Assembly (NCBI RefSeq): GCF_009707515.1
Contig: NZ_WLYI01000001.1
Coordinates: 124,001-188,000 of the forward strand
Length of the DNA stretch: 64,000 nt
DNA from: Pseudomonas karstica
Lineage (GTDB): Bacteria; Pseudomonadota; Gammaproteobacteria; Pseudomonadales; Pseudomonadaceae
Direction of reading: 5' to 3'
Shown: in pieces, positions 1-64,000 of the stretch
Position numbering within the stretch: position 1 is the stretch's first letter
Layout: each line of letters begins with the position of its first letter
The notes under the pieces: model-generated
What the model was told of the DNA's origin: nothing
What the model saw: only the letters and a program-made list of their open reading frames with translations
The model's database searches: none
Program-made: the position numbers and the translations under genes

Positions 1-88
1 TCAATTCAAGCCAGTCGGTTTCCGGCAGTTCGCCGGCGCGGGCCAGGCTTGTGCCCAGCAAAAGAAGAATCAGCAGGAAACGGCGCAT
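1..88 (-). CDS. N-terminus of an exported protein (possibly DUF3299), cut by the window edge
   Basis: An ATG read on the minus strand opens a frame that runs off the left edge. The 29 visible codons give MRRFLLILLLLGTSLARAGE followed by LPETDW. This is a classic signal peptide: two arginines, a leucine-rich core and an A-R-A-G cleavage region. The product is therefore exported. In Pseudomonas the gene beside the GlsB-like gene and purK often encodes a small DUF3299 protein, which is the inferred identity; too little is visible to prove it. Confidence 0.5.
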   Translation of the reverse strand, partial: MRRFLLILLLLGTSLARAGELPETDWLEL

Positions 89-165
89 GGAGTGGCTCGG
101 CAAGAAAAACAGTGCCGGCATTGTAGCCCTCTGCGCCTGCGCAGCGCAGAGGGCCCAGAGCTGAA

Positions 166-411
166 TTACTTCTTTTTCAGCAAACCGTAGATCACCAGCA
201 ACACGATGGCACCGACCAGCGCGCCAATGAAGCCTGCGCCCTGGCCCGCCTGGTAAATGCCCAGTGCCTGACCACCATAGGTCGCCGCCAAGGAGCCGGC
301 GATACCCAGCAGGATGGTCATGATCCAGCCCATGTTGTCGTCGCCAGGCTTCAGGAAGCGCGCCAACAGGCCGACGATCAAACCGATAAAGATGGTCCCA
401 ATGATACCCAT
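166..411 (-). CDS. GlsB/YeaQ/YmgE family small membrane protein
   Basis: This 81-residue hydrophobic protein belongs to the transglycosylase-associated family (GlsB/YeaQ/YmgE), whose members are small inner-membrane proteins linked to general stress; the biochemical role is unknown. Three hydrophobic stretches are visible, around residues 3-18, 28-46 and 58-77. They are rich in glycine, as in the family (GLIVGLLARFLKPG, then ILLGIAGSLAA, then GFIGALVGAIVLLVIYGLL), and the protein ends in three lysines. A strong ribosome site (AGAGGGAAA) precedes the ATG. Length and glycine pattern match the family. Confidence 0.85.
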   Translation of the reverse strand: MGIIGTIFIGLIVGLLARFLKPGDDNMGWIMTILLGIAGSLAATYGGQALGIYQAGQGAGFIGALVGAIVLLVIYGLLKKK

Positions 412-510
412 GGCATTTCCCTCTGAATGAATTTAACTAGAGCCTAGTCAGACTTTGGCATCCTGCCATCAGAGGATGGCGGTCGCCAATGGTTCCCGCC
501 AATCCGTGGG

Positions 511-1596
511 TTATTGCGCAGCAATCAACGCTTCAACCTTGAGGATCTGCGCTTCGAGCGTCGCGCGATCCTTGCAACGCAGGTTGGCATGGCCAACCTT
601 GCGTCCGGCCTTGAACGCCTTGGCATAGTGGTGCAGATGACAGTCATCGATGGCGATGACTTTTTCTACCGGCGGGACGACACCAATGAAATTGAGCATG
701 GCGCTCTCGCCGACCTTGGCCGTCGACCCCAACGGCAAGCCTGCGACCGCCCGCAGGTGGTTTTCGAACTGGCTGCATTCGGCGCCTTCGGTGGTCCAGT
801 GCCCGGAGTTGTGCACGCGAGGAGCGATTTCATTGGCCTTGAGGCCGCCGTCGACTTCAAAGAACTCGAACGCCATCACGCCAACGTAATCCAGTTGCTT
901 CAACACCCGGCTGGAATAGTCTTCGGCCAGGGCCTGCAGCGGGTGATCGGTGCTGGCCACGGACAACTTGAGGATGCCGCTGTCGTGGGTGTTGTGCACC
1001 AACGGATAGAAGCGAGTTTCGCCATCACGGGCACGCACGGCGATCAGCGAGACTTCGCCAGTGAATGGCACGAAGCCTTCCAGCAGGCAGGCGACACTGC
1101 CCAGCTCGGCAAAGGTGCCCACCACGTCGGCGGCAGTACGCAGAACTTTCTGGCCCTTGCCGTCATAACCCAGGGTGCGGGTTTTCAATACGGCCGGCAG
1201 GCCGATACTGGCGACGGCCGCGTCCAGGTCCGCCTGGGACTGGATGTCGGCGAACGCGGGCGTTGGGATGCCCAGGTCCTTGAACATGCTTTTCTCGAAC
1301 CAGCGGTCGCGCGCGATGCGCAAAGCTTCGGCGCTCGGGTACACCGGTACGAATTGCGACAGGAAGGCCACGGTTTCAGCCGGGACGCTTTCGAACTCGA
1401 AGGTCACCAGGTCAACTTCATCGGCCAATTGACGCAGGTGATCCGGGTCGCTGTAATCAGCCCGCAGGTGTTCACCCAGCGCAGCGGCACAAGCGTCTGG
1501 CGCAGGGTCCAGGAAAGCGAAGTTCATCCCCAGCGGGGTGCCCGCCAAGGCGAGCATACGGCCCAGTTGGCCGCCACCGATTACACCGATTTTCAT
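511..1596 (-). CDS. purK: PurK, N5-carboxyaminoimidazole ribonucleotide synthase
   Basis: PurK is the ATP-grasp enzyme that carboxylates AIR with bicarbonate and ATP to N5-CAIR in purine synthesis. The protein opens with the nucleotide-binding GVIGGGQLGRMLALAG. It carries KTRTLGYDGKGQ in the ATP-grasp small domain, and NEIAPRVHNSGHWT near residue 255, which holds the metal and substrate residues. The length of 361 is usual. The ATG at 1596 is chosen over an in-frame TTG one codon earlier. Its ribosome site overlaps the purE stop codon, and the gap to purE is 12 bases, so the two genes are translated from one mRNA. PurE, the next enzyme of the pathway, is upstream. Confidence 0.97.
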   Translation of the reverse strand: MKIGVIGGGQLGRMLALAGTPLGMNFAFLDPAPDACAAALGEHLRADYSDPDHLRQLADEVDLVTFEFESVPAETVAFLSQFVPVYPSAEALRIARDRWFEKSMFKDLGIPTPAFADIQSQADLDAAVASIGLPAVLKTRTLGYDGKGQKVLRTAADVVGTFAELGSVACLLEGFVPFTGEVSLIAVRARDGETRFYPLVHNTHDSGILKLSVASTDHPLQALAEDYSSRVLKQLDYVGVMAFEFFEVDGGLKANEIAPRVHNSGHWTTEGAECSQFENHLRAVAGLPLGSTAKVGESAMLNFIGVVPPVEKVIAIDDCHLHHYAKAFKAGRKVGHANLRCKDRATLEAQILKVEALIAAQ

Positions 1597-1608
1597 CAAT
1601 CAACAACC

Positions 1609-2100
1609 TCAGGCAATGCGTGGGTCTGGATTGTCCAGGACACTGTCAGTCTGCTCGTCGCGGAATTTTTTCAGCGCCACGTGGAACTGCGGATGCTTGG
1701 CGCCCAGGATACTGGCAGACAACAACGCAGCATTGATTGCGCCAGCCTTGCCGATCGCCAGGGTAGCCACCGGAATACCGGCAGGCATCTGCACGATGGA
1801 CAACAGCGAATCCACGCCCGAGAGCATCGACGACTGCACCGGAACACCGAGTACCGGCAGGTGGGTCTTGGCCGCACACATGCCGGGCAGGTGGGCGGCG
1901 CCACCGGCACCAGCGATGATTACCTCGATGCCTCGGGCTTCTGCTTCATCGGCATACTGGAACAGCAAATCCGGCGTGCGGTGGGCGGAGACCACCTTCA
2001 CTTCGTAGGGAATGCCGAGTTTTTCCAGCATATCGGCGGTGTGGCTAAGGGTGGACCAATCGGACTTGGAGCCCATGATCACGCCAACCAATGCACTCAT
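1609..2100 (-). CDS. purE: PurE, N5-CAIR mutase
   Basis: PurE isomerises N5-CAIR to CAIR, using the product of PurK. The 163-residue sequence has the class I hallmarks. [10 protein letters not shown] at the start binds the substrate phosphate, SAHRTPD near residue 41 holds the catalytic histidine, and [13 protein letters not shown] follows near residue 62. It is first in the purE-purK operon. The mRNA leader contains a terminator-like hairpin with a U-run between the likely promoter and the start codon (see 2138-2177), which hints at attenuation control. Confidence 0.97.
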
Positions 2101-2137
2101 CGTCGTGCCTCTTCTCTCTGGGCGCCCGCAGGCGCGT

Positions 2138-2177
2138 CAAAAAACAACAAGCCACGCGGGAAATCCGGCGTGGCTTG
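2138..2177 (-). terminator. Intrinsic terminator-like hairpin in the purE leader
   Basis: On the minus strand CAAGCCACGC and GCGTGGCTTG form a perfect 10-bp stem around a 10-base loop, followed at once by TTGTTTTTTG. It lies 37 bases before the purE ATG and downstream of a good -10 box. It could end the LysR transcript from upstream, but a promoter for purE would then have almost no room. An attenuator in the purEK leader is the alternative. Confidence 0.75.
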
Positions 2178-2218
2178 ATGTACGAATTAAGGCCGGTTGG
2201 ACCGGCCGAAGGCCGCGC

Positions 2219-2247
2219 AGTATACCGTAATGTGGCAGATAAACAGC
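2219..2247 (-). promoter_or_regulatory. Candidate sigma-70 promoter of purEK
   Basis: TATACT on the minus strand at 2224-2219 is a near-perfect -10 hexamer. A weak -35 lies 17 bases further upstream. Transcription would start near 2212, giving a leader of about 110 bases. That leader can form GGCC-rich stems and contains the terminator hairpin at 2138-2177. Confidence 0.5.
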
Positions 2248-2320
2248 CCCTTGAATGACCATCTGTCTTGCGGGGTAAGCCGGCGGTTTTATTGACCCTG
2301 TAGGAGCGAGGGTTGCGTCC

Positions 2321-3229
2321 TCAAGTGCCTTGTGCTGCGCCCCCTTCCAGCTTGCGCCACAACAACCGCACATTCGCCTTGCGTACCAACGCACAGCGAT
2401 ACAGGCGAATCTCCAGCGGCACATGCCATTGCGGCCCGCCGCACACCACCAGCTCGCCCCGGGCCAGTTCAGCGCGCACGCTCAACTGCGGCACCCAGGC
2501 AATGCCCAAACCTTCCAGGGCCATGCTCTTGAGACTGTCGGCCATGGCGGTTTCGTACACGGTGGTAAAACGCAGCGCCCGCTGGCGCAGCAGCAAATGC
2601 ACCGAGCGCCCCAAAAAAGCCCCGGCGCTGTAGGCCAGCAACGGCACACTGCCCTCACCTTCCAGGTCGAACATCGGCTTGCCGTCCGCATCGGCGGCGC
2701 ACACCGGAAGCATTTCAGTGTTGCCCAGGTGCAGCGACGGGAAGATTTCGGCGTCCATCTGCATCGCTGCGTCCGGGTCGTAGAACGCTAACATCAGATC
2801 GCAACCGCCTTCGCGCAGGGCGTGCACGGCGTCGCCGACGTTGGTGGCGACCAGGCGCGTGGCGATGTTCAGGCCCTCGTTGCGCAACTGGGCAATCCAA
2901 CGCGGGAAAAAACCCAACGCCAGAGAGTGTGCAGCCGCCACTTGCATGACTTCGCCCTGCCCACCTTCCAGGTGATGCAAATGACGCAACACTTCACCGA
3001 GTTGTTCAACCACAGTGCGCGCCGTTACCAGAAATAGCTGCCCCGCCGCCGTCAATTCGACAGGCGTTCGCGAGCGGTTGACCAAGGTCAGCCCCAACGC
3101 CGATTCCAGGCTGCGAATGCGTCGACTGAACGCCGGCTGGGTGACGAAGCGCCGCTCTGCCGCCTGGGAGAAACTGCGGGTGGCGGCCAGGGCACTAAAG
3201 TCTTCCAGCCATTTGCTTTCAAGGTTCAT
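2321..3229 (-). CDS. LysR-family regulator, HypT/YjiE-like
   Basis: This is a DNA-binding regulator with an N-terminal winged helix (residues 1-60, FSQAAERRFVTQPAFSRRIR) and a periplasmic-binding-like effector domain. The opening NLESKWLEDFSALAATRSFS, and later AAAHSLALGFFP and GLGIAWVP, resemble E. coli HypT, a hypochlorite-responsive LysR protein. That kinship is from memory, and the signal sensed here is unknown. The ATG at 3229 is preferred over an upstream in-frame start because GGGAGGATGTG precedes it. The gene is divergent from aspA with a palindromic LysR-type box between them (3299-3315), so aspA is the natural candidate target. Confidence 0.88.
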   Translation of the reverse strand: MNLESKWLEDFSALAATRSFSQAAERRFVTQPAFSRRIRSLESALGLTLVNRSRTPVELTAAGQLFLVTARTVVEQLGEVLRHLHHLEGGQGEVMQVAAAHSLALGFFPRWIAQLRNEGLNIATRLVATNVGDAVHALREGGCDLMLAFYDPDAAMQMDAEIFPSLHLGNTEMLPVCAADADGKPMFDLEGEGSVPLLAYSAGAFLGRSVHLLLRQRALRFTTVYETAMADSLKSMALEGLGIAWVPQLSVRAELARGELVVCGGPQWHVPLEIRLYRCALVRKANVRLLWRKLEGGAAQGT

Positions 3230-3298
3230 CACATCCTCCCTGGGGTACGCACCATTTTGGCACACACGCCCGCCATGATAGCCGGGTCACACCGACAT

Positions 3299-3315
3299 TA
3301 TGCCGTTTCTGCATA
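3299..3315. promoter_or_regulatory. Candidate LysR operator between the LysR gene and aspA
   Basis: TATGC-CGTTTCT-GCATA is a perfect 5+5 inverted repeat containing the T-N11-A signature of LysR boxes. It lies in the 182-bp divergent spacer, about 70 bp from the LysR start and 97 bp from aspA. Confidence 0.45.
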
Positions 3316-3411
3316 GGCTAGTGTTTAACAGCATTGGCCCAAAAACTTCCACAAGCCTAGCATTCCCAGCGTTCCGGCCAGTTCCGGGTTTATATCGAGA
3401 TGATTTCCGTC

Positions 3412-4836
3412 ATGTCCTCCGCCGCATCATTCCGCACAGAAAAAGACTTGCTTGGCGTACTCGAAGTACCCGCTCAAGCGTATTACGGCATCCAGACCCT
3501 GCGAGCGGTGAACAACTTCCGCCTCTCGGGCGTTCCGATTTCGCATTACCCGAAACTGGTGGTCGGGCTGGCCATGGTCAAGCAGGCCGCCGCTGATGCC
3601 AACCACGAGTTGGGCCAACTCAGCGAAGCCAAGCATGCTGCCATCAGCGAAGCCTGTGCCCGCCTGATCCGCGGCGATTTCCACGAAGAGTTCGTGGTAG
3701 ACATGATTCAAGGCGGCGCTGGCACTTCAACCAACATGAATGCCAACGAAGTCATCGCCAACATTGCGCTGGAGGCCATGGGCCACAACAAGGGCGAATA
3801 CCAGTACCTGCACCCCAACAACGACGTGAACATGGCGCAGTCGACCAACGACGCCTACCCGACCGCGATCCGCCTGGGCCTGCTGCTGGGGCATGACGCG
3901 TTGCTGGCCAGCCTCGACAGCCTGATCCAGTCGTTCGCCGCCAAGGGTGAAGAATTCAACCACGTCCTGAAAATGGGCCGTACCCAGCTGCAAGACGCCG
4001 TGCCGATGACCCTCGGCCAGGAATTCCGTGCCTTCGCCACCACCCTGGGTGAAGACCTGGCGCGCCTGAAAACCCTGGCGCCAGAGCTGCTGACCGAAGT
4101 CAACCTGGGTGGCACCGCCATCGGTACCGGCATCAACGCCGACCCGCGCTACCAGGCCCTGGCCGTTTCGCGCCTGGCCATCATCAGTGGCCAGCCGCTG
4201 GTACCGGCTGCCGACTTGATCGAAGCCACCTCCGACATGGGTGCCTTCGTGTTGTTCTCCGGCATGCTCAAACGTACCGCGGTGAAGCTGTCGAAGATCT
4301 GCAATGACCTGCGCCTGCTGTCCAGCGGCCCACGCACCGGCATCAACGAGATAAACCTGCCGGCGCGCCAGCCAGGCAGCTCGATCATGCCAGGCAAGGT
4401 CAACCCGGTTATTCCGGAAGCCGTGAACCAAGTCGCGTTCCAGATCATCGGCAACGACCTGGCGCTGACCATCGCGGCCGAAGGCGGCCAATTGCAACTG
4501 AACGTGATGGAGCCGCTGATCGCGTTCAAGATCTTCGACTCGATCCGCCTGCTGCAACGCGCCATGGACATGCTGCGTGAGCACTGCATCGTCGGCATCA
4601 CCGCCAACGAAGCGCGCTGCCGCGAACTGGTGGAGCACTCCATCGGCCTGGTCACCGCGCTGAACCCGTACATCGGCTATGAAAACGCCACCCGCATCGC
4701 CCGTGTCGCCCTTGAAAGCGGCCGTGGTGTGCTGGAACTGGTGCGCGAAGAAGGCTTGCTCGACGACGCTATGCTCGACGACATCCTGCGCCCGGAAAAC
4801 ATGATTGCCCCGCGCCTGGTGCCGTTGAAGGCCTAA
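3412..4836 (+). CDS. aspA: AspA, aspartate ammonia-lyase
   Basis: This cytoplasmic enzyme deaminates aspartate to fumarate and ammonia. The fumarase/aspartase signature GSSIMPGKVNP is near residue 320 and holds the flexible catalytic loop serines. GTSTNMNANEV near residue 105 and STNDAYPTA near residue 147 form the other two conserved active-site segments. The length is 474 from the ATG at 3412; an ATG at 3400 would add four residues but has no better ribosome site. A strong intrinsic terminator follows. The next genes are an amino-acid symporter and an asparaginase, so uptake and breakdown of asparagine and aspartate to fumarate are encoded together. Confidence 0.96.
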   Translation: MSSAASFRTEKDLLGVLEVPAQAYYGIQTLRAVNNFRLSGVPISHYPKLVVGLAMVKQAAADANHELGQLSEAKHAAISEACARLIRGDFHEEFVVDMIQGGAGTSTNMNANEVIANIALEAMGHNKGEYQYLHPNNDVNMAQSTNDAYPTAIRLGLLLGHDALLASLDSLIQSFAAKGEEFNHVLKMGRTQLQDAVPMTLGQEFRAFATTLGEDLARLKTLAPELLTEVNLGGTAIGTGINADPRYQALAVSRLAIISGQPLVPAADLIEATSDMGAFVLFSGMLKRTAVKLSKICNDLRLLSSGPRTGINEINLPARQPGSSIMPGKVNPVIPEAVNQVAFQIIGNDLALTIAAEGGQLQLNVMEPLIAFKIFDSIRLLQRAMDMLREHCIVGITANEARCRELVEHSIGLVTALNPYIGYENATRIARVALESGRGVLELVREEGLLDDAMLDDILRPENMIAPRLVPLKA

Positions 4837-4889
4837 GCGTTGTTGCATCGCTCACCAGGTTGAGGGACTAGACACCTCTCACCTTTTGA

Positions 4890-4923
4890 GGGCCTGAAGG
4901 CTCGTCCTTCAGGCCCTTTTTTT
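4890..4923 (+). terminator. Intrinsic terminator of aspA
   Basis: GGGCCTGAAGG and CCTTCAGGCCC make an 11-bp perfect stem with a five-base loop, followed by seven T residues. It lies 54 bases after the aspA stop codon. Confidence 0.93.
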
Positions 4924-4926
4924 GCT

Positions 4927-5014
4927 TGTAGGAGCGAGCTTGCTCGCGAAAAACTACAAGGCACCGCGCGCATCCAGGAGGAACTCATCATCGTTAACGA
5001 CCTTCGCGCCTACA
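4927..5014. repeat. Inverted pair of Pseudomonas REP elements
   Basis: TGTAGGAGCGAGCTTGCTCG starts the left REP, and a degenerate inverted copy ends TTCGCGCCTACA at 5014. This is the common REP palindrome of fluorescent pseudomonads. It occupies part of the 419-bp gap between aspA and the symporter. No gene or riboswitch was recognised in the remainder (5015-5255), which presumably holds the symporter promoter. Confidence 0.85.
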
Positions 5015-5255
5015 AACCTTTAATCAGCCCGTGCAGACGGATCACGCTCTCATAGGTATAGTGCCGCCCCTCTTCGCATGCACGGTCGTCGGTAACGAGG
5101 CCCCACTCATGCGAACTCCGAACTAATAACAACCCGCGAATTGGAACCGGGACGAACACTCGCCCCACCTACAGTGCTGCCTGCAGCGCAGGGTGTAACT
5201 CGATGTTTCGGTCCGTCCTGCTTCTGCCATTAGAAAAATCAGCGAGGAACACTCC

Positions 5256-6707
5256 ATGCTAGAAGTCATCAACGACTTCCTCTCAGGGAAAGTACTGATC
5301 GTGCTCATTGTCGGGCTCGGTGGTTACTTCACGATCCGCTCGCGTTTCGTTCAGTTTCGTCACTTCTTTCACATGTTCGCGGTATTCCGCGACAGCCTGA
5401 AAAGCAGCGCCGGCCAACTCAGTTCATTTCAGGCGCTGATGCTCAGCCTGGCCGGGCGCGTCGGTGCCGGTAACATCGCGGGCGTCGGCATTGCCGTAAC
5501 GCTGGGTGGACCAGGCGCCGTGTTCTGGATGTGGGTCACTGCCCTGGTGGGCATGTCCTCAAGCTTTATCGAGTGCTCCCTCGGCCAACTCTACAAGCGC
5601 ACAGACGCGGAAGGCACCTACCGTGGTGGCCCGGCCTATTACATCCAGCACGGCCTGCACAAGCGCTGGCTGGGGATGGTCATGGCGTTCCTGTTGCTGG
5701 TGACGTTCGGTTTTGCCTTCAACGGCCTGCAAGCCCATGCCGTGACGCACTCGCTCAACGACGCCTTTGGCCTCGACACCACTTACACCGGCCTGGCGCT
5801 GGCGGTGCTGCTGGGCCTGGTGTTTATCGGCGGGATCAAGCGCATCGCTTCGATTGCCGACCTGCTGGTGCCGGTCAAGACCCTGGTCTATATCGCGGTG
5901 ACCCTCTACGTGATCGTGCTGCAATTCGACCACGTACCGGCCATGCTCGCGACCATCGTCAAGAGCGCTTTCGGCCTCGATCAAGCCTTCGGTGGCCTGG
6001 TAGGCAGCGCGATCATCATGGGCGTGAAACGCGGCGTGTTTGCCAACGAAGCCGGCTTGGGCAGCGCGCCAAACGTGGCGGCTGTGGCCTCGGTTGAACA
6101 CCCGATTGCCCAGGGTGTGGTCCAGGCATTCAGCGTGTTCCTTGACACCTTCATCATCTGCACCTGCACCGCGCTGCTGATCCTGCTATCGGGCTTCTAC
6201 ACCCCGGGCTTCGAAGGCGACGGCATTGCCCTGACCCAGAACTCCCTGGCGGCCGTGGTCGGTGACTGGGGCCGGATGTTCATCTCGGTAGCCCTGGCGT
6301 TGTTCGTGTTCACCTCGATCATGTACAACTACTACCTCGGCGAGAGCAACCTGCGCTTTTTGGTGGGCAACAATCGCAAGGTGTTGATGGGTTACCGTGC
6401 ACTGGTGCTGGTGCTGATCTTCTGGGGTTCCATCGAGAACCTGGGCACCGTGTTCGCCTTCGCTGACATCACCATGACCATGCTCGCGTTCGTCAACCTG
6501 TTCGCCCTGGCGTTCCTGTTCAAGATCGCCATGCGCATCCTCAACGACTACGATAACCAGCGTGCTGCCGGTATCAAGACACCGGTGTTCGATTCCAGCC
6601 AGTTCCCGGACCTGGACCTGGACCGCAAGGCCTGGCCAGCCACCCCGGTAAAATCGGCAACCGCTGTGCAGGCTACTGCTGAATCGATCGCTCCAGCGCA
6701 ACGCTAA
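5256..6707 (+). CDS. Sodium:alanine/glycine symporter family (AGCS) transporter
   Basis: This polytopic inner-membrane carrier of 483 residues belongs to the AGCS family, which imports small neutral amino acids with Na+. The family hallmark SLAGRVGAGNIAGVGIAV is near residue 64, followed by LGGPGAVFWMW. YRGGPAYYIQHGL lies near residue 123 and GVKRGVFANEAGLGSAP near 253, both conserved in the family. About ten hydrophobic helices are evident. GAGGAAC precedes the ATG. The substrate is unproven; the location between aspA and an asparaginase suggests an amino acid feeding that route. Confidence 0.92.
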   Translation: MLEVINDFLSGKVLIVLIVGLGGYFTIRSRFVQFRHFFHMFAVFRDSLKSSAGQLSSFQALMLSLAGRVGAGNIAGVGIAVTLGGPGAVFWMWVTALVGMSSSFIECSLGQLYKRTDAEGTYRGGPAYYIQHGLHKRWLGMVMAFLLLVTFGFAFNGLQAHAVTHSLNDAFGLDTTYTGLALAVLLGLVFIGGIKRIASIADLLVPVKTLVYIAVTLYVIVLQFDHVPAMLATIVKSAFGLDQAFGGLVGSAIIMGVKRGVFANEAGLGSAPNVAAVASVEHPIAQGVVQAFSVFLDTFIICTCTALLILLSGFYTPGFEGDGIALTQNSLAAVVGDWGRMFISVALALFVFTSIMYNYYLGESNLRFLVGNNRKVLMGYRALVLVLIFWGSIENLGTVFAFADITMTMLAFVNLFALAFLFKIAMRILNDYDNQRAAGIKTPVFDSSQFPDLDLDRKAWPATPVKSATAVQATAESIAPAQR

Positions 6708-6780
6708 GAGCAGATGACACACCGTGTGGCCTTGGGCATGCTCTGGGCCACGCGGTGTTTTTCATTCAGGAGAATGTTCG

Positions 6781-7767
6781 ATGTCCCCATCAAATAACGT
6801 CATGGTGCTCTACACCGGAGGCACCATCGGCATGCAGGCCAGTGCCAACGGCCTGGTCCCCGCTTCGGGTTTTGAAGCGCGAATGAGTGACTTCCTCTCC
6901 AGCCAGCCGCAACTCAACGTGCCCACCTGGCGTTTTCGCGAGATGTCTCCACTGATCGACAGCGCCAACATGACCCCGGCCTACTGGCAGCGCTTGCGCA
7001 CTGCCGTGATCGAGGCGGTGGATGAAGGCTGCGACGCAGTGCTTGTCCTACATGGTACCGACACCCTGGCCTACAGCGCGGCCGCCATGAGCTTCCAACT
7101 GTTGGGCCTGCCGGCGCCAGTACTGTTCACCGGCTCCATGTTGCCGGCCGGCGTGCCCGACAGCGATGCCTGGGAAAACGTCAGTGGCGCGTTGGTCGCC
7201 CTCGGCGAAGGCCTGGCACCTGGTGTGCAGTTGTTCTTCCACGGCGCGCTGATGGCACCGACCCGCTGCGCGAAGATTCGCAGCTTTGGCCGGCATCCGT
7301 TTGCCGCGCTGCAGCGCAATGGCGGCGTGGCCAAGGCCGATCCGGTGCCCCAGGCCTTGAGTTATCGCCACGACAAAGGGCTCGCCAATGTCGGTGTACT
7401 GCCACTGGTACCGGGCATTAGCTCCGCGCAACTCGACGCTTTGATCAATAGCGGCATTCAAGCATTGGTGCTGGAGTGCTTCGGCAGCGGCACCGGGCCG
7501 AGCGATAACCCGGCGTTTCTCGCCAGCCTCAAGCAAGCCCGGGATCAGGGGATCGTGGTCGTGGCCATCACCCAATGCCATGAGGGCGGCGTGGAGCTGG
7601 ATGTCTATGAAGCCGGTAGCCGCTTGCGTGGCGTTGGCGTGTTGTCGGGCGGCGGGATGACCCGTGAAGCAGCCTTCGGCAAGCTCAATGCATTGATCGG
7701 TGCCGGACTTGCAACCGACGAAGTCCGCCGACTAGTTGAGTTGGACCTGTGTGGTGAACTGAACTGA
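6781..7767 (+). CDS. L-asparaginase (bacterial asparaginase family)
   Basis: This enzyme hydrolyses asparagine to aspartate and ammonia. The N-terminal YTGGTIGM (residues 10-17) supplies one catalytic threonine, and LHGTDTLAYSA (around residue 89) supplies the second threonine and aspartate. The family motif FTGSMLPAGVPDSDAWEN follows. No signal peptide is seen from the ATG at 6781, which has a good AGGAG site; this indicates a cytoplasmic (AnsA-like) enzyme of 328 residues. It starts 73 bases after the symporter and is probably co-transcribed with it. Its product is the substrate of AspA upstream. Confidence 0.92.
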   Translation: MSPSNNVMVLYTGGTIGMQASANGLVPASGFEARMSDFLSSQPQLNVPTWRFREMSPLIDSANMTPAYWQRLRTAVIEAVDEGCDAVLVLHGTDTLAYSAAAMSFQLLGLPAPVLFTGSMLPAGVPDSDAWENVSGALVALGEGLAPGVQLFFHGALMAPTRCAKIRSFGRHPFAALQRNGGVAKADPVPQALSYRHDKGLANVGVLPLVPGISSAQLDALINSGIQALVLECFGSGTGPSDNPAFLASLKQARDQGIVVVAITQCHEGGVELDVYEAGSRLRGVGVLSGGGMTREAAFGKLNALIGAGLATDEVRRLVELDLCGELN

Positions 7768-7797
7768 TCGTCACCGGCTGCGGCATATAACTTGCTC

Positions 7798-7824
7798 GCT
7801 TCCAGCCAACCCTTGGCTGGAAGC
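7798..7824 (+). promoter_or_regulatory. Hairpin covering the ribosome site of the AraC-family gene
   Basis: GCTTCCAGCCAA and TTGGCTGGAAGC form a perfect 12-bp stem with a three-base loop, five bases before the ATG at 7829. There is no T-run, so it is a poor terminator. The only Shine-Dalgarno-like sequence (GGAAG) lies inside the stem, so it may limit translation of the regulator. Confidence 0.55.
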
Positions 7825-7828
7825 CCCC

Positions 7829-8821
7829 ATGCTTCACTCTCATCTCACCACCCTCAACGCCGTCTCCCTGGTACTCGACACTTTCAAGGCCGCAGGCGTA
7901 CCCCACGAAGCACTGCTGGCTGGCAGCGGCATCTGCAGTGCCGACCTGAGCCGCGCCGACACGCGCATCACCACCAATCAGGAGATGCGCGTGTGCGCCA
8001 ACGCCGTGGCCTTGCGCCGGGACATCGGCCTGGAACTGGGCCAGCGCATGCATGTGTCGTCCTACGGCATGCTCGGTTACGCACTGTTGACCAGTGCCAC
8101 CTTCGGTGACGCTTTGCGCCTGGCGCTGCGCTACCCGGCGCTGTTGGGAACACTTTTTGAGTTAAGCCTGGTGGAAGATGGCCAACGTATCTGGTTCACC
8201 GCCGGCGATTATCGGGAGCCCCCGGCAATGGCCATATTCAATGTCGAGTTGTGCCTGGTCTCACTCAAGGTGATTTGCGACGACCTGCTCGGCCAAACCT
8301 TGCCACTGCTCGGTGCCCGTTTCGAGCACCCCGCGCCCGACTATCAGGCCCGCTATGCAGAACGCTTCGATTGTCCCTTGCAGTTTGAAGCAAGCACCAA
8401 CGCCTTCGCTTTCGACCGGCGTTGGCTCGATCAGCCCTTACCCTTGGCCGACACCATCACCCATCGTGCCATGAGCGATCGCTGCCGCAAGCAGAACCTT
8501 GAGTTCACCGGCCGCCAAGCTTGGTTGGGACGGATACGCCTGTTGCTCGCGGCGCAATTGAGCATGGCCCCCGGCATCGATGGCTTGGCCGAACAGATGA
8601 ATTGCTCGCCACGAACATTACGCCGACACCTGAATGACCTGGGTTGCAGCTATCAGGAGTTGCTGGACGAGCTACGCTTCGAACAGGCCAAGCAGTTGCT
8701 GGGCGAGGGGCAACTGCCGATCTATCGCATTGCCGAGCAATTGGGCTTCAGCGAAACCGCCAGCTTTCGACATGCGTTTGTACGCTGGAGCGGTGTAGCA
8801 CCCAGTCAGTTCCGGCCATGA
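7829..8821 (+). CDS. AraC-family transcriptional regulator with arabinose-binding-like N-domain
   Basis: The 330-residue protein ends with an AraC/XylS DNA-binding domain: first helix-turn-helix GLAEQMNCSPRTLRRHL near residue 255, second RIAEQLGFSETASFRHAF near 300, then the closing W-SGVAPSQFR. Residues 1-190 form the longer N-terminal domain seen in regulators such as OruR, with YGMLGYALLTSATFGDALRLA near 75. That domain senses a ligand in relatives. The next gene on the same strand is an acetylpolyamine deacetylase, so a polyamine-related signal is plausible but unproven. The ribosome site is buried in a hairpin. Confidence 0.9.
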   Translation: MLHSHLTTLNAVSLVLDTFKAAGVPHEALLAGSGICSADLSRADTRITTNQEMRVCANAVALRRDIGLELGQRMHVSSYGMLGYALLTSATFGDALRLALRYPALLGTLFELSLVEDGQRIWFTAGDYREPPAMAIFNVELCLVSLKVICDDLLGQTLPLLGARFEHPAPDYQARYAERFDCPLQFEASTNAFAFDRRWLDQPLPLADTITHRAMSDRCRKQNLEFTGRQAWLGRIRLLLAAQLSMAPGIDGLAEQMNCSPRTLRRHLNDLGCSYQELLDELRFEQAKQLLGEGQLPIYRIAEQLGFSETASFRHAFVRWSGVAPSQFRP

Positions 8822-8977
8822 TGCACCATGGGTGGACACACCCGCTTCATTGAGGGGCGAATAACGGACACACATGTTGGCCAGATTGATCCCCTTTTGG
8901 CCGCTCCTGCCATTCTCCAAAACCCTGCACGCCGCAACACTGCAAGGCATCCCAATCAGCTTGCGGAGAACAATAAT

Positions 8978-10018
8978 ATGCTGACGATCTACTCACACGA
9001 TCATCATCTGCACCACGGCCGTTGCGAATTGATGGACGGGCAACTGATGCCCTGCTTCGAAATGCCCTCCCGCGCCGACCACGTGCTGCAACGGGTCAAG
9101 GACCGTGAGCTGGGCCCGGTGCAAGCACCCCAGGACTTTGGCCTGGCACCACTGCAGCGCATTCACTGCCACCAGTACCTGGATTTCTTCCAAGGCGCCT
9201 GGCAGCGCTGGGCCGAATATGGCCAGGAGGGCGACCTGCTGCCCTACACCTGGCCCGCCCGTACTTTGCGCCGTATCTTGCCCACCAGCCTGCATGGCCA
9301 ACTGGGTTACTACAGCTTCGACGGCGGCGCGCCGATCACCGCCGGCACCTGGCAAGCGGCCTACAGCGCGGCTCAGGTGGCGCTGACCGCGCAGCAAGCC
9401 ATTGAGCAAGGCGCAGACGCAGCCTTCGCCCTGTGCCGCCCACCGGGGCACCATGCCGCCAGCGATTTAATGGGTGGGTATTGCTATCTCAACAACGCCG
9501 CTATCGCCGCCCAGGCGTTTCTCGATCAGGGCCGCAAGAAGGTGGCGATCCTGGATGTGGATTACCATCACGGCAACGGCACCCAATCGATTTTCTATGA
9601 GCGCAGTGACGTGCTCTTCACCTCTGTCCACGGGCATCCCGAAGCAGAGTTTCCGTTTTTTCTCGGCTATGCCGATGAGCTCGGTGAAGGTGCTGGCGAA
9701 GGTTTCAACTTCAATTATCCACTGCCGGCCGGCTCAGGCTGGAATACCTGGAGCGCCGCGCTTGAGCAGGCCTGCAACGAGATCAAGGGCTACCAGGCCG
9801 ACGTGATCGTCGTGTCCCTGGGCGTGGACACCTTCAAGGACGATCCCATCTCACAGTTCAAGCTCGATAGTCCGGATTACCTGGCCATGGGCCAACGCAT
9901 CGCCCAACTGGGCAAACCGACGCTGTTCGTGATGGAAGGTGGCTACGCCGTGGAAGAAATCGGCATCAACGCCGTGAACGTTCTCGAAGGCTTTGAACAC
10001 GAGAGGTCAGCGCAATGA
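8978..10018 (+). CDS. Histone-deacetylase-family acetylpolyamine amidohydrolase
   Basis: This is a zinc-dependent deacetylase of the class II HDAC/acetylpolyamine amidohydrolase family, of 346 residues. The active-site tandem RPPGHHA is near residue 155, the metal-binding DVDYHHGNGTQ near 195, and SLGVDTFKDDP near 285 supplies the second metal aspartate. MEGGYAVEEIG near the end carries the transition-state tyrosine. The ATG at 8978 (site GCGGAG) is preferred over an in-frame ATG 150 bases upstream, because the family begins at MLTIYS. The stop overlaps the start of a polyamine-binding protein by four bases. P. aeruginosa AphA and AphB have similar neighbours, so deacetylation of acetylputrescine or acetylcadaverine is inferred. 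Confidence 0.9.
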   Translation: MLTIYSHDHHLHHGRCELMDGQLMPCFEMPSRADHVLQRVKDRELGPVQAPQDFGLAPLQRIHCHQYLDFFQGAWQRWAEYGQEGDLLPYTWPARTLRRILPTSLHGQLGYYSFDGGAPITAGTWQAAYSAAQVALTAQQAIEQGADAAFALCRPPGHHAASDLMGGYCYLNNAAIAAQAFLDQGRKKVAILDVDYHHGNGTQSIFYERSDVLFTSVHGHPEAEFPFFLGYADELGEGAGEGFNFNYPLPAGSGWNTWSAALEQACNEIKGYQADVIVVSLGVDTFKDDPISQFKLDSPDYLAMGQRIAQLGKPTLFVMEGGYAVEEIGINAVNVLEGFEHERSAQ

Positions 10019-11106
10019 ACATGCTCAAGTCCCTGGTCCTGTGCGCCGCGCTCCTGGGTGGAGGCGTCCACGCCGAAGAAAAAACCCTGCGGGTCTACAA
10101 CTGGTTCGACTACATCACCCCCAAAGCCCTGGAAGACTTCAAGGCCCAGAACCCGCAGATCAAACTGATCTACGACATCTTCGACACCAACGAAGCCCTG
10201 GAAGCCAAGCTGCTGACCGGCAATTCGGGTTACGACGTGGTGGTGCCATCCAACGTGTTCCTGGCCAAGCAGATCGAAGCCGGTGTGTTCCAGCCCCTGG
10301 ACCGCAGCCAGTTACCGAACTGGAATCACCTCGATCCCAAACTGATGAAGTTGATCGAAGCCAACGACCCGGGCAACCAATACGCCGTGCCCTACATGTA
10401 CGGCACCATCCTGATCGGTTTCAACCCCGACAAAGTCAAGGCCGCGCTGGGCGCCGACGCGCCAGTGGACAGCTGGGACCTGATCTTCAAGGAAGAGAAC
10501 ATCAGTAAGCTCAAGCAATGCGGTGTCGCACTGCTGGATTCGCCGTCGGAAATCCTGCCCCTGGCCTTGCAGCACCTGGGCCTGGACCCCAACAGCAGCG
10601 ACCCCAAGGACTATACAAAAGCCGAAGCGCTGCTGATGAAGATCCGCCCCTACATCACCTACTTTCACTCCTCCAAATACATGGCCGATATCGCCAACGG
10701 TGACATCTGCGTAGCCGTTGGTTACTCCGGCAGTTTTTCCCAGGCTGCCAACCGGGCCAAAGAGGCGAAGAACGGCGTGACCGTGGACATGCGCCTGCCC
10801 AAAGAGGGCGCACCGATCTGGTTCGATATGCTTGCCATTCCCAAGGGCGCAAAAAATCCGCAGGACGCCTACACCTTCATCAATTACCTGCTGCAACCTC
10901 AAGTGATCGCGCCCATCAGTGATTTTGTCGGCTACCCCAACCCCAACAAGGACGCCACCGAACAGGTCGACCCGGGGATTCGCAACAACCCCAACCTGTA
11001 CCCGACCGAAGCTGCCATGGCCACGCTGTACACCTTGAAACCGCTGGCCAGCAAGGCCGAGCGCGCCAGGACCCGGGCCTGGACCAAGATCAAGTCCGGG
11101 ACCTGA
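10015..11106 (+). CDS. Periplasmic polyamine-binding protein (PotF/SpuD-like)
   Basis: This 363-residue solute-binding protein has a signal peptide (MNMLKSLVLCAALLGGGVHA) and opens with TLRVYNWFDYITP, the typical start of the PotF/PotD family. YDVVVPSN and YAVPYMYGT line the ligand site in relatives, and a late IWFDMLAIPKGA supports the same assignment. Translation is coupled to the deacetylase by an ATGA overlap. No permease or ATPase gene is adjacent, so the protein would have to use another polyamine ABC system or act as a sensor partner. The exact ligand is unknown. Confidence 0.92.
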   Translation: MNMLKSLVLCAALLGGGVHAEEKTLRVYNWFDYITPKALEDFKAQNPQIKLIYDIFDTNEALEAKLLTGNSGYDVVVPSNVFLAKQIEAGVFQPLDRSQLPNWNHLDPKLMKLIEANDPGNQYAVPYMYGTILIGFNPDKVKAALGADAPVDSWDLIFKEENISKLKQCGVALLDSPSEILPLALQHLGLDPNSSDPKDYTKAEALLMKIRPYITYFHSSKYMADIANGDICVAVGYSGSFSQAANRAKEAKNGVTVDMRLPKEGAPIWFDMLAIPKGAKNPQDAYTFINYLLQPQVIAPISDFVGYPNPNKDATEQVDPGIRNNPNLYPTEAAMATLYTLKPLASKAERARTRAWTKIKSGT

Positions 11107-11117
11107 GGATCGCTGCG

Positions 11118-12668
11118 TTAACGGGTCTGCCACGCCTTGCGCAAACGTAGCAATGCCTCGGTGATGGCGGCTTCAGGCACCGCCGCAAACCCCAGCACCA
11201 AGCCGGCGCGCTGATCCGGCGGGGTGCTGGAGTCCAGTAGCCAATAACTACTCAACCCGGTGACTTCGACCTCCACCGCCCGCGCCTGGGCCAGCAGTTC
11301 CTGCTCACGGGCCAGGCTGTCCACGGGCACGGTGAGGTGCAACCCAGCCGCCACATTGGGCAGGCTGCCCACTCCGGACAGGTCATCAGGCCAACCGGCC
11401 AGCAAGGCATTACGCCGACTCAACGCGGCGCGCCGCATGCGCCGGATATGCCGCTGGAAATGCCCCGCGGCCATAAATTCGGCCATCACCGCCTGAGTAC
11501 TGACTTCCGAATGCCGGACATCCACAGCGCGGCGCCGGGTAAACGCTTCTACACATCCCGGCGGCAACACCAGGTAACCCAGGCGCAGCGCGGGAAAGGC
11601 CACCTTGCCAAACGTGCCGACGTATAGCACCCGCCCATTGCCGTCCAGCGCCGCCAACGGGGCCAGGGGCGCGCCGCTGTAGCGGTACTCGCCGTCGTAG
11701 TCATCCTCGATGATCCAACCGCCGCTGCGCTCGGCCCAGGCCAGCAATTCCAGGCGCCGGGCCAGGCTCATGACCACGCCTGTCGGGTATTGATGCGACG
11801 GCGTGACATAGGCCAGGCGGCAATCACTGAGTGCGTTGAGGGCCGTGCAGTCGATGCCGTCACTGTCCACCGCCACGCCGTGGAGTGTTGCGCCGGCAAT
11901 CGCGAACGCATGCCCGGCCGCCCGGTAGCCTGGGTTTTCAATCGCCACCGTGTCCCCTGGCGCCACCAGCAACTGTGCACAAAGGCTTATTCCCTGCTGT
12001 GCGCCGCTGGTGATCACTATTTGTTCAGCGGTGCATTGCATGCCCCGTGAACTGCGCAAATAGGCCGCGATCAGGCTCCGCAGCCGCTCATCCCCTGCCG
12101 GATTGCCATAACACAGTTGTTGCAGGTCCGGCTTGCGCCAGAAAGCCGCGCTCAGCTTGGCCCAGACGTCGAACGGGAACAGGTCGAAGGCCGGTACGCC
12201 CACGCGAAACGCCCGTGGCGGGCCGGTGGGAGGCAACGGTAAATGGTTACTTTCCAACCGGGCAATAACCGGACTGTGGATAACTTTTCTGGATGAATCC
12301 CCAGGTAAATCCACTCGATTTGTGGATAAGGTTGGGGATAAGCCTGTTGAAAACCCTGTGGACAGTTTTGTGGATAGTTTTTTTACCGCGCCTTCGGTTG
12401 TCGGTAATTTCGCCACATACGTGCCATCGCCGACCCGGCCCTCAATGAAACCTTCGGCGAAGAGTTGATCGTAGGCCCTGACTACGCTGTTGCGGGAAAT
12501 CGACAGGGCCGCCGCCAGGTCCCGGCTGGCCGGCAACCGCGTGCCACTGACCAGACGCCCGTCCAGCACCCGTTGACGCAAGGCCTGATACAACTGGCGT
12601 GTCAGCCCCAGACGCCGATCCAGCTCGATCCCGGCAGGGTTGAACGACAAGGGTGGCTCTAACGGCAT
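11118..12668 (-). CDS. MocR/PdxR-type regulator (GntR head, aminotransferase-like body)
   Basis: The protein has 516 residues. A GntR winged helix lies at 15-80 (LVSGTRLPASRDLAAALSIS) and a fold-type I aminotransferase domain at about 145-510. The pyridoxal-phosphate segment is YVGTFGKVAFPALRLGYLV, with the Schiff-base lysine, and IIEDDYDGEY holds the PLP aspartate. MocR regulators sense vitamin B6 forms or amino acids. The linker (about residues 98-118) is a run of L-S-T repeats encoded by DnaA-box-like DNA (see 12275-12377). The ATG at 12668 is chosen for its GGAGTG site. The gene diverges from a PaiB-like FMN-protein gene across direct TGGACC repeats, the usual operator style of MocR proteins. 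Confidence 0.9.
   Translation of the reverse strand: MPLEPPLSFNPAGIELDRRLGLTRQLYQALRQRVLDGRLVSGTRLPASRDLAAALSISRNSVVRAYDQLFAEGFIEGRVGDGTYVAKLPTTEGAVKKLSTKLSTGFSTGLSPTLSTNRVDLPGDSSRKVIHSPVIARLESNHLPLPPTGPPRAFRVGVPAFDLFPFDVWAKLSAAFWRKPDLQQLCYGNPAGDERLRSLIAAYLRSSRGMQCTAEQIVITSGAQQGISLCAQLLVAPGDTVAIENPGYRAAGHAFAIAGATLHGVAVDSDGIDCTALNALSDCRLAYVTPSHQYPTGVVMSLARRLELLAWAERSGGWIIEDDYDGEYRYSGAPLAPLAALDGNGRVLYVGTFGKVAFPALRLGYLVLPPGCVEAFTRRRAVDVRHSEVSTQAVMAEFMAAGHFQRHIRRMRRAALSRRNALLAGWPDDLSGVGSLPNVAAGLHLTVPVDSLAREQELLAQARAVEVEVTGLSSYWLLDSSTPPDQRAGLVLGFAAVPEAAITEALLRLRKAWQTR
12275..12377. other. Cluster of DnaA-box 9-mers inside the MocR linker
   Basis: Five DnaA-box-like 9-mers lie in 103 bp, all in one orientation. 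TGTGGATAA at 12275 and 12321 is the reverse complement of the consensus TTATCCACA. TGGGGATAA (12333), TGTGGACAG (12357) and TGTGGATAG (12369) are one- or two-mismatch versions. Read as protein on the minus strand, TTA-TCC-ACA is Leu-Ser-Thr, so the boxes coincide with a four-residue repeat. Whether DnaA binds is unknown. Confidence 0.6.
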
Positions 12669-12686
12669 GGCAAACACTCCGCGAAT

Positions 12687-12705
12687 TGGACCTATGAAAT
12701 GGACC
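12687..12705. promoter_or_regulatory. Direct TGGACC repeats, candidate MocR operator
   Basis: TGGACC occurs at 12687 and 12700, a spacing of 13 bases, with a weaker TGGCTC at 12711. They sit just upstream of a promoter for the FMN-protein gene. Direct repeats upstream of a divergent promoter are the known binding pattern of MocR/PdxR regulators. Confidence 0.5.
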
Positions 12706-12716
12706 AAAGATGGCTC

Positions 12717-12745
12717 TTACAACGAACCATTAGCCTGCCTAGGAT
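12717..12745 (+). promoter_or_regulatory. Candidate promoter of the PaiB-like gene
   Basis: TTACAA (-35, 12717-12722) and TAGGAT (-10, 12740-12745) are separated by 17 bases. The start site would be near 12752, about 20 bases before the ATG. The TGGACC repeats end 11 bases upstream of the -35 box. Confidence 0.45.
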
Positions 12746-12771
12746 GCAGGCATTCGCCAAGGAAAATAATC

Positions 12772-13407
12772 ATGTACACGCCCCGCGCCTTTGCCCTCGA
12801 CGACTTGCCCGAAATCCAGCAACTGATCCAGCACACGCGCCTGGCTCAACTGGTGACCTTTGGTGAGCAAGGCCTGCTAGCCAGCCACTTGCCGCTGCTG
12901 CTCAACCCTGATGAAGGTCCGAACGGCACGCTCTACGGGCATATGGCCAAGGCCAATCGCCAGTGGCAAGACCTACAGAACGGCGCCGAGACGCTGGTGA
13001 TTTTTGCCGGCGCCGAGGCGTATATCAGCCCCGCGTTTTACCCAGCCAAGGCCGAACACGGCAAAGTCGTACCGACCTGGAATTACCTTGCGGTCCACGC
13101 TTATGGCAAGGCCGAGGTGTTCACCGATGCGGAGCGCCTGCTCAAGCTGGTCAGCGCCCTGACCCAGCGCCACGAAGCCGGCCGCGCCCAGCCGTGGAGC
13201 GTCAATGATGCTCCGGCCGACTATATTGACAGCATGCTCAAGGCTATCGTCGGCTTCGCCCTGCCGGTCGAGCGCCTGGAAGGCAAACGCAAACTCAGCC
13301 AGAACCGCAGCGCAGCAGACATCGCCGGCGTGCGCGAAGGGCTGGCCGCCAGCCCCGATGTGCGCGACCAGACCCTCGCGCGATTTATGCCCAAGGAGCC
13401 CGTATGA
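12772..13407 (+). CDS. PaiB-like FMN-binding protein
   Basis: This 211-residue protein of the FMN-binding negative regulator (PaiB) family has a split-barrel flavin fold related to pyridoxamine phosphate oxidase. Visible family features are the start MYTPRAFALDD, LASHLPLLL near residue 35, YGHMAKANRQW near 57, and the signature VVPTWNYLAVHAYG near 100. KLSQNRSAAD near the end is also conserved. The role is uncertain in most species. It faces a MocR regulator, which probably controls it, and it overlaps the following acetyltransferase gene by four bases. Confidence 0.9.
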   Translation: MYTPRAFALDDLPEIQQLIQHTRLAQLVTFGEQGLLASHLPLLLNPDEGPNGTLYGHMAKANRQWQDLQNGAETLVIFAGAEAYISPAFYPAKAEHGKVVPTWNYLAVHAYGKAEVFTDAERLLKLVSALTQRHEAGRAQPWSVNDAPADYIDSMLKAIVGFALPVERLEGKRKLSQNRSAADIAGVREGLAASPDVRDQTLARFMPKEPV

Positions 13408-13850
13408 GCCCGCTCGACATCCGCCCAGTCACTGCCGCCGATCACGCTGCGTGGTTGCCGCTGTGGCAGGCATACCTGCGTTTTTACAACACCGAACTGC
13501 CAGATGCAGTCAGCACCAGCACTTGGCAACGGATGCTCGACGCCAGCGAGCCGACCCACTCGGCCCTCGCCTGGCAGGCCGGCAAAGCAGTAGGCATGGT
13601 CAACTTCATCTACCACCGCTCCAACTGGAGCATCGAGCGCTCCTGCTACCTGCAAGACTTGTTTGTGGATCCGGACCAGCGTGGCACCGGAATTGGCCGC
13701 CAGTTGATCGAATGTGTCTACGCCACAGCCAAGGCCGACGGTTGCTGCAAGGTCCACTGGTTGACCCATGAGAGCAACGCCACCGCCATTCAACTCTACG
13801 AGCGCATCGCCGAACGTCCTGGTTTGATCCAGTTTCGCAAAGGCCTTTAA
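13404..13850 (+). CDS. GNAT-family N-acetyltransferase
   Basis: This 148-residue single GNAT domain carries the acetyl-CoA-binding motif A, DLFVDPDQRGTGIGRQLI, at about residues 87-104, and an N-A-x-x-L-Y-like motif B (SNATAIQLYERI) near 130. The substrate is unknown. It starts within the last codons of the FMN-protein gene (ATGA overlap), and a second GNAT gene follows ten bases after its stop, so the three form one operon downstream of the MocR-controlled promoter. Co-occurrence with a PaiB-like protein recalls the Bacillus pai locus, which also pairs a GNAT enzyme with PaiB. Confidence 0.92.
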   Translation: MSPLDIRPVTAADHAAWLPLWQAYLRFYNTELPDAVSTSTWQRMLDASEPTHSALAWQAGKAVGMVNFIYHRSNWSIERSCYLQDLFVDPDQRGTGIGRQLIECVYATAKADGCCKVHWLTHESNATAIQLYERIAERPGLIQFRKGL

Positions 13851-13860
13851 GGAGCACCGC

Positions 13861-14532
13861 ATGTCGACATCGCTGGCAGACTGGAAAGGCGTCGCCGCGC
13901 CTGCCGTTCAACTGATCGAAGGGCGTTTCATCCGCCTGGAAAAACTCGACCCGCCCCGTCACGGCGATGGGTTGTGGCGAGCCCTCGAAGGCCCTGGCGC
14001 CGATCCTAAATTGTGGGACTATTTACCTTACGGCCCGTTTTCCGAGCGCGCCGCCTTCGATGCCTGGTTGAACAACCACACGGCCAACAGCGACCCGTAT
14101 TTTTTCAGTGTCATCGACCGCGAAAGTGGCGAGGTGCAGGGTATTCTCAGCCTGATGTCCATCGTCCCAACCCAAGGCCGTATCGAAATCGGCCACGTCA
14201 CCTTCGGCGCGCCGATGCAACGCTCGCCGAAAAGTACCGAAGCCGTTTACCTGCTGGCCAAATACGCCTTCGAGCAGGGCTACCGCCGCCTGGAATGGAA
14301 ATGCAACAACGCTAACGCCCGCTCAAAATATGCGGCCGAGCGGCTGGGGTTCAGTTTTGAAGGGGTGTTTCGCCAGCACATGGTGGTCAAGGGGCAGAAC
14401 CGCGATACCGCGTGGTATTCGATGATCGACTCCCAGTGGCCAGCGATTGGAGCGGGGTTCGAGGCGTGGTTGTCAGCGGAAAACCAGCAGGGCGATCGAC
14501 AGGTGAGAACCCTGGCGCAATGCCGGGCCTGA
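13861..14532 (+). CDS. GNAT-family N-acetyltransferase, RimJ/RimL type
   Basis: This 223-residue acetyltransferase has the RimJ/RimL layout. RLEKLDPPRHGDGLWRAL opens the domain, IEIGHVTFGAPMQRSPKSTE near residue 100 corresponds to the CoA-binding loop, and LEWKCNNANARSKYAAERLGF near 145 is the usual end motif with asparagines and serine. Relatives acetylate ribosomal-protein or other amino termini, or small molecules; the substrate here is unknown. An AAGGAG site precedes the ATG. It is the last gene of the FMN-protein operon and is followed by a REP pair. Confidence 0.92.
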   Translation: MSTSLADWKGVAAPAVQLIEGRFIRLEKLDPPRHGDGLWRALEGPGADPKLWDYLPYGPFSERAAFDAWLNNHTANSDPYFFSVIDRESGEVQGILSLMSIVPTQGRIEIGHVTFGAPMQRSPKSTEAVYLLAKYAFEQGYRRLEWKCNNANARSKYAAERLGFSFEGVFRQHMVVKGQNRDTAWYSMIDSQWPAIGAGFEAWLSAENQQGDRQVRTLAQCRA

Positions 14533-14544
14533 CACCACATCCAT

Positions 14545-14644
14545 TGTAGGAGCGAGCTTGCTCGCGAAAGTCTCGAAAGCGCCGCGTTCAACCCGCGAAC
14601 CCGCGTTATCGTTCACCACCTTCGTGAACAAGCTCGCTCCTACA
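14545..14644. repeat. Inverted pair of Pseudomonas REP elements
   Basis: The left copy starts TGTAGGAGCGAGCTTGCTCG at 14545. The right copy is inverted and ends AAGCTCGCTCCTACA at 14644. It is the same family as at 4927. It lies between convergent genes, where it may act as a terminator or mRNA stabiliser. Confidence 0.9.
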
Positions 14645-14655
14645 GTTACCTTTTC

Positions 14656-15600
14656 CTACAAGTTGCTACGAAGTTTTTGCGCCAACACCGCAATATGCTC
14701 CGGCCCGATTCCACAGCAACCACCCAAATGGCTGGCACCACGCGCCTGCCAATCGGCCGCCCAGTGCAGGTAGCCGGGTGGGTCGAGGTCTTCGCGCAGC
14801 GGGTCCAGGCCATCGTTGGCCGTGGCTTCCTTGGGCTGCGGCGGGAAGGCGTTGGCGTAGGCACCGATTTGAATCGTCACCCCCAGGCGCTCGAAGGTTT
14901 GGCGCGCGGCATCAATCGCTGCGCCGATCACTTCCGGCTGGCTGCAATTGAACAACAATACTTGCACACCCAACTGCGCAGCCGCCTCGGCCGCGTCCGC
15001 CACCGGCTCGCCGGAGCGCAGGCGCGGCACTTCGTCGGTGTCTTCATCTTTCAAGGTAAACGACAGCCAGAACGGTTTGCCATCCTGTGGCAGGCCGGCA
15101 TGAATCGCCTGCGCCTCGACGATCGAACTCTGGGTTTCCGCCAGCCACAAATCGACATGTGGCGCCAAACCCTGCACCAACGGCGTGAGCAGCTCCGAGA
15201 CGCGCTGCGCTTCAAACAAGTCTGGGCGGTAGGAACCAAACAACGGCGGCAGTGAACCGGCCACACGCACGGCTTGGCCCGAAGCCTTCACGGCCCGTCG
15301 CGCCAACTCACCCGCCAGCGCAGCCAAGGCTTGGCCTTCTTGCGCAAACCGCGCTTCACCAATATGAAACGGCACCACCGCGTAGCTGTTACTGGTAATC
15401 ACGTCGGCGCCGCTCTGGATATAGGCCGCATGTACAGCCTCCACCGCTTGCGGGGCTTCACTCAGCGCCAGTGCCGACCATTCAGGTTGCCGGAATGGTG
15501 CGCCACGGCGTTGCAGCTCACGGCCCATACCGCCGTCGAGAATTACTGTGCTTGCTGAGTCCATATAGCGTTTACTCATATGCTTATGAAAATAACTCAC
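14656..15600 (-). CDS. Homocysteine S-methyltransferase (MmuM-like)
   Basis: This zinc enzyme transfers a methyl group, usually from S-methylmethionine, to homocysteine, giving methionine. LDGGMGRELQRRG near residue 21 is the N-terminal motif. FNCSQPE near 220 and LGGCCGIGPEHI near the end provide the three zinc-binding cysteines. The length, about 300, matches single-domain MmuM-type enzymes. The frame opens with a GTG at 15600; ATG codons at 15579 or 15564 are alternatives and none has a strong ribosome site. The gene diverges from an amino-acid ABC importer (SBP plus permease), suggesting that the importer brings in the methyl donor or a related amino acid. Confidence 0.9.
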   Translation of the reverse strand: MSYFHKHMSKRYMDSASTVILDGGMGRELQRRGAPFRQPEWSALALSEAPQAVEAVHAAYIQSGADVITSNSYAVVPFHIGEARFAQEGQALAALAGELARRAVKASGQAVRVAGSLPPLFGSYRPDLFEAQRVSELLTPLVQGLAPHVDLWLAETQSSIVEAQAIHAGLPQDGKPFWLSFTLKDEDTDEVPRLRSGEPVADAAEAAAQLGVQVLLFNCSQPEVIGAAIDAARQTFERLGVTIQIGAYANAFPPQPKEATANDGLDPLREDLDPPGYLHWAADWQARGASHLGGCCGIGPEHIAVLAQKLRSNL

Positions 15601-15674
15601 TATGAGAGTCGTTCTTATAACTATTTAATGCGTACCACTCGGTTAATAACAACCTCTTTTTTCAGGTATCGATT

Positions 15675-16496
15675 GTGAAACTTAAACCGCTGCTAGCCCT
15701 GGGCCTGACGATTCTGGCCGCCTCTACCCAAGCCTTTGGCGGGGCGACCCTGGATCGCATTGAGCAAAAAAAAGAACTGGTGGGCGTGCTGATGGAAAGC
15801 TACCCGCCGTTCTCGTTTCTCAATGAGCAGAACCAGCTCGACGGCTTCGACGTCGATGTGGCCAAGGCTGTGGCGCAAAAGCTCGGTGTGAAACTGCGCT
15901 TGGAAACACCGTCCTGGGACGTGATCGCGGCAGGCCGCTGGAGCGGCCGTTACGACATTTGCATCTGCTCCATGACCCCGAGCAAGGCCCGCGCCGAAGT
16001 GTTTGATTTCCCGGTGCAGTACTACGCATCGCCAGCAGTGATCGTAGTCAATGCCAAGGACGACCGCATCCACAACGCCAAAGACCTGAGCGGCAAGAAA
16101 GTCGGCCTCACCAGCGCGTCCAGCTATGAGAGCTACCTGAACAAAAACCTGGTGATTGAAGGCGCCGAGGACACACAACTTCAGTATCCATTCGAAGAGG
16201 TGCAAATCGCACCGTACGACACTGATAACGTGGCCTTCCAGGACTTGGGTCTAGGTGCCGGCGTACGTCTGGACGCAATCCTCACCAACCTGGTGACCGC
16301 CCAGCCGCGCCTGACTCAGGACAAGCGCTTCAAACTCGCCGGCGAGCCGCTGTACTCGGAACCCAATTCGGTAGCCATCGAAAAAGGCGACGCGCAGTGG
16401 AACAGCAAGGTGCGTGAAGTCTTTGCGCAGCTCAAACAGGACGGCACCTTGAGCCAGCTGTCGCAGAAGTGGATCGGCGCCGATATCAGCCAATGA
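15675..16496 (+). CDS. Amino-acid ABC transporter, periplasmic binding protein
   Basis: This 273-residue exported protein has a signal peptide (MKLKPLLALGLTILAASTQA) and the family 3 solute-binding fold. LVGVLMESYPPFSFLNEQNQ begins the first lobe, GFDVDVAKAVAQKLGVKL follows, and WSGRYDICICSMTPSKAR is the usual ligand-site segment. The start codon is GTG. It overlaps the permease gene by four bases. The ligand is not deducible from sequence. The divergent homocysteine methyltransferase makes a sulfur amino acid such as S-methylmethionine a reasonable guess only. Confidence 0.92.
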   Translation: MKLKPLLALGLTILAASTQAFGGATLDRIEQKKELVGVLMESYPPFSFLNEQNQLDGFDVDVAKAVAQKLGVKLRLETPSWDVIAAGRWSGRYDICICSMTPSKARAEVFDFPVQYYASPAVIVVNAKDDRIHNAKDLSGKKVGLTSASSYESYLNKNLVIEGAEDTQLQYPFEEVQIAPYDTDNVAFQDLGLGAGVRLDAILTNLVTAQPRLTQDKRFKLAGEPLYSEPNSVAIEKGDAQWNSKVREVFAQLKQDGTLSQLSQKWIGADISQ

Positions 16497-17323
16497 CTGC
16501 GTTCCAGCCTCCTTCCAAGCCGTCCGTGATCGAGACGCCGCTGCAGCGGCTGCTGGGCTTTCGCACGCGGCTTTATCTGACCTGGGCGGCGCTGTTCGCC
16601 CTATTCGCCAGTTTCTTCCTGAGCTTTGACCTGAAGTTCTCGATCATTCTCGACAAGCTGCCCAACCTGGTGGGCCTGCACCTGGCGCCCAACGGCTTCC
16701 TGCAAGGCGCGGCGCTGACGGTGTTCCTGTGCCTGTGCTCGATTGCGGCGTCGTCGGTGCTGGGCTTTATCACCGCCCTGGGACGCTTGTCGAAGAGTGC
16801 CGTGGCCTTTGGCATTGCCAGTTTTTACGCTTCATTCTTTCGCGGCACGCCGCTGTTGATCCAGATCCTGCTGATCTACCTCGGCCTGCCGCAACTGGGC
16901 CTTGTACCCGGCGCCATCACCGCCGGGGTTATCGCCCTGTCACTGAACTACGGCGCGTACCTGAGCGAGATTTTCCGCGCCGGCATCCTCGGCGTCCCTC
17001 ACGGCCAACGGGAAGCTGCGCTGGCCCTGGGCATGCACGACAGCGCGATCTTCTGGCACGTCACTCTGCCCCAGGCCATGCGCACCATTATTCCGCCCGC
17101 CACCAACCAATTCATCTCCATGCTCAAGGACTCGTCCCTGATCTCGGTGATGGGCGTGTGGGAAGTGATGTTTCTGGCGCAATCCTACGGCCGCTCGAGC
17201 TATCGCTACATCGAGATGCTCACGACGGCCGCAATCATTTACTGGGTCATGTCCCTCGGCCTGGAACTGATCCAGGCGCGCATGGAACGGCATTACGGCA
17301 AGGGCTATGTACGGCGGGGGTGA
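16493..17323 (+). CDS. Amino-acid ABC transporter permease (HisM/GlnP type)
   Basis: This 276-residue inner-membrane permease has five to six hydrophobic helices. The family segment FFRGTPLLIQILLIYLGLP is near residue 118 and the EAA loop GVPHGQREAALALGMHDSA near 170 contacts the ATPase. KDSSLISVMGVWEVMF near 210 is also typical. The ATG at 16493 overlaps the binding-protein stop codon. No second permease and no ATP-binding gene follow, so the system is incomplete here and must borrow an ATPase. A 265-bp gap without a recognisable gene separates it from the autotransporter. Confidence 0.92.
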   Translation: MTAFQPPSKPSVIETPLQRLLGFRTRLYLTWAALFALFASFFLSFDLKFSIILDKLPNLVGLHLAPNGFLQGAALTVFLCLCSIAASSVLGFITALGRLSKSAVAFGIASFYASFFRGTPLLIQILLIYLGLPQLGLVPGAITAGVIALSLNYGAYLSEIFRAGILGVPHGQREAALALGMHDSAIFWHVTLPQAMRTIIPPATNQFISMLKDSSLISVMGVWEVMFLAQSYGRSSYRYIEMLTTAAIIYWVMSLGLELIQARMERHYGKGYVRRG

Positions 17324-17588
17324 AGGTCAATAGATCTGGCGTCGAACCTTGACCACGCCCATCTGCAAACCGAAGGGCCGAAGCTCCGCGTTCAGCGACT
17401 TCAGCCTCTGGTTAGCCGAACCGGCACGGGCCGGTAAACCCGCTCTGCGGCTCGACAAACGTCAGGATCATTGCGTCCTGCCAACGCATTAAAATGCAAA
17501 TCCGCCTTTGCGTAACCTCACCGACATATTCCTGTAAACACCCTCCGCTATACAGGTCGACTCGCTTCCTACAACAAGGTCGTCCGCC

Positions 17589-20546
17589 ATGCCCTCGCGT
17601 CCCCATCGTCTTGCGCTCGCTATCGCCCTGCTGAGCAGCAGCGGCCTCGTTGCGGCCAAGTCGATTCAGCTCGATACACCCAGCAGCACCGCGCAAAGCC
17701 TGGGCGGCAGTGATTCGTTGACGGTCTCGGCGTCGGGGAGCATCAGTACCACCAAGGTGGCCGTCAAGTTGAAGGACGGTACCAGCGGCCAAGGCGTGCT
17801 GATTGAGAACGCGGGCAAGATCACGTCGACCGAGGGACGGGCCATCGACAGTTCGGGCGACCTGGCGGGTACACGCAACTACAGCATTTACAATCGTGCC
17901 AGCGGTGTGATCCAAGGCGCCAACGATGCCCTGCGCATAGACAGCGAGTTCGCCAGCGGCAGTCTGCTGATCGATAACAGTGGCACCATTCACTCCAGCA
18001 CCGGCCAAGGGTTGGACCTGGACGCGATCCGCAGCAACAGCGTGGTCACCACGATCATCAACCGCGCAGGCGGACTGATTCGTGGCGAAACCAGCGACGG
18101 CATGAAAACCGGCGCCAACGCTAGCATCACCAACTATGGCAAGATCTCCACCGGCGATACGTTCTCCCGGGATGACAAGTTCGACGGGGTCGATATCGAC
18201 TCCGCCAGCGGCGTGAGCGTGACCAACTACGGGACGATTTCCGGTGGCCGCCACGGCATCACCACCGACCTGGGCGCGACCCTGACCAACTACGGCACGG
18301 TAATCGGCCGCAATGGCTCGGGCTTTGGTTCCGATGGCGATGGCCGCGTGATCAACCACGGCACTATCACCGGCGCGTTTTCCGGGCTGCAACCGGATGG
18401 CGACGGCGATGGCGTGGATATCGACAAAATCGCGCATATCGAAAACTACGGGGTGATTGAAGGTGCTGGCGCCGGCGGTGTCGACAAGAACGGCTTTGCC
18501 AATGGCAGTGAAGGCATCGCTCTGGGCGGCGGCTATGTATTCAACGGTGTCGGCGCACGGGTGAGCGGCGCCGATAATGCGATTTTGGTGGACGACGGTA
18601 GCAACGGTGCAGGCCTGGCGGCCACCACCCTGGAGAACTACGGCACCATTGAGGGCCTGAATGGCTTTGGCGTGAAGTTTGTCGGTGGGTTTGCCGATAC
18701 CGTGGTCAATGGCGGCACCCTGCGTGGCAGCAACGGCCTGGCACTCGACCTGGGCGGCGGCGATGACAGCCTGACGCTGCGCCATGGCAGCCGTTTTGTC
18801 GGCGTGGTGGATGGCGGCGACGGTTACGATCGCCTGAGCCTGGATGACTCGGCCGGGGGCAGCTTCGGCGACAGTCGCAACCTTGAATGGCTGGACGTCA
18901 AGCAAGGCACCTGGACCCTCACCGGCAGCGGGGACTTCAGCGACGGCAGCGAAATCTCCAGCGGTGCCAAACTGATCAACCAAGGCGGGATCGCCGGTGA
19001 TGTAACGGTCGACGAAGGCGGCATCTACGCAGGCGGCGGCACGGTAGGCAGCCTGCGGGTCTTGGGCACCTTGCAAACCAATACGGCGCTGGGCACCGCC
19101 ACCATTACCCACGACCTGAGCATGACCAGCGGCTCAACCCTGGCCTATGGCGTCAACGCCGACGGCAGCAGTGCGCCGATCAAGGTTGGCGGTGCGGCCA
19201 ACCTCAATGGCGCCACCCTGGCTATCAATCCCGGCGAAGGCACATACCCGTGGCAAAGCCAGTACACCGTGCTGCAAGCCGGGAGCGTCAATGGCACGTT
19301 CAGTCAGGTCACCAGCGACTATGCCTTCCTCACCCCGACCCTGAGTTACAGCCCCACTCAGGTCGACCTGACGTACACCCGCAACGACGTCGCCTTCAGC
19401 CAGTTCGCCAACACCGGCAACGGCGCCAGCGCCGCCAACAGCCTGGCGACCCTGGGCAAAAACAACGCGTTGTATAACGCCCTGCTCAACACAACCACCG
19501 GCACCGCAGGCGCGGCCATTGAACAATTGGCAGGCAGCAGCACCGCCAACCTGACCAGTGCCACCCTCGGCGCCAGTTCCCAAGTCGGCAACAGCATGCT
19601 GGCGGCCATGCATCAATTGGGCGGCGGAGCAGGATTACTGGTGGGCGTTGAGCCAGAAGATACCCCGGCTCTCGCCGCCACTGGCGTCCCTGCCCAAGCC
19701 CGTAACCTCAACGACCCGAATGCCCGAGGTCGCCTGTGGCTGCAAGGTATCGGCAGCTACGGCAAGCTCGACGGCGATCACGCCAGTAACGGCCTGACCC
19801 AACGTACCAGGGGCAGCGTGCTCGGTGCCGATTGGGCGCTGGGCTCAGAATGGCGGGTGGGTGTGCTGGGCGGATATTCAAAGACCGACCTGGACAGCAG
19901 CGGTGCGGATGGCAGCGTCAACAGCTGGCACACCGGCATCTACGCGATGCGCCAAAGCGGGCCGCTGGCCTTGCGCCTGGGTGCAGCGTACAGCGGGCAT
20001 CAGGGAGACAGTAAACGCACGGTGGCATTCAACGGTTTCAACGATCGACCCAAGGCGGACTACGACGCCAACAGCCAACAAGCCTTCGCCGAAGTGGGCT
20101 ATGCCATGGGCAGCGGGCGCTTGAGTGTCGAGCCGTTTGCCAACCTCAGTTATCAGCGCTACCACCGTGACAGCTACACCGAAAAAGGTGGCGCCGCGGC
20201 GCTGCGGGTCGAGGGGCAAACCCAGGACAATTTCAGCAGCACTTTCGGCCTGCGCCTGGCGCACCTGAGCCAACTGGAAAACGGCATCAGCCTGACACCA
20301 CGCGTCAGCGCCGGCTGGAAACACACCTACGGCGATGTCGACAGCAACACGCGCCAGGCCTTCCTGATGGGTGGCACGGCGTTCAATGTCGAAGGCAGCG
20401 CCCTGGATCGCGACAGCCTGTTGGTGGAAGCGGGGTTGGATGTGGGTCTGTCGGTCCGGCATACCCTGGGTATCGGCTACAGCGGTGAAATAGGCAGTAA
20501 CAGCCGTAATCATGGCCTGATCGGTCAATGGCAGATGAGTTTTTAA
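17589..20546 (+). CDS. Autotransporter with beta-helix passenger
   Basis: This 985-residue surface protein has a signal peptide (MPSRPHRLALAIALLSSSGL). The passenger, about residues 30-600, is built of short glycine- and asparagine-rich turns such as ITNYGKISTG, VTNYGTISGG and VINHGTITG, typical of a right-handed beta-helix. A linker with AAIEQLAGSSTANL leads to the outer-membrane barrel (about 705-985), which begins RGRLWLQGIGSYG and ends in phenylalanine (GQWQMSF). Barrels of this kind move their passenger across the outer membrane. No protease or lipase motif was seen, so adhesion is a guess. The next gene encodes a second barrel clearly paralogous to this one. Confidence 0.93.
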   Translation: MPSRPHRLALAIALLSSSGLVAAKSIQLDTPSSTAQSLGGSDSLTVSASGSISTTKVAVKLKDGTSGQGVLIENAGKITSTEGRAIDSSGDLAGTRNYSIYNRASGVIQGANDALRIDSEFASGSLLIDNSGTIHSSTGQGLDLDAIRSNSVVTTIINRAGGLIRGETSDGMKTGANASITNYGKISTGDTFSRDDKFDGVDIDSASGVSVTNYGTISGGRHGITTDLGATLTNYGTVIGRNGSGFGSDGDGRVINHGTITGAFSGLQPDGDGDGVDIDKIAHIENYGVIEGAGAGGVDKNGFANGSEGIALGGGYVFNGVGARVSGADNAILVDDGSNGAGLAATTLENYGTIEGLNGFGVKFVGGFADTVVNGGTLRGSNGLALDLGGGDDSLTLRHGSRFVGVVDGGDGYDRLSLDDSAGGSFGDSRNLEWLDVKQGTWTLTGSGDFSDGSEISSGAKLINQGGIAGDVTVDEGGIYAGGGTVGSLRVLGTLQTNTALGTATITHDLSMTSGSTLAYGVNADGSSAPIKVGGAANLNGATLAINPGEGTYPWQSQYTVLQAGSVNGTFSQVTSDYAFLTPTLSYSPTQVDLTYTRNDVAFSQFANTGNGASAANSLATLGKNNALYNALLNTTTGTAGAAIEQLAGSSTANLTSATLGASSQVGNSMLAAMHQLGGGAGLLVGVEPEDTPALAATGVPAQARNLNDPNARGRLWLQGIGSYGKLDGDHASNGLTQRTRGSVLGADWALGSEWRVGVLGGYSKTDLDSSGADGSVNSWHTGIYAMRQSGPLALRLGAAYSGHQGDSKRTVAFNGFNDRPKADYDANSQQAFAEVGYAMGSGRLSVEPFANLSYQRYHRDSYTEKGGAAALRVEGQTQDNFSSTFGLRLAHLSQLENGISLTPRVSAGWKHTYGDVDSNTRQAFLMGGTAFNVEGSALDRDSLLVEAGLDVGLSVRHTLGIGYSGEIGSNSRNHGLIGQWQMSF

Positions 20547-20656
20547 TCGCGCCAGACTAGAGACATCTCCCGCAAACGAGGGGTGAAGTACCTGACAGTT
20601 CTCACCCGCTTACCTCGCTAAATTCCCGGCCTCATTCATCAAGAGGTTGGGATTGC

Positions 20657-21997
20657 ATGCCATTCATTCACAAACAACTCATACTGGCTGTCTCCATGGC
20701 TCTCGGGGCTGTCAGCATTCCATACGCCCAAGCGCGGGGCGATATGGGACCGGACGCGTCGCCAAACGGTCACCCAATACTCTCGGAACGAGTCTTTTCG
20801 AACGTTGCCGATGACAAGGTCGAGCAGCCGGTATCGTATCCCGCCCCCGCCCATTTCTACCTCAAGTCACAGGCGACCACCCGTAACGGAGAGCGCCTTG
20901 CCCAGACGATAGACGCTGCGGTGGGCCAGTTGCGCGAAGCTGGCAAGCTCACCCCCACGGACGAGCACGAATTGGGTGACATCAGCAGGTATCTCGCCGG
21001 CCTGGCGCCGGGCCGGGTCGGCGCGGTCCTGGAGCAACTGGCCGGCAGCCAGAACGCCAACCTGGCGAGCGCCACCCAAATAAGTGTGCAACAGATAAGC
21101 AACACGCTGCTCTCGGCCATCCATGACCTGCCATCAGACAGCCCAAACGATGCCGATGGCCGACTGTGGGTAAAAGGCCTGAGCAACAGCGGCCGGCTCG
21201 ACAGCCAGCATGGCAGTGCCGGCTTGCAGCAAAGCACCCAAGGCGTGTTGATCGGCGCCGACTGGGACGTCGATCATGCTTGGCGAGTGGGCGTGATGGG
21301 CGGCAAGTCCGACAATGACTTCAGCGCCCAGCGCTTCGTGGCTGCCCTGGACAGCTGGCACCTGGGCGGTTATGCCGTGCGCCAGGATGGCCCTCTCGCA
21401 CTGCGACTGGGCGCGATCTACAGCAGCCACACGGGTGAGAACAAGCGCAATGTCGACATTGATTTCTATAGCTACCGTGAGCAACTGAGCGGCAAGTACA
21501 ACGCCCAGAGCCAAACGGCTTTCGCCGAAATGGGCTACCAGATAGGCAAGGACGCCTTCAGCGCCGAACCCTTTGCAAGCCTTGGGTACCAGCGTTACCA
21601 CCGTGACAGCTTCAAGGAAAAAGGAGGAATGGCTGCGCTGAATGTCGGCGCGCAAACCCAGGACAATCTCAGCAGTACCTTCGGGCTGCGACTGAGCAGC
21701 CTTTATCGGCTGGATAACCGGATGAGTCTGACCCCACACCTGAGTGCCAGTTGGAAGCACCTCTACGGGGATGTGAGCAGCAACGTGAAACAATCGTCGC
21801 GCTTGATTGATAGGACGGGCATCAACAGCGAATTCACCATCGACGGCACCGCGCTGGACCGAAACACCCTGGCCTTGCGCACCGGCCTGGACCTGGCACT
21901 CTCCCGGAACCACACCCTCGGCATCGCGTACACCGCCGAGGCAGGCAGCAACAGCCGTAACCACGGGTTGATGGGGCAGTGGCAGATGGGTTTCTAA
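20657..21997 (+). CDS. Short autotransporter-barrel protein, paralogue of the preceding one
   Basis: The 446-residue protein has a signal peptide (MPFIHKQLILAVSMALGAVS), about 140 residues of non-repetitive sequence, and an autotransporter barrel (about 165-446) that aligns with that of the upstream gene. Shared segments include GLxxxAxxYQRYHRDS-like cores (YQRYHRDSFKEKGG against YQRYHRDSYTEKGG), QTQDNLSSTFGLRL, and the end GSNSRNHGLMGQWQ. The linker motif VLEQLAGSQNANLASAT is also shared. The beta-helix passenger is absent, so either the passenger was lost after duplication or the barrel works alone. AAGAGG precedes the ATG, and the reading frame is intact. Confidence 0.9.
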   Translation: MPFIHKQLILAVSMALGAVSIPYAQARGDMGPDASPNGHPILSERVFSNVADDKVEQPVSYPAPAHFYLKSQATTRNGERLAQTIDAAVGQLREAGKLTPTDEHELGDISRYLAGLAPGRVGAVLEQLAGSQNANLASATQISVQQISNTLLSAIHDLPSDSPNDADGRLWVKGLSNSGRLDSQHGSAGLQQSTQGVLIGADWDVDHAWRVGVMGGKSDNDFSAQRFVAALDSWHLGGYAVRQDGPLALRLGAIYSSHTGENKRNVDIDFYSYREQLSGKYNAQSQTAFAEMGYQIGKDAFSAEPFASLGYQRYHRDSFKEKGGMAALNVGAQTQDNLSSTFGLRLSSLYRLDNRMSLTPHLSASWKHLYGDVSSNVKQSSRLIDRTGINSEFTIDGTALDRNTLALRTGLDLALSRNHTLGIAYTAEAGSNSRNHGLMGQWQMGF

Positions 21998-22046
21998 TTG
22001 CCCTACGCCTGGACGCCCACAGCCTGATACCCACTGTTGGCAAAGC

Positions 22047-22070
22047 AAAAAAAAGGGGGCACATGCCCCC
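22047..22070 (-). terminator. Intrinsic terminator after pycB
   Basis: On the minus strand GGGGGC-ATGT-GCCCCC is followed by eight T residues. It lies 33 bases beyond the pycB stop codon and between convergent genes. Confidence 0.92.
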
Positions 22071-22102
22071 CCGAGGATTAAACGGTGTATCGAAGGCTGT
22101 AA

Positions 22103-23911
22103 TCAGCCTTCGATTTCGATCAGGATTTCACCCGGATTTACCCGGTCGCCCTTGGCCACATGAACGACGGTGACCTTGCCGGCAATCGTCGCCTGGACTT
22201 CGGTCTCCATCTTCATCGCCTCAGTGATCAATACAGCCTGGCCGGCTTTCACCACATCGCCTTCCTTGACCAGCACGTCGACGATATTGCCCGGCATCGC
22301 GGTGCTGACATGCCCTGGCTCGCTGGCCTGCTTACGCTTGCTGGTTCCGCCGCTGACAAATTCGTTGAGTGGCTCGAACACCACTTCTTCGGGCATGCCA
22401 TCAATGGACAGGTAGAAGTGACGCTTGCCTTCGGCCTTGACGCCGACACCGGTGATGTCGACGCGGTAGCTTTCGCCGTGAACGTCGATGACAAACTCGG
22501 TGGGCACGCCTTCACCACCGGCACGGGCGACACCGCCGGCTTCGGGGATCGGTAACAGCACTTCCGGGGCCAGGGTGCCGGCGTCACGCTCTTCGAGGAA
22601 CTTACGGCCGATGTCCGGGAACATGGCATAGGTCAGCACGTCTTCTTCGGACTTGGCCAGCGTGCCGATTTCGCCGCGCAGCTTGGTCATTTCCGGCTTG
22701 AGCAGATCGGCTGGACGTACGTCGATCACCTCCTCGCTGCCGATGGCCTGACGACGCAGCTTTTCATTCACCTCCCCCGGCGCCTTGCCGTAGCCGCCTT
22801 GCAGGTACAACTTCACCTCATTGGTGATGGTCTTGTAGCGCTCGCCGGCCAGTACGTTGAAGAACGCCTGGGTACCGACGATCTGCGAAGTCGGGGTCAC
22901 CAACGGCGGAAAACCGAGGTCTTCGCGCACCCGTGGGATCTCTGCCAGCACCTCGCTCATGCGGTTCAGAGCACCCTGCTCTTTCAACTGGTTGGCCAGG
23001 TTGGAAATCATCCCGCCCGGTACCTGGTTGACCTGCACACGGGTGTCGACAGCGGTGAACTCGCTTTCAAACTGGTGGTACTTCTTGCGCACGGCATAGA
23101 AGTACAGGCCGATTTCCTGCAGCAGCCCCAGGTCCAGGCCTGTGTCGAACTCGCTGCCTTTAAGGGCGGCGACCATGGACTCGGTACCCGGGTGGCTGGT
23201 ACCCCAGGCGAAGCTGGAGATGGCAGTGTCGATGTGGTCAGCGCCGTTTTCGATAGCCTTGAGTTGGCACATCGCGGCCAAGCCAGCAGTGTCGTGGGAG
23301 TGGATGAACACCGGCAGGCTCTGCTCGGCTTTCAGCGCCTTGACCAACTCACCGGTGGCGTATGGCGTCAGCAGGCCGGCCATGTCTTTGATCGCCACCG
23401 AGTCACACCCCATGGACTCCATTTGCTTGGCCTGGGCCACAAACGCGTCAATGGTGTGCACCGGGCTGGTGGTGTAGGCGATGGTGCCTTGGGCGTGTTT
23501 GCCGGCGGCTTTCACCGCTTCGATGGCCACTCGCAGGTTACGCACGTCGTTCATGGCGTCGAAGACGCGGAATACGTCGATACCGTTGACGGCGGCCTTG
23601 GCAACGAAAGCTTTGACCACGTCGTCGCTGTAGTGACGGTAGCCCAGCAGGTTCTGGCCACGCAGGAGCATTTGCAGGCGCGTGTTGGGCAAGGCCGCAC
23701 GCAGTTTGCGCAAGCGCTCCCATGGGTCTTCTTTCAAAAAGCGGACGCAAGCGTCGAAGGTCGCGCCGCCCCAGACTTCCAGGGACCAGTAGCCGACTTT
23801 GTCGAGCTTGTCGCAGATCGGCAGCATGTCGTCGGTGCGCATGCGGGTCGCCAACAACGATTGGTGGGCGTCACGCAGGATGGTGTCAGTAACGAAGATC
23901 TTCTTAGTCAT
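22103..23911 (-). CDS. pycB: Pyruvate carboxylase subunit B (carboxyltransferase and biotin carrier)
   Basis: This 602-residue subunit holds the carboxyltransferase domain (about 1-280) and a C-terminal biotinyl domain. DTILRDAHQSLLATRMR at the start and KDMAGLLTPY near residue 175 line the metal site. EAMKMETEV near the C-terminus carries the biotinylated lysine. With PycA it converts pyruvate to oxaloacetate, the anaplerotic reaction. Oxaloacetate decarboxylase alpha (OadA) is homologous and database names often differ, but pairing with a biotin carboxylase and absence of membrane OadB/OadG genes favour pyruvate carboxylase. The start has a GAGGAG site. It is downstream of pycA on the same strand. 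Confidence 0.95.
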   Translation of the reverse strand: MTKKIFVTDTILRDAHQSLLATRMRTDDMLPICDKLDKVGYWSLEVWGGATFDACVRFLKEDPWERLRKLRAALPNTRLQMLLRGQNLLGYRHYSDDVVKAFVAKAAVNGIDVFRVFDAMNDVRNLRVAIEAVKAAGKHAQGTIAYTTSPVHTIDAFVAQAKQMESMGCDSVAIKDMAGLLTPYATGELVKALKAEQSLPVFIHSHDTAGLAAMCQLKAIENGADHIDTAISSFAWGTSHPGTESMVAALKGSEFDTGLDLGLLQEIGLYFYAVRKKYHQFESEFTAVDTRVQVNQVPGGMISNLANQLKEQGALNRMSEVLAEIPRVREDLGFPPLVTPTSQIVGTQAFFNVLAGERYKTITNEVKLYLQGGYGKAPGEVNEKLRRQAIGSEEVIDVRPADLLKPEMTKLRGEIGTLAKSEEDVLTYAMFPDIGRKFLEERDAGTLAPEVLLPIPEAGGVARAGGEGVPTEFVIDVHGESYRVDITGVGVKAEGKRHFYLSIDGMPEEVVFEPLNEFVSGGTSKRKQASEPGHVSTAMPGNIVDVLVKEGDVVKAGQAVLITEAMKMETEVQATIAGKVTVVHVAKGDRVNPGEILIEIEG

Positions 23912-23930
23912 GGGTATCTCCTCATAGCGA

Positions 23931-24006
23931 CAAGTTTCAAGCTACAAGCGGCAAGAAAAAGCCAATCTGCTTTTACTTGCCGCTTGCCGCTAAAAGCTTG
24001 CAGCTG
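23931..24006. repeat. Imperfect inverted repeat between pycA and pycB
   Basis: CAAGCTACAAGCGGCAAG on the left and CTTGCCGCTTG plus AGCTTGCAGCTG on the right form a long imperfect stem. AAGCTNCAAGCNGCAAG-type repeats occur widely between genes of fluorescent pseudomonads. It could tune the relative expression of the two carboxylase subunits. Confidence 0.7.
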
Positions 24007-24012
24007 CTTCAT

Positions 24013-25428
<1,416 letters not shown>

Positions 25429-25571
25429 TTGGAAATTCCCTTGAGCCGATTGCTACCTTTTTCGACCCGCTTGACCGAGCCCGCGCGGGCAACAAAATGT
25501 TTCAAGCCAGTCGCGTGACACACACTATGCCCCCTGAAGGATTAACAAAAATCAATAATAATTGGGTCGTG

Positions 25572-25589
25572 TATAAGTAAAGACTTATA
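25572..25589. promoter_or_regulatory. Palindromic LysR-type box between pycA and pycR
   Basis: TATAAGT-AAAG-ACTTATA is a perfect 7+7 inverted repeat in the 196-bp divergent spacer, 36 bases before the LysR start. LysR proteins bind such T-N11-A palindromes next to their own genes. It is a candidate site for PycR. Confidence 0.5.
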
Positions 25590-25624
25590 GTTGATGCAAC
25601 AACGGCCGTCGGGGTGTTAGAAAT

Positions 25625-26584
25625 ATGCGTAAGTCATTGATGCGTATGACGTTGCGTCAGTTGCAAATTTTCAATGAAGTCTGTGACCTGCGCTCCTACA
25701 GCCGTGCGGCCGAAGAAATGTCACTCACGCAGCCGGCCGTTAGCCTGCAAATTCGCCAGTTGGAAGAGCTGGTCGGCCAGCCGCTGTTCGATTACGTCGG
25801 GAAAAAGCTCTACATGACGGAAGCCGCTGAAGCACTGCAAAAGGCCAGCCGGGATATTTTCGGTCGCCTGGAAAATCTCGACATGCAGCTTTCGGACATG
25901 CAGGGCTCGCTGCAAGGGCAGTTGAAGCTGGCAGTAGAGTCCAGCGCCAAGTATTTCGTGCCGCATTTATTTGCCGCCTTCAAGCGCCAGCACCCGGAGG
26001 TCAACCTGCACCTGACCGTGGTCAACCGCGCCCAGGTGGTGCGCCGGCTCTCCGACAACCGCGATGACTTGGTGATCATGTCCATGGTGCCTCAGGACAT
26101 GGGCCTGGAATTCCTGCCGTTTCTCAACAATCCGATTGTTGCCGTGGCGCCGCCCGATCACCCATTAAGTCATCAAGGACCGTTGCGCCTGCAGGATCTT
26201 GAACCTTACACGCTGCTGTTGCGTGAGCCCGGCTCCGGGACGCGGTTGGCCTGCGAGGAATACTTCAAGGAGAAACGCGTGCACTTCACCCAGACAGTGG
26301 AAGTGGCCTCGGCCGAAGCGCAGCGCGAATGCGTGGTCGCAGGGTTGGGCGTGGCCCTGTTGACGCGCCACGCCTTGAAGCTGGAGCTGGCAACCGGCGG
26401 GCTCAAGGAGCTGCCGGTGGAAGAACTGCCGCTGTACCGCAGTTGGTGCCTGGTGCAGGCCAAGGCCAAGCGCCTGTCACCGGTGGCCCATGCGTTCCTG
26501 GGCTTTATCCGCAGCGAGCGAGTGCAGATCAGCGCCCTGGCTGAGCGCTTCGCTGGGCAGCCACTGGCGCCTGCCAGTGCGTGA
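25625..26584 (+). CDS. pycR: PycR, LysR-family regulator of pyruvate carboxylase
   Basis: This 319-residue LysR protein has its DNA-binding helix at about residues 10-65 (RSYSRAAEEMSLTQPAVSLQIRQ is the HTH region) and an effector-binding domain with LKLAVESSAKYFVPHL near 100. It is divergent from pycA, the arrangement in P. aeruginosa, where the homologue PycR influences pyruvate carboxylase and virulence-related genes. A CbbR/CysB-like ligand is likely but unidentified. An ATG five codons downstream is an alternative start. Its 3' end overlaps the opposing PA3496-family gene by 56 bases. Confidence 0.88.
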   Translation: MRKSLMRMTLRQLQIFNEVCDLRSYSRAAEEMSLTQPAVSLQIRQLEELVGQPLFDYVGKKLYMTEAAEALQKASRDIFGRLENLDMQLSDMQGSLQGQLKLAVESSAKYFVPHLFAAFKRQHPEVNLHLTVVNRAQVVRRLSDNRDDLVIMSMVPQDMGLEFLPFLNNPIVAVAPPDHPLSHQGPLRLQDLEPYTLLLREPGSGTRLACEEYFKEKRVHFTQTVEVASAEAQRECVVAGLGVALLTRHALKLELATGGLKELPVEELPLYRSWCLVQAKAKRLSPVAHAFLGFIRSERVQISALAERFAGQPLAPASA

Positions 26585-26732
26585 CGAGTTGTAGTTCCGG
26601 GTAGTCAGTGGTGTCCTGGAGCAATTGGCGCTGCTCACAGCGATCTTCAATTGCGCGACGGAACGCCATGCGACGCTGGTCTTCCTGCTGGCGACGAGTC
26701 TTGACGGTGCTGTCTTCGTATTGCCGGGCCAT
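26529..26732 (-). CDS. PA3496-family small protein
   Basis: This 67-residue charged protein opens MARQYEDSTVKTRRQQEDQR and continues RMAFRRAIEDRCEQRQ. It matches the PA3496 family of pseudomonads, annotated as putative envelope integrity proteins on limited evidence. There is no signal peptide or membrane segment. A GGGAG site lies just upstream of the ATG at 26732. The gene runs into the 3' end of pycR on the opposite strand. Confidence 0.75.
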   Translation of the reverse strand: MARQYEDSTVKTRRQQEDQRRMAFRRAIEDRCEQRQLLQDTTDYPELQLVTHWQAPVAAQRSAQPGR

Positions 26733-26822
26733 TTCGAGTCTCCCAATGCGAGTACGGGAAGTACAGGATGGGTACAAGGGATGACGGTTTAGCGGCGCAA
26801 GGGTTACAGGACGATGAATCTT

Positions 26823-26850
26823 GATCGTTCCCACGCGCGTGGGAGCGATC
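26823..26850. repeat. 28-bp palindromic repeat, GTTCCCACGCGCGTGGGA family
   Basis: GATCGTTCCCACGCGCGTGG begins a near-perfect palindrome. A second copy differing at two bases lies at 31640-31667. Both are followed by AGC and both sit just beyond gene 3' ends (the RpiR gene here, uvrD there). Confidence 0.8.
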
Positions 26851-26868
26851 AGCATCGGTATTGAGCTT

Positions 26869-27735
26869 TTAGTCGTCGAGGGCTTTGACGGATTTTGGCG
26901 ACAAGCGAAGGCTACGCAGGCTGCGCTTGACGCTCTTGAGGTGGTTGACCAGGCTTGGACCGCGAGCCATGGCCACGCCCATCGCCAGCACATCGATCAC
27001 CACCAGGTGGGCAATACGCGAGGTCAGCGGCGTATAGATTTCGGTGTCTTCATGCACGTCGATCGCCAGGTTGATCGTCGACAACTCTGCCAACGGCGTC
27101 TGGCTCGGACACAGGGTAATCAATGACGCGCCACTTTCTCGTACCAGGTTAGCGGTGATCAGCAGGTCCTTGGAACGCCCAGACTGGGAAATACAGATCG
27201 CCACATCGGTAGGTTTCAAGGTCACTGCCGACATTGCCTGCATGTGCGGGTCGCTGTAGGCGGCTGCCGTCAGCAGCAAGCGAAAAAACTTGTGCTGGGC
27301 GTCCGCCGCCACTGCCCCGGAAGCGCCGAAACCGTAAAACTCCACGCGCTGGGCCTGGGACATGGCCGTCACGGCTTTCTGCAGCTCCACCGGGTCGAGT
27401 TTCTCTCGCACTTCCATGAGGGTATGCAAGGTGGTGTCGAAGATTTTCAGGCTGTAGTCGGCGACGGAGTCATCTTCGTGAATCGCGAACTGTCCAAAAC
27501 TCGCACCGGCCGCCAGGCTCTGTGCCAGCTTGAGCTTCAAGTCCTGGAATCCGGAGCAACCGATAGCTCGACAGAAACGTACGATGGTCGGCTCGCTAAT
27601 ACCCACGCTGTGGGCCAGGTCAGCCATGGAACTGTGCATCACAGCCGCAGGATCAAGCAGCACGTGATCGGCAACCTTGAGTTCCGATTTGCGTAACAGG
27701 TGACGCGACTGGGCGATATGTTGCAACAGGTTCAA
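26869..27735 (-). CDS. RpiR-family regulator, HexR-like
   Basis: The 288-residue protein has an N-terminal RpiR helix-turn-helix (MADLAHSVGISEPTIVRFCR, residues 37-56) and a C-terminal SIS sugar-phosphate domain (EFYGFGASGAVAADAQHKFF near 131, ICISQSGRSKDLL near 179). It is very like HexR, the KDPG-sensing repressor of glucose catabolism. The typical HexR neighbours (zwf, pgl, eda) are absent; it adjoins the pyruvate carboxylase locus, so it is probably the second HexR-type paralogue found here in pseudomonads. Its targets are unknown. It ends VKALDD. Confidence 0.9.
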   Translation of the reverse strand: MNLLQHIAQSRHLLRKSELKVADHVLLDPAAVMHSSMADLAHSVGISEPTIVRFCRAIGCSGFQDLKLKLAQSLAAGASFGQFAIHEDDSVADYSLKIFDTTLHTLMEVREKLDPVELQKAVTAMSQAQRVEFYGFGASGAVAADAQHKFFRLLLTAAAYSDPHMQAMSAVTLKPTDVAICISQSGRSKDLLITANLVRESGASLITLCPSQTPLAELSTINLAIDVHEDTEIYTPLTSRIAHLVVIDVLAMGVAMARGPSLVNHLKSVKRSLRSLRLSPKSVKALDD

Positions 27736-27899
27736 AGGGCAGGACTCTTGTTATTGGCGAGCGCCAGGGATGTAGCAAGTTTGTAGTTATACTACAAGAA
27801 TTGCCGGCTTGCCCGTTCGATGCATCACTTAATCACCCTGCTACCCCCTATTTTGGCGGATGCACTCTTTGTAGCCGCTGGTGCGGCCTGTGTCAGCGG

Positions 27900-29117
27900 C
27901 TACAGCGGTTGGCTATTTTTTCGTAACAAATCCGCCAAGGCGTCCGCCTCCATTGGCTGGCCGATCAAATACCCCTGCACCTCGTCGCACTGTTCGGCCC
28001 GCAGGAAATCCAGCTGCAGTTGATCTTCCACACCCTCGGCCACCACCTTGAGGGCCAGGCCATGGGCCATGGCGATAATCGCCCGGGTAATCGCCGCGTC
28101 CTCACGACCTTGGCCCAGGCCACGGATAAAGGCTTGGTCAATCTTCACGTAGTCGACCGGGATGCGCTTGAGATAACTGAGGGATGAGTAGCCGGTGCCA
28201 AAGTCGTTGATGGCCAGTTTCACCCCTAGGTCCCGCAGCTGTTGGAAGGTAGAAATGATGTGTTCAACGCTGTCGAGCAACTGGCTTTCCGTCAGCTCCA
28301 GCTCCAGGCACTGCGGCGCCAGGCCGGTTTCTTCGAGCACTTGCCGCACCAGGCTGATCAGCTTGCCTTGACGCAACTGATGCACCGACAGATTGACCGA
28401 TACGCGGACCGGCGCAAGCCCCTGGCGCTGCCACTCGCACGCCTGCCAGCAGGCCTGGCGCAAGACAAACTCGCCCAATGGCACAATCAGCCCGGTTTCT
28501 TCCGCCAGCCCGATAAAGTCACCGGGAGGCACGCTGCCCCATTGCGGATGATCCCAGCGCACCAGCGCCTCGGCAGCGTTCATTTGGCCAGTGGCCAGGC
28601 ACAGTTTTGGTTGGTAATACACCTTGAGCTGGTGCTCTTCAATGGCCTTGCGCAGTTGATTCTCCAACTGCAAACGCTCCAGGGTGCGGGCTTTCAGGCT
28701 GTCGGTGTAGAACTGGAAGTTGTTGCCACCCAAGTGCTTGGCGTGCTGCATGGCCATGTTCGATTGGCTGACCAGCACAGAAATTTCCCGCGCATTATAT
28801 GGCAGCAGACTGACGCCCATTGAGGCGCTGACCACCAACTCATGCCCTTCCACCGTCACCGGCACTCGCAGCTTGGCCAGCAGGCGAGTCGCCACCCGTG
28901 CCAGGCTCGACAAGTTGCCGTAGGCGTCGAACAACACCGCGAATTCATCCCCCGAGAGGCGGGCAATGGTGTCGGCTTCTGGCAGGGCGTTAATGAGACG
29001 CCGGGCTATTTTTTGCAACAACTGATCGGCAACTTCATGGCCCAGGCTGTCGTTCAGCAGCTTGAAGCGGTCCAGGTTGATGTGCAGCAAAGCCAGCCTA
29101 CGTCCTCCCTGGCGCAC
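27900..29117 (-). CDS. GGDEF/EAL cyclic-di-GMP protein, 5' end probably frameshifted
   Basis: The open frame of 405 residues carries a GGDEF domain (to about residue 130) with the active-site degenerate form RLSGDEFAVLF, and an EAL domain (150-400) with EALVRWDHPQWG, ELTESQLLDS, NDFGTGYSSLSYLK and KVVAEGVED, i.e. most phosphodiesterase motifs; the EAL motif itself reads EAL within NAAEALVRW. The only start in frame is a GTG at 29117, which truncates the GGDEF domain. The frame continues upstream as LTCLANRSLFRERLREAHQ to 29177 but without a start codon. Removing five bases (29178-29182) would restore YDPLTCLANRSLF, or one extra C near 29185 would give an ATG start at 29190. A recent frameshift or sequencing error is likely. 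Confidence 0.75.
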   Translation of the reverse strand: MRQGGRRLALLHINLDRFKLLNDSLGHEVADQLLQKIARRLINALPEADTIARLSGDEFAVLFDAYGNLSSLARVATRLLAKLRVPVTVEGHELVVSASMGVSLLPYNAREISVLVSQSNMAMQHAKHLGGNNFQFYTDSLKARTLERLQLENQLRKAIEEHQLKVYYQPKLCLATGQMNAAEALVRWDHPQWGSVPPGDFIGLAEETGLIVPLGEFVLRQACWQACEWQRQGLAPVRVSVNLSVHQLRQGKLISLVRQVLEETGLAPQCLELELTESQLLDSVEHIISTFQQLRDLGVKLAINDFGTGYSSLSYLKRIPVDYVKIDQAFIRGLGQGREDAAITRAIIAMAHGLALKVVAEGVEDQLQLDFLRAEQCDEVQGYLIGQPMEADALADLLRKNSQPL

Positions 29118-29446
29118 CCGCTGATGAGCTTCGCGCAGGCGTTCGCGGAACAGCGAACGGTTAGCCAGACAGGTCAGAGCTAAGGGTCATAGGCTGTGTT
29201 CTTATAATGGTGAGCCCGAAACGTCGACGGAGCATACACAAGCAAACGGCTAGACCAAACGGCTGCGGATTATAAAAAATCGTCAATGAATCGCCGCAAA
29301 CCTTCGAGCCAGAGAGGCTGAGCGAGACAGGCCGCGGGTTGTGGCGGATGACCAGACGGTCATCTTTAGAAGCCGATTGTGGGTTTTCCTTCGACCACCC
29401 GGCATTGGGATTTGCCCCCCTTCCCTCGGCACCCTAGAATGCGCCG

Positions 29447-31630
29447 ATGCGCGATGATCTCTCCCTTTTGCTGAACTCCCTCAACGATGCCCAACGCCAG
29501 GCCGTAGCGGCCCCCGTTGGCCGTCTGTTGGTCCTGGCCGGTGCCGGCTCCGGTAAAACCCGAGTGCTGGTGCACCGTATCGCCTGGTTGATCCAGGTTG
29601 AAAACGCCTCGCCTCACTCGATTCTGTCGGTGACCTTCACCAACAAGGCCGCTGCCGAGATGCGTCATCGCATCGAGCAGTTGATGGGCATCAGCCCCGC
29701 CGGCATGTGGGTTGGCACCTTCCACGGCCTGGCGCATCGCCTGTTGCGCGCCCATTGGCAGGAAGCGGGGCTGAGCCAGACCTTCCAGATTCTCGACAGC
29801 GACGACCAGCAACGCCTGGTCAAGCGGGTGATCCGCGAGCTGGGCCTGGACGAACAACGCTGGCCTGCCCGTCAGGCCCAGTGGTTCATCAACGGCCAGA
29901 AAGACGAAGGCCTGCGCCCGCAACACATCCAGGCCAGCGGCGACCTGTTCCTGGCCACCATGCGCAGCATTTATGAAGCGTACGAAGCCGCCTGCCTGCG
30001 TGCCGGCGTCATCGACTTCTCCGAACTGCTGCTGCGTGCCCTTGACCTATGGCGCGATAATCCGGGCTTGCTGGCCCATTACCAGAAGCGTTTTCGCCAT
30101 ATCCTGGTGGACGAGTTCCAAGACACCAACGCCGTCCAGTACGCCTGGTTGCGCCTACTGGCCAAGGGCGGCGACAGCCTGATGGTGGTGGGCGATGACG
30201 ACCAGTCGATCTACGGCTGGCGTGGCGCGAAAATCGAAAACATCTACCAATATTCCGAAGACTTTCCAGACGCCGAGACCATTCGCCTGGAACAGAACTA
30301 CCGCTCCACCGCCGGGATTCTCAAGGCCGCCAACGCCTTGATCGCCAACAACACCGGGCGCCTGGGCAAAGAGCTGTGGACCGACGGTGGTGAAGGCGAC
30401 GCGATCAACCTGTACGCAGCCTTCAACGAGCACGATGAAGCGCGCTACGTGGTGGAAACCATCGAAAGCGCCCTGAAAACCGGCCTGGCCCGCAGCGATA
30501 TTGCCATTTTGTACCGTTCCAACGCCCAATCCCGAGTGTTGGAAGAGGCCTTGCTGCGCGAGCGCATTCCCTACCGCATCTATGGTGGCCAACGCTTCTT
30601 CGAACGGGCGGAAATCAAGAACGCCATGGCCTACCTGCGCCTGCTCGAGGGCCGCGGCAATGATGCGGCGCTGGAGCGAGTGATCAATATCCCGGCCCGT
30701 GGCATCGGTGAGAAAACCGTCGAGGCGATCCGCGAGCATGCGCGCCATAGCGACGTATCGATGTGGGAAGCCATACGCTTGCTGGTGGCGAATAAAGGCC
30801 TGACTGGTCGCGCCGCTGGTGCCTTGGGCGTGTTTGTCGAGTTGATCGAGAACCTGGCCGCCAAGTGCATGGAAATGCCCCTGCACCTGATGACCCAGAC
30901 AGTAATCGAGCAATCCGGCCTGATCGCCTATCACGAGGCGGAAAAAGGTGAGAAAGGCCAGGCCCGGGTAGAAAACCTTGAGGAGTTGGTCAGCGCCGCC
31001 CGCGCATTCGAAAACAGCGAAGACGATGCTGATCTGTCGCCGCTGGCCGCTTTCCTGGGCCATGCCTCGCTCGAAGCCGGCGACACCCAGGCCGACGAGC
31101 ACGAAGACAGCGTCCAACTGATGACCCTGCACAGCGCCAAGGGCCTGGAATTTCCCTACGTATTCCTGGTAGGCATGGAAGAAGGCTTGTTTCCTCACAA
31201 GATGAGCCTGGAAGAACCGGGCCGCCTCGAAGAAGAACGCCGCCTGGCCTATGTCGGCATCACCCGCGCCATGCACAACCTGGTGATGACCTACGCCGAG
31301 ACTCGCCGCTTGTACGGCAGCGAGACCTACAACAAGGTGTCGCGTTTCGTACGGGAAGTGCCGAAAGGGTTGATTCAGGAAGTGCGGCTGTCCAACAGCG
31401 TCAGTCGACCGTTCGGTGGTGGTCAGCAGCAGAGCTCCAGCAGCCTGTTCGCCGGCTCGGAAATCCCGGAAACCCCGTTCAGCCTTGGCCAACAGGTCAA
31501 GCATGCGATCTTTGGCGAAGGCGTGATCCTCAACTTCGAAGGCGCCGGTGCCCAGGCTCGCGTGCAGGTGAACTTCGCCGAAGGCAGCAAGTGGCTGATG
31601 ATGGGCTACGCCAAGCTCGAAGCCGTCTGA
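29447..31630 (+). CDS. uvrD: UvrD, DNA helicase II
   Basis: This superfamily 1 3'-5' helicase of nucleotide-excision and mismatch repair has 727 residues, the normal size. The Walker A motif AGAGSGKTRVLVHR is near residue 29, motif II LVDEFQDTNAVQY near 220, motif III GDDDQSIYGWRGA near 247, motif IV LEQNYRS near 282, motif V LHSAKGLEFPYVFLVGMEEG near 560, and motif VI EERRLAYVGITRA near 595. The C-terminus (GQQVKHAIFGEGVILNFEG) is the UvrD tudor-like RNA-polymerase contact. The 329-bp region before it contains the broken 5' end of the opposing GGDEF/EAL gene. Confidence 0.98.
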   Translation: MRDDLSLLLNSLNDAQRQAVAAPVGRLLVLAGAGSGKTRVLVHRIAWLIQVENASPHSILSVTFTNKAAAEMRHRIEQLMGISPAGMWVGTFHGLAHRLLRAHWQEAGLSQTFQILDSDDQQRLVKRVIRELGLDEQRWPARQAQWFINGQKDEGLRPQHIQASGDLFLATMRSIYEAYEAACLRAGVIDFSELLLRALDLWRDNPGLLAHYQKRFRHILVDEFQDTNAVQYAWLRLLAKGGDSLMVVGDDDQSIYGWRGAKIENIYQYSEDFPDAETIRLEQNYRSTAGILKAANALIANNTGRLGKELWTDGGEGDAINLYAAFNEHDEARYVVETIESALKTGLARSDIAILYRSNAQSRVLEEALLRERIPYRIYGGQRFFERAEIKNAMAYLRLLEGRGNDAALERVINIPARGIGEKTVEAIREHARHSDVSMWEAIRLLVANKGLTGRAAGALGVFVELIENLAAKCMEMPLHLMTQTVIEQSGLIAYHEAEKGEKGQARVENLEELVSAARAFENSEDDADLSPLAAFLGHASLEAGDTQADEHEDSVQLMTLHSAKGLEFPYVFLVGMEEGLFPHKMSLEEPGRLEEERRLAYVGITRAMHNLVMTYAETRRLYGSETYNKVSRFVREVPKGLIQEVRLSNSVSRPFGGGQQQSSSSLFAGSEIPETPFSLGQQVKHAIFGEGVILNFEGAGAQARVQVNFAEGSKWLMMGYAKLEAV

Positions 31631-31639
31631 CGCCCCTGT

Positions 31640-31667
31640 GATCGTTCCCACGCGCGTGGGAATGATC
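31640..31667. repeat. 28-bp palindromic repeat, second copy
   Basis: GATCGTTCCCACGCGCGTGG begins the palindrome nine bases after the uvrD stop codon. It differs from the copy at 26823 at two positions. It may end or stabilise the uvrD mRNA. The rest of the 225-bp gap before the next gene shows no further gene. Confidence 0.8.
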
Positions 31668-31855
31668 AGCCTCGCGCCTACAAGAGTCAGGTCCCTGCCC
31701 TTGTTTTTCCCGCCGGCGGGCCAATATCTGTAATACGTCCTACAGATCACTCTGTATCGGTCTTACGCAAAAGCCCGAAACATTATGCCGCTAGCCACTG
31801 ACATCACACCTGTGCAACATGGCGCGCGTGCAATCCACAAATGGGAATTCCCTTT

Positions 31856-32734
31856 ATGAAACGTTTTCTTAGCATCGCCATGGCGTTGTGCATCGGCCTG
31901 ACGATGAGCCTCGACGCCAACGCCAAGCGCTTTGGTGGCGGCAAAAGCATGGGCTCGGCGCCGAGCCACCAAAGCAGCAAAATGGCACCCTCCGCCGGGG
32001 CCGCCGGGGCCGGCGGAGCCGCTGCGACCGCAGGTGCTGCCGGTGCCGCGGGTGCTGCTGCCAAAGCCGGCGGTGCTTCGCGCTGGTTGGGTCCTCTGGC
32101 CGGTATCGCGGCCGGTGGCTTGCTCGCGTCCATGTTCATGGGCGGTGGCTTCCAGGGCATGCAGATATTCGACATCCTGATCATGGCGGTCATCGCCTTT
32201 GTGATCTTCCGCTTTATCGCCGCCCGTCGTCGCAAGCAGCAGGAGCACCTGGCACCCGCCGGTGCACCGATGCAGCGTGAAGTGTTCGAGCAAAAGCCTG
32301 CCATGGGTTCGATTTTCGGTGGCTCGGCTGCACCCGCTGCCGCTCGTCCGGTTATCAATGCACCCGCCTGGTTCAATGAAGAGCGTTTCGTTGAAGCAGC
32401 ACGCAACCACTTCCAGTCCCTGCAGCAACACTGGGACGCCAACGAAATGGACAAGATCGCCGAGTTCGTGACCCCACAGTTGCTGGAGTTCCTCAAGCGC
32501 GAACGTGCCGACCTGGGCGACGCCTTCCAGTCGACCTACATCGACGACCTGAGCGTACAGCTGGAAGGTGTGGATGATCGCGCCGACAAGACCATCGCCA
32601 CCCTGACCTTCAGCGGTCTATCGAAGACCTCGCGCTTCGATCAGGGCGAAGTGTTCAGCGAAAGCTGGAACATGGAACGTCCACAAGGCGAGAACCAGCC
32701 TTGGCTCGTAGCCGGTATCCGCCAGAACGGTTGA
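31856..32734 (+). CDS. Tim44-domain membrane protein
   Basis: This 292-residue protein has a signal-like N-terminus (MKRFLSIAMALCIGLTMSLD), a glycine-alanine-rich segment (about 35-75, GAAGAGGAAATAGAAGAAGA), two hydrophobic stretches (around 80-130) and a C-terminal Tim44-like domain (about 175-290; WFNEERFVEAARNHFQSLQ, then FLKRERADLG). Bacterial Tim44-domain proteins of this layout are inner-membrane proteins of unknown role. The ATG at 31856 is preferred to one five codons earlier because it begins the signal sequence. A perfect terminator palindrome follows. Confidence 0.88.
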   Translation: MKRFLSIAMALCIGLTMSLDANAKRFGGGKSMGSAPSHQSSKMAPSAGAAGAGGAAATAGAAGAAGAAAKAGGASRWLGPLAGIAAGGLLASMFMGGGFQGMQIFDILIMAVIAFVIFRFIAARRRKQQEHLAPAGAPMQREVFEQKPAMGSIFGGSAAPAAARPVINAPAWFNEERFVEAARNHFQSLQQHWDANEMDKIAEFVTPQLLEFLKRERADLGDAFQSTYIDDLSVQLEGVDDRADKTIATLTFSGLSKTSRFDQGEVFSESWNMERPQGENQPWLVAGIRQNG

Positions 32735-32764
32735 TCCCCAAACGCTTTGAGCACGCAGTAACGG

Positions 32765-32797
32765 AAACCCCGGACATATGTCCGGGGTTTTCTATTT
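32765..32797 (+). terminator. Intrinsic terminator after the Tim44-domain gene
   Basis: A perfect 26-base palindrome (13 per arm, core CCCCGGACATATGTCCGGGG) is followed by TCTATTT. It lies 30 bases after the stop codon and before the SMI1/KNR4 gene. Confidence 0.85.
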
Positions 32798-32872
32798 CAC
32801 GGTTGCACTTATAGCGAGCTACTGTATAAAGCGCCCCTATAAACCGCGCCATCTAGCAAGAGGATCCCGGCC

Positions 32873-33280
32873 GTGGAAGAAGTCATCGAACAATTGCGTG
32901 AAGCCAACGAACCGGTACCGGTTCCTCTGGAACTGCCTGACGACGACGACCTGGTGGAGATTGAAGAACAGTTGTTCATCAATATCCCCTTTGTCTTCAA
33001 AGAGTTTTTGCTGACTGTCAGCGACGTGGTTTATGGCAGCCTGGAGCCTGTGACCGTTACCGACCCGCAGTCACATACCTATCTGCCGGACGTTTGTGCG
33101 ACCGCTTGGGACATGGGCGTTTCTCGCGAACTGATCCCAATCTGCCAAGACGGCGACGACTACTACTGCGTCGAAGAAGACGGCACCGTCGTACTGTGGT
33201 CCGGCGAAGAAGAACTCGTCACCGAAGAAACCTGGGAGTCGGTATGGCACTGGGCGCGGGACGTCTGGCTGGAAAGCTGA
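32873..33280 (+). CDS. SMI1/KNR4-family protein
   Basis: This 135-residue acidic cytoplasmic protein of the SMI1/KNR4 (SUKH) fold opens MEEVIEQLREANEPVPVPLE and has the family core EEQLFINIPFVFKEFLLTVSD at about residues 31-51, with GSLEPVTV after it. SUKH proteins are often immunity proteins against toxins, but this lone, conserved chromosomal copy has no toxin gene beside it and its role is unknown. The start is GTG with AAGAGG upstream. About a quarter of residues are Asp or Glu. Confidence 0.85.
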   Translation: MEEVIEQLREANEPVPVPLELPDDDDLVEIEEQLFINIPFVFKEFLLTVSDVVYGSLEPVTVTDPQSHTYLPDVCATAWDMGVSRELIPICQDGDDYYCVEEDGTVVLWSGEEELVTEETWESVWHWARDVWLES

Positions 33281-33282
33281 TG

Positions 33283-33322
33283 CTGTGGCGAGGGGGATCG
33301 CCGTACCTCCCCCTCGCCACAG
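33283..33322. repeat. GTGGCGAGGGGG inverted repeat between convergent genes
   Basis: CTGTGGCGAGGGGG and CCCCCTCGCCACAG form a perfect 14-bp stem with a 12-base loop. It fills the 48-bp gap between the SMI1/KNR4 gene and the opposing antiporter gene and could end both transcripts. TGTGGCGAGGG palindromes are another repeat family of fluorescent pseudomonads. Confidence 0.85.
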
Positions 33323-33328
33323 GCTGTC

Positions 33329-35092
33329 TCAGTGTTCCGGCGTGTCCTTGTGGTTATCCAGGGTTTCCAGCAAGGCCACCTGCATCCGTGTATGCACGCG
33401 GATAAACCAGCGCCAGAGCACGGCGGCCACTGCGGCCGCCACCACGGCGATCAGCACCAGCAACTTGTTGGTCGGCAAAATGCTCGCCGACAAGGCCGCC
33501 AAAAGCAGGAAGATCACCAGCAGCGAGAGCAGCGGGATCACTTCGGCGATCACCCGGCGCACGCGCTGGGTATGGCGCCCGGCCATTTCCGGCTTGACGC
33601 TCATCTCGGCCAGTAACATCGACAGCGCCTTGAGCTTGCGGTAAGCCGCGATCAGGAACGGCAGCGACAATAACAGCGCACCGCCCCAAATCAATGCTTT
33701 TTGCCAGCTCGGATCACTGACCCAGGCTTCCAAGTAACCGCCAATGCGCACCGCGAAGAAGCTGCCGGCAAAGAAGATTGCGATCACCAATGCCAGGTTC
33801 ACTCCGACCTGCAGAATGATCTTGCGGATCATCGACGCCAACATCGCGCCCTCGCCCTGAGGCTGGATACTGCGCAGCCATTCGCCGTACATCCCGAACA
33901 CCCGGCTCATGCGCTTGGGCATGATCGCCGCGATTTTCAGCGACAGCGGGTCGGCACCACGAATCAGGTAAGGCGTGAGTAACGTGGTAATGGCCGAAAC
34001 CGCCACTGCCACCGGGTAGAGAAAGTCGCTGGTAACCTGCAGGGTCATCCCCAGCGCAGCGATAATGAACGAAAATTCGCCAATCTGTGACAGCCCCATA
34101 CCCACCCGCAATGATGTGCGGCCATCATTCCCCGCGATAAATGCCCCCAGGCCGCAGGACAACATCTTGCCCAGCACCACAGCCACGGTAATCACCGCAA
34201 TCGGCCAGGCATATTGCAGCAGGATTTGCGGGTCGATCATCAAGCCGATAGCGACAAAAAAGATCGCACTGAACATGTCGCGAACCGGTTCGATCAAGCG
34301 TTCGATCTTCAGCAGTTGCCGGGACTCGGCCATGATCGCGCCGATCAGGAATGCCCCCAGCACCATGCTGTATTCCAACTTGACCACCAGCAGGCAGAAA
34401 CCAAAACACAGGCCCAGCACGGTGATCAGCAGCATCTCGTTGCTTTCGAACCTGGCCACGTACTCCAACAGCCGCGGCACCAACAAAATGCCAATGACCA
34501 GCGCCACAATCATGAACAGCGAGAGTTTGCCAACGGTGGAGAACACTTCGCCGGAACTGACCGTGCCACTGACGGCGATGCTCGACAGCAAGGCGATGAT
34601 GCCAATGCCGAGGATGTCTTCAACGATCAGCACGCCGAAGATCAACTGCGCAAAGCGCTGGTTTTTCATCTTCAGGTCATTGAGAGCCTTGACGATGATG
34701 GTGGTCGAGGAGATGGCCAGGATCGCGCCGAGGAACAGCGAGTCCATGGTGTTCCAGTCGAACCAGCTACCGATTTCGTAGCCGATCCAGATCATCAGGA
34801 CGATTTCCAGGAAGGCCGCGATAAACGCCGTGGCGCCAACCTTGAACAGCTTGCGCAGGCTGAACTCCAGGCCCAGGCAGAACATCAGGAAGATCACCCC
34901 AAGCTCGGCCAGGGTCTTGATGGTGTCTTCGTCGTGGATCAGGCCGAATGGCGGGGTGTGAGGGCCGATGATGAACCCGGCGACAATGTAGCCCAGGACT
35001 ACCGGCTGCTTGAGGCGGTGAAACAGGATGGTGACGACCCCTGCTACCAGCATGATCACGGCCAGGTCCTGGATAAAGCTGATGGCGTGCAT
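33329..35092 (-). CDS. CPA2-family monovalent cation:proton antiporter
   Basis: This 587-residue polytopic inner-membrane protein is of the Kef/CPA2 family, which exchanges K+ or Na+ for protons. Helices 1-12 (about residues 1-385) include LGYIVAGFIIGPHTPPFG, ELGVIFLMFCLGLEFSL, and FGVLIVEDILGIGIIALL, with the conserved aspartate of the transport site. GLSQIGEFSFIIAALG near 335 is also typical. The C-terminal part has two extra helices and no TrkA-N nucleotide domain, unlike KefB/KefC. The ATG at 35092 has an AAGGAG site and matches the family start; the frame is open 42 codons further upstream. Confidence 0.92.
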   Translation of the reverse strand: MHAISFIQDLAVIMLVAGVVTILFHRLKQPVVLGYIVAGFIIGPHTPPFGLIHDEDTIKTLAELGVIFLMFCLGLEFSLRKLFKVGATAFIAAFLEIVLMIWIGYEIGSWFDWNTMDSLFLGAILAISSTTIIVKALNDLKMKNQRFAQLIFGVLIVEDILGIGIIALLSSIAVSGTVSSGEVFSTVGKLSLFMIVALVIGILLVPRLLEYVARFESNEMLLITVLGLCFGFCLLVVKLEYSMVLGAFLIGAIMAESRQLLKIERLIEPVRDMFSAIFFVAIGLMIDPQILLQYAWPIAVITVAVVLGKMLSCGLGAFIAGNDGRTSLRVGMGLSQIGEFSFIIAALGMTLQVTSDFLYPVAVAVSAITTLLTPYLIRGADPLSLKIAAIMPKRMSRVFGMYGEWLRSIQPQGEGAMLASMIRKIILQVGVNLALVIAIFFAGSFFAVRIGGYLEAWVSDPSWQKALIWGGALLLSLPFLIAAYRKLKALSMLLAEMSVKPEMAGRHTQRVRRVIAEVIPLLSLLVIFLLLAALSASILPTNKLLVLIAVVAAAVAAVLWRWFIRVHTRMQVALLETLDNHKDTPEH

Positions 35093-35376
35093 GGCGAGGG
35101 GCTCCTTGAAGGGCACTGGCGCTTTATCCATTTCCGCGCAGCGGCCGCAATGAGCGGAAGGAAAAGTCTGCCTTGATCGTAAGAAATGCCCTCGAAATGG
35201 GCTTTTGAAGGGTAACACCGCGACTTACGGCAGAAAGCCGGTGCAATATATGGAAACAGATCGTTCCAGGCGTGACGGCAAGCCACGCAATGGCGTCCCG
35301 TTAGGAATGGCTCTGCAAAAATTCCAGCACCCGCAGAGGTGCCTCCCCAACCAATGCCTACAACCGCGAGTGTGCT

Positions 35377-35862
35377 ATGGAACCCGGAAACGCCCAGCTG
35401 TCGATGACGGTACTGATGACCCCTGACATGGCCAATTTCTCAGGTAATGTCCACGGCGGCACCTTACTCAAGTACCTCGACGAAGTCTCCTACGCCTGCG
35501 CCAGCCGTTACGCCGGGCGCTATGTGGTGACTTTGTCGGTGGACCAAGTAATTTTTCGCGAACCGATCCATGTTGGCGAACTGGTGACCTTCCTGGCCTC
35601 GGTCAACTACACCGGCAATACGTCGATGGAAGTGGGGATCAAGGTGGTCACCGAGAACATCCGCGAGCGTTCGGTGCGCCATACCAACAGTTGCTTCTTC
35701 ACCATGGTCGCGGTGGACGACCAACGCAAACCGGCTGCCGTACCGCCGCTGCAACCGCAGAACAGCGAAGACAAGCGCCGATTCGTACAAGCCCAGCAGC
35801 GCCGGCAGATTCGCCAGGAACTGGAGAAGCGCTACAGGGAAATCAAGGCCGACGGGCCGTAA
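35377..35862 (+). CDS. Acyl-CoA thioesterase (hotdog fold, YciA/BACH type)
   Basis: The 161-residue hotdog protein hydrolyses acyl-CoA in its family. MTPDMANFSGNVHGGTLLKYLDEVSY (about residues 14-39; shown in part) contains the catalytic N-VHGG motif and the aspartate of the active site. VTLSVDQVIFREPIHVGELV follows as in YciA and eukaryotic BACH. A basic C-terminal tail (RRFVQAQQRRQIRQELEKRY) is typical. The gene is divergent from the antiporter across 284 bp that show no gene. Chain-length preference cannot be read from sequence. Confidence 0.92.
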   Translation: MEPGNAQLSMTVLMTPDMANFSGNVHGGTLLKYLDEVSYACASRYAGRYVVTLSVDQVIFREPIHVGELVTFLASVNYTGNTSMEVGIKVVTENIRERSVRHTNSCFFTMVAVDDQRKPAAVPPLQPQNSEDKRRFVQAQQRRQIRQELEKRYREIKADGP

Positions 35863-35889
35863 GAACCCGCCGGGTTTCTGTAGGGCTGC

Positions 35890-36933
35890 TTAGTAGCGCC
35901 AGCACTTGTCAAATCGCGCACATACATCAAAGTGCTGGTCCAACTGGGCCATGCGCTCCATATGGTGATTGATGGTCTCCAGCGCCACGCTCTTGCTGGT
36001 GTTCATGTAGTACCGAACCATGTACTCGTCGCTGGAAGTAACCCGCTGGCGTACCGAGCTGTCCGTAGGCTGCAGCCATTGCTGCAAAATGGAGTCTTCG
36101 ATGCTGCGCAAGCGCAGGCGGTACGTATCGGTATACAAGCTCAGCGCTCGCGACTGGCGCCCGGAAACTTCGTCATTAGATAGCTTCAGGTTCTGCCGGT
36201 ACTGAGTCCAGTAATCCTCCGGCAAGGTGACCGCGCCCATCAATGCCTTGCGCTGGGTGACCAGTTCGTCGATTTTTTCCGATGGCAACGTAGAGCCAGC
36301 TGCCTTGGGCGGGTCCAGGCGTGTGATCGCTTGCGCATTCTCCGCGAGGATGCGATTAATCAGCACCGTGCGCTGCGCGGTATCGGGTAACGGCTTGGCG
36401 AATATCGGGCTTTGCCCCTGGCAAACCGGAAAACCGTTATCAAACACCGGCTGAGGAATGCGCACATCTTCGCCGCCAAATCGGGCCAGACGCTGGAACA
36501 AGGTGCTGCAACGGTCGCGCTCCATATCGAAGATCACCTCATATTCCTCGCCCGCCTTGGGCGTGAAGCTGAAGGCCTTGCCGCAGATGTAGGAACCACC
36601 GTTGGTGTTGATCATCAACATGGTTTCCTTGCCGGACGCAAGCTTGACCTCCAGCATGCCCCGAGCCTTGGCTGGCGGCGGCACGAGCATGTCGACCCGG
36701 CGCTTGGTGTCCCCCATGAGGAAGTTGTTGAGCATGCCCGTGGTCTGGCCCGTGCAGTGTTGCGCGTCGTAAATGTCGAGAGTGGTATTCGAGGTGTTGG
36801 AGATGAACCGCAGCTTCGCCGCGTCGGGTGCGGTGGCGTCAGGGTAGGAACCATGGATACTGCAACCGCTGAGCAGCGAAACCAGAGCCAGGGCAGCCAA
36901 TGCCCGTGACGAATGAGACAGGGATAGCGACAT
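35890..36933 (-). CDS. Lipoprotein of unknown function
   Basis: The 347-residue protein starts MSLSLSHSSRALAALALVSL and has the lipobox LLSGC at about residues 20-24, so it is a lipid-anchored envelope protein. AAGGAAG precedes the ATG at 36933; an open frame extends 23 codons upstream. I do not recognise a domain. Visible features are paired cysteines (YDAQHCTG; GGSYICGK; RDRCSTLF; FPVCQG) that could form disulfides, and a C-terminal helical part ending FDVCARFDKCWRY. Confidence 0.8.
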   Translation of the reverse strand: MSLSLSHSSRALAALALVSLLSGCSIHGSYPDATAPDAAKLRFISNTSNTTLDIYDAQHCTGQTTGMLNNFLMGDTKRRVDMLVPPPAKARGMLEVKLASGKETMLMINTNGGSYICGKAFSFTPKAGEEYEVIFDMERDRCSTLFQRLARFGGEDVRIPQPVFDNGFPVCQGQSPIFAKPLPDTAQRTVLINRILAENAQAITRLDPPKAAGSTLPSEKIDELVTQRKALMGAVTLPEDYWTQYRQNLKLSNDEVSGRQSRALSLYTDTYRLRLRSIEDSILQQWLQPTDSSVRQRVTSSDEYMVRYYMNTSKSVALETINHHMERMAQLDQHFDVCARFDKCWRY

Positions 36934-37014
36934 GATCTTCCTTGATGAACGCAGAAGGCAAACAGATAGCCGATGGTACCGGACGTCTATTGCCTCGCTC
37001 AATCAGGAGTTTTC

Positions 37015-37887
37015 CTACAGCCCTATCGGCGTCGCTTCAAACCGGACTCGTGGGTGTGCGATCCGGTCCTGGGCGCGTACCAGTTCCAGCTCATAGCTGG
37101 CGCAAGCCTGGGTCTCCAGCAGCACTTCATGCACCGCCGCGGCCGTGAACTCGAACGCGGCCACCAGGCTATCGCCCAACAACACCCGCGCCAGGAACAG
37201 GCCCGATGTCAGGTCGCCCACGCCCACCGGCTGACGCGGGAACGCCAGCAGTGGCCGGCGCAGGTGCCAACTGCCTTCTGCTGTCACCAGCAGCATCTCG
37301 AAGCCGTCCGCCAGCTTGCCGGGGTAATCCAGGTGCTTGACCAACACCGCTTTCGGGCCACGGGCCAGCAGCGCCCTTGCCATGCCCAGGCAATCGAATA
37401 GCGACTGCGGCTTGCGGCCGGCAAAGCTGTCCAGTTCCAGTTGGTTGGGGCACAGGAAGTCCGCCATGGCGGCCGCCTCCTCCAGCAGGAAGTCGCTGAC
37501 TTCCTGGGGCACGATGCAGCCTTTTTCCGGATGGCCCATGACCGGGTCGCACAGGTACAGGGCCTTGGGGTTGATCGCCTTGATTCGTGCCACGCCGGTC
37601 AAGATCGCACGACCTTGGGCCGCACTGCCCAAGTAGCCCGATAGCACCGCATCACAGTTACCCAACTCGCCAATGGCCGCAATCCCTTCCACCAGCACCG
37701 GAATTTGCTGCGGCGCCAACACTTCTCCCGTCCACTGGCCATACTGAGTGTGGTTGGAGAATTGCACCGTGTTGAGCGGCCAGACATTCACCCCGACCCG
37801 CTGCATGGGGAACACGGCGGCGCTGTTTCCGGCGTGGCCGAATACCACATGGGACTGGATCGCAAGCAGATGAGGCATACGTTTCAT
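37015..37887 (-). CDS. pdxY: PdxY, pyridoxal kinase
   Basis: This ribokinase-fold enzyme phosphorylates pyridoxal to PLP in the vitamin B6 salvage path. [21 protein letters not shown] at the start holds the substrate-site serine and histidine, [16 protein letters not shown] near residue 39 is characteristic of PdxY, and [16 protein letters not shown] near 111 and [15 protein letters not shown] near 221 bind ATP and the catalytic aspartate. The length of 290 is usual. The ATG is preceded by GGAAA. It stands alone between a lipoprotein gene and a divergent DUF3301 gene. Confidence 0.95.
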
Positions 37888-38004
37888 GCGTGATATTTCC
37901 GAAAAGCCGTTGAAATTCTGGCCGCGCAGTATGCGACTAAACGCAGCCTGTACGACAGACCGAAGACACAGTTAAGCTGGCCGTACTTTGTTGGAGTTCA
38001 TCGA

Positions 38005-38397
38005 ATGCTGAGCCTGGGAAATATCTTCGTGCTGATGCTACTGGCGACCGGCGCCGCTTGGCTGTGGCACAACCACGGCCTGCGTGAGCGAGCGCTGGAG
38101 CGGGTCAAACAGCATTGCGCCAAGCTCGATATCGAGTTGCTCGATGGTGCCGTGGCATTGAAACGCATCGGTTTTGTAAAGGATGCCAACGGCCGCAAAC
38201 GGCTGGCGCGAATCTACAACTTTGAGTTCACCGTGACAGGCGATGCACGTCATCCCGGAACCATCACCCAGTTTGGCGCCCACAGCGCACAAATCGAGCT
38301 GGCGCCCTACCCCTTTGAAATCAAGACGCCGCTGCCTAGCGCCGAGGTGATTGAACTAAACCAATGGCGCCAGGAACATGACAAGGGCCGTCACTGA
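38005..38397 (+). CDS. DUF3301 family protein
   Basis: This 130-residue protein starts with one membrane helix (LGNIFVLMLLATGAAWLWH), followed by RERALERVKQHCAKLDIELLD, the usual opening of DUF3301 proteins. IYNFEFTVTGDARHPGTIT near residue 72 is also typical. The function is unknown. A GGAG site precedes the ATG. Its stop codon overlaps the convergent CobW gene by seven bases. Confidence 0.85.
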   Translation: MLSLGNIFVLMLLATGAAWLWHNHGLRERALERVKQHCAKLDIELLDGAVALKRIGFVKDANGRKRLARIYNFEFTVTGDARHPGTITQFGAHSAQIELAPYPFEIKTPLPSAEVIELNQWRQEHDKGRH

Positions 38398-39365
38398 CGG
38401 CAACCGGCCAAGGCGGCCTGCAGCTCGGGAATGTCTTGGGGCTGGCTGAAAATCAGCTCGATACGTGAATCCCGACGCCATTCGCTGGGCTGCCATTTAA
38501 GGGTGGTGTTATCCACAGCGTTGGCCGAAACCCAGCCTTGGGGGTTGTGGATAACCAGCTTGGCGCGCCGCCAGTTCAAGGATTGCAGCCAATGCTGCAG
38601 ACGCAATAGGTCGAATTGTTGGCTCGGGTGCCAGCGCCAGCCGATACTCCAGCTACCCTCCTGGGCCTGGCTCAGGCAAATCGGCAACGTCGGTTCACTC
38701 CAGATTGCGGGGAGCTGCGCCAAGCCTTGGGGTGCTGCAAACTTATCCACAGCTACGCCCGCCTGAGCGGCCAGGCCTGGTAAGTGCGCCAACGGCAGTT
38801 GTGCCTGGCATGTCCAGTAAACCGGGCAGGCAGTCAATTGCTCCTCAATCGCCAAACGTTGCCCTGCGTTCAGGGATTCATCCTTGTTCAATACCAGCAA
38901 CCCCGCACTGGCCAGTGCTTGCCGTTGCGCCTCGGGTAATGGCTTGCCCGCCGCCAACGCCTGGGCGTCCAGTACCAGCACACAGGGTTGAACGGCCAGA
39001 ACCTTCTGCCAGGGTTCTTCACGCAATTGCTGGAGCAATTGCGCCGGATGGCCCAGTCCGGATGGCTCGATAAACAGCCGATCAGGCTTGGCCTTACGCA
39101 ACAAACGGCCCAGCCCTACCTGGAACGGCACGCCATTGACGCAACACAGGCAGCCGCCCGCCACTTCGCCCATGGCAATACCGTCGTCATCGCAGGTCAG
39201 CAAGGCCGCGTCGAGGCCAATCTGCCCGAACTCATTGATCAACACTGCCCAACGTTCGTTGGCCGGACGTTGAGCCAGCAGGTGTTTGATCAGGCTGGTC
39301 TTGCCAGCGCCCAAGGGGCCGGCGATCACGTGGGTGGGAATGTTCTGCAGCATGGAGGGCATCAT
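38391..39365 (-). CDS. CobW/COG0523 GTPase, fourth gene of the zinc-starvation operon
   Basis: This 324-residue G3E GTPase has Walker A GPLGAGKTSLIKHLL (residues 17-31), the metal-binding GGCLCCVNGVPF (about 70, CxCC) and the switch segment LFIEPSGLGHP near 96. LLVLNKDE serves as the guanine-specific NKxD motif. COG0523 proteins insert or deliver metals, usually zinc. This one is the distal member of dksA2-zigA-DUF1826-cobW, all under the Zur box at 41715. It differs from ZigA upstream in being shorter and less conserved at the C-terminus. Three perfect DnaA-box 9-mers lie within its coding sequence. Confidence 0.88.
   Translation of the reverse strand: MMPSMLQNIPTHVIAGPLGAGKTSLIKHLLAQRPANERWAVLINEFGQIGLDAALLTCDDDGIAMGEVAGGCLCCVNGVPFQVGLGRLLRKAKPDRLFIEPSGLGHPAQLLQQLREEPWQKVLAVQPCVLVLDAQALAAGKPLPEAQRQALASAGLLVLNKDESLNAGQRLAIEEQLTACPVYWTCQAQLPLAHLPGLAAQAGVAVDKFAAPQGLAQLPAIWSEPTLPICLSQAQEGSWSIGWRWHPSQQFDLLRLQHWLQSLNWRRAKLVIHNPQGWVSANAVDNTTLKWQPSEWRRDSRIELIFSQPQDIPELQAALAGCRQ
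38509..38751. other. Three consensus DnaA-box 9-mers inside the cobW gene
   Basis: TTATCCACA occurs at 38509-38517 and 38743-38751, and its reverse complement TGTGGATAA at 38546-38554. All match the consensus perfectly. They are read in different codon contexts (Val-Asp-Asn, Val-Ile-His, Val-Asp-Lys), so a peptide repeat does not explain them. Confidence 0.55.
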
Positions 39366-39398
39366 TCAGACCGGATAGAGAGATTTGATCCTACCCGG

Positions 39399-40043
39399 TT
39401 ACGCCAACCAATCCAGAGTCAAAATCAACCGCCGCTCGTTGGCATTCAGCTGCGGCGAGCGGTGGATCAGGCCGAAGCCTTCATTGCCGTGCCATTTTTC
39501 GCCCTTGAGCAACACCACTTCGCCACAACGGACTTGCTCGATACCGTCTTCCGGCTCGGCGCTTGTCTGGCCCAGATGCCGGCGGTCCATCACACCTTCG
39601 CGCAACCACTGGCTACCAATGCCGGCATAGGTGGTGATCAACCGCACCGGCACATGATCTACATGAAAACGCGGGCACATAGCCTTATCCAGCAGACGCA
39701 GGCGCACGCCGATACGTTTGGCCCCGAGCAGGCAGGCAAAAGCACTGACCAGCCACGACACATCAGCGATAAACCCGTCATAGCCTTCAAGGTCCCTGCA
39801 ACGTGATGCCAAACCCTGTAAGTCTGGTTCGGCATTCTCGCTGTTCAGTTCAATGACCAATGACTCGGCCAACGGCTCATTCAACGAGATCAGCAACTGG
39901 CCAAACTCGACAATATGCAGGGGTAACTGGCGCTGCCACAGCGCCAGGTTCACGCCGTCTTCAAGGATATCCGCGAGTGCCAACGGGGTCTCGCCCGAGG
40001 TCTGGCGTATCACCGGGCGCAGTTTCATCATCGGTGCCAGCAT
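39399..40043 (-). CDS. DUF1826 protein of the Zur regulon
   Basis: This 214-residue protein of unknown biochemical function belongs to DUF1826, a family found mainly beside COG0523 GTPases in Zur-controlled clusters. RFHVDHVPVRLITTYAGIGS near residue 124 and EVVLLKGEKWHG near 178 resemble the iron- or metal-binding arrangement of 2-oxoglutarate-type folds, but that is inference. Its start overlaps the zigA stop (TGATG), and the CobW gene follows 33 bases after its stop. Confidence 0.85.
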   Translation of the reverse strand: MLAPMMKLRPVIRQTSGETPLALADILEDGVNLALWQRQLPLHIVEFGQLLISLNEPLAESLVIELNSENAEPDLQGLASRCRDLEGYDGFIADVSWLVSAFACLLGAKRIGVRLRLLDKAMCPRFHVDHVPVRLITTYAGIGSQWLREGVMDRRHLGQTSAEPEDGIEQVRCGEVVLLKGEKWHGNEGFGLIHRSPQLNANERRLILTLDWLA

Positions 40044-41251
40044 CAGGCCGCCTCCTCCTCAAACCAAGGGCCAAAGGGATCAGCCAGCAAACGCCAACTT
40101 TCGACGCCCAAGGCCATTTCATCATCGCTCAGCAAGCAATCATCCAACTCGGCGGTGAGCTTGGCAAAGTCGATGTTCTGCCCGATAAACACCAACTCCT
40201 GGCGGCAATCGCCGGTGCTCGGTTGCCAGTTCCCCATGATTGCCGCGATATTTTCTTCATCCTGCGGCCACTGGCTCTTCGGCACAAAACGCCACCAGCG
40301 TCCGGCAAAGCCATGGCGCATCAGGCCCCCGGCCTGGGACCAACTGCCAGCATCCTGATGCTTGCTGGCCAGCCAGAAAAAGCCCTTGGAACGCAGCAGT
40401 TTGCCGTTGACCCACGGCCGGTCGATAAAACTGAAAAAGCGCTGAGGATGGAACGGGCGGCGTGCACGATAAGCCGTGGAAGCGATCCCATACTCTTCTG
40501 TTTCCGGCACATGTTCGCCGCGTAATTCCTGCAGCCAGCCAGGTGCCTGGGCGGCGCGCTCGAAGTCGAAACGGCCGGTGTTGAGGATCTTGGCCAGCGG
40601 CACTTCGCCCATGACCATGGGGATCACCTCGGCCTGGGAATTGAGGCGTTCGAGGATTGCCATTAACTCCTGCCGCTCATCGCTGCTGATCAGGTCGATT
40701 TTGCTGATGAGGATCACATCAGCGAATTCGATCTGCTCGATCAACAGGTCAGTGATGGAGCGCTCATCCTCTTCACCCAGGGTTTCACCGCGCGACGCCA
40801 GGCTTTGCGCCTCCTGATAGTCCTGCAGAAAGTTCATGCCGTCGACCACGGTAACCATGGTGTCGAGCCGCGCGATGTCCGCCAGGCTCTGGTCTTGCTC
40901 ATCACGAAAGGTGAAGGTTTCGGCCACCGGCAGAGGTTCGGAAATACCGGTGGACTCGATCAGCAGGTAATCGAAACGACCGTCCCTGGCGAGTTTTCCG
41001 ACCTCTTCAAGCAAATCTTCACGCAAGGTGCAGCAGATGCAGCCATTGCTCATTTCCACCAGTTTTTCTTCAGAGCGGTTCAAGGTGACGTCGCGTTGAA
41101 CCTCGCTACCGTCAATATTGATTTCGCTCATGTCGTTGACGATCACCGCCACCCGCAGGTTTTCGCGGTTGCGCAGGACATAGTTGAGCAGCGTACTTTT
41201 ACCGGCGCCGAGAAAACCGGACAGCACAGTAACGGGGAGACGATTGGGCAT
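40043..41251 (-). CDS. zigA: ZigA, COG0523 zinc metallochaperone GTPase
   Basis: This 402-residue G3E GTPase has Walker [16 protein letters not shown] at residues 12-26, [15 protein letters not shown] near 66 with the CxCC metal site, [14 protein letters not shown] near 96 and ISKIDLIS (SKxD) near 182. The C-terminal CobW domain has [13 protein letters not shown] near 262 and a long tryptophan-rich tail. Homologues (ZigA, YeiR-like) deliver zinc during starvation. The ATG at 41251 has a GAGGAA site and is preferred to an in-frame start 15 bases upstream. It follows dksA2 by 27 bases under the shared Zur box. Confidence 0.93.
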
Positions 41252-41278
41252 CAGGTATTTCCTCATCAGGTTGGCCGG

Positions 41279-41683
41279 TCAAATCGCCCGTTGGTGGCGT
41301 TCGCGCAGCTCTTCACGTTCTTTGGCTTCGATACACAGGGTGGTCGTAGGGCGCAGCAACAGACGCTTGAGACCAATGGGCTCGCCAGTCTCACGGCACC
41401 AACCGAACTCACCGCGGGCCAGGTGCTCCAAGGCCCCATCGATCTTGTCCAGAAGCTTTTTCTCGCGCTCCAGCAGGCGCAATTGCCACTGGCGCTGTTC
41501 TTCGGCGCTACCAACATCAGCGGGGTCGCTGTTAGGTTCTTGCTCACGCAGCACCATGAATTCGGCATCGATGCGCGCTTGCAGCGCAGTGCGCTGGGAC
41601 AGCAACAACTCGCGGAAGAAACCTTGCTGGACGTCATTCATGTAATCGTCGGGCGATTGGGCGAGGAGATCTTGTTCAGTCAT
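41279..41683 (-). CDS. dksA2: DksA2, zinc-independent RNA polymerase-binding protein
   Basis: This DksA paralogue acts with ppGpp on RNA polymerase. The 134-residue protein has the coiled-coil (about 35-75) and the terminal globule WCRETGEPIG...TLCIEAKE. Two of the four zinc cysteines of DksA are replaced (CxxT and CxxA), the mark of the zinc-independent DksA2 described in P. aeruginosa, where it substitutes for DksA in zinc starvation. It is the first gene after the Zur box at 41715 and heads the operon with zigA, DUF1826 and cobW. Confidence 0.94.
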   Translation of the reverse strand: MTEQDLLAQSPDDYMNDVQQGFFRELLLSQRTALQARIDAEFMVLREQEPNSDPADVGSAEEQRQWQLRLLEREKKLLDKIDGALEHLARGEFGWCRETGEPIGLKRLLLRPTTTLCIEAKEREELRERHQRAI

Positions 41684-41714
41684 GGGCGAGGTTCACGGAT
41701 CAGATTTTATTCAA

Positions 41715-41729
41715 TGTTATAATATAACA
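41715..41729. promoter_or_regulatory. Zur box between dksA2 and the secreted-protein gene
   Basis: TGTTATAATATAACA is symmetric apart from its central base and matches the Pseudomonas Zur consensus (GTTATA-N-TATAAC type). The identical 15-mer occurs at 43456. It lies 32 bases before the dksA2 start and 65 before the divergent gene, and contains TATAAT-like -10 sequence, so bound Zur would block both promoters. Confidence 0.88.
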
Positions 41730-41794
41730 GTGCAAATATACCAATCTCCCTTATTCGCCACGACGAAGGGCGTAATGCTTAACCGAGAAAGCCT

Positions 41795-42163
41795 ATGAAA
41801 TATCTACTGTGCAGCCTGCTGCTGGTGACTGCGACCCAAGCCAGCGCCCAAGCGTCAAACCCGCTGGCCACTTGCACACGCAGCGCCACCCTGCTGTCGT
41901 GCGTTGATGCCCTGGGCAATGCCTATAGCGTCGCCACCGTTGGCACCACCACGTATTTGCGGGGTTTCGAGGTGATCGGCAAACGCTATTGGGCACAAAC
42001 CAATAGCCGCTACGGGCAACTGACGTTCTTTACCGGGTTGGCGTCCGATGGCGAAGCGTGGGTGGGCTACACACGGCGGGTGGGCTGGACGACTATCAAC
42101 CGGTTTTCCAGCTCCGCAGGGGCCCGTGCCAAGTTCACCTGCAGCCGTATGACCGGTTGTTAG
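41795..42163 (+). CDS. Small secreted cysteine-containing protein, predicted Zur target
   Basis: The 122-residue protein has a signal peptide (MKYLLCSLLLVTATQASA) and a short mature domain with four cysteines (LATCTRSATLLSC, then FTCSRMTGC at the end) that may form disulfides. I do not recognise a family; a homologue sits at the same place in P. aeruginosa (PA5537). It is divergent from dksA2 and shares the Zur box 65 bases upstream. GAGAAAG precedes the ATG. The stop overlaps the convergent amidase gene by four bases. A role in zinc limitation is inferred from position only. Confidence 0.8.
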   Translation: MKYLLCSLLLVTATQASAQASNPLATCTRSATLLSCVDALGNAYSVATVGTTTYLRGFEVIGKRYWAQTNSRYGQLTFFTGLASDGEAWVGYTRRVGWTTINRFSSSAGARAKFTCSRMTGC

Positions 42164-43371
42164 GCCTGGTTTTCCTTCTGCTCCTGGACCCAGGCCATAT
42201 AACTGTTAACCGGTGGATTCTTCTGAAAATAACGCTGCAGGCCTGCAAACAAGCCGTCTGCCACTGCTTGTTGGTGGCGTGCCGTGACTAGCCGCCGACT
42301 GTCCCGGGCGTTGGAAATAAAGCCGGTTTCCACCAGGATCGACGGCACGTCTGGTGACTTGAGCACCGCGAACCCTGCTTGTTCCACGCGCTTTTGATGC
42401 AGCGTGGTGATCCCCGCCAGACTCCCCAATACCGTGCTGCCCAATTGAAGGCTGGCGGCGATGGTCGCGCTCATCGACATGTCGAGAATCACTCCGGCCA
42501 GCATCGGATCCTTGTCCTTGAGATTGAGCAAACTGGTCGCCCCCAGCAGGTCGGCACCGTTTTCCCGTTGGGCCATGAAACGTGCGGTAGCCGACGTTGC
42601 GCCCCCTTCAGACAAAGCGTAAACCGACGCCCCCGAAGCGGTGAGTCGCGGTGCCGCATCGGCGTGTACCGAAATGAACATATCGGCTTTGTGCTTGCGG
42701 GCAAACTCCACGCGTTTGCGCAGCGGCACGAAGAAGTCGTCGTTACGCACCAGTTTCACGTCGAAGCCCTTCTCGCGCTTCAAGCGTTTAGCCAGCAATT
42801 GCCCAATGGACAGCACCACGTCTTTTTCTCGTTCACCCTTGGCGCCGACAGCACCGGGGTCTTTGCCACCGTGGCCGGGGTCGACCACCACAATGATGTC
42901 GCGCTTGGGATGAGCCCTGCCCACCTGCGCGGCCAGGGGCGCTGGTGCGGCGGCGACTTGCAGAGGGGCACGCACGGCGTTGCTCAGGTCAAGAACCAAG
43001 CGATGCCCTTGGCCGTCCTGAGGCGACAAAAGAAAGCTGTTGAGCTGCATGGGCGCAGCCAGGTCCAGGACGATCCGTGTATCACTCTTGCCAAAATGCC
43101 CGGAACGAATCGAGGTGATTCCGCTGTTGGCCAAGGTCAACTGGCTGAAATCGCCACTTAACTGCGCGCCGGAAAGATCAATGATCAACCGCTCCGGAGC
43201 GGTCAGAGAAAAGGTTTTGTACTGCACCGGCCCGCTGAGATCAAACACCAACCGCAGCTTGTCAGACGAGCGCCACAGGCGAGCATTGCGAATCTGCGTG
43301 GCCGAAACACCAAAGGGCAAGGTGAACACTGCGCTGGCCAGCAACAGGTTGAGGAGTTGACGTCTGTGCAT
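42160..43371 (-). CDS. amiA: N-acetylmuramoyl-L-alanine amidase (AMIN + Amidase_3), Zur-linked
   Basis: This 403-residue periplasmic zinc enzyme cleaves peptidoglycan peptides from MurNAc. It has a twin-arginine-like signal (MHRRQLLNLLLA), an AMIN domain (about 30-150, IRNARLWRSSDKLRLVFDLS) and the Amidase_3 domain (about 175-385). Zinc ligands are seen in VVDPGHGGKDPGAVG, the glutamate of KGEREKDV, and FISVHADAA; the second catalytic glutamate is in ILVETGFISNARD. The ATG at 43371 is chosen for the signal sequence; the frame is open 100 codons upstream. A Zur box lies 85 bases upstream, so this copy may be an amidase induced by zinc starvation. Confidence 0.92.
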   Translation of the reverse strand: MHRRQLLNLLLASAVFTLPFGVSATQIRNARLWRSSDKLRLVFDLSGPVQYKTFSLTAPERLIIDLSGAQLSGDFSQLTLANSGITSIRSGHFGKSDTRIVLDLAAPMQLNSFLLSPQDGQGHRLVLDLSNAVRAPLQVAAAPAPLAAQVGRAHPKRDIIVVVDPGHGGKDPGAVGAKGEREKDVVLSIGQLLAKRLKREKGFDVKLVRNDDFFVPLRKRVEFARKHKADMFISVHADAAPRLTASGASVYALSEGGATSATARFMAQRENGADLLGATSLLNLKDKDPMLAGVILDMSMSATIAASLQLGSTVLGSLAGITTLHQKRVEQAGFAVLKSPDVPSILVETGFISNARDSRRLVTARHQQAVADGLFAGLQRYFQKNPPVNSYMAWVQEQKENQA

Positions 43372-43455
43372 GGCATACACCGGGAATGAGGGAGCGTCCG
43401 TACTCGACATAACTGAATAAAAAGACGGGAGCAGAAAAATCATCGTCGCTCGCAT

Positions 43456-43470
43456 TGTTATAATATAACA
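43456..43470. promoter_or_regulatory. Zur box between amiA and folE2
   Basis: TGTTATAATATAACA is identical to the box at 41715. It lies 85 bases before the amidase start and 32 before folE2, so it can control both divergent transcripts. Confidence 0.9.
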
Positions 43471-43501
43471 TGTCTTTTTATTTCTAACGATGGACCTGCT
43501 C

Positions 43502-44398
43502 ATGAATGCGCTGACTCTGCCGGATATCGCTGCGCAGGCTTCACGCCAGGCCTTGCCGCTCGACTGGGTCGGCATGTGCGGTATTGCCCTTCCGATCCTG
43601 ATTGATGGCCAGCGTCTCAGTGCCAAGGCTGATGCGGGTGTCAGCCTAGACGATGGCGAGGCCCGTGGCATTCATATGTCGCGGCTGTACCTGGCGCTAG
43701 AAGCGCTTGAGCGGGAATCCCTCACGCAGGCCTTGTTGCGCGATGTACTGCAGCGCTTCCTCGACAGTCATGAGGGTCTCTCCCAGAACGCCTATCTGCG
43801 CATTCATGCGGACCTGCTACTTAAACGTCCGGCACTGATCAGCCCTTTGAGCGGCTGGAAGACCTATCCGGTGAGCATTGAAGCGCGCCTGGAAAACCAG
43901 ATGTTCCACGTGGAACTAAAAATTGACGTTACTTATTCCTCAACCTGTCCCTGCTCTGCTGCCCTCGCCAGGCAGTTGATTCAGCAGCAATTTATCGATG
44001 ATTTCGCCACCATGTCTTTGCAGCATGAAGATGTCCTGACCTGGCTCGGCAGTGCAAAAGGCATCGTCGCCACGCCCCACAGCCAACGCAGCAGCGCGCA
44101 ATTACGGGTCCACCTGCAAGCCAATCAGCGCACGCTGCCGCTGACGCAACTGATCAACGAGGCCGAAGCCGCCCTCGGCACAGCAGTACAAACCGCCGTT
44201 AAGCGCGCCGACGAACAAGCCTTCGCCTTGGCCAACGGCCAGAACCTGATGTTCTGCGAAGACGCCGCCCGCCGCTTGAACCTGGCCCTGAAAGGCATGC
44301 AGGCGGTAAAAGCCTTCCACCTGAAAGTCATCCACGCCGAAAGCTTGCACGCCCACGACGCCGTGGCCGAAAGCCGCTGGGCAAGGGCCGCCCTGTGA
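43502..44398 (+). CDS. folE2: FolE2, GTP cyclohydrolase IB
   Basis: FolE2 makes dihydroneopterin triphosphate from GTP, the first step of folate synthesis, and unlike FolE does not need zinc. The 298-residue sequence has WVGMCGIALPI near the start, the metal-cysteine region YSSTCPCSAALARQL near residue 150, and HSQRSSAQLRV near 197. It replaces the zinc enzyme FolE when zinc is scarce, which fits the Zur box 32 bases upstream. An ATG four codons earlier is an alternative start. The stop overlaps the GTG start of the next gene. Confidence 0.95.
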   Translation: MNALTLPDIAAQASRQALPLDWVGMCGIALPILIDGQRLSAKADAGVSLDDGEARGIHMSRLYLALEALERESLTQALLRDVLQRFLDSHEGLSQNAYLRIHADLLLKRPALISPLSGWKTYPVSIEARLENQMFHVELKIDVTYSSTCPCSAALARQLIQQQFIDDFATMSLQHEDVLTWLGSAKGIVATPHSQRSSAQLRVHLQANQRTLPLTQLINEAEAALGTAVQTAVKRADEQAFALANGQNLMFCEDAARRLNLALKGMQAVKAFHLKVIHAESLHAHDAVAESRWARAAL

Positions 44399-45063
44399 TC
44401 ACTTGCAAAGCCCTGCGTTGGGGCGCCCCCGGCCAGCCATTGACGCCCGCGGTCAATTTCGAGTTGGCCAAAGGCAGCCTCACCGGCATGATCGGCGCCA
44501 ACGGTTCCGGAAAAAGCAGCCTGTTAAAAGTCATTGCCGGTTTGCAGAAGCCCTTGGCGGGCAAAGTCAACCTGGCTGTTCCACGCCGCGGCAGCCTGTC
44601 GTTCCTGCCCCAGCAGCAACACCTGGACCGCCAGTTCCCTATCAGCCTGCAGGAACTGGTGGGTGCTGGTTTCTGGGGTAGTAAGCAAACCTCTCAGCAA
44701 CGCAGCCAACGCCTGCAAGCCGTCCTCGAAGACTGGTGCTTGAGCGGGCTGGAGCATCGACCATTGATGGCGCTTTCCGGTGGCGAGCTGCAACGTGCCC
44801 TGCTCGCCCGCATGAGCCTGGCCGAGGCGCCGGTACTGCTGCTCGACGAGCCTCATGCCGCCCTCGATGAACAGGGCCAGGCACTGCTGTGGAAACACAT
44901 CCACGCCTGGCACGCCGAAGGCCGCACGCTGGTAGTGGTGTGCCATGACCTGACTGCCGTACGCCAACATATTCCCCAGGCACTGCTGATCAAGAGCAGC
45001 GGCTGCATACTGGCACCGAGTAAAGAATTGATTCTCCTGCAACCGCACACGCAGGTGGCCTGA
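44395..45063 (+). CDS. Metal ABC transporter ATPase (ZnuC-like)
   Basis: This 222-residue ABC ATPase has Walker A GANGSGKSSLLKVIAG (residues 34-49), Q-loop LPQQQHLDR near 73, signature LSGGELQRALLARMS near 125, Walker B APVLLLDEPHAALDE near 145 and the H-loop VVCHDLTAVR near 181. It starts with GTG within the folE2 stop. With the following permease and binding protein it forms a manganese/zinc-type importer. Location in the Zur operon points to zinc. Confidence 0.92.
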   Translation: MITCKALRWGAPGQPLTPAVNFELAKGSLTGMIGANGSGKSSLLKVIAGLQKPLAGKVNLAVPRRGSLSFLPQQQHLDRQFPISLQELVGAGFWGSKQTSQQRSQRLQAVLEDWCLSGLEHRPLMALSGGELQRALLARMSLAEAPVLLLDEPHAALDEQGQALLWKHIHAWHAEGRTLVVVCHDLTAVRQHIPQALLIKSSGCILAPSKELILLQPHTQVA

Positions 45064-45929
45064 TGCACTTCACCGCGCACCTGTGGCTGCCTTTCGGCGA
45101 CTTTGTATTCATGCGCCGAGCCTTGTTTGGCGGGCTGGTCCTGGCCTGCAGTACTGCGCCGCTTGGGGTGTTCTTGATCCTGCGGCGCATGAGCCTGATT
45201 GGCGACGCCGTAGCCCACGGCATCCTGCCCGGTGCGGCCCTGGGTTTCTGGTTTGCCGGCCTGAGCCTGCCTGCACTGACTGTCGGTGGCCTCGGCGCCG
45301 GTCTGAGTATGGCCGGGTTGGCCGCGTGGATTACCCGTCGCACCGGCCTTCGAGAAGATGCCAGCCTCGCCGCCATCTACCCCATCTCTTTGGCCTGCGG
45401 CGTGCTGATCCTTGGTATTGCCGGCAAGCGCCTGGACCTGCTGCACTTGCTGTTTGGCTCCGCCCTGGCGGTAGACGGCCCGACTCTGACCGGCATGCTT
45501 TGGGTCTGCGGATTCAGCCTGGTCGCCATGGCGCTGATCTACAAACCGCTGCTGCTGGACACCCTCGATCCGTTGTTCCTGCAAACCGTCAGCCGTCTCG
45601 GCCCATTGGCCCATGGTTTGTTCCTGACCCTGGTGGTGCTGAACCTGGTGATCGGCTTTCAGGCCATTGGCGCGTTGATGGTGGTCGGCTTGATGATGTT
45701 GCCAGCAGCGGCCTCCCGTTTCTGGAGCCGACGTTTACCGGTGTTGATCGCGGTATCGGCAGTGCTGGGATGCCTGTCAGTGTGGCTTGGCCTGCTGCTG
45801 TCGTTCTACTACTCACTGCCCAGCGGGCCGGCGATTGTGCTGGTGGCTGGCGGTTTGTACCTGCTGTCTGTGGTCTTTGGTCCGGTGCACGGCTTGCTGC
45901 GCCGCCCGCCCCTGCTTACATCCCAATGA
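45063..45929 (+). CDS. Metal ABC transporter permease (ZnuB-like)
   Basis: This 288-residue inner-membrane permease belongs to the ABC-3 family for zinc or manganese. LVLACSTAPLGVFLILRRMS and LIGDAVAHGILPGAALGFW (about residues 22-61) are the family's opening signature. Eight or so helices follow, with LMVVGLMMLPAAASRFWSR near 207. Start and stop codons overlap its neighbours (TGATG with the ATPase). Translational coupling across the operon is evident. Confidence 0.93.
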   Translation: MHFTAHLWLPFGDFVFMRRALFGGLVLACSTAPLGVFLILRRMSLIGDAVAHGILPGAALGFWFAGLSLPALTVGGLGAGLSMAGLAAWITRRTGLREDASLAAIYPISLACGVLILGIAGKRLDLLHLLFGSALAVDGPTLTGMLWVCGFSLVAMALIYKPLLLDTLDPLFLQTVSRLGPLAHGLFLTLVVLNLVIGFQAIGALMVVGLMMLPAAASRFWSRRLPVLIAVSAVLGCLSVWLGLLLSFYYSLPSGPAIVLVAGGLYLLSVVFGPVHGLLRRPPLLTSQ

Positions 45930-45940
45930 GGTGTTTCCCG

Positions 45941-46819
45941 ATGCGTGCTCTACTCGTGCTGTTCAGTGTCTTGCTGTCGCTTGCGACTGCCCAGGCCGCC
46001 GAAAAACTCCAAGTGGTTACCAGCTTCAGCATCCTCAATGACATGACTCACCAGATCGGTGGCGACCATATCCAGATCAGCAACATGGTCGGCCCCGACG
46101 CCGATGCCCACACCTATGAGCCAACGCCCGATGATGCCAAGGCCCTGCTCAAGGCACGGGTGATCATCAAGAATGGCCTGGGTTTCGAGCCGTGGCTGGA
46201 TCGCCTGATCACCAGCACCGAGACCAAGGCCACCGTGGTCAGCGCCAGCAAAGGGGTGATCGCCCGTACCATGGAAGAAGACGGCGACACGATTCCCGAC
46301 CCCCACGCCTGGCACAACCTGGCCAACAGCGAAATCTATGTCAACAACATCACCAAGGCATTGATCGCCGCCGACCCTGCCAACCAGGCCGATTATCAGC
46401 ACAACCGCCAGGTGTACCTGAAAGAAATCTACCGCCTGCTGGCCGAAGCCCAGACCAAGCTGGGCTCACTGCCTCCGGGTAACCGCCGCATCGTGACCTC
46501 CCACGACGCTTTTGGGTACCTGGGCCAGGCCTATGGCATCGACTTCATGGCGCCACAGGGCCTGTCTACCGAGCGTGAGCCATCGGCTGCCGAAGTGGCT
46601 GCGCTGATCACCCAGATCCGCAGCGACCACGTTAAAGCCGTGTTCATGGAAAACATCAAGGACTCGCGCCTGCTCAAGCAGATCGCCGACGAAAGCGGCG
46701 CGCATCTGGGCGGCACGTTGTACTCCGACGCCTTGGCGACAGAAGGCCCGGCCAGCACCTTTACCGGGCTGTTCGAATACAACCTCAACACTTTGTACGC
46801 CGCCCTGAGCAAGCCATGA
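45941..46819 (+). CDS. Metal ABC transporter binding protein (ZnuA/TroA family)
   Basis: This 292-residue periplasmic protein has a signal peptide (MRALLVLFSVLLSLATAQA). Family ligand segments are DAHTYEPTPDD (first histidine), DPHAWHNLAN (second), TSHDAFGYLGQAYG (third) and the late aspartate in GGTLYSDALA. The long His/Asp-rich loop of typical ZnuA is absent; only EEDGDTIPD occupies its place, so it resembles the manganese/zinc TroA or AztC type. The Zur operon context argues for zinc. The ATG at 45941 has a GAGGTG site. The last codons overlap hisI2. Confidence 0.92.
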   Translation: MRALLVLFSVLLSLATAQAAEKLQVVTSFSILNDMTHQIGGDHIQISNMVGPDADAHTYEPTPDDAKALLKARVIIKNGLGFEPWLDRLITSTETKATVVSASKGVIARTMEEDGDTIPDPHAWHNLANSEIYVNNITKALIAADPANQADYQHNRQVYLKEIYRLLAEAQTKLGSLPPGNRRIVTSHDAFGYLGQAYGIDFMAPQGLSTEREPSAAEVAALITQIRSDHVKAVFMENIKDSRLLKQIADESGAHLGGTLYSDALATEGPASTFTGLFEYNLNTLYAALSKP

Positions 46820-47241
46820 GCCCGAGCATGCTCGACCTGGAAGCCGCTGCCCTGGGCAGTCGCTTCCCCCTTGATCACGTATTGGAGGCCCTGGCGTGGA
46901 ACAGCGATGGCCTGATTGCCGCCATCGCCCAGCAACACGGTAGCGGTGAGGTCTTGATGTTGGCGTGGATGAACCGTCAGGCCCTTAATGAAACCTTGGC
47001 GAGCGGGCAAGTCTGCTACTGGTCACGCTCGCGCCAGCAGCTATGGCGCAAAGGCGAAACCTCCGGCCACTGGCAGCAACTGGTGGAGGCACGCCTGGAC
47101 TGCGACGGCGACGCCGTACTGTTGATCGTCGACCAGCAAGGGCCGGCCTGCCACACCGGCCGACCCACCTGTTTCTACAACGCTATCGTCAACGATCAAG
47201 TGCACATCATCACCGCCCCTCTCAAGGAACCAGCAGCATGA
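46816..47241 (+). CDS. hisI: HisI2, phosphoribosyl-AMP cyclohydrolase paralogue
   Basis: This zinc- and magnesium-dependent histidine-pathway enzyme opens the adenine ring of PR-AMP. The 141-residue protein has the HisI core: VLMLAWMNRQALNETL near residue 46, VCYWSRSRQQLWRKGETSG near 65, DCDGDAVLL near 95 and ACHTGRPTCFY near 110 with zinc-binding cysteines. It is not in a his operon but in the Zur operon, where HisI paralogues are known among zinc-starvation genes; it may work with a different metal or higher affinity. Both ends overlap neighbouring genes. Confidence 0.92.
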   Translation: MSPSMLDLEAAALGSRFPLDHVLEALAWNSDGLIAAIAQQHGSGEVLMLAWMNRQALNETLASGQVCYWSRSRQQLWRKGETSGHWQQLVEARLDCDGDAVLLIVDQQGPACHTGRPTCFYNAIVNDQVHIITAPLKEPAA

Positions 47242-47798
47242 TCCGCAAAAACCCTTCCGGCGATTTGCCGGTGATCGCCGAATCGGCCTACGTCGATAAA
47301 ACCGCAATCATCTGCGGCAAAGTCATCATCGGCGAAAACGTCTTCGTCGGGCCCTACGCCGTCATCCGTGCCGACGAGGTCGACGCAAACGGCGACATGG
47401 ACCCCATCATCATCGGCGCCAACTCCAATATCCAGGATGGTGTGGTGATCCACTCAAAATCCGGCGCGGCGGTCACCGTCGGCGAGTTCACCTCCATCGC
47501 CCACCGTTCCATCGTCCATGGCCCCTGCACCGTCGGCGATCGGGTGTTTATCGGCTTCAACAGCGTGCTGTTCAACTGCTCCGTCGGTGATGGCTGCGTG
47601 GTGCGCCACAACTCGGTGGTCGACGGCTGCGACCTGCCCGCGGCGTTCTACGTGCCCTCCACAACCCGCATCGGGCCCAACACCGACCTCTCGCTGTTCC
47701 CACCGGTAAGCGTCAGCGCCTCGGAGTTCTCCGAAGACGTGGCTCGTACCAACGTCGACCTGGTGCGTGGCTACAAAGCCCTGCAAAACGAGTTCTGA
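47238..47798 (+). CDS. Gamma-type carbonic anhydrase (left-handed beta-helix)
   Basis: The 186-residue protein is built of hexapeptide turns (IICGKVIIGENVFVGPYAVI, VVIHSKSGAAVTVGEFTSIA). Metal histidines of the gamma class are seen in GVVIHSK and in SIAHRSIVHGPC. Gamma carbonic anhydrases can use iron or cobalt, so this copy may replace zinc-only beta enzymes in zinc starvation, which explains its place in the Zur operon. The ATG at 47238 overlaps the hisI2 stop. Enzymatic activity is inferred. Confidence 0.9.
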   Translation: MIRKNPSGDLPVIAESAYVDKTAIICGKVIIGENVFVGPYAVIRADEVDANGDMDPIIIGANSNIQDGVVIHSKSGAAVTVGEFTSIAHRSIVHGPCTVGDRVFIGFNSVLFNCSVGDGCVVRHNSVVDGCDLPAAFYVPSTTRIGPNTDLSLFPPVSVSASEFSEDVARTNVDLVRGYKALQNEF

Positions 47799-47800
47799 AC

Positions 47801-49138
47801 ATGAGCCGCCTACTGATCCGCAACGCTCGCCTGGTGAACGAAGGCCAGGAATTCGACGCTGATGTGCTGGTCTCCAATGGCCGCATCGAGAAGATTGCCA
47901 GCAGCATCGACGGACAAAACCTTGCGCTGGAAATCGACGCTCAAGGCCAATGGCTGCTGCCGGGGATGATTGACGACCAAGTGCACTTTCGTGAACCCGG
48001 CGCGCCGGACAAGGGCAGTTTCTACAGTGAATCCCGCGCAGCCGTGGCCGGCGGCATCACCAGCTTCATGGACATGCCCAACACTCAGCCTGCAACTCTC
48101 ACCCTGGATGCCCTGGCCGATAAAAAGCGCCGCGCCGCCCTGCATTCGGTGGCCAACTACGGCTTTCACTTTGGCGTCAGTAACGACAACCTCGACACCG
48201 TCGCCGCCCTTGATCCGCGAGAGGTGGCCGGGGTCAAGGTGTTCATGGGTGCCTCAACCGGCAATATGTTGGTGGATGATCCGCGAATCCTGGAGCGTCT
48301 GTTTGCCGTGGTCCCCACCCTCCTGCTAGCCCATTGCGAACACACGCCGAGCATCCAGGCTAACGAACAACGGTTGAGAAATCGCTTTGGCGATCATATT
48401 CCCGCCGTGGCACACCCGTTGATTCGCGACGCCGAAGCCTGTTATCGCTCTTCCTCCCTGGCCGTCGAACTGGCCCGCCGCCACGGCACGCGCCTGCACG
48501 TGCTGCACCTGACCAGCGCACGGGAACTGGCGCTGTTCGAAGACAAGCCCCTGACGGAAAAACATATCAGCGCCGAAGTCTGCCTTCATCATTTGCTGTT
48601 CGATGACCGCGACTATGCGCAGCTTGGCCACCAGATCAAATGCAACCCGGCGATCAAGACCCGAGCCGATCGCGATGCCCTGCGCCTGGCCCTGCTGGGC
48701 AATCGCCTGGATGTCATCGGCAGCGATCATGCTCCACATACCTGGGCACAAAAGCAGTTGCCCTACTGCGAGGCACCCTCAGGCTTGCCGCTGGTACAAC
48801 ACGCCCTGCCGGCATTGCTGGAGTTGGTGGCCGACGGCCTGCTGCCATTGACCACCCTGGTGGCAAAAACCAGCCACCGCGTCGCCGACCTGTTCGCCAT
48901 TCCTGACCGCGGCTACCTGCGCGAAGGTTATTGGGCCGACCTGGTGCTGATCAAACCCGAGCCCCGCGGCAAGCCCGTCAACAGCCAGCCGATCCTCGCC
49001 CACTGCGGCTGGACACCCTTCGCCGGGCGCAGCTTGCGTCACAGTGTCAGCACCACCCTGGTCTCTGGCAACCTGGCCTGGCACGAGGGGCAGGTGGTCG
49101 ACAGCTGCCAGGGGTTGCCCCTGCATTTTCAACGTTAA
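47801..49138 (+). CDS. pyrQ: Dihydroorotase paralogue (PyrQ-like)
   Basis: This 445-residue amidohydrolase of pyrimidine synthesis closes carbamoyl aspartate to dihydroorotate. Metal motifs are DDQVHFREPG near residue 58 (family form D-x-H-x-H replaced by D-Q-V-H-F), VKVFMGASTGN near 146 with the bridging lysine, LLAHCEHT near 174, VLHLTSARE near 233 and GSDHAPHTWAQK near 306. It is the last gene of the Zur operon, matching the extra dihydroorotase (PA5541, pyrQ) of P. aeruginosa, thought to work when zinc is scarce. The stop overlaps the convergent DUF3617 gene by four bases. Confidence 0.92.
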   Translation: MSRLLIRNARLVNEGQEFDADVLVSNGRIEKIASSIDGQNLALEIDAQGQWLLPGMIDDQVHFREPGAPDKGSFYSESRAAVAGGITSFMDMPNTQPATLTLDALADKKRRAALHSVANYGFHFGVSNDNLDTVAALDPREVAGVKVFMGASTGNMLVDDPRILERLFAVVPTLLLAHCEHTPSIQANEQRLRNRFGDHIPAVAHPLIRDAEACYRSSSLAVELARRHGTRLHVLHLTSARELALFEDKPLTEKHISAEVCLHHLLFDDRDYAQLGHQIKCNPAIKTRADRDALRLALLGNRLDVIGSDHAPHTWAQKQLPYCEAPSGLPLVQHALPALLELVADGLLPLTTLVAKTSHRVADLFAIPDRGYLREGYWADLVLIKPEPRGKPVNSQPILAHCGWTPFAGRSLRHSVSTTLVSGNLAWHEGQVVDSCQGLPLHFQR

Positions 49139-49656
49139 GTACGAGGCTTGACGGTACCGCAGTTGTCCCCCAGCCACTGTGCGTGAGTGTCCAGGCTGCC
49201 GTTTTGCTGAATCCCGGTGGCATTGAACGTGCCGTTGACGGTGGTAGTGAATTGCTTCTGGCTCTGGAATGTCGCCACGCCGGTACCCTGGGCTTTCGGG
49301 CAACTGAAACGGAATTTCCACTGGTTGCCGGTCTTGTCCGTCACTTCCTGTTTGCAGCCCGACTGCGGGTCTGTCAGCGGAATCGAGTCGGACGCTACTT
49401 GGGCCTGGGTCAGGCACACCTGAACCCCTTTGCCGGCCATGGTGATGCCTTGTTTTTCCAGCATCGCGCGTTGTTCCGGGGTCATCTGTTGCTTCAGTTG
49501 ACCGAGAATCAACGACAGGTCTGGCAGCGCCTGGTTATCGACTTTCATATTGCTGGTCGTCAACTCCCACAGCCCCGGCGCCAACATCTGCGCGTGCGCC
49601 GCCACAGGCAGCGATAAACCAACAACCATGGCCAAACCAAGCAGGCGAGCATTCAT
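49135..49656 (-). CDS. DUF3617 periplasmic protein
   Basis: This 173-residue exported protein has a signal peptide (MNARLLGLAMVVGLSLPVAA) and begins its mature part with MLAPGLWELTTSNMKVD, the DUF3617 opening. MTPEQRAMLEKQGI, KGVQVCLTQAQ and SGCKQEV with paired cysteines are typical. The function is unknown. AGGAGTTACCCG precedes the ATG at 49656; six more codons are open upstream. It is convergent with the last gene of the zinc operon. Confidence 0.88.
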   Translation of the reverse strand: MNARLLGLAMVVGLSLPVAAHAQMLAPGLWELTTSNMKVDNQALPDLSLILGQLKQQMTPEQRAMLEKQGITMAGKGVQVCLTQAQVASDSIPLTDPQSGCKQEVTDKTGNQWKFRFSCPKAQGTGVATFQSQKQFTTTVNGTFNATGIQQNGSLDTHAQWLGDNCGTVKPRT

Positions 49657-49786
49657 CGGGTAACTCCTGGACAATTGTCGGCGTTAGACGCCGCAAAGAA
49701 GCCAGTGTTGCACAGCAAATAAAATAGCGACATTGGAGACCGAACATGGTCTGTTAGGCATTGAATTGTCGGGAGTATCGTCATCC

Positions 49787-51226
49787 ATGGAGTTTTTTGG
49801 CCCGCACCTGCTCGGCTACCTGATTGCATTGCTGCACTCGCTCGGTACCCTCGCCGCCATCCACGCGGTACTGACCGTGCGGACCGCCCAAGGCTCGATT
49901 GCCTGGGCCCTGTCCCTGATATTCATTCCTTACCTGACGTTGATCCCCTACCTGATCTTCGGCCGCAGCACGTTCGATGCCTATATCCAGGCCCGACGCC
50001 AGGCCAATCAGGAGATGCACAAGGCCATCGCCGAGTTGAACTGGCGGCCCTGGGTCGAGGAAGCACTGAGCGCTCGCAACTCCCTCGCCTATGCGTCCCT
50101 GCGTGCCATGCCAAAACTGGGACGCATGCCGTGCCTGGCAAACAACCAGGTGCGGTTGCTGATCAATGGCGACGCGACCTTCGGTGCAATTTTCGAGACG
50201 ATTCGTTCGGCGAGAACCGCTGTGCTGATCCAGTTTTTCATCATTCACGACGACGAACTCGGTCGCCAACTGCAAACCCTGCTCAAGGCAAAAGCCGCCG
50301 AAGGCGTAGCCATTTACGTCCTGTATGACCGCATTGGCAGCCACTCCCTCCCCCACAGCTATGTGCAGCCCTTGCGTGATGCCGGTGTGCAAGTCAAAGC
50401 CTTTGCCACCCGCAGTGGCTGGCTCAACCGCTTCCAGGTCAACTTCCGTAACCATCGCAAGATTGTGGTAGTGGACGGCGCTACGGGCTTTGTCGGCGGG
50501 CATAACATCGGCGATGAATACATGGGCAAGAAACCGCCCCTGGCACCCTGGCGCGATACTCATGTACAGGTCAGCGGCCCGGTGGTGGCGTGCCTGCAAG
50601 AGTCGTTTGCCGAAGACTGGTTCTGGGCCGCACGGGAACTGCCGCCGCTGCTCCTTCCGGATACCTACCCGGATGCCGGCGTGCTCTGCCAACTGCTGGC
50701 CAGCGGCCCGGCCGACCCTTATGAAACCTGTTCGTTATTTTTCGTCGAGGCGATTCATGCGGCCACTGAGCGAGTATGGATCACCAGTCCGTACTTTGTG
50801 CCGGATGAAGCGGTATTCGCCGCCCTCAGGCTCGCGGTCCTGCGCGGGGTAGATGTGCGCCTGCTGCTGCCGTCGCGGCCTGATCACCGCATCGTCTATG
50901 CCGCATCCAGCCTGTATGCCAGCGAAGCGGTGCGCGCCGGAGTACGCGTGTTCCGCTACACGCCCGGCTTCTTGCATCAGAAAGTGGTGTTGGTGGACAA
51001 CGAAATCAGCGCCATTGGCAGTGCCAATCTGGATAACCGCTCATTCCGGCTCAATTTCGAAGTGATGTTGCTGACAGTGGATGAAGCATTTGCCAGCGAA
51101 GTGGAGAAGATGCTGATGGACGATTTCGACCTGGCCCATGAAATCAGCCAGGAAGAAAACCGCCAGACTCATCGCCTGCAACAACTGGGTATGCGTGTCG
51201 CACGGCTAATTTCACCGATTTTGTAG
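49787..51226 (+). CDS. cls: Cardiolipin synthase
   Basis: This 479-residue phospholipase D-superfamily membrane enzyme makes cardiolipin from phosphatidylglycerol. Two N-terminal helices (about 5-60, with [17 protein letters not shown]) are followed by two HKD motifs: [19 protein letters not shown] near residue 225 and [20 protein letters not shown] near 400. The length matches ClsA. GGGAG lies 11 bases before the ATG at 49787. The neighbouring cfa gene also modifies membrane phospholipids but is convergent with it. Confidence 0.95.
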
Positions 51227-51316
51227 GCTCATGCCAAAACACATGCGGACCGCATGCAGCCTCGTGCCTCGGCAGCGGCTACAGCAAGCCCCACATTAGC
51301 CCTTCAGTGTTCCCAC

Positions 51317-52501
51317 TTAGCGATAGAGGTCATCGCGCGTCCACGGCAATTCGTGGCTGCCATCGGCATGAGGTTTCACCGCCAGAATCTGATGCAGATT
51401 GATCCAGCCCCGGGCAAAGGCATACGCACAGCCCGCCAGGTACAGCCGCCAGATCCGCAACGCCTGCTCCGGCACCATCTTCGCCGCGGCTTCCAGGTTA
51501 TCTTCCAGGCGCTCGCTCCAATGATCCAGGGTTCGAGCGTAATGAAGACGCAGGCTTTCCACATCGACCACTTCCAGCCCCACTTCGCTGATCTCCGTCG
51601 TCATCATCGACAGATGCGGCAGCTCGCCGTTGGGGAACACATAGCGCTCGATAAAATCCCCGGCGCCACGGCCCACCGGCCGGCCATCGGTGTGCTTGGC
51701 GGTAATGCCGTGGTTCATCACCAGGCCGCCCTCACGCACCGCGCCGAACAGAATCTGGCAGTACTGTGCCAGGTTGGCGTGGCCGACGTGTTCGAACATA
51801 CCTACGCTGACGACTTTGTCGAAACGCCCGTCTTGCGGCAGGTCGCGGTAATCAAGCAGTTGCAGTTCCACCTGGCCTTCCAGCCCTTCGGCTTTCACCC
51901 GCTCTTGGGCCAGTTCCAACTGTTCCTTGCTCAGGGTGATACCAAACACTTTTACCCCGAACTCCCGCGCGGCATACCGCGACAGCCCGCCCCAACCACA
52001 GCCCACGTCCAGCAGATATTCTCCCGGCTGCAGTCGCAGCTTGCGGCACAAGTGACGGAATTTATCTTGTTGGGCTTGATCGAGGGATTCGCTGCCGGTC
52101 TCGAAATACCCACAGGAATAAGCCATGTCGCGGTCCAGCCAGAGCTGATAGAACGCGTTCGACAGGTCGTAATGGTAAGAAATAGCCGCTGCATCAGTGG
52201 CCTTGTCGTGGATCGAGCGTACCGGACGACTTTGCAAGTCGTCATCAATCAGGGCGTGACTCAACTCGTCACACACCCGGATCACTTCGGATATGGAGCC
52301 TTCCAACTCCAGCTTGCCCTCAACAAAGGCTTTGCCCAGGGAATCGAGCGTTGGATGGGTCAACTTCGTGACCATTGTGGGATCCTTGACCACAATAGTG
52401 ACACTGGGCTCCGGGCCCAAATTGAATTCATGGCCGTCCCAGAGTCGCAGACGCAGCGGAAGCTGAAGATTCTGTAAGGCCGGTGGAAGTTGCGCGAGCA
52501 T
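51317..52501 (-). CDS. cfa: Cyclopropane-fatty-acyl-phospholipid synthase
   Basis: This SAM-dependent enzyme adds a methylene bridge to unsaturated acyl chains of membrane phospholipids. The 394-residue protein has an N-terminal domain, then ISYHYDLSNAFYQLWLD near residue 108, MAYSCGYFE, and the SAM-binding LLDVGCGWGGLSRYAARE near 165. VSVGMFEHVG near 232 and the end region ARGWINLHQIL are typical. The ATG at 52501 has an AAGGGGGA site. Pseudomonas carries more than one cfa gene and which copy is RpoS-dependent cannot be told here. Confidence 0.95.
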   Translation of the reverse strand: MLAQLPPALQNLQLPLRLRLWDGHEFNLGPEPSVTIVVKDPTMVTKLTHPTLDSLGKAFVEGKLELEGSISEVIRVCDELSHALIDDDLQSRPVRSIHDKATDAAAISYHYDLSNAFYQLWLDRDMAYSCGYFETGSESLDQAQQDKFRHLCRKLRLQPGEYLLDVGCGWGGLSRYAAREFGVKVFGITLSKEQLELAQERVKAEGLEGQVELQLLDYRDLPQDGRFDKVVSVGMFEHVGHANLAQYCQILFGAVREGGLVMNHGITAKHTDGRPVGRGAGDFIERYVFPNGELPHLSMMTTEISEVGLEVVDVESLRLHYARTLDHWSERLEDNLEAAAKMVPEQALRIWRLYLAGCAYAFARGWINLHQILAVKPHADGSHELPWTRDDLYR

Positions 52502-52587
52502 AAAAAGTCCCCCTTGTTTCAGACGTCTGAAGTGAGGGTAGACCATCCACAGAAAAAGTAGGAGGCTATCGAATTAATAGCTATTTT

Positions 52588-53370
52588 CTATGGTGCCCGA
52601 CATTCAAGCAAACCCTCCTGGACCCACTGTTTCAGCCAGGTAACCGCTTGCAATGCCGCGCCCTCTTGATAAGTGACTGCCAACTCGGCGCACAGTTCTG
52701 AAAAATTCCAGCCCGTGCTCACCATTCCAGCCAAGGCCCAGGCCTCGACTGGCGCCAGGGTGCGGTATTGACCTATGTTCTGGTGGCGCCAGATCAGGCA
52801 AACCTGGGCTTCGGGCAAGGCTTCGCTGCCGGGAAAGTCCGCTTGCTCCTTGCTTGATCGCCAAATCGCCACGCTATTGAAGCAACAGAGTATTTGCTGC
52901 ACCGAAGACGCCAGCTGCACTTGCAGCCCCGGCCAGGCCTCGGGAGGCAACTGCACCATGTACTGCAACGTCAACGGCTCGCCTTGTGGTGCATCAAAGG
53001 CCAGGGTAAATGCCCATTCAAGACGTACTAGCTCGGCCAACGGTACGCTTTGTTCGGCCACCAAATGTTCAAGGACAAACTCGCAAAACCGCTCGCCGAA
53101 CCAGCGCAAACTGTAATGGGTAGAGGGATAACGACGAATATAAGCCGCGCCCAACTGCGCAAACTCATCGTCCCCGAGCCAGTACCAAACGGCGCCGAAG
53201 TCACCCTGTAGCACTTCCTGCAACCGGGCCTGATAAGCGTTGTGGTAAATAGCCAGGCCCGTCTCGACGTCCAGCGTCGGACCGCCGATCAGCGTGGCGC
53301 TGAAGCCGCTACTTACTGTCTCTGATAATACCTGTTGCTCAAAAGCCAGTTGCCAGTCCGTCAGGCGCAT
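52588..53370 (-). CDS. bufC: BufC/HvfC-type partner protein (DUF2063)
   Basis: This 260-residue partner of the MNIO enzyme in bufferin and related RiPP systems is thought to bring precursor and enzyme together. LTDWQLAFEQQVLSE opens the DUF2063 domain, GLAIYHNAYQARLQEVLQGDF near residue 38 is its best-conserved block, and AAYIRRYPSTHYSLRWFGERF near 75 follows. Its start overlaps the BufB gene by ten bases. No DoxX-type fourth gene follows. Confidence 0.88.
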   Translation of the reverse strand: MRLTDWQLAFEQQVLSETVSSGFSATLIGGPTLDVETGLAIYHNAYQARLQEVLQGDFGAVWYWLGDDEFAQLGAAYIRRYPSTHYSLRWFGERFCEFVLEHLVAEQSVPLAELVRLEWAFTLAFDAPQGEPLTLQYMVQLPPEAWPGLQVQLASSVQQILCCFNSVAIWRSSKEQADFPGSEALPEAQVCLIWRHQNIGQYRTLAPVEAWALAGMVSTGWNFSELCAELAVTYQEGAALQAVTWLKQWVQEGLLECRAP

Positions 53371-54206
53371 AAAGGCCTCTTGGCCAGGACCATCGCACCC
53401 AGCTCCCGGGCCTTGGCCAACTCGCAGAGTAACTCTTCAAAGGGTGGAAAGTGGCCATCGCGCTCCAGTAGCGTCGAGACCGGGCCCAGGTGTTCCAGGG
53501 TCTGTTGATACAACGCCCAGACCGGGTCGCACACCGGGTGATCATGGGTATCGATCACGTAGTCGCCATAGTCCATGTGCCCGGCCAAGTGCAACTGGCG
53601 GATACTTTCGGGGGGCAGGTTGCAGATAAAGGTCCAGGCATCGAACCCATGGTTGCGGGAACTGACGTAGACGTTATTGACGTCCAGCAACAGCTGGCAA
53701 CCGCTGAGGTGTGTCAGGGCATTGAGAAATTCCCACTCGGTGAACTCATCTGCCTTGGATCGCACATAGCTGGAGACGTTTTCCAGTACCAGGGGGCGCT
53801 GCAACACATCCTGCACCTGCCGCACGCGATTGGCGACGTGGTACAGGCTTTCTTCGGTATAAGGCAGCGGCAACAGGTCATGCAACTGATGCGCGCTACC
53901 ACGGCTCCAACACAGATGGTCGGAAACCCACGCCGGCTGGATCCGTTCGGCCAGTTGCTTGAGTTGCTTCAGGTAATCGCGGTCGAGGTCATGGGGCCCG
54001 CCAATGGACAGGGACACACCGTGCATCACCAACGGATAACGCTCGGCAATAGCGTCCAGGTAGTACAAGGCTTTGCCGCCTTGCACCAAGTAATTCTCGG
54101 AGACGATTTCAAACCAGTCCACGGCCGGCGACTGTTCGAGAATCTCTTGATAATAAACGCTGCGTAACCCGAGGCCGTAACCCAGGCTGGGAAGGGAACC
54201 AGACAT
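53361..54206 (-). CDS. bufB: BufB/HvfB-type MNIO enzyme (DUF692)
   Basis: This 281-residue multinuclear iron oxidase of the DUF692 (MNIO) family has relatives that oxidise cysteines of a precursor peptide to oxazolone- or thiooxazole-type groups that bind copper. SLGYGLGLRSVYYQEILEQ begins the TIM barrel; metal and active-site blocks are MHGVSLSIGG, WVSDHLCW, LENVSSYV, LLLDVNNVYVSSRNHGFD, HLAGHMDYGDYVIDTHDHPV and LERDGHFPPF. The ATG at 54206 has a TTGGAG site. It lies between the precursor gene and bufC in one operon. Confidence 0.92.
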   Translation of the reverse strand: MSGSLPSLGYGLGLRSVYYQEILEQSPAVDWFEIVSENYLVQGGKALYYLDAIAERYPLVMHGVSLSIGGPHDLDRDYLKQLKQLAERIQPAWVSDHLCWSRGSAHQLHDLLPLPYTEESLYHVANRVRQVQDVLQRPLVLENVSSYVRSKADEFTEWEFLNALTHLSGCQLLLDVNNVYVSSRNHGFDAWTFICNLPPESIRQLHLAGHMDYGDYVIDTHDHPVCDPVWALYQQTLEHLGPVSTLLERDGHFPPFEELLCELAKARELGAMVLAKRPLCA

Positions 54207-54271
54207 CACACACTCCAAGGCAAAGTGTCCGCAGCGGCGGGGGGCCCGCTGCGGTGGCACTCGATTGCCGG

Positions 54272-54523
54272 TTACTCGCCGACTTTGCCGCCTGCTTTAT
54301 CGCACGCCGACTGAGTCATCGCCTTGAAGCCGTGGCCCTTGCAAACAGCCTGGCCTTTGCAGGCATTTTCAGCGGTTTTGCAATCGTTCATACCTTTGCA
54401 GGAAGTCACGCCGTAGCAATGAACCTGGGCATCTGCAGCCTGCACCTGGGTGGCGACCCCGGCAAACATGCCAGCAGCAGCGATAGCAAAGGCAGCACCA
54501 GCAGCAGCGGATTTAATGCTCAT
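54272..54523 (-). CDS. bufA: Bufferin-type precursor peptide (periplasmic metallophore)
   Basis: The 83-residue precursor has a long signal peptide (SIKSAAAGAAFAIAAAGMFA, cut near VQAAD) and a cysteine-rich core with HCYGVTSCKGMNDCKTAEN, then ACKGQAVCKGHGF and SACDKAGGK. There are six core cysteines. Lack of the EKCYGIAKAG motif of DUF2282 (BufA1) and presence of repeated C-K-G units point to the BufA2 type. After modification by BufB it should bind copper in the periplasm. GAGGA precedes the ATG at 54523; an upstream ATG at 54538 is less likely. Confidence 0.85.
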   Translation of the reverse strand: MSIKSAAAGAAFAIAAAGMFAGVATQVQAADAQVHCYGVTSCKGMNDCKTAENACKGQAVCKGHGFKAMTQSACDKAGGKVGE

Positions 54524-54639
54524 TCTTGTATTCCTCATGATCGGTAATGGAGTCGGCCAAACGGAGTGTTCAGTCCCGACACAGCACTAGAGTGAGGGGC
54601 CCTGGTGCCGTTACATCGAGACTGAATAATTTCCGAAAT

Positions 54640-56535
54640 TTATTCCGCAAGCTTCGACAGCGGCTCCTGGAACCGCAGTAAACGCCCGGCGTTACCCAGC
54701 ACCAGCAAAGTACTGAGGTTGTGCAACACCGCTGCAATCATTGCCCCCGCCGCGCCCAGCCAACCGAAAGCCGCAAACACCACAATTGCCAACGTCCAAC
54801 CCAGGCCGATGATCACATTGACCTGCAACGTATGCCGGCACTGCCGACTCAGCCGCACACAGGTACCCAGGCGTCGCAGATCGCTGCCGATCAGCACCAC
54901 GTCCGCCGAGGCCAGGGCAATATCTGCCCCGCCCGCGCCCATGGCCACGCCCACCACGCCGGCCTTGAGGGCCAGGGAATCGTTGATCCCGTCGCCTACT
55001 ACCATCGGCCGGAACCCGCTGCCGATTTCCCCCAGTACACGGTTGAGTTTGTCCTCCGGCAAAGCCTGGGCTTCGACATCACCGATGCCCACTTCCAGCG
55101 CCAGGCTGTCAGCCACGCTCTGGCGGTCGCCGGTGAGCAGCAATTGACGGCCCAGGCCCAGTTCCCGGAGCTCCTTCATGGCCTGGCGCGCCTCCGGCTT
55201 GATGCTGTCGGCGAGCAAGAGCCAGGCGAGGAATTGCCCATTGAGCGCCAACCCGGCAATCGGGCCGTCGTGCCTGGGCACAGGGGTGGTCGCAATGCTC
55301 AACTGCTCAAAGAGCTCCGGCCGACCGAGGGCCGCTTCGCCCTGTTCGGTCTGCGCCACCACACCCAAGCCCTGGCGTTCGCGAATATCCGAGAGCACCA
55401 ACAGCTGTTCTTGGCTGGCGAGCTTCGCCAACGCACGGCTGACGGGGTGGCTGCTGGCCGAGCCCAGGCTGGCTGCCAGGTTCAATAACACTTGGCGGTC
55501 CGGCACAGCGGTTTCAATGGACTGCAAGCGCAGGGTGCCAAATGTCAGGGTGCCGGTCTTGTCGACCACCAGGGAAGTCAGGTCCGCCAGCTCTTCCAGG
55601 AACGCCGAGCTGCGAATCAGAATCCCGTGACGCGCCGCCACCGCAATCCCGGCAATTGCCGTGGCCGGTGCCGACAATACCAACGCACACGGGCACGCAG
55701 CCACCAGCACGGCCAGCATCGCCTGGGCATCATTGGTCACAAACCAGGTGACCGCCGCCAGCAACAACACCAACACCATGTAACTGCCGGCATACCGCTC
55801 CAACAACCGGGTGATCGGCGGCTTGGAACGCTCGGCGCTTTGCATCAGGGCGATGACTTTACCCAAGGTCGATTCGTTGCCGGTACGGGTCACTTCCAGA
55901 CGCAGCAAGCCGTCCAGATTGATCGCGCCACCAAATACCTGCACGCCCACACTGGCCTCCAGCGGCACCGACTCACCGGTGATCGGCGCGGTGTCCAGGC
56001 TGGCCTGACCCGACAGCACCACGCCATCGGCGGGCACTCGGTCGCCGGCGCGTACTTCAACGATGTCACCGGTCTTCAGGGTGCCATTATCCACTTCGAC
56101 AATCGTCCCGTCGGCCTGCACCAAGCGTGCGTGGCTGCGGGTCAGCTTGCCCAAGGCGTGAATGGCTTCTTGAGAACCGATGACACTGCGCTCTTCCAGC
56201 ACATGACCAAAGATCATGATGATTGGCAACAAGGCAGCGGTCAGCAGGTCACCGGTAGCCCAGGCTCCCAGCATCGCCAGGGCGATCAACTGGTCGGTGA
56301 TGCCATGCAGGCTCGGGTAGCGCAGGCTGTACCAGGCCGAACGCATCACCGGCACGGCCACCAGCAAGGAGGCGACGCCCAGCAACAGCTGGCTGACGCC
56401 GCTCTGATCAGGGCTCAGCCAGCGCCAGGCCAGGCCCAGGGCGAGCAGGCCGAGGGCCAACATCGCCAACGTCAATTGCCGAGCGGCACTGCGCTGCTCG
56501 GCCGACGTCAGCATGGGGGCTGCATGAGCGGTCAT
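54640..56535 (-). CDS. hmtA: HmtA-like P1B-type ATPase, heavy-metal importer
   Basis: This 631-residue P-type ATPase has the CPC metal site VAACPCALVLSAP near residue 280, phosphorylation motif VDKTGTLTFG near 326, HP motif SASSHPVSRAL near 368, TGESVPLE near 167 and VVGDGINDSLALK near 520. It has no N-terminal metal-binding (CxxC) domain; the protein starts nearly at the first helix. P. aeruginosa HmtA (PA2435), its closest known relative by motif and gene context, imports copper and zinc. It is last in a four-gene operon with three SPFH proteins; start and stop overlap by four bases. A near-match Zur box is at the operon's head. Confidence 0.88.
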   Translation of the reverse strand: MTAHAAPMLTSAEQRSAARQLTLAMLALGLLALGLAWRWLSPDQSGVSQLLLGVASLLVAVPVMRSAWYSLRYPSLHGITDQLIALAMLGAWATGDLLTAALLPIIMIFGHVLEERSVIGSQEAIHALGKLTRSHARLVQADGTIVEVDNGTLKTGDIVEVRAGDRVPADGVVLSGQASLDTAPITGESVPLEASVGVQVFGGAINLDGLLRLEVTRTGNESTLGKVIALMQSAERSKPPITRLLERYAGSYMVLVLLLAAVTWFVTNDAQAMLAVLVAACPCALVLSAPATAIAGIAVAARHGILIRSSAFLEELADLTSLVVDKTGTLTFGTLRLQSIETAVPDRQVLLNLAASLGSASSHPVSRALAKLASQEQLLVLSDIRERQGLGVVAQTEQGEAALGRPELFEQLSIATTPVPRHDGPIAGLALNGQFLAWLLLADSIKPEARQAMKELRELGLGRQLLLTGDRQSVADSLALEVGIGDVEAQALPEDKLNRVLGEIGSGFRPMVVGDGINDSLALKAGVVGVAMGAGGADIALASADVVLIGSDLRRLGTCVRLSRQCRHTLQVNVIIGLGWTLAIVVFAAFGWLGAAGAMIAAVLHNLSTLLVLGNAGRLLRFQEPLSKLAE

Positions 56536-57578
56536 TGTTCGGCTCCCTGAATAATCAGGCGGGAATCATCTTTAGGGTCGACTGTGGTCACGGAACCGGC
56601 CTGACCGAGGATCTTCGGCAGGCGCTCGCGGTACAGGCGCAGTAAAAGGCCGGGGTCTTTGACCTGAGCCAGGCTGGCCACGGTGGCGGTTTGTGCCTGG
56701 GCATTGGCCAGGCGTTCGCGGGCGCCAGCGTGAGCCACTTGCACCAGTCGGTCGGCGTCCTGAGTGGCGCCCTGGGTCAGTTTCTCGGCGTCGGTGCGGG
56801 CGTTGGCCACAGCCTTGTCGGCTTGCTGGCTGGCAGTCAGTACCGCGTTGAAGGCATTCACCGCCGGGCTCGGCAAGCTCGATTGCACATCGACCCGGGT
56901 CACTTCGATACCCAGGCCCAGGCCTGTAGACGCCAGGTCTACCAGGCGCTGGTTGATGCCTTGCACCAGATCCCCGCGCAAGCGTTCACGGCGTTCGGCA
57001 GCCTGGTTGTCGGCGCCGATCAGTTCGGGACGCGCCACCAGAATAGTGTCCAGGTCCCGAGCGGCCGTCAGGGCCACGGCGCTACGGGTAACCAACCGAT
57101 CCAGCGCCGGCAACACGTGAGTACCCTGCAACACAAAGGCGTAAGGCTCAGTGACCTTGTAGAACACCCGCACATCCAGTTGCACCACGCCGGCATCACC
57201 CGTCAGCAGGTAACCGGAACCGGCCAGGGCATCACTCAGGGGCGTGGCCAAACTGGCGACGCGGTCCGCCTGGATCGCAGCGTCGGAGCGCAGGAGAGTT
57301 TCCACACGGCGCTCAATTACCCGATCCGCCGCCGGCAACAACACCACTTGTTCAAAGGGACGCGGCCAAGCCAAGAGCAGCCCAGCATTCTGAATCCGAT
57401 CCAATGCGCCGAAGTGCAAGACCACGGCACGGTTCTGCGGATCGATCTGCCGCACGTTGGAAAACGCCCAGGCCAGCGCGGCCAGCACGGTCACCGCATA
57501 CAGTGCGAGGAAGGTCAGGCGCCCGGCCTGGATCCACGGGCTGTCGAGGCTGTCCGGGTCTTTGGACGACAGACTCAT
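56532..57578 (-). CDS. SPFH/band-7 protein, HflC/HflK-like (third of the operon)
   Basis: This 348-residue protein has one N-terminal helix (FLALYAVTVLAALAWAFSNV, about residues 20-39) and an SPFH domain (about 45-230) with VLHFGALDRIQNAGLLLAWP and GVVQLDVRVFYKV. A helical region with many Ala, Gln and Arg residues follows (about 230-320). Its length and layout recall HflC/HflK, which form a membrane cage around FtsH. Here it overlaps both the second SPFH gene and the ATPase gene by four bases, so the partner is more likely the P-type ATPase than FtsH. Confidence 0.86.
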   Translation of the reverse strand: MSLSSKDPDSLDSPWIQAGRLTFLALYAVTVLAALAWAFSNVRQIDPQNRAVVLHFGALDRIQNAGLLLAWPRPFEQVVLLPAADRVIERRVETLLRSDAAIQADRVASLATPLSDALAGSGYLLTGDAGVVQLDVRVFYKVTEPYAFVLQGTHVLPALDRLVTRSAVALTAARDLDTILVARPELIGADNQAAERRERLRGDLVQGINQRLVDLASTGLGLGIEVTRVDVQSSLPSPAVNAFNAVLTASQQADKAVANARTDAEKLTQGATQDADRLVQVAHAGARERLANAQAQTATVASLAQVKDPGLLLRLYRERLPKILGQAGSVTTVDPKDDSRLIIQGAEQ

Positions 57579-58564
57579 GGCTGTGGATCCTTGGGCCCGT
57601 CCACCAATGCACGGAACGGTGCGGCATCGGTGCGCAGGATGATTTTAGTGCCCGGCGTTACCACCGTGCCCAAGGTATCGAGGGAACGCAGCAAGTTATA
57701 CAACTGCGGGTTGCTGGCGTAGGCACGGCCGTAGATTTGCGCCGCTTCCACACGGGATTGGGCTTCGATGTCTGCGGCTTTCACCGTGGCATCAGCCTGG
57801 ACGATACGCGCGTCACGCTCGGCGGCGGAGCGGATCTGCGCCGCTTCGCGCTTGCCCACGGCGGTGCGTTCGGTGGCAATGGTTTCCCGCTCGGCACGCA
57901 TGCGGTCGACGGTGGCCGCCAGGGTCACCGAAGGCAAGGTCAGCCGCTCGATACCCACCTGCACCACACGCACGCCATAGGTAGTGAGCAACTGTTGATC
58001 AATCTGTTGGCGCAACTGCGCTTCGAAATCGGCGATCCGCACCTGGCTGGCGTCAGTGTTCACCAGGTTGGCCAAATCGAAACTGCTGGCGGTGGTTTCA
58101 AGAGCCGAACCGACAAAGGTACGAATCTGCCGCGCCGCTTCGTCCGGCTGGTTCTGCACGGCGCGCATAAAACGTTTCACGTTGTCGGCATCACCCTGGA
58201 CCTGCCAGGCCACATAGGCCTGGACGATGATCCGCAAACCATCCCGCGTGCCCACGTCCTGCAAACCGCTGGAAGTGGTGCGCAAGCGCAAATCCACCGG
58301 GATCGCCGCCTCGAACGGCGCCGGCCAGCGCCAGCCAAGGCCAGGCTCCAGCAGCACCCGCGCAGGGTTGCCGAACCGGGTGATCACCGTGGCCTCGCCG
58401 GAACGCACTTGCACCAGGCTGGCGGCGGCAACGGCGAACAGCACCAGCAACATCGCCCAGGCCATGCGCCGCCAAGGGAACGGGCCGGCGTCTTGTTCTT
58501 CCCCGTGATGGTGATGATGGTGGTGGCCGTGGTGGTGACCATGATCATGAGAATGAGCGCTCAA
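57575..58564 (-). CDS. SPFH protein, HflC-like, with histidine-rich cytoplasmic tail
   Basis: This 329-residue SPFH protein has an N-terminus, before the single helix at about 33-52, that contains some thirteen histidines in the first 21 residues (start MSAHSHDHGHHHGH). By HflC topology this tail faces the cytoplasm, while the SPFH domain (VRSGEATVITRFGNPARVLL, then LRTTSSGLQDVGTRDG) is periplasmic. The helical part RAERETIATERTAVGKREAA is HflC-like. The tail is a plausible zinc-binding element and HflC of FtsH has none. It is translationally coupled to the next SPFH gene by a four-base overlap. Confidence 0.88.
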   Translation of the reverse strand: MSAHSHDHGHHHGHHHHHHHGEEQDAGPFPWRRMAWAMLLVLFAVAAASLVQVRSGEATVITRFGNPARVLLEPGLGWRWPAPFEAAIPVDLRLRTTSSGLQDVGTRDGLRIIVQAYVAWQVQGDADNVKRFMRAVQNQPDEAARQIRTFVGSALETTASSFDLANLVNTDASQVRIADFEAQLRQQIDQQLLTTYGVRVVQVGIERLTLPSVTLAATVDRMRAERETIATERTAVGKREAAQIRSAAERDARIVQADATVKAADIEAQSRVEAAQIYGRAYASNPQLYNLLRSLDTLGTVVTPGTKIILRTDAAPFRALVDGPKDPQP

Positions 58565-58575
58565 CAGACAACTCC

Positions 58576-60516
58576 TTATTGAACGGCTTTACGCGGCACC
58601 GAAGGGTCGGCCGGCAAAGTAAAAGAACGCAGATCGATCGTCGGGACGCTGCTGCCACCCAGGCGATGATCAAGAATAAGCAACTTGGCGTGGCTCAGGC
58701 CCTGGCTCAGTTGGCCGAGGTACTGCTCCAGCACGAACGCTTGGCCGGCATGGGCGTAAGCCTTTTGCTCGGCGACAAAGCGCAGGTCCGCCGCCCGGGC
58801 ACCCGCGTTGACCTCATGGGCCGTGGCCTGGGCCAAATCCTGGGCCGTGCTGGCTTGCAGCAACGCCTGATTGGTTTGTTCGCTGGCCACGCCGCGCTCA
58901 CGGGAGATCAACGCCTGGGCACCAATTTGCGCCGCTTGCACGCCATGGTAGGCGTTGGCCGCGCCAGCGGGCGGGTGAATGGCTTCCACCACGGTGGCGA
59001 GGATTTCCACGCCGCTGTCGAGTCTCTGCAAATCGGCTTGTACCGTCCGGCCTATTGCATCGGCCAGGCCGGTGCGCTGCTCCCCAAGCAATTCATCAAG
59101 GGTACGCGAGGCAAAGTCATGCACGAGAATGCGGCTGGCGGTGCTGCGAATCAGCGTGGGGACATCGGCACTGTTGTAGGTGGCGGCAAGCGCGGCCTGA
59201 TCAGTCAGGCCGATACGATAAACGAAGCGCACGTCCATGTTGACGATCTGGAAGCTCTGCTTGTCGCCGCTGCTGCTGGCGATCACCTGGGACTTGTCAT
59301 TCACATGGCTGGCGTCCCACAGACGATTGGCGATCAGTGGTGCAGGGCCTTCGGCGGGCGCCAATTCTGTGGTGGCCGTCTCGCCGACGCTGGTGGCCAA
59401 CTCGTGGACCACGCCATTTTCCACACTCAGCACCCGGCCCAACGGCCATGGCAACCCCACGTGCAGGCCCGGCCCGAAGACCTCCACTGGTTTGCCAAAG
59501 CGTTCATAAATCCCACGGCCTTGCAGGGCTACTTCATGCACGCCCGTCAGTAACCAACCCACCGCCAACACCACGACCAATATCGGCAAAAACGCCCGGC
59601 GCATATAGGTAAACGCCCAGATCTGTCGCAGGTCGATGCCGAAGCGGTTGTGCAATTCGTGTTGCAAGGCGAGCAGCGGCTGTGGCGGCCAGCGCAGCAG
59701 GTCGGCAATAAAGCTTTGCGCCATCAACCGAGGCTCCAGGCGCTCCTGGCGTGGGCTGAACAGAGACAGCGCCGCCCGCAGCAGAAACTCCAATGCCACC
59801 AACGCTGGCAGCAAACCGATCAACACCGCCAGGCGCAATGGCCAGACGGATTCTTCGCTGGCAAATAACAGGCAAATCGCACTGAGCGCCAGACAGATGA
59901 TTGCCACCCGGCTCAACTGCGCCAGTTGCCCTGCTTCCGGCCATTGGGCAGTGCTTTCCTGGGCCAGGCGTCGTTCAAATACCAGCAAGCCGAAGGCCAG
60001 CAACAGCGCGACCGCAGCGCCAACACTGGCGGCCTGCCCCACCACAGCGGGTGGCAACGCCAGGTTCCAGAACTCTACGATGCTGAGCAGTGCCAGCAAG
60101 GACCCGCCGCACAACCACAGGACGGGCGCGCCTATCTGCGCCAACAGGCCACCCCAGCCGCTGCTGATGCGGCCGAGCAGGCGCTCATACCAACCGGAAT
60201 CTTCCACGGCCTGCGGCGGCTCAATCAACGACGCCGTCGGGTCTTCCAATGCCTGGGCCCGCCAATCGGCCACCCACCAGGCCGATTGCAACCCGGCCAC
60301 CAGCACCAGCAAGGAGGAGGCACAGTTGATGAGCACCACCGGCCAAATCGACAGCGGCGCGAACAACGTCACGAATAACGCCAGCACCCAGCCGCCGATG
60401 GCCATGACTGTCAGGCTGACACCCGCCTGGCGTAACCGCCGGGCATGAACTATCCCTTGTTGAAAGCGTGGCAGGCCGTCCACCAATGCGCCTTCAGCGT
60501 CTAGATCCACTCGCAT
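58576..60516 (-). CDS. SPFH protein, HflK-like, with polytopic N-terminal part
   Basis: This 646-residue protein has an N-terminal half (about 1-290) with five or six hydrophobic helices, among them IGGWVLALFVTLFAPLSIWP and ALLSIVEFWNLALPPAVVG. A further helix (ILVVVLAVGWLLTGVHEVAL, near 313) leads into an SPFH domain with QGRGIYERFGKPVEVFGPGL and a C-terminal helical region. Ordinary HflK has only the last helix, so the multi-pass extension is unusual. The start could be ATG 60516 (GGACGG site) or ATG 60534; both lie just below the Zur-like box. It is first in the operon with two more SPFH genes and hmtA. Confidence 0.82.
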   Translation of the reverse strand: MRVDLDAEGALVDGLPRFQQGIVHARRLRQAGVSLTVMAIGGWVLALFVTLFAPLSIWPVVLINCASSLLVLVAGLQSAWWVADWRAQALEDPTASLIEPPQAVEDSGWYERLLGRISSGWGGLLAQIGAPVLWLCGGSLLALLSIVEFWNLALPPAVVGQAASVGAAVALLLAFGLLVFERRLAQESTAQWPEAGQLAQLSRVAIICLALSAICLLFASEESVWPLRLAVLIGLLPALVALEFLLRAALSLFSPRQERLEPRLMAQSFIADLLRWPPQPLLALQHELHNRFGIDLRQIWAFTYMRRAFLPILVVVLAVGWLLTGVHEVALQGRGIYERFGKPVEVFGPGLHVGLPWPLGRVLSVENGVVHELATSVGETATTELAPAEGPAPLIANRLWDASHVNDKSQVIASSSGDKQSFQIVNMDVRFVYRIGLTDQAALAATYNSADVPTLIRSTASRILVHDFASRTLDELLGEQRTGLADAIGRTVQADLQRLDSGVEILATVVEAIHPPAGAANAYHGVQAAQIGAQALISRERGVASEQTNQALLQASTAQDLAQATAHEVNAGARAADLRFVAEQKAYAHAGQAFVLEQYLGQLSQGLSHAKLLILDHRLGGSSVPTIDLRSFTLPADPSVPRKAVQ

Positions 60517-60543
60517 GCACACACGCCCGTCCATACACAATTC

Positions 60544-60556
60544 GTTACCATATAAC
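60544..60556. promoter_or_regulatory. Near-match Zur box upstream of the SPFH-HmtA operon
   Basis: GTTACCATATAAC matches the core GTTATAATATAAC of the two boxes in the zinc cluster at 11 of 13 bases, and the right half-site is perfect. It lies 28 bases before the ATG at 60516. A zinc-starvation role is known for the homologous P. aeruginosa genes, which supports but does not prove Zur binding. Confidence 0.55.
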
Positions 60557-60740
60557 ACAAGGCGTGAAATTTTTGTTCGATTGCATAAGGGGAGTGACAA
60601 CCCCCCAGAAACACTAGCCATCACTAGTGTCCGCTGCGATTAATCGTCACACTCCAGAAAATGTTTTGCGATGCGCGAACAGCACGCGCCCATGTGGGTC
60701 CTGCATCCCACCCATCGTAAAGTCTTGGAGGGTCTGTCTT

Positions 60741-61184
60741 ATGCCCGCTGATTTGGAATTACAGGTAGTCGCCAGTCTGCTACGCCGGGGTCGCTCCCTG
60801 GATCAGTTATCCACAGGGCTGACATTGCTCGGTGTGCTGTTTGGCCTTGCGCAGCTGCTGATGGCGACGATTACCCCCATCTGCCTGATTCTCAGCGGCT
60901 GGCTGATCGTCCTGGGCCTGCTGCAAAAATATTGGGCGCTGCGGGTGGCTTTCGACGCTGACCTGTTCACGCTGATGGCTCGTGACCTGGAACGCACCCC
61001 CGACCTCGACCAGGCGTTGCAGAACCTCGGCCTGCAATCGGCCAAACGCGCTGGCAGGCCGTGGGCCGAACGTCGTCGTGGCGCCCTCAAGCTATTGCGC
61101 AAGCAAGCGTACCTGTTGGTCGCACAAGTGCTGCTGACATTGGCCATCATCCTGGCCAGCCCCTGGCTACCCTTTGCTGGATAA
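60741..61184 (+). CDS. Small membrane protein of unknown function, divergent from the SPFH operon
   Basis: The 147-residue protein has two central hydrophobic segments (GVLFGLAQLLMATITPICLI and LSGWLIVLGLLQ) and one near the C-terminus (LLVAQVLLTLAIILASPWLP). The remainder is basic and arginine-rich (AKRAGRPWAERRRGALKLLR). I do not recognise a family. The ATG at 60741 has a GGAGG site; the frame is open 38 codons upstream. It could share regulation with the divergent SPFH-HmtA operon (Zur-like box about 190 bases upstream). A perfect DnaA-box 9-mer, TTATCCACA, lies at 60807. Confidence 0.72.
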   Translation: MPADLELQVVASLLRRGRSLDQLSTGLTLLGVLFGLAQLLMATITPICLILSGWLIVLGLLQKYWALRVAFDADLFTLMARDLERTPDLDQALQNLGLQSAKRAGRPWAERRRGALKLLRKQAYLLVAQVLLTLAIILASPWLPFAG

Positions 61185-61310
61185 GGATTGGGAACTCTCC
61201 AGGCTGTTCGGCATTACCCGCGTTATGTCTTAAAATAGCCGGTTGCCGAAAGAACCGTCATGGCCATAGCCATGACGGGCTTCCATCCGTTACAAATAAG
61301 TGTGGTTAAG

Positions 61311-62222
61311 ATGAACAAGCCTTTCATTTCGCTGTGCCCTGAAATTACTCGGGCGCACGCGCTGACGCTGATGGATTGGTTGGAGGATGAGCGCGTCACC
61401 TGCTATCTGAGCGATTCGCGCCATGTCTCCCGCTCCATCGAGCAAGTCATCGATCGAACTCAATTGCCGATCCTGACCCATCTATTCAACCGGGGCGGCC
61501 GATTCTTCATGGCCTATGACCGACATGACGCCCCGGTGGGCTTTGTCCGTCTAATCAAGACCGGCTCAAATTGCGAGATAGTCCTGGTCATCGGAGACAG
61601 TGACAAATGGGGCCGAAACCTTGGCGCCCGCACGATCCGCGAAGGCATGAAACTGGCCTTCCTCGACATGCGGGCCAAGAAGCTCATCGCCAAGATCCAC
61701 CCGGACAACACGCGCTCGCTGAAAGCCTTTCTGCGCAGCGGCTTTCTGCTTGAGAGCGAAACGCCGGCATTGAAGTCATTTTCCATGACGGCGGGGCGCT
61801 ATCTCCAGTTCTTGCGCGAAGGTGCCGGTGGCGACTCCACTAGGATCTACATCACTGAAATCGACAAGGCCAGGCTCGAGAGTCTAATCGCGCTCGAGCA
61901 AGGCCCGGCCATTGTTGAACTCGAACATGAGCTTGAGCGAGCCATTGTCGTCAAGCCGCAGCAGGTGGCGTGCAATGTCGTCACGATGAACTCTAGGGCC
62001 TTGCTGCAGCTGGACGACGAAGAGATCGAAGTGGCCTTGGTCTACCCTGAAGACGCGGACAGCAACGCAGGGAAGCATTCCGTGTATTCCGACATCGGCG
62101 CCGCCATCCTGGGCTATCAGGAGGGGGACGCCATCGACTGGCGAATTTCTGATCGGACCCGCCGGATTGAGATCAGGAAAGTGCTTTACCAGCCGGAGGC
62201 TGCGGGCGATTTCCACCTATAA
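61311..62222 (+). CDS. GNAT acetyltransferase fused to an Rnk-like domain
   Basis: The 303-residue protein has two parts. Residues 1-160 are a GNAT fold with VIGDSDKWGRNLGARTIREG as the CoA loop and IHPDNTRSLKAFLRSGF as the end motif. Residues about 190-303 resemble Rnk, the RNA-polymerase secondary-channel protein of the GreA/B C-terminal type, with VTMNSRALLQLDDEEIEVAL, LVYPEDADSN, and SVYSDIGAAILGYQEGDAID. Databases call such fusions bifunctional GNAT/nucleoside diphosphate kinase regulators; no biochemical role is established. The ATG at 61311 is preferred over one 51 bases upstream because the fold starts there. It is next to glmS, convergent with it. Confidence 0.85.
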   Translation: MNKPFISLCPEITRAHALTLMDWLEDERVTCYLSDSRHVSRSIEQVIDRTQLPILTHLFNRGGRFFMAYDRHDAPVGFVRLIKTGSNCEIVLVIGDSDKWGRNLGARTIREGMKLAFLDMRAKKLIAKIHPDNTRSLKAFLRSGFLLESETPALKSFSMTAGRYLQFLREGAGGDSTRIYITEIDKARLESLIALEQGPAIVELEHELERAIVVKPQQVACNVVTMNSRALLQLDDEEIEVALVYPEDADSNAGKHSVYSDIGAAILGYQEGDAIDWRISDRTRRIEIRKVLYQPEAAGDFHL

Positions 62223-62402
62223 TTGCGCCTTTTGCCCAGTGTTCGTCCATCAGGCGCGAGGATCCCCCAAGGACGGGGCCTCGCTTTCCGTGCCTGAACG
62301 GCGCGTTGGATGGTCAAGGGTAGGAGCGGAGCCAGTTGCGAAAGGCAGGAGGCGGTAGGACAGACCTAGCCGGCTCCCGCGACAGTTTTATTCTCTAAAA
62401 CC

Positions 62403-62463
62403 ATGCCCTTCTAATTACCGCCAGGTGTTACTCCACGGTCACCGACTTGGCCAGGTTACGCGG
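62403..62463 (-). other. attTn7 site at the glmS 3' end, apparently unoccupied
   Basis: Tn7 inserts about 25 bases beyond the glmS stop after TnsD binds the 3' end of the gene. The last codons (AAGTCGGTGACCGTGGAGTA, stop at 62428-62430) are the usual Pseudomonas form, and position 62403 is the expected insertion point. The 205-bp gap between glmS and the neighbouring gene contains no Tn7 end or gene, only GGTAGGAGCGGAGCC, a weak REP relic. Confidence 0.7.
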
Positions 62464-64000
62464 CTGGTCAACGTCGGTACCCTTGAGCACCGCCACGTAG
62501 TACGACAATAGCTGCAACGGGATGGTGTAGAGGATCGGCGACAGGGTGTCGTGGATATGCGGCATGTTGATGACGTGAGTGCCTTCACCATTGGTCATGC
62601 CGGCCTTCTCATCGGCAAACACAATCAGTTGGCCGCCACGGGCGCGCACTTCCTGCAGGTTGGACTTGAGCTTCTCCAGCAGTTCGTTGTTCGGTGCCAC
62701 AGTGACCACGGGCATGTCGTCGTCGACCAGGGCCAACGGGCCATGCTTCAGTTCACCGGCCGGGTAGGCTTCGGCGTGAATATAGGAAATTTCCTTGAGT
62801 TTCAGGGCACCTTCCATCGCCACCGGGTACTGCGCGCCACGGCCGAGGAACAAGGTGTGGTTCTTGTCGGCGAACAGCTCGGCGACTTTCTCCACGGTGC
62901 CATCCATCGCCAGGGCTTCGCCCAGGCGGGTCGGCAGGCGGCGTAGCTCTTCTACAAGAGTGGCTTCAACACCATCGGCCAGGGTCCCGCGTACTTGGCC
63001 CAGGGAAAGGGTCAGCAGCAACAGGCCGACGAGTTGAGTCGTGAAGGCTTTGGTAGAAGCCACGCCGATTTCACGACCGGCCTGGGTCAGCAGCGTCAGG
63101 TCCGACTCACGCACCAGGGAACTGATGCTGACGTTGCAAATCGCCAGGCTGGCGAGGTAGCCCAATTCTTTGGCATTACGCAGGGCAGCCAGGGTATCGG
63201 CGGTTTCGCCGGACTGGGAGATGGTTACAAACAAGGTGTCCGGTTGAACCACTACTTTGCGGTAGCGGAATTCGCTGGCCACTTCCACCTGGCACGGGAT
63301 ACCGGCCAGTTCTTCCAGCCAGTAACGGGCAACCATACCGGCGTGGTAACTGGTGCCGCAGGCAACGATTTGTACATTGCGTACCTTGGCAAACAGCTCG
63401 GCGGCTTGCGGGCCAAAGGCATTGACCAGCACTTGGTTCTGGCTCAATCGACCTTCCAGGGTGCGTTGCACCACGGACGGCTGCTCATGGATTTCCTTGA
63501 GCATGAAATGGCGGAACTCGCCCTTCTCGGCGGCTTCGGCACCGTCACGGTACTGCACCGCTTCACGTTCAACGGACAAGCCGTTAACGTCCCAGATCTG
63601 CACGCTTTCACGACGGATTTCAGCAATATCGCCTTCCTCCAGGTACATGAAGCGGTCGGTGACCTGACGCAGGGCCAATTGGTCGGAAGCAAGGAAGTTC
63701 TCACCCAGGCCGAGACCGATCACCAACGGGCTGCCACTGCGGGCGGCAACCAGCCGGTCCGGCTGGCTCGCGCTGATCACGGCCAGGCCATAGGCCCCGT
63801 GCAGTTCCTTGACGGTGGCCTTGAGGGCAGTGGTCAGGTCGCTGTGGTCCTTGAGCTTATGGTCCAGCAGGTGAGCGATGACTTCGGTGTCGGTGTCCGA
63901 GGTAAATACATAGCCGAGGCCTTTGAGCTGTTCGCGCAGCACTTCGTGGTTTTCAATGATGCCGTTGTGCACCACAGCCAAGTCACCGGAGAAGTGCGGG
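62428..64000 (-). CDS. glmS: GlmS, glucosamine-6-phosphate synthase (5' end beyond the window)
   Basis: GlmS makes glucosamine-6-phosphate from fructose-6-phosphate and glutamine, feeding peptidoglycan and LPS synthesis. The visible 523 codons contain the end of the glutaminase domain ([40 protein letters not shown]) and both SIS sugar-phosphate domains: [31 protein letters not shown] and [19 protein letters not shown]. The C-terminus LAKSVTVE is canonical. The gene runs off the right edge, so the N-terminal catalytic cysteine is not seen. Confidence 0.97.

Follow-up and report, generated by a model that had tools for sequence, protein, structure and literature searches.

Four tightly ordered genes of Pseudomonas karstica, at positions 54640-60516 on the minus strand of the 64-kb stretch of DNA analysed here (the window), encode three SPFH proteins (SPFH1, SPFH2 and SPFH3) and a P1B ATPase of the HmtA type. 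With a probability that we put at about one half, these genes form a mobile, Zur-controlled metal-uptake unit, in which an SPFH dome would enclose HmtA and histidines would guide the flow of metal inwards. That the cassette travels as one suggests that the pump sits in a purpose-built protein cage.

Composition of the module

In the order of the operon, SPFH1 (HflK-like; 58576..60516, 646 aa from an ATG) takes the position of PA2439/PaFlo5 of P. aeruginosa, SPFH2 (HflC-like; 57575..58564, 329 aa, TTG start) that of PA2438/PaFlo6, SPFH3 (HflK-like; 56532..57578, 348 aa) that of PA2437/PaFlo7 and the ATPase (54640..56535, 631 aa) that of PA2435. The spacings are in turn +11, -4 and -4 bases, and these coordinates from the ORF calls agree with the preliminary description of four closely packed genes on one (minus) strand. 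The listed ORF of SPFH1 reaches further upstream, to a GTG at 60624.

All three SPFH proteins score above the cut-off for Pfam Band_7 (PF01145) and match by sequence the HflK/HflC chains of the solved cage, and all three fall below the NCBIfam equivalog cut-offs (hflK, 53 bits for SPFH1 and 88.8 for SPFH3 vs 159.4; hflC, 99.1 bits for SPFH2 vs 134.4). The HflK match of SPFH1 is confined to its C-terminal half. Its N-terminal half had been described as multi-pass, and an AlphaFold model of low confidence (43 input sequences; mean pLDDT 46) is in keeping with this, with seven predicted helices of at least 20 residues within the first 324 residues. The module thus resembles the E. coli HflK/HflC-FtsH assembly (7vhp, 7wi3, 9cz1/9cz2) in the kind of its SPFH proteins, but has three paralogues instead of two, one of them multi-pass and one His-tailed, and its genetic partner is a pump rather than FtsH. 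The P. karstica genome also encodes a separate HflK and an adjacent HflC-like protein (contig C70; the latter assigned by reading its translation), neither of which has a histidine in its first 45 residues.

As for the ATPase, the Pfam search found E1-E2_ATPase and Hydrolase only and no HMA domain, so that the P. karstica pump does lack an N-terminal metal-binding domain, as had been proposed. It scores above two subfamily cut-offs (TIGR01525, 522.3 vs 346.25 bits; TIGR01512, 487.4 vs 313.5). The CPx motif (C281-P-C283) and HP site (H363-P364) were located with 27 sequences, the number that also went into an AlphaFold model (mean pLDDT 48), and C281, C283 and H363 are invariant in 95/95 sequences. 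The P-type core is shared with 7qbz, which we take to be the P1B-4 pump sCoaT, and with 4umv, a zinc-transporting ATPase that is presumably ZntA. The HEGST of 7qbz aligns with the HNLST near the C-terminus of the present ATPase, which combines CPC with HN..T, whereas 7qbz has SPC at the same place and 4umv is without the HN..T motif. Both sCoaT and ZntA are exporters, and the role of importer is unusual for a P1B pump.

Linkage and spread

The arrangement was followed in 99 loci, made up of the 80 best among 368 relatives found in a genome scan together with 19 hand-picked loci (six plasmid records and 13 genomes, chosen from plasmid, distant and family matches). All four genes are present in the same order and on the same strand in 98 of the 99, which does away with the possibility, raised at the outset, that the linkage is limited to this strain. 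The loci span gamma-, beta- and alphaproteobacteria (Pseudomonas, Rhizobium, Klebsiella, Burkholderia and Paraburkholderia among them), with 80 of the 99 named Pseudomonas, and because most come from related Pseudomonas such counts are not independent. Two loci lie on plasmids predicted to be conjugative, and the genes that flank plasmid-borne copies differ.

At the thresholds used, SPFH1 and the ATPase mark identical sets of replicons in three collections: 11 of 398 genomes (4/212 genera), 28 of 198 genomes (3/19 genera) and 10 of 72,556 plasmids, with no case of either without the other. This was a first-look scoring of up to three candidates per genome in the 398-genome search and up to six in the 198-genome search, and the label HmtA-type is based on these scores; in the collections searched, HmtA-type pumps were found only alongside SPFH1. 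Across 24 loci, the pairwise distances computed for one gene correlate with those for the other three (r 0.90-0.96), and in trees of 23 loci the branch order of deep groups differs between genes. Since gene order, the His-rich tail described below and the SPFH1/ATPase genome sets are all kept in this way, a chance arrangement is very unlikely.

Histidines of SPFH2, SPFH1 and the ATPase

The His-rich tail ascribed to one of the paralogues is the N-terminus of SPFH2 (58502..58564 on the minus strand, 21 residues, with 13 histidines in the first 20), which would be cytoplasmic if the topology of HflC holds. It is found in 97 of 98 loci, a count that leaves out one 3.3-kb contig lacking the other three genes (L085) and includes one tail scored by eye (L112). 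Its length varies but its richness in histidine persists in three classes, and a microsatellite accident was therefore judged an unlikely origin. The lone exception is a Klebsiella plasmid copy, in which SPFH2 has no tail and the ATPase starts with five histidines and one cysteine in 13 residues; ATPases with at least four histidines in their first 30 residues occur in 14/98 loci. This swap and these His-bearing N-termini lend new support to the earlier idea that the SPFH2 tail could serve the ATPase in trans.

Residue counts in alignments (99 SPFH1, 98 SPFH2, 95 SPFH3 and 95 ATPase sequences after length/stop filters) revealed a further set of histidines in SPFH1, where H352, H404, H514 and H524 are identical in 99/99 sequences and H371 is kept in 97/99. 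H404, H514 and H524 are missing in 22 distant SPFH relatives, one of which has a gap at H404, and likewise in P. karstica's own HflK. These residues could bind metal in the periplasm; they might instead be structural. In the membrane half of SPFH1, the alignment of 99 sequences holds no conserved histidine or cysteine and hence no sign of a metal path, and such a path was dropped.

Zinc context and the P. aeruginosa cluster

A Zur-type palindrome (GTTACCATATAAC, 60544..60556) lies upstream of SPFH1. It is perfect in 84 of 99 loci and has one mismatch in nine, and in the remaining six (Klebsiella, Burkholderia, Paraburkholderia and Rhizobium tumorigenes among them) no box with at most one mismatch was found. 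Best matches in 67/99 loci are one identical sequence and are thus not independent. No perfect palindrome appeared in shuffled upstream regions, the shuffles preserving base composition only, and the pattern is not enriched genome-wide (11 places vs 18 for a reversed control pattern). It was chosen after viewing the SPFH1 promoter, not taken from a published matrix, and the case for a Zur-type box accordingly rests on its position and on the other loci.

The same kinds of genes (hmtA and HflC/HflK-family genes) make up PA2434-PA2439 of P. aeruginosa, which includes PaFlo5-6-7, the comparison being one of gene kinds. What follows on this cluster draws on partial texts of the sources. PA2439 has been named the first gene of the hmtA locus (PMC4542158, PMC8531726, PMC11761036, PMC13086221). 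The cluster rises in a znuA mutant and has a weak predicted Zur site, Zur shifts the PA2439 promoter in gels, and proteomics finds the cluster up on zinc depletion, with most single p-values >0.05 (PMC4542158, PMC8531726, PMC11761036). The response to zinc limitation mentioned in the preliminary description is in line with published work. Horizontal transfer of the SPFH trio has been described as well (PMC13086221).

In P. karstica, the N-terminus of HmtA is not rich in histidine and hmtA directly follows SPFH3, two points that set the module apart from the P. aeruginosa cluster. As to novelty, earlier publications already cover the gene cluster, the SPFH trio and regulation by Zur (PMC4542158, PMC8531726, PMC11761036, PMC13086221), and an SPFH dome with enclosed transporters is known for human stomatin (PMC12407830), so that the novelty first ascribed to the cage-and-pump architecture has to be narrowed. 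The parts of these four papers at hand do not describe obligate linkage, conservation or swap of the His tail, or the SPFH1 histidines, and the word 'ATPase' has no occurrence in the main text of PMC13086221 as available. An account of an obligate link to the pump, or of a cage enclosing it, was not found in the literature as partially available.

A proposed model for caged metal import

In the reading that we favour, zinc starvation would take Zur off the promoter and the module would be made. SPFH1-3 would co-assemble as an HflKC-like periplasmic dome, with HmtA held in its membrane ring, where the multi-pass half of SPFH1 may help to keep it. Metal entering the dome would be caught by the conserved SPFH1 histidines and then transported inwards by HmtA, and the cytoplasmic His tail of SPFH2 would receive it and stop back-flow, a task in which the pump's own His-rich N-tail may share in some lineages. 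A bolder version, which we advance tentatively as having rather less than even chances, is that of an obligate four-subunit primary importer, whose CPC/HN..T ATPase would work only within a hetero-SPFH dome, whose His sites on both membrane faces (periplasmic ones in SPFH1 and cytoplasmic ones in the SPFH2 tail) would set the inward direction or the metal supply, and which would spread as a mobile cassette.

The closest precedent found is the human stomatin dome, an SPFH ring round a membrane transporter, which encloses AQP1 and UT-B (PMC12407830, seen as a partial text). Stomatin builds its dome by itself, its cargo consists of a channel for water and a transporter for urea rather than an ATP-driven pump, and genetic linkage, which marks the module, is presumably not involved.

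Competing readings

The SPFH trio could alternatively be a zinc-starvation version of HflKC. It would surround FtsH, itself a zinc protease, either alongside HflKC or in its place, and adjust proteolysis so that membrane proteins (HmtA included) are spared or cleared; the pump would be a mere regulatory neighbour. The HflK- and HflC-like nature of SPFH1-3 fits this, as does a link to FtsH noted by authors working on the P. aeruginosa cluster, in the portion of their text available. We nonetheless consider it unlikely, given that the ATPase and SPFH1 are never apart in the three collections at the thresholds used, that FtsH is not part of the cassette and that the genome retains its own hflK and hflC-like pair; a tuner of FtsH would, moreover, seem to have no need of a His-rich tail or of histidines peculiar to SPFH1. 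The HflK residues important for FtsH binding (Arg141, Glu142 and Arg185) fall on H371, E372 and R457 of SPFH1, which mostly keeps the glutamate (Q in 1/10 orthologues) and often the arginine (E, Q or K in 4/10), and this could count in favour of FtsH; SPFH3 residues at these columns differ between two alignments. Because P. karstica's own HflK keeps just one of the three (Arg141), these residues are no clean marker and proved uninformative for telling an FtsH cage from a pump cage.

SPFH proteins have also been described as general membrane organisers, and a dome or microdomain might stabilise or concentrate HmtA together with other zinc importers, the His tail just buffering cytoplasmic zinc and no dedicated cage-pump complex being formed. 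This would suit the slight phenotypes of the trio deletion in P. aeruginosa (PMC13086221, whose partial text mentions no assay under zinc limitation) and the presence, in a zinc-starvation gene island that adjoins the module in the window, of another zinc-importer-like ABC transporter. It sits badly with a 1:1 linkage to one kind of ATPase, even on plasmids with differing flanking genes, and strikes us as improbable to a similar degree. Least likely, and distinctly so, is that the module imports copper rather than zinc, or exports metal, with Zur control secondary. HmtA of P. aeruginosa takes up both copper and zinc according to a review, and its mRNA was low and not repressed by zinc addition in one study (both sources available in part); hmtA is followed by a bufferin operon in 50/96 loci, and copper binding has been described for bufferins. 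Against these points stand the Zur-type box, the Zur gel shift and proteomic rise under zinc depletion in P. aeruginosa and the zinc-starvation genes next to the module.

Concluding remarks

With an SPFH trio tied 1:1 to a single pump, and conserved histidines in both SPFH1 and the tail of SPFH2, the caged-import reading is testable in a small operon. If true, SPFH domes that enclose transporters would extend from human red cells to bacteria.

A conserved four-gene cassette

The four genes that the preliminary description placed in tight succession on one strand do occupy 54640-60516 of the minus strand, as SPFH1 (58576-60516), SPFH2 (57575-58564, with a TTG start), SPFH3 (56532-57578) and the P1B ATPase gene hmtA (54640-56535), the ORFs being spaced by +11, -4 and -4 bases. 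In profile searches, all three SPFH proteins exceed the Band_7 cut-off and the ATPase exceeds heavy-metal subfamily cut-offs, no HMA domain being detected in the latter, which bears out the claim that it lacks an N-terminal metal-binding domain. A survey of other genomes for SPFH-hmtA linkage, as had been called for, covered 80 named loci chosen by SPFH1 similarity (the best 80 of 368 matches, all Pseudomonas, with P. spelaei the closest named relative at 93%, so that the window probably comes from the fluorescens group) and 19 distant, plasmid or family loci. In 98 of these 99 loci, all four genes lie on a single strand in unchanged order, the remaining locus being a 3.3 kb contig.

The cassette is also found on plasmids of Rhizobium, Paraburkholderia, Klebsiella aerogenes (predicted to be conjugative and having a Tn3-family transposase close by) and Burkholderia ubonensis (predicted conjugative, with transposase genes flanking both sides). 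This combination of constant gene order and plasmid hosts therefore indicates that the cassette is probably mobile, its four parts moving together. On the Paraburkholderia plasmid (L150, 1-13375), it lies near genes annotated as GTP-binding protein, zinc ABC transporter and PCu(A)C copper chaperone. Directly downstream of hmtA in the window are genes for a BufA2 bufferin precursor (over the NCBIfam cut-off), an MNIO-family enzyme and a DUF2063 partner (52588-54538, minus strand); among the 96 loci with enough sequence, bufA2 occurs in 50 and cfa in 79. Four loci (L157, L158, L160 and L163) have a 150-162 aa ORF, reading like a secreted protein, between SPFH3 and hmtA at the PA2436 position, where L159 and L164 have none.

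SPFH1 and the ATPase match the same 11 of 398 phylum genomes (4 of 212 genera; E <= 1e-60 and E <= 1e-130, respectively), the same 28 of 198 family genomes (3 of 19 genera; ATPase E <= 1e-100) and the same 10 of 72,556 plasmid records (E <= 1e-20 and E <= 1e-80). At these thresholds, neither was found without the other in any of the three sets, of which the phylum and family draws overlap, contain related and hence non-independent genomes, and scored at most three or six first-look candidates per genome. In the class (274 genomes) and order (56) draws, SPFH1 was found only in its own genome. A looser SPFH1 search (E <= 1e-10) matched 29 of 249 phylum genomes, seven nearly over the full length at an identity level of at least 48% and 22 over the SPFH half only (21-29%). 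Pairwise distances of the four genes correlate (r 0.90-0.96, 24 loci), and FastTree trees agree between genes on groups of close relatives and disagree on deep branching.

Probable regulation by zinc

A Zur-type palindrome, GTTACCATATAAC, lies upstream of SPFH1 at 60544-60556. The pattern GTTAYNNNRTAAC, picked after sight of this promoter, occurs three times in the window versus 0.04 expected and by itself shows no genome-wide enrichment. Of the 99 loci, 84 have a perfect copy in the 250 bases that precede SPFH1 and nine others a copy with a single mismatch (0 and 2.2, respectively, in composition shuffles); the six loci with no box at up to one mismatch in that interval include Klebsiella, Burkholderia, Paraburkholderia and R. 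tumorigenes plasmids. The two other palindromes in the window, both perfect, are at 41716 and 43457 inside a zinc-starvation island (40043-49138) encoding ZigA, a DksA-family protein, an amidase, FolE2, an AztABC-like zinc ABC transporter (below the Azt cut-offs) and, by reading of translations, HisI-like, carbonic-anhydrase-like and PyrC-like proteins.

The zinc-limitation response claimed for PA2434-PA2439 agrees with PMC4542158, in which the cluster is induced in a znuA mutant (hmtA 5.6-fold, SPFH genes 9.0 to 14.4-fold) and its predicted Zur site is weak. In other reports, Zur shifts the PA2439 promoter in the presence of zinc and hmtA mRNA is constantly low (PMC8531726), zinc depletion raises the cluster proteins, most single p-values being > 0.05 (PMC11761036), and N-acetylcysteine raises the SPFH trio by 0.6-0.8 log2 units (PMC9431628).

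Candidate metal ligands

SPFH2 of the window opens with an N-terminal tail in which 13 of 20 residues are His. A script counts seven or more His in this tail at 96 of 98 loci, and L112, read by eye, is the 97th. Only the Klebsiella plasmid copy departs from this: its tail has one His, and its ATPase starts MSHQCSHGHVHIHPDF. At least four His occur in the first 30 ATPase residues in 14 of 98 loci, all among the 19 added ones. The tail is thus carried by SPFH2, by both proteins or, in a single case, by the ATPase without SPFH2, a pattern to be expected of two tails with a common site of action; the swap is known from one locus. SPFH2 has a TTG start in 90 of 98 loci according to a script that picks the most upstream start (58562-58564 in the window), a possible sign that weak translation of this subunit is selected for.

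In SPFH1, H352, H404, H514 and H524 are identical in 99/99 sequences, and H371 and H466 in 97/99. H404, H514 and H524 are absent from 22 distant SPFH relatives (one has a gap at H404, which lies within an SPFH1-specific insertion where alignment is uncertain), from HflK of the same genome and from SPFH2 and SPFH3. Of the 22 relatives, 14 share H352 and two share H466, which also occurs in that HflK. By analogy with HflK topology, these candidate ligands would be periplasmic. The membrane half conserves E243, R247 and D295, and no His or Cys (99 sequences).

The ATPase conserves C281-P-C283 and H605-N606, with C281, C283 and H605 present in 95/95 sequences. In alignments, its C-terminal HNLST falls opposite HEGST in 7qbz, a P1B-4 pump, and opposite no matching motif in 4umv. 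Judging from these alignments, HmtA thus unites CPC with HN..T, a motif pair that does not tell the substrate.

A cage around a pump?

The module is real and conserved: four genes form a unit with a Zur-type promoter, a conserved His tail and conserved SPFH1 histidines. We propose that SPFH1-3 may build an HflKC-like dome around HmtA, in which metal would be collected by the SPFH1 histidines and received by the SPFH2 tail. Elsewhere, AQP1 and UT-B are described as enclosed by stomatin (PMC12407830). The chief alternative is that the trio is a form of HflKC made under zinc starvation that acts on FtsH; HflK residues for FtsH have been given (PMC13220708), and HflB (FtsH) is mentioned by the authors of PMC11761036. 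However, the trio is tied to one kind of ATPase. SPFH1-3 fall below the HflK and HflC equivalog cut-offs. At the positions of the FtsH-contacting HflK residues Arg141, Glu142 and Arg185, SPFH1 carries H, E (Q in one of ten orthologues) and R (E, Q or K in four of ten), SPFH3 varies with the alignment used, and HflK of the same genome retains Arg141 alone, so that these residues do not discriminate between the two readings. The same genome encodes HflK on another contig, beside an HflC-like protein (by reading of its translation), neither having a His in its first 45 residues.

This type of locus is partly known. Import by HmtA (from a review), Zur binding and the zinc response are published for P. 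aeruginosa, as are horizontal transfer and slight phenotypes of the PaFlo5-6-7 operon, its SPFH trio (PMC13086221, whose main text does not contain the word ATPase; see also PMC12048511). No description of a physical HmtA-SPFH complex, obligate linkage or His-tail swap was found in the open-licence literature searched. As far as that search reached, the reading of the cassette as an obligate cage and pump is new, and it is testable.
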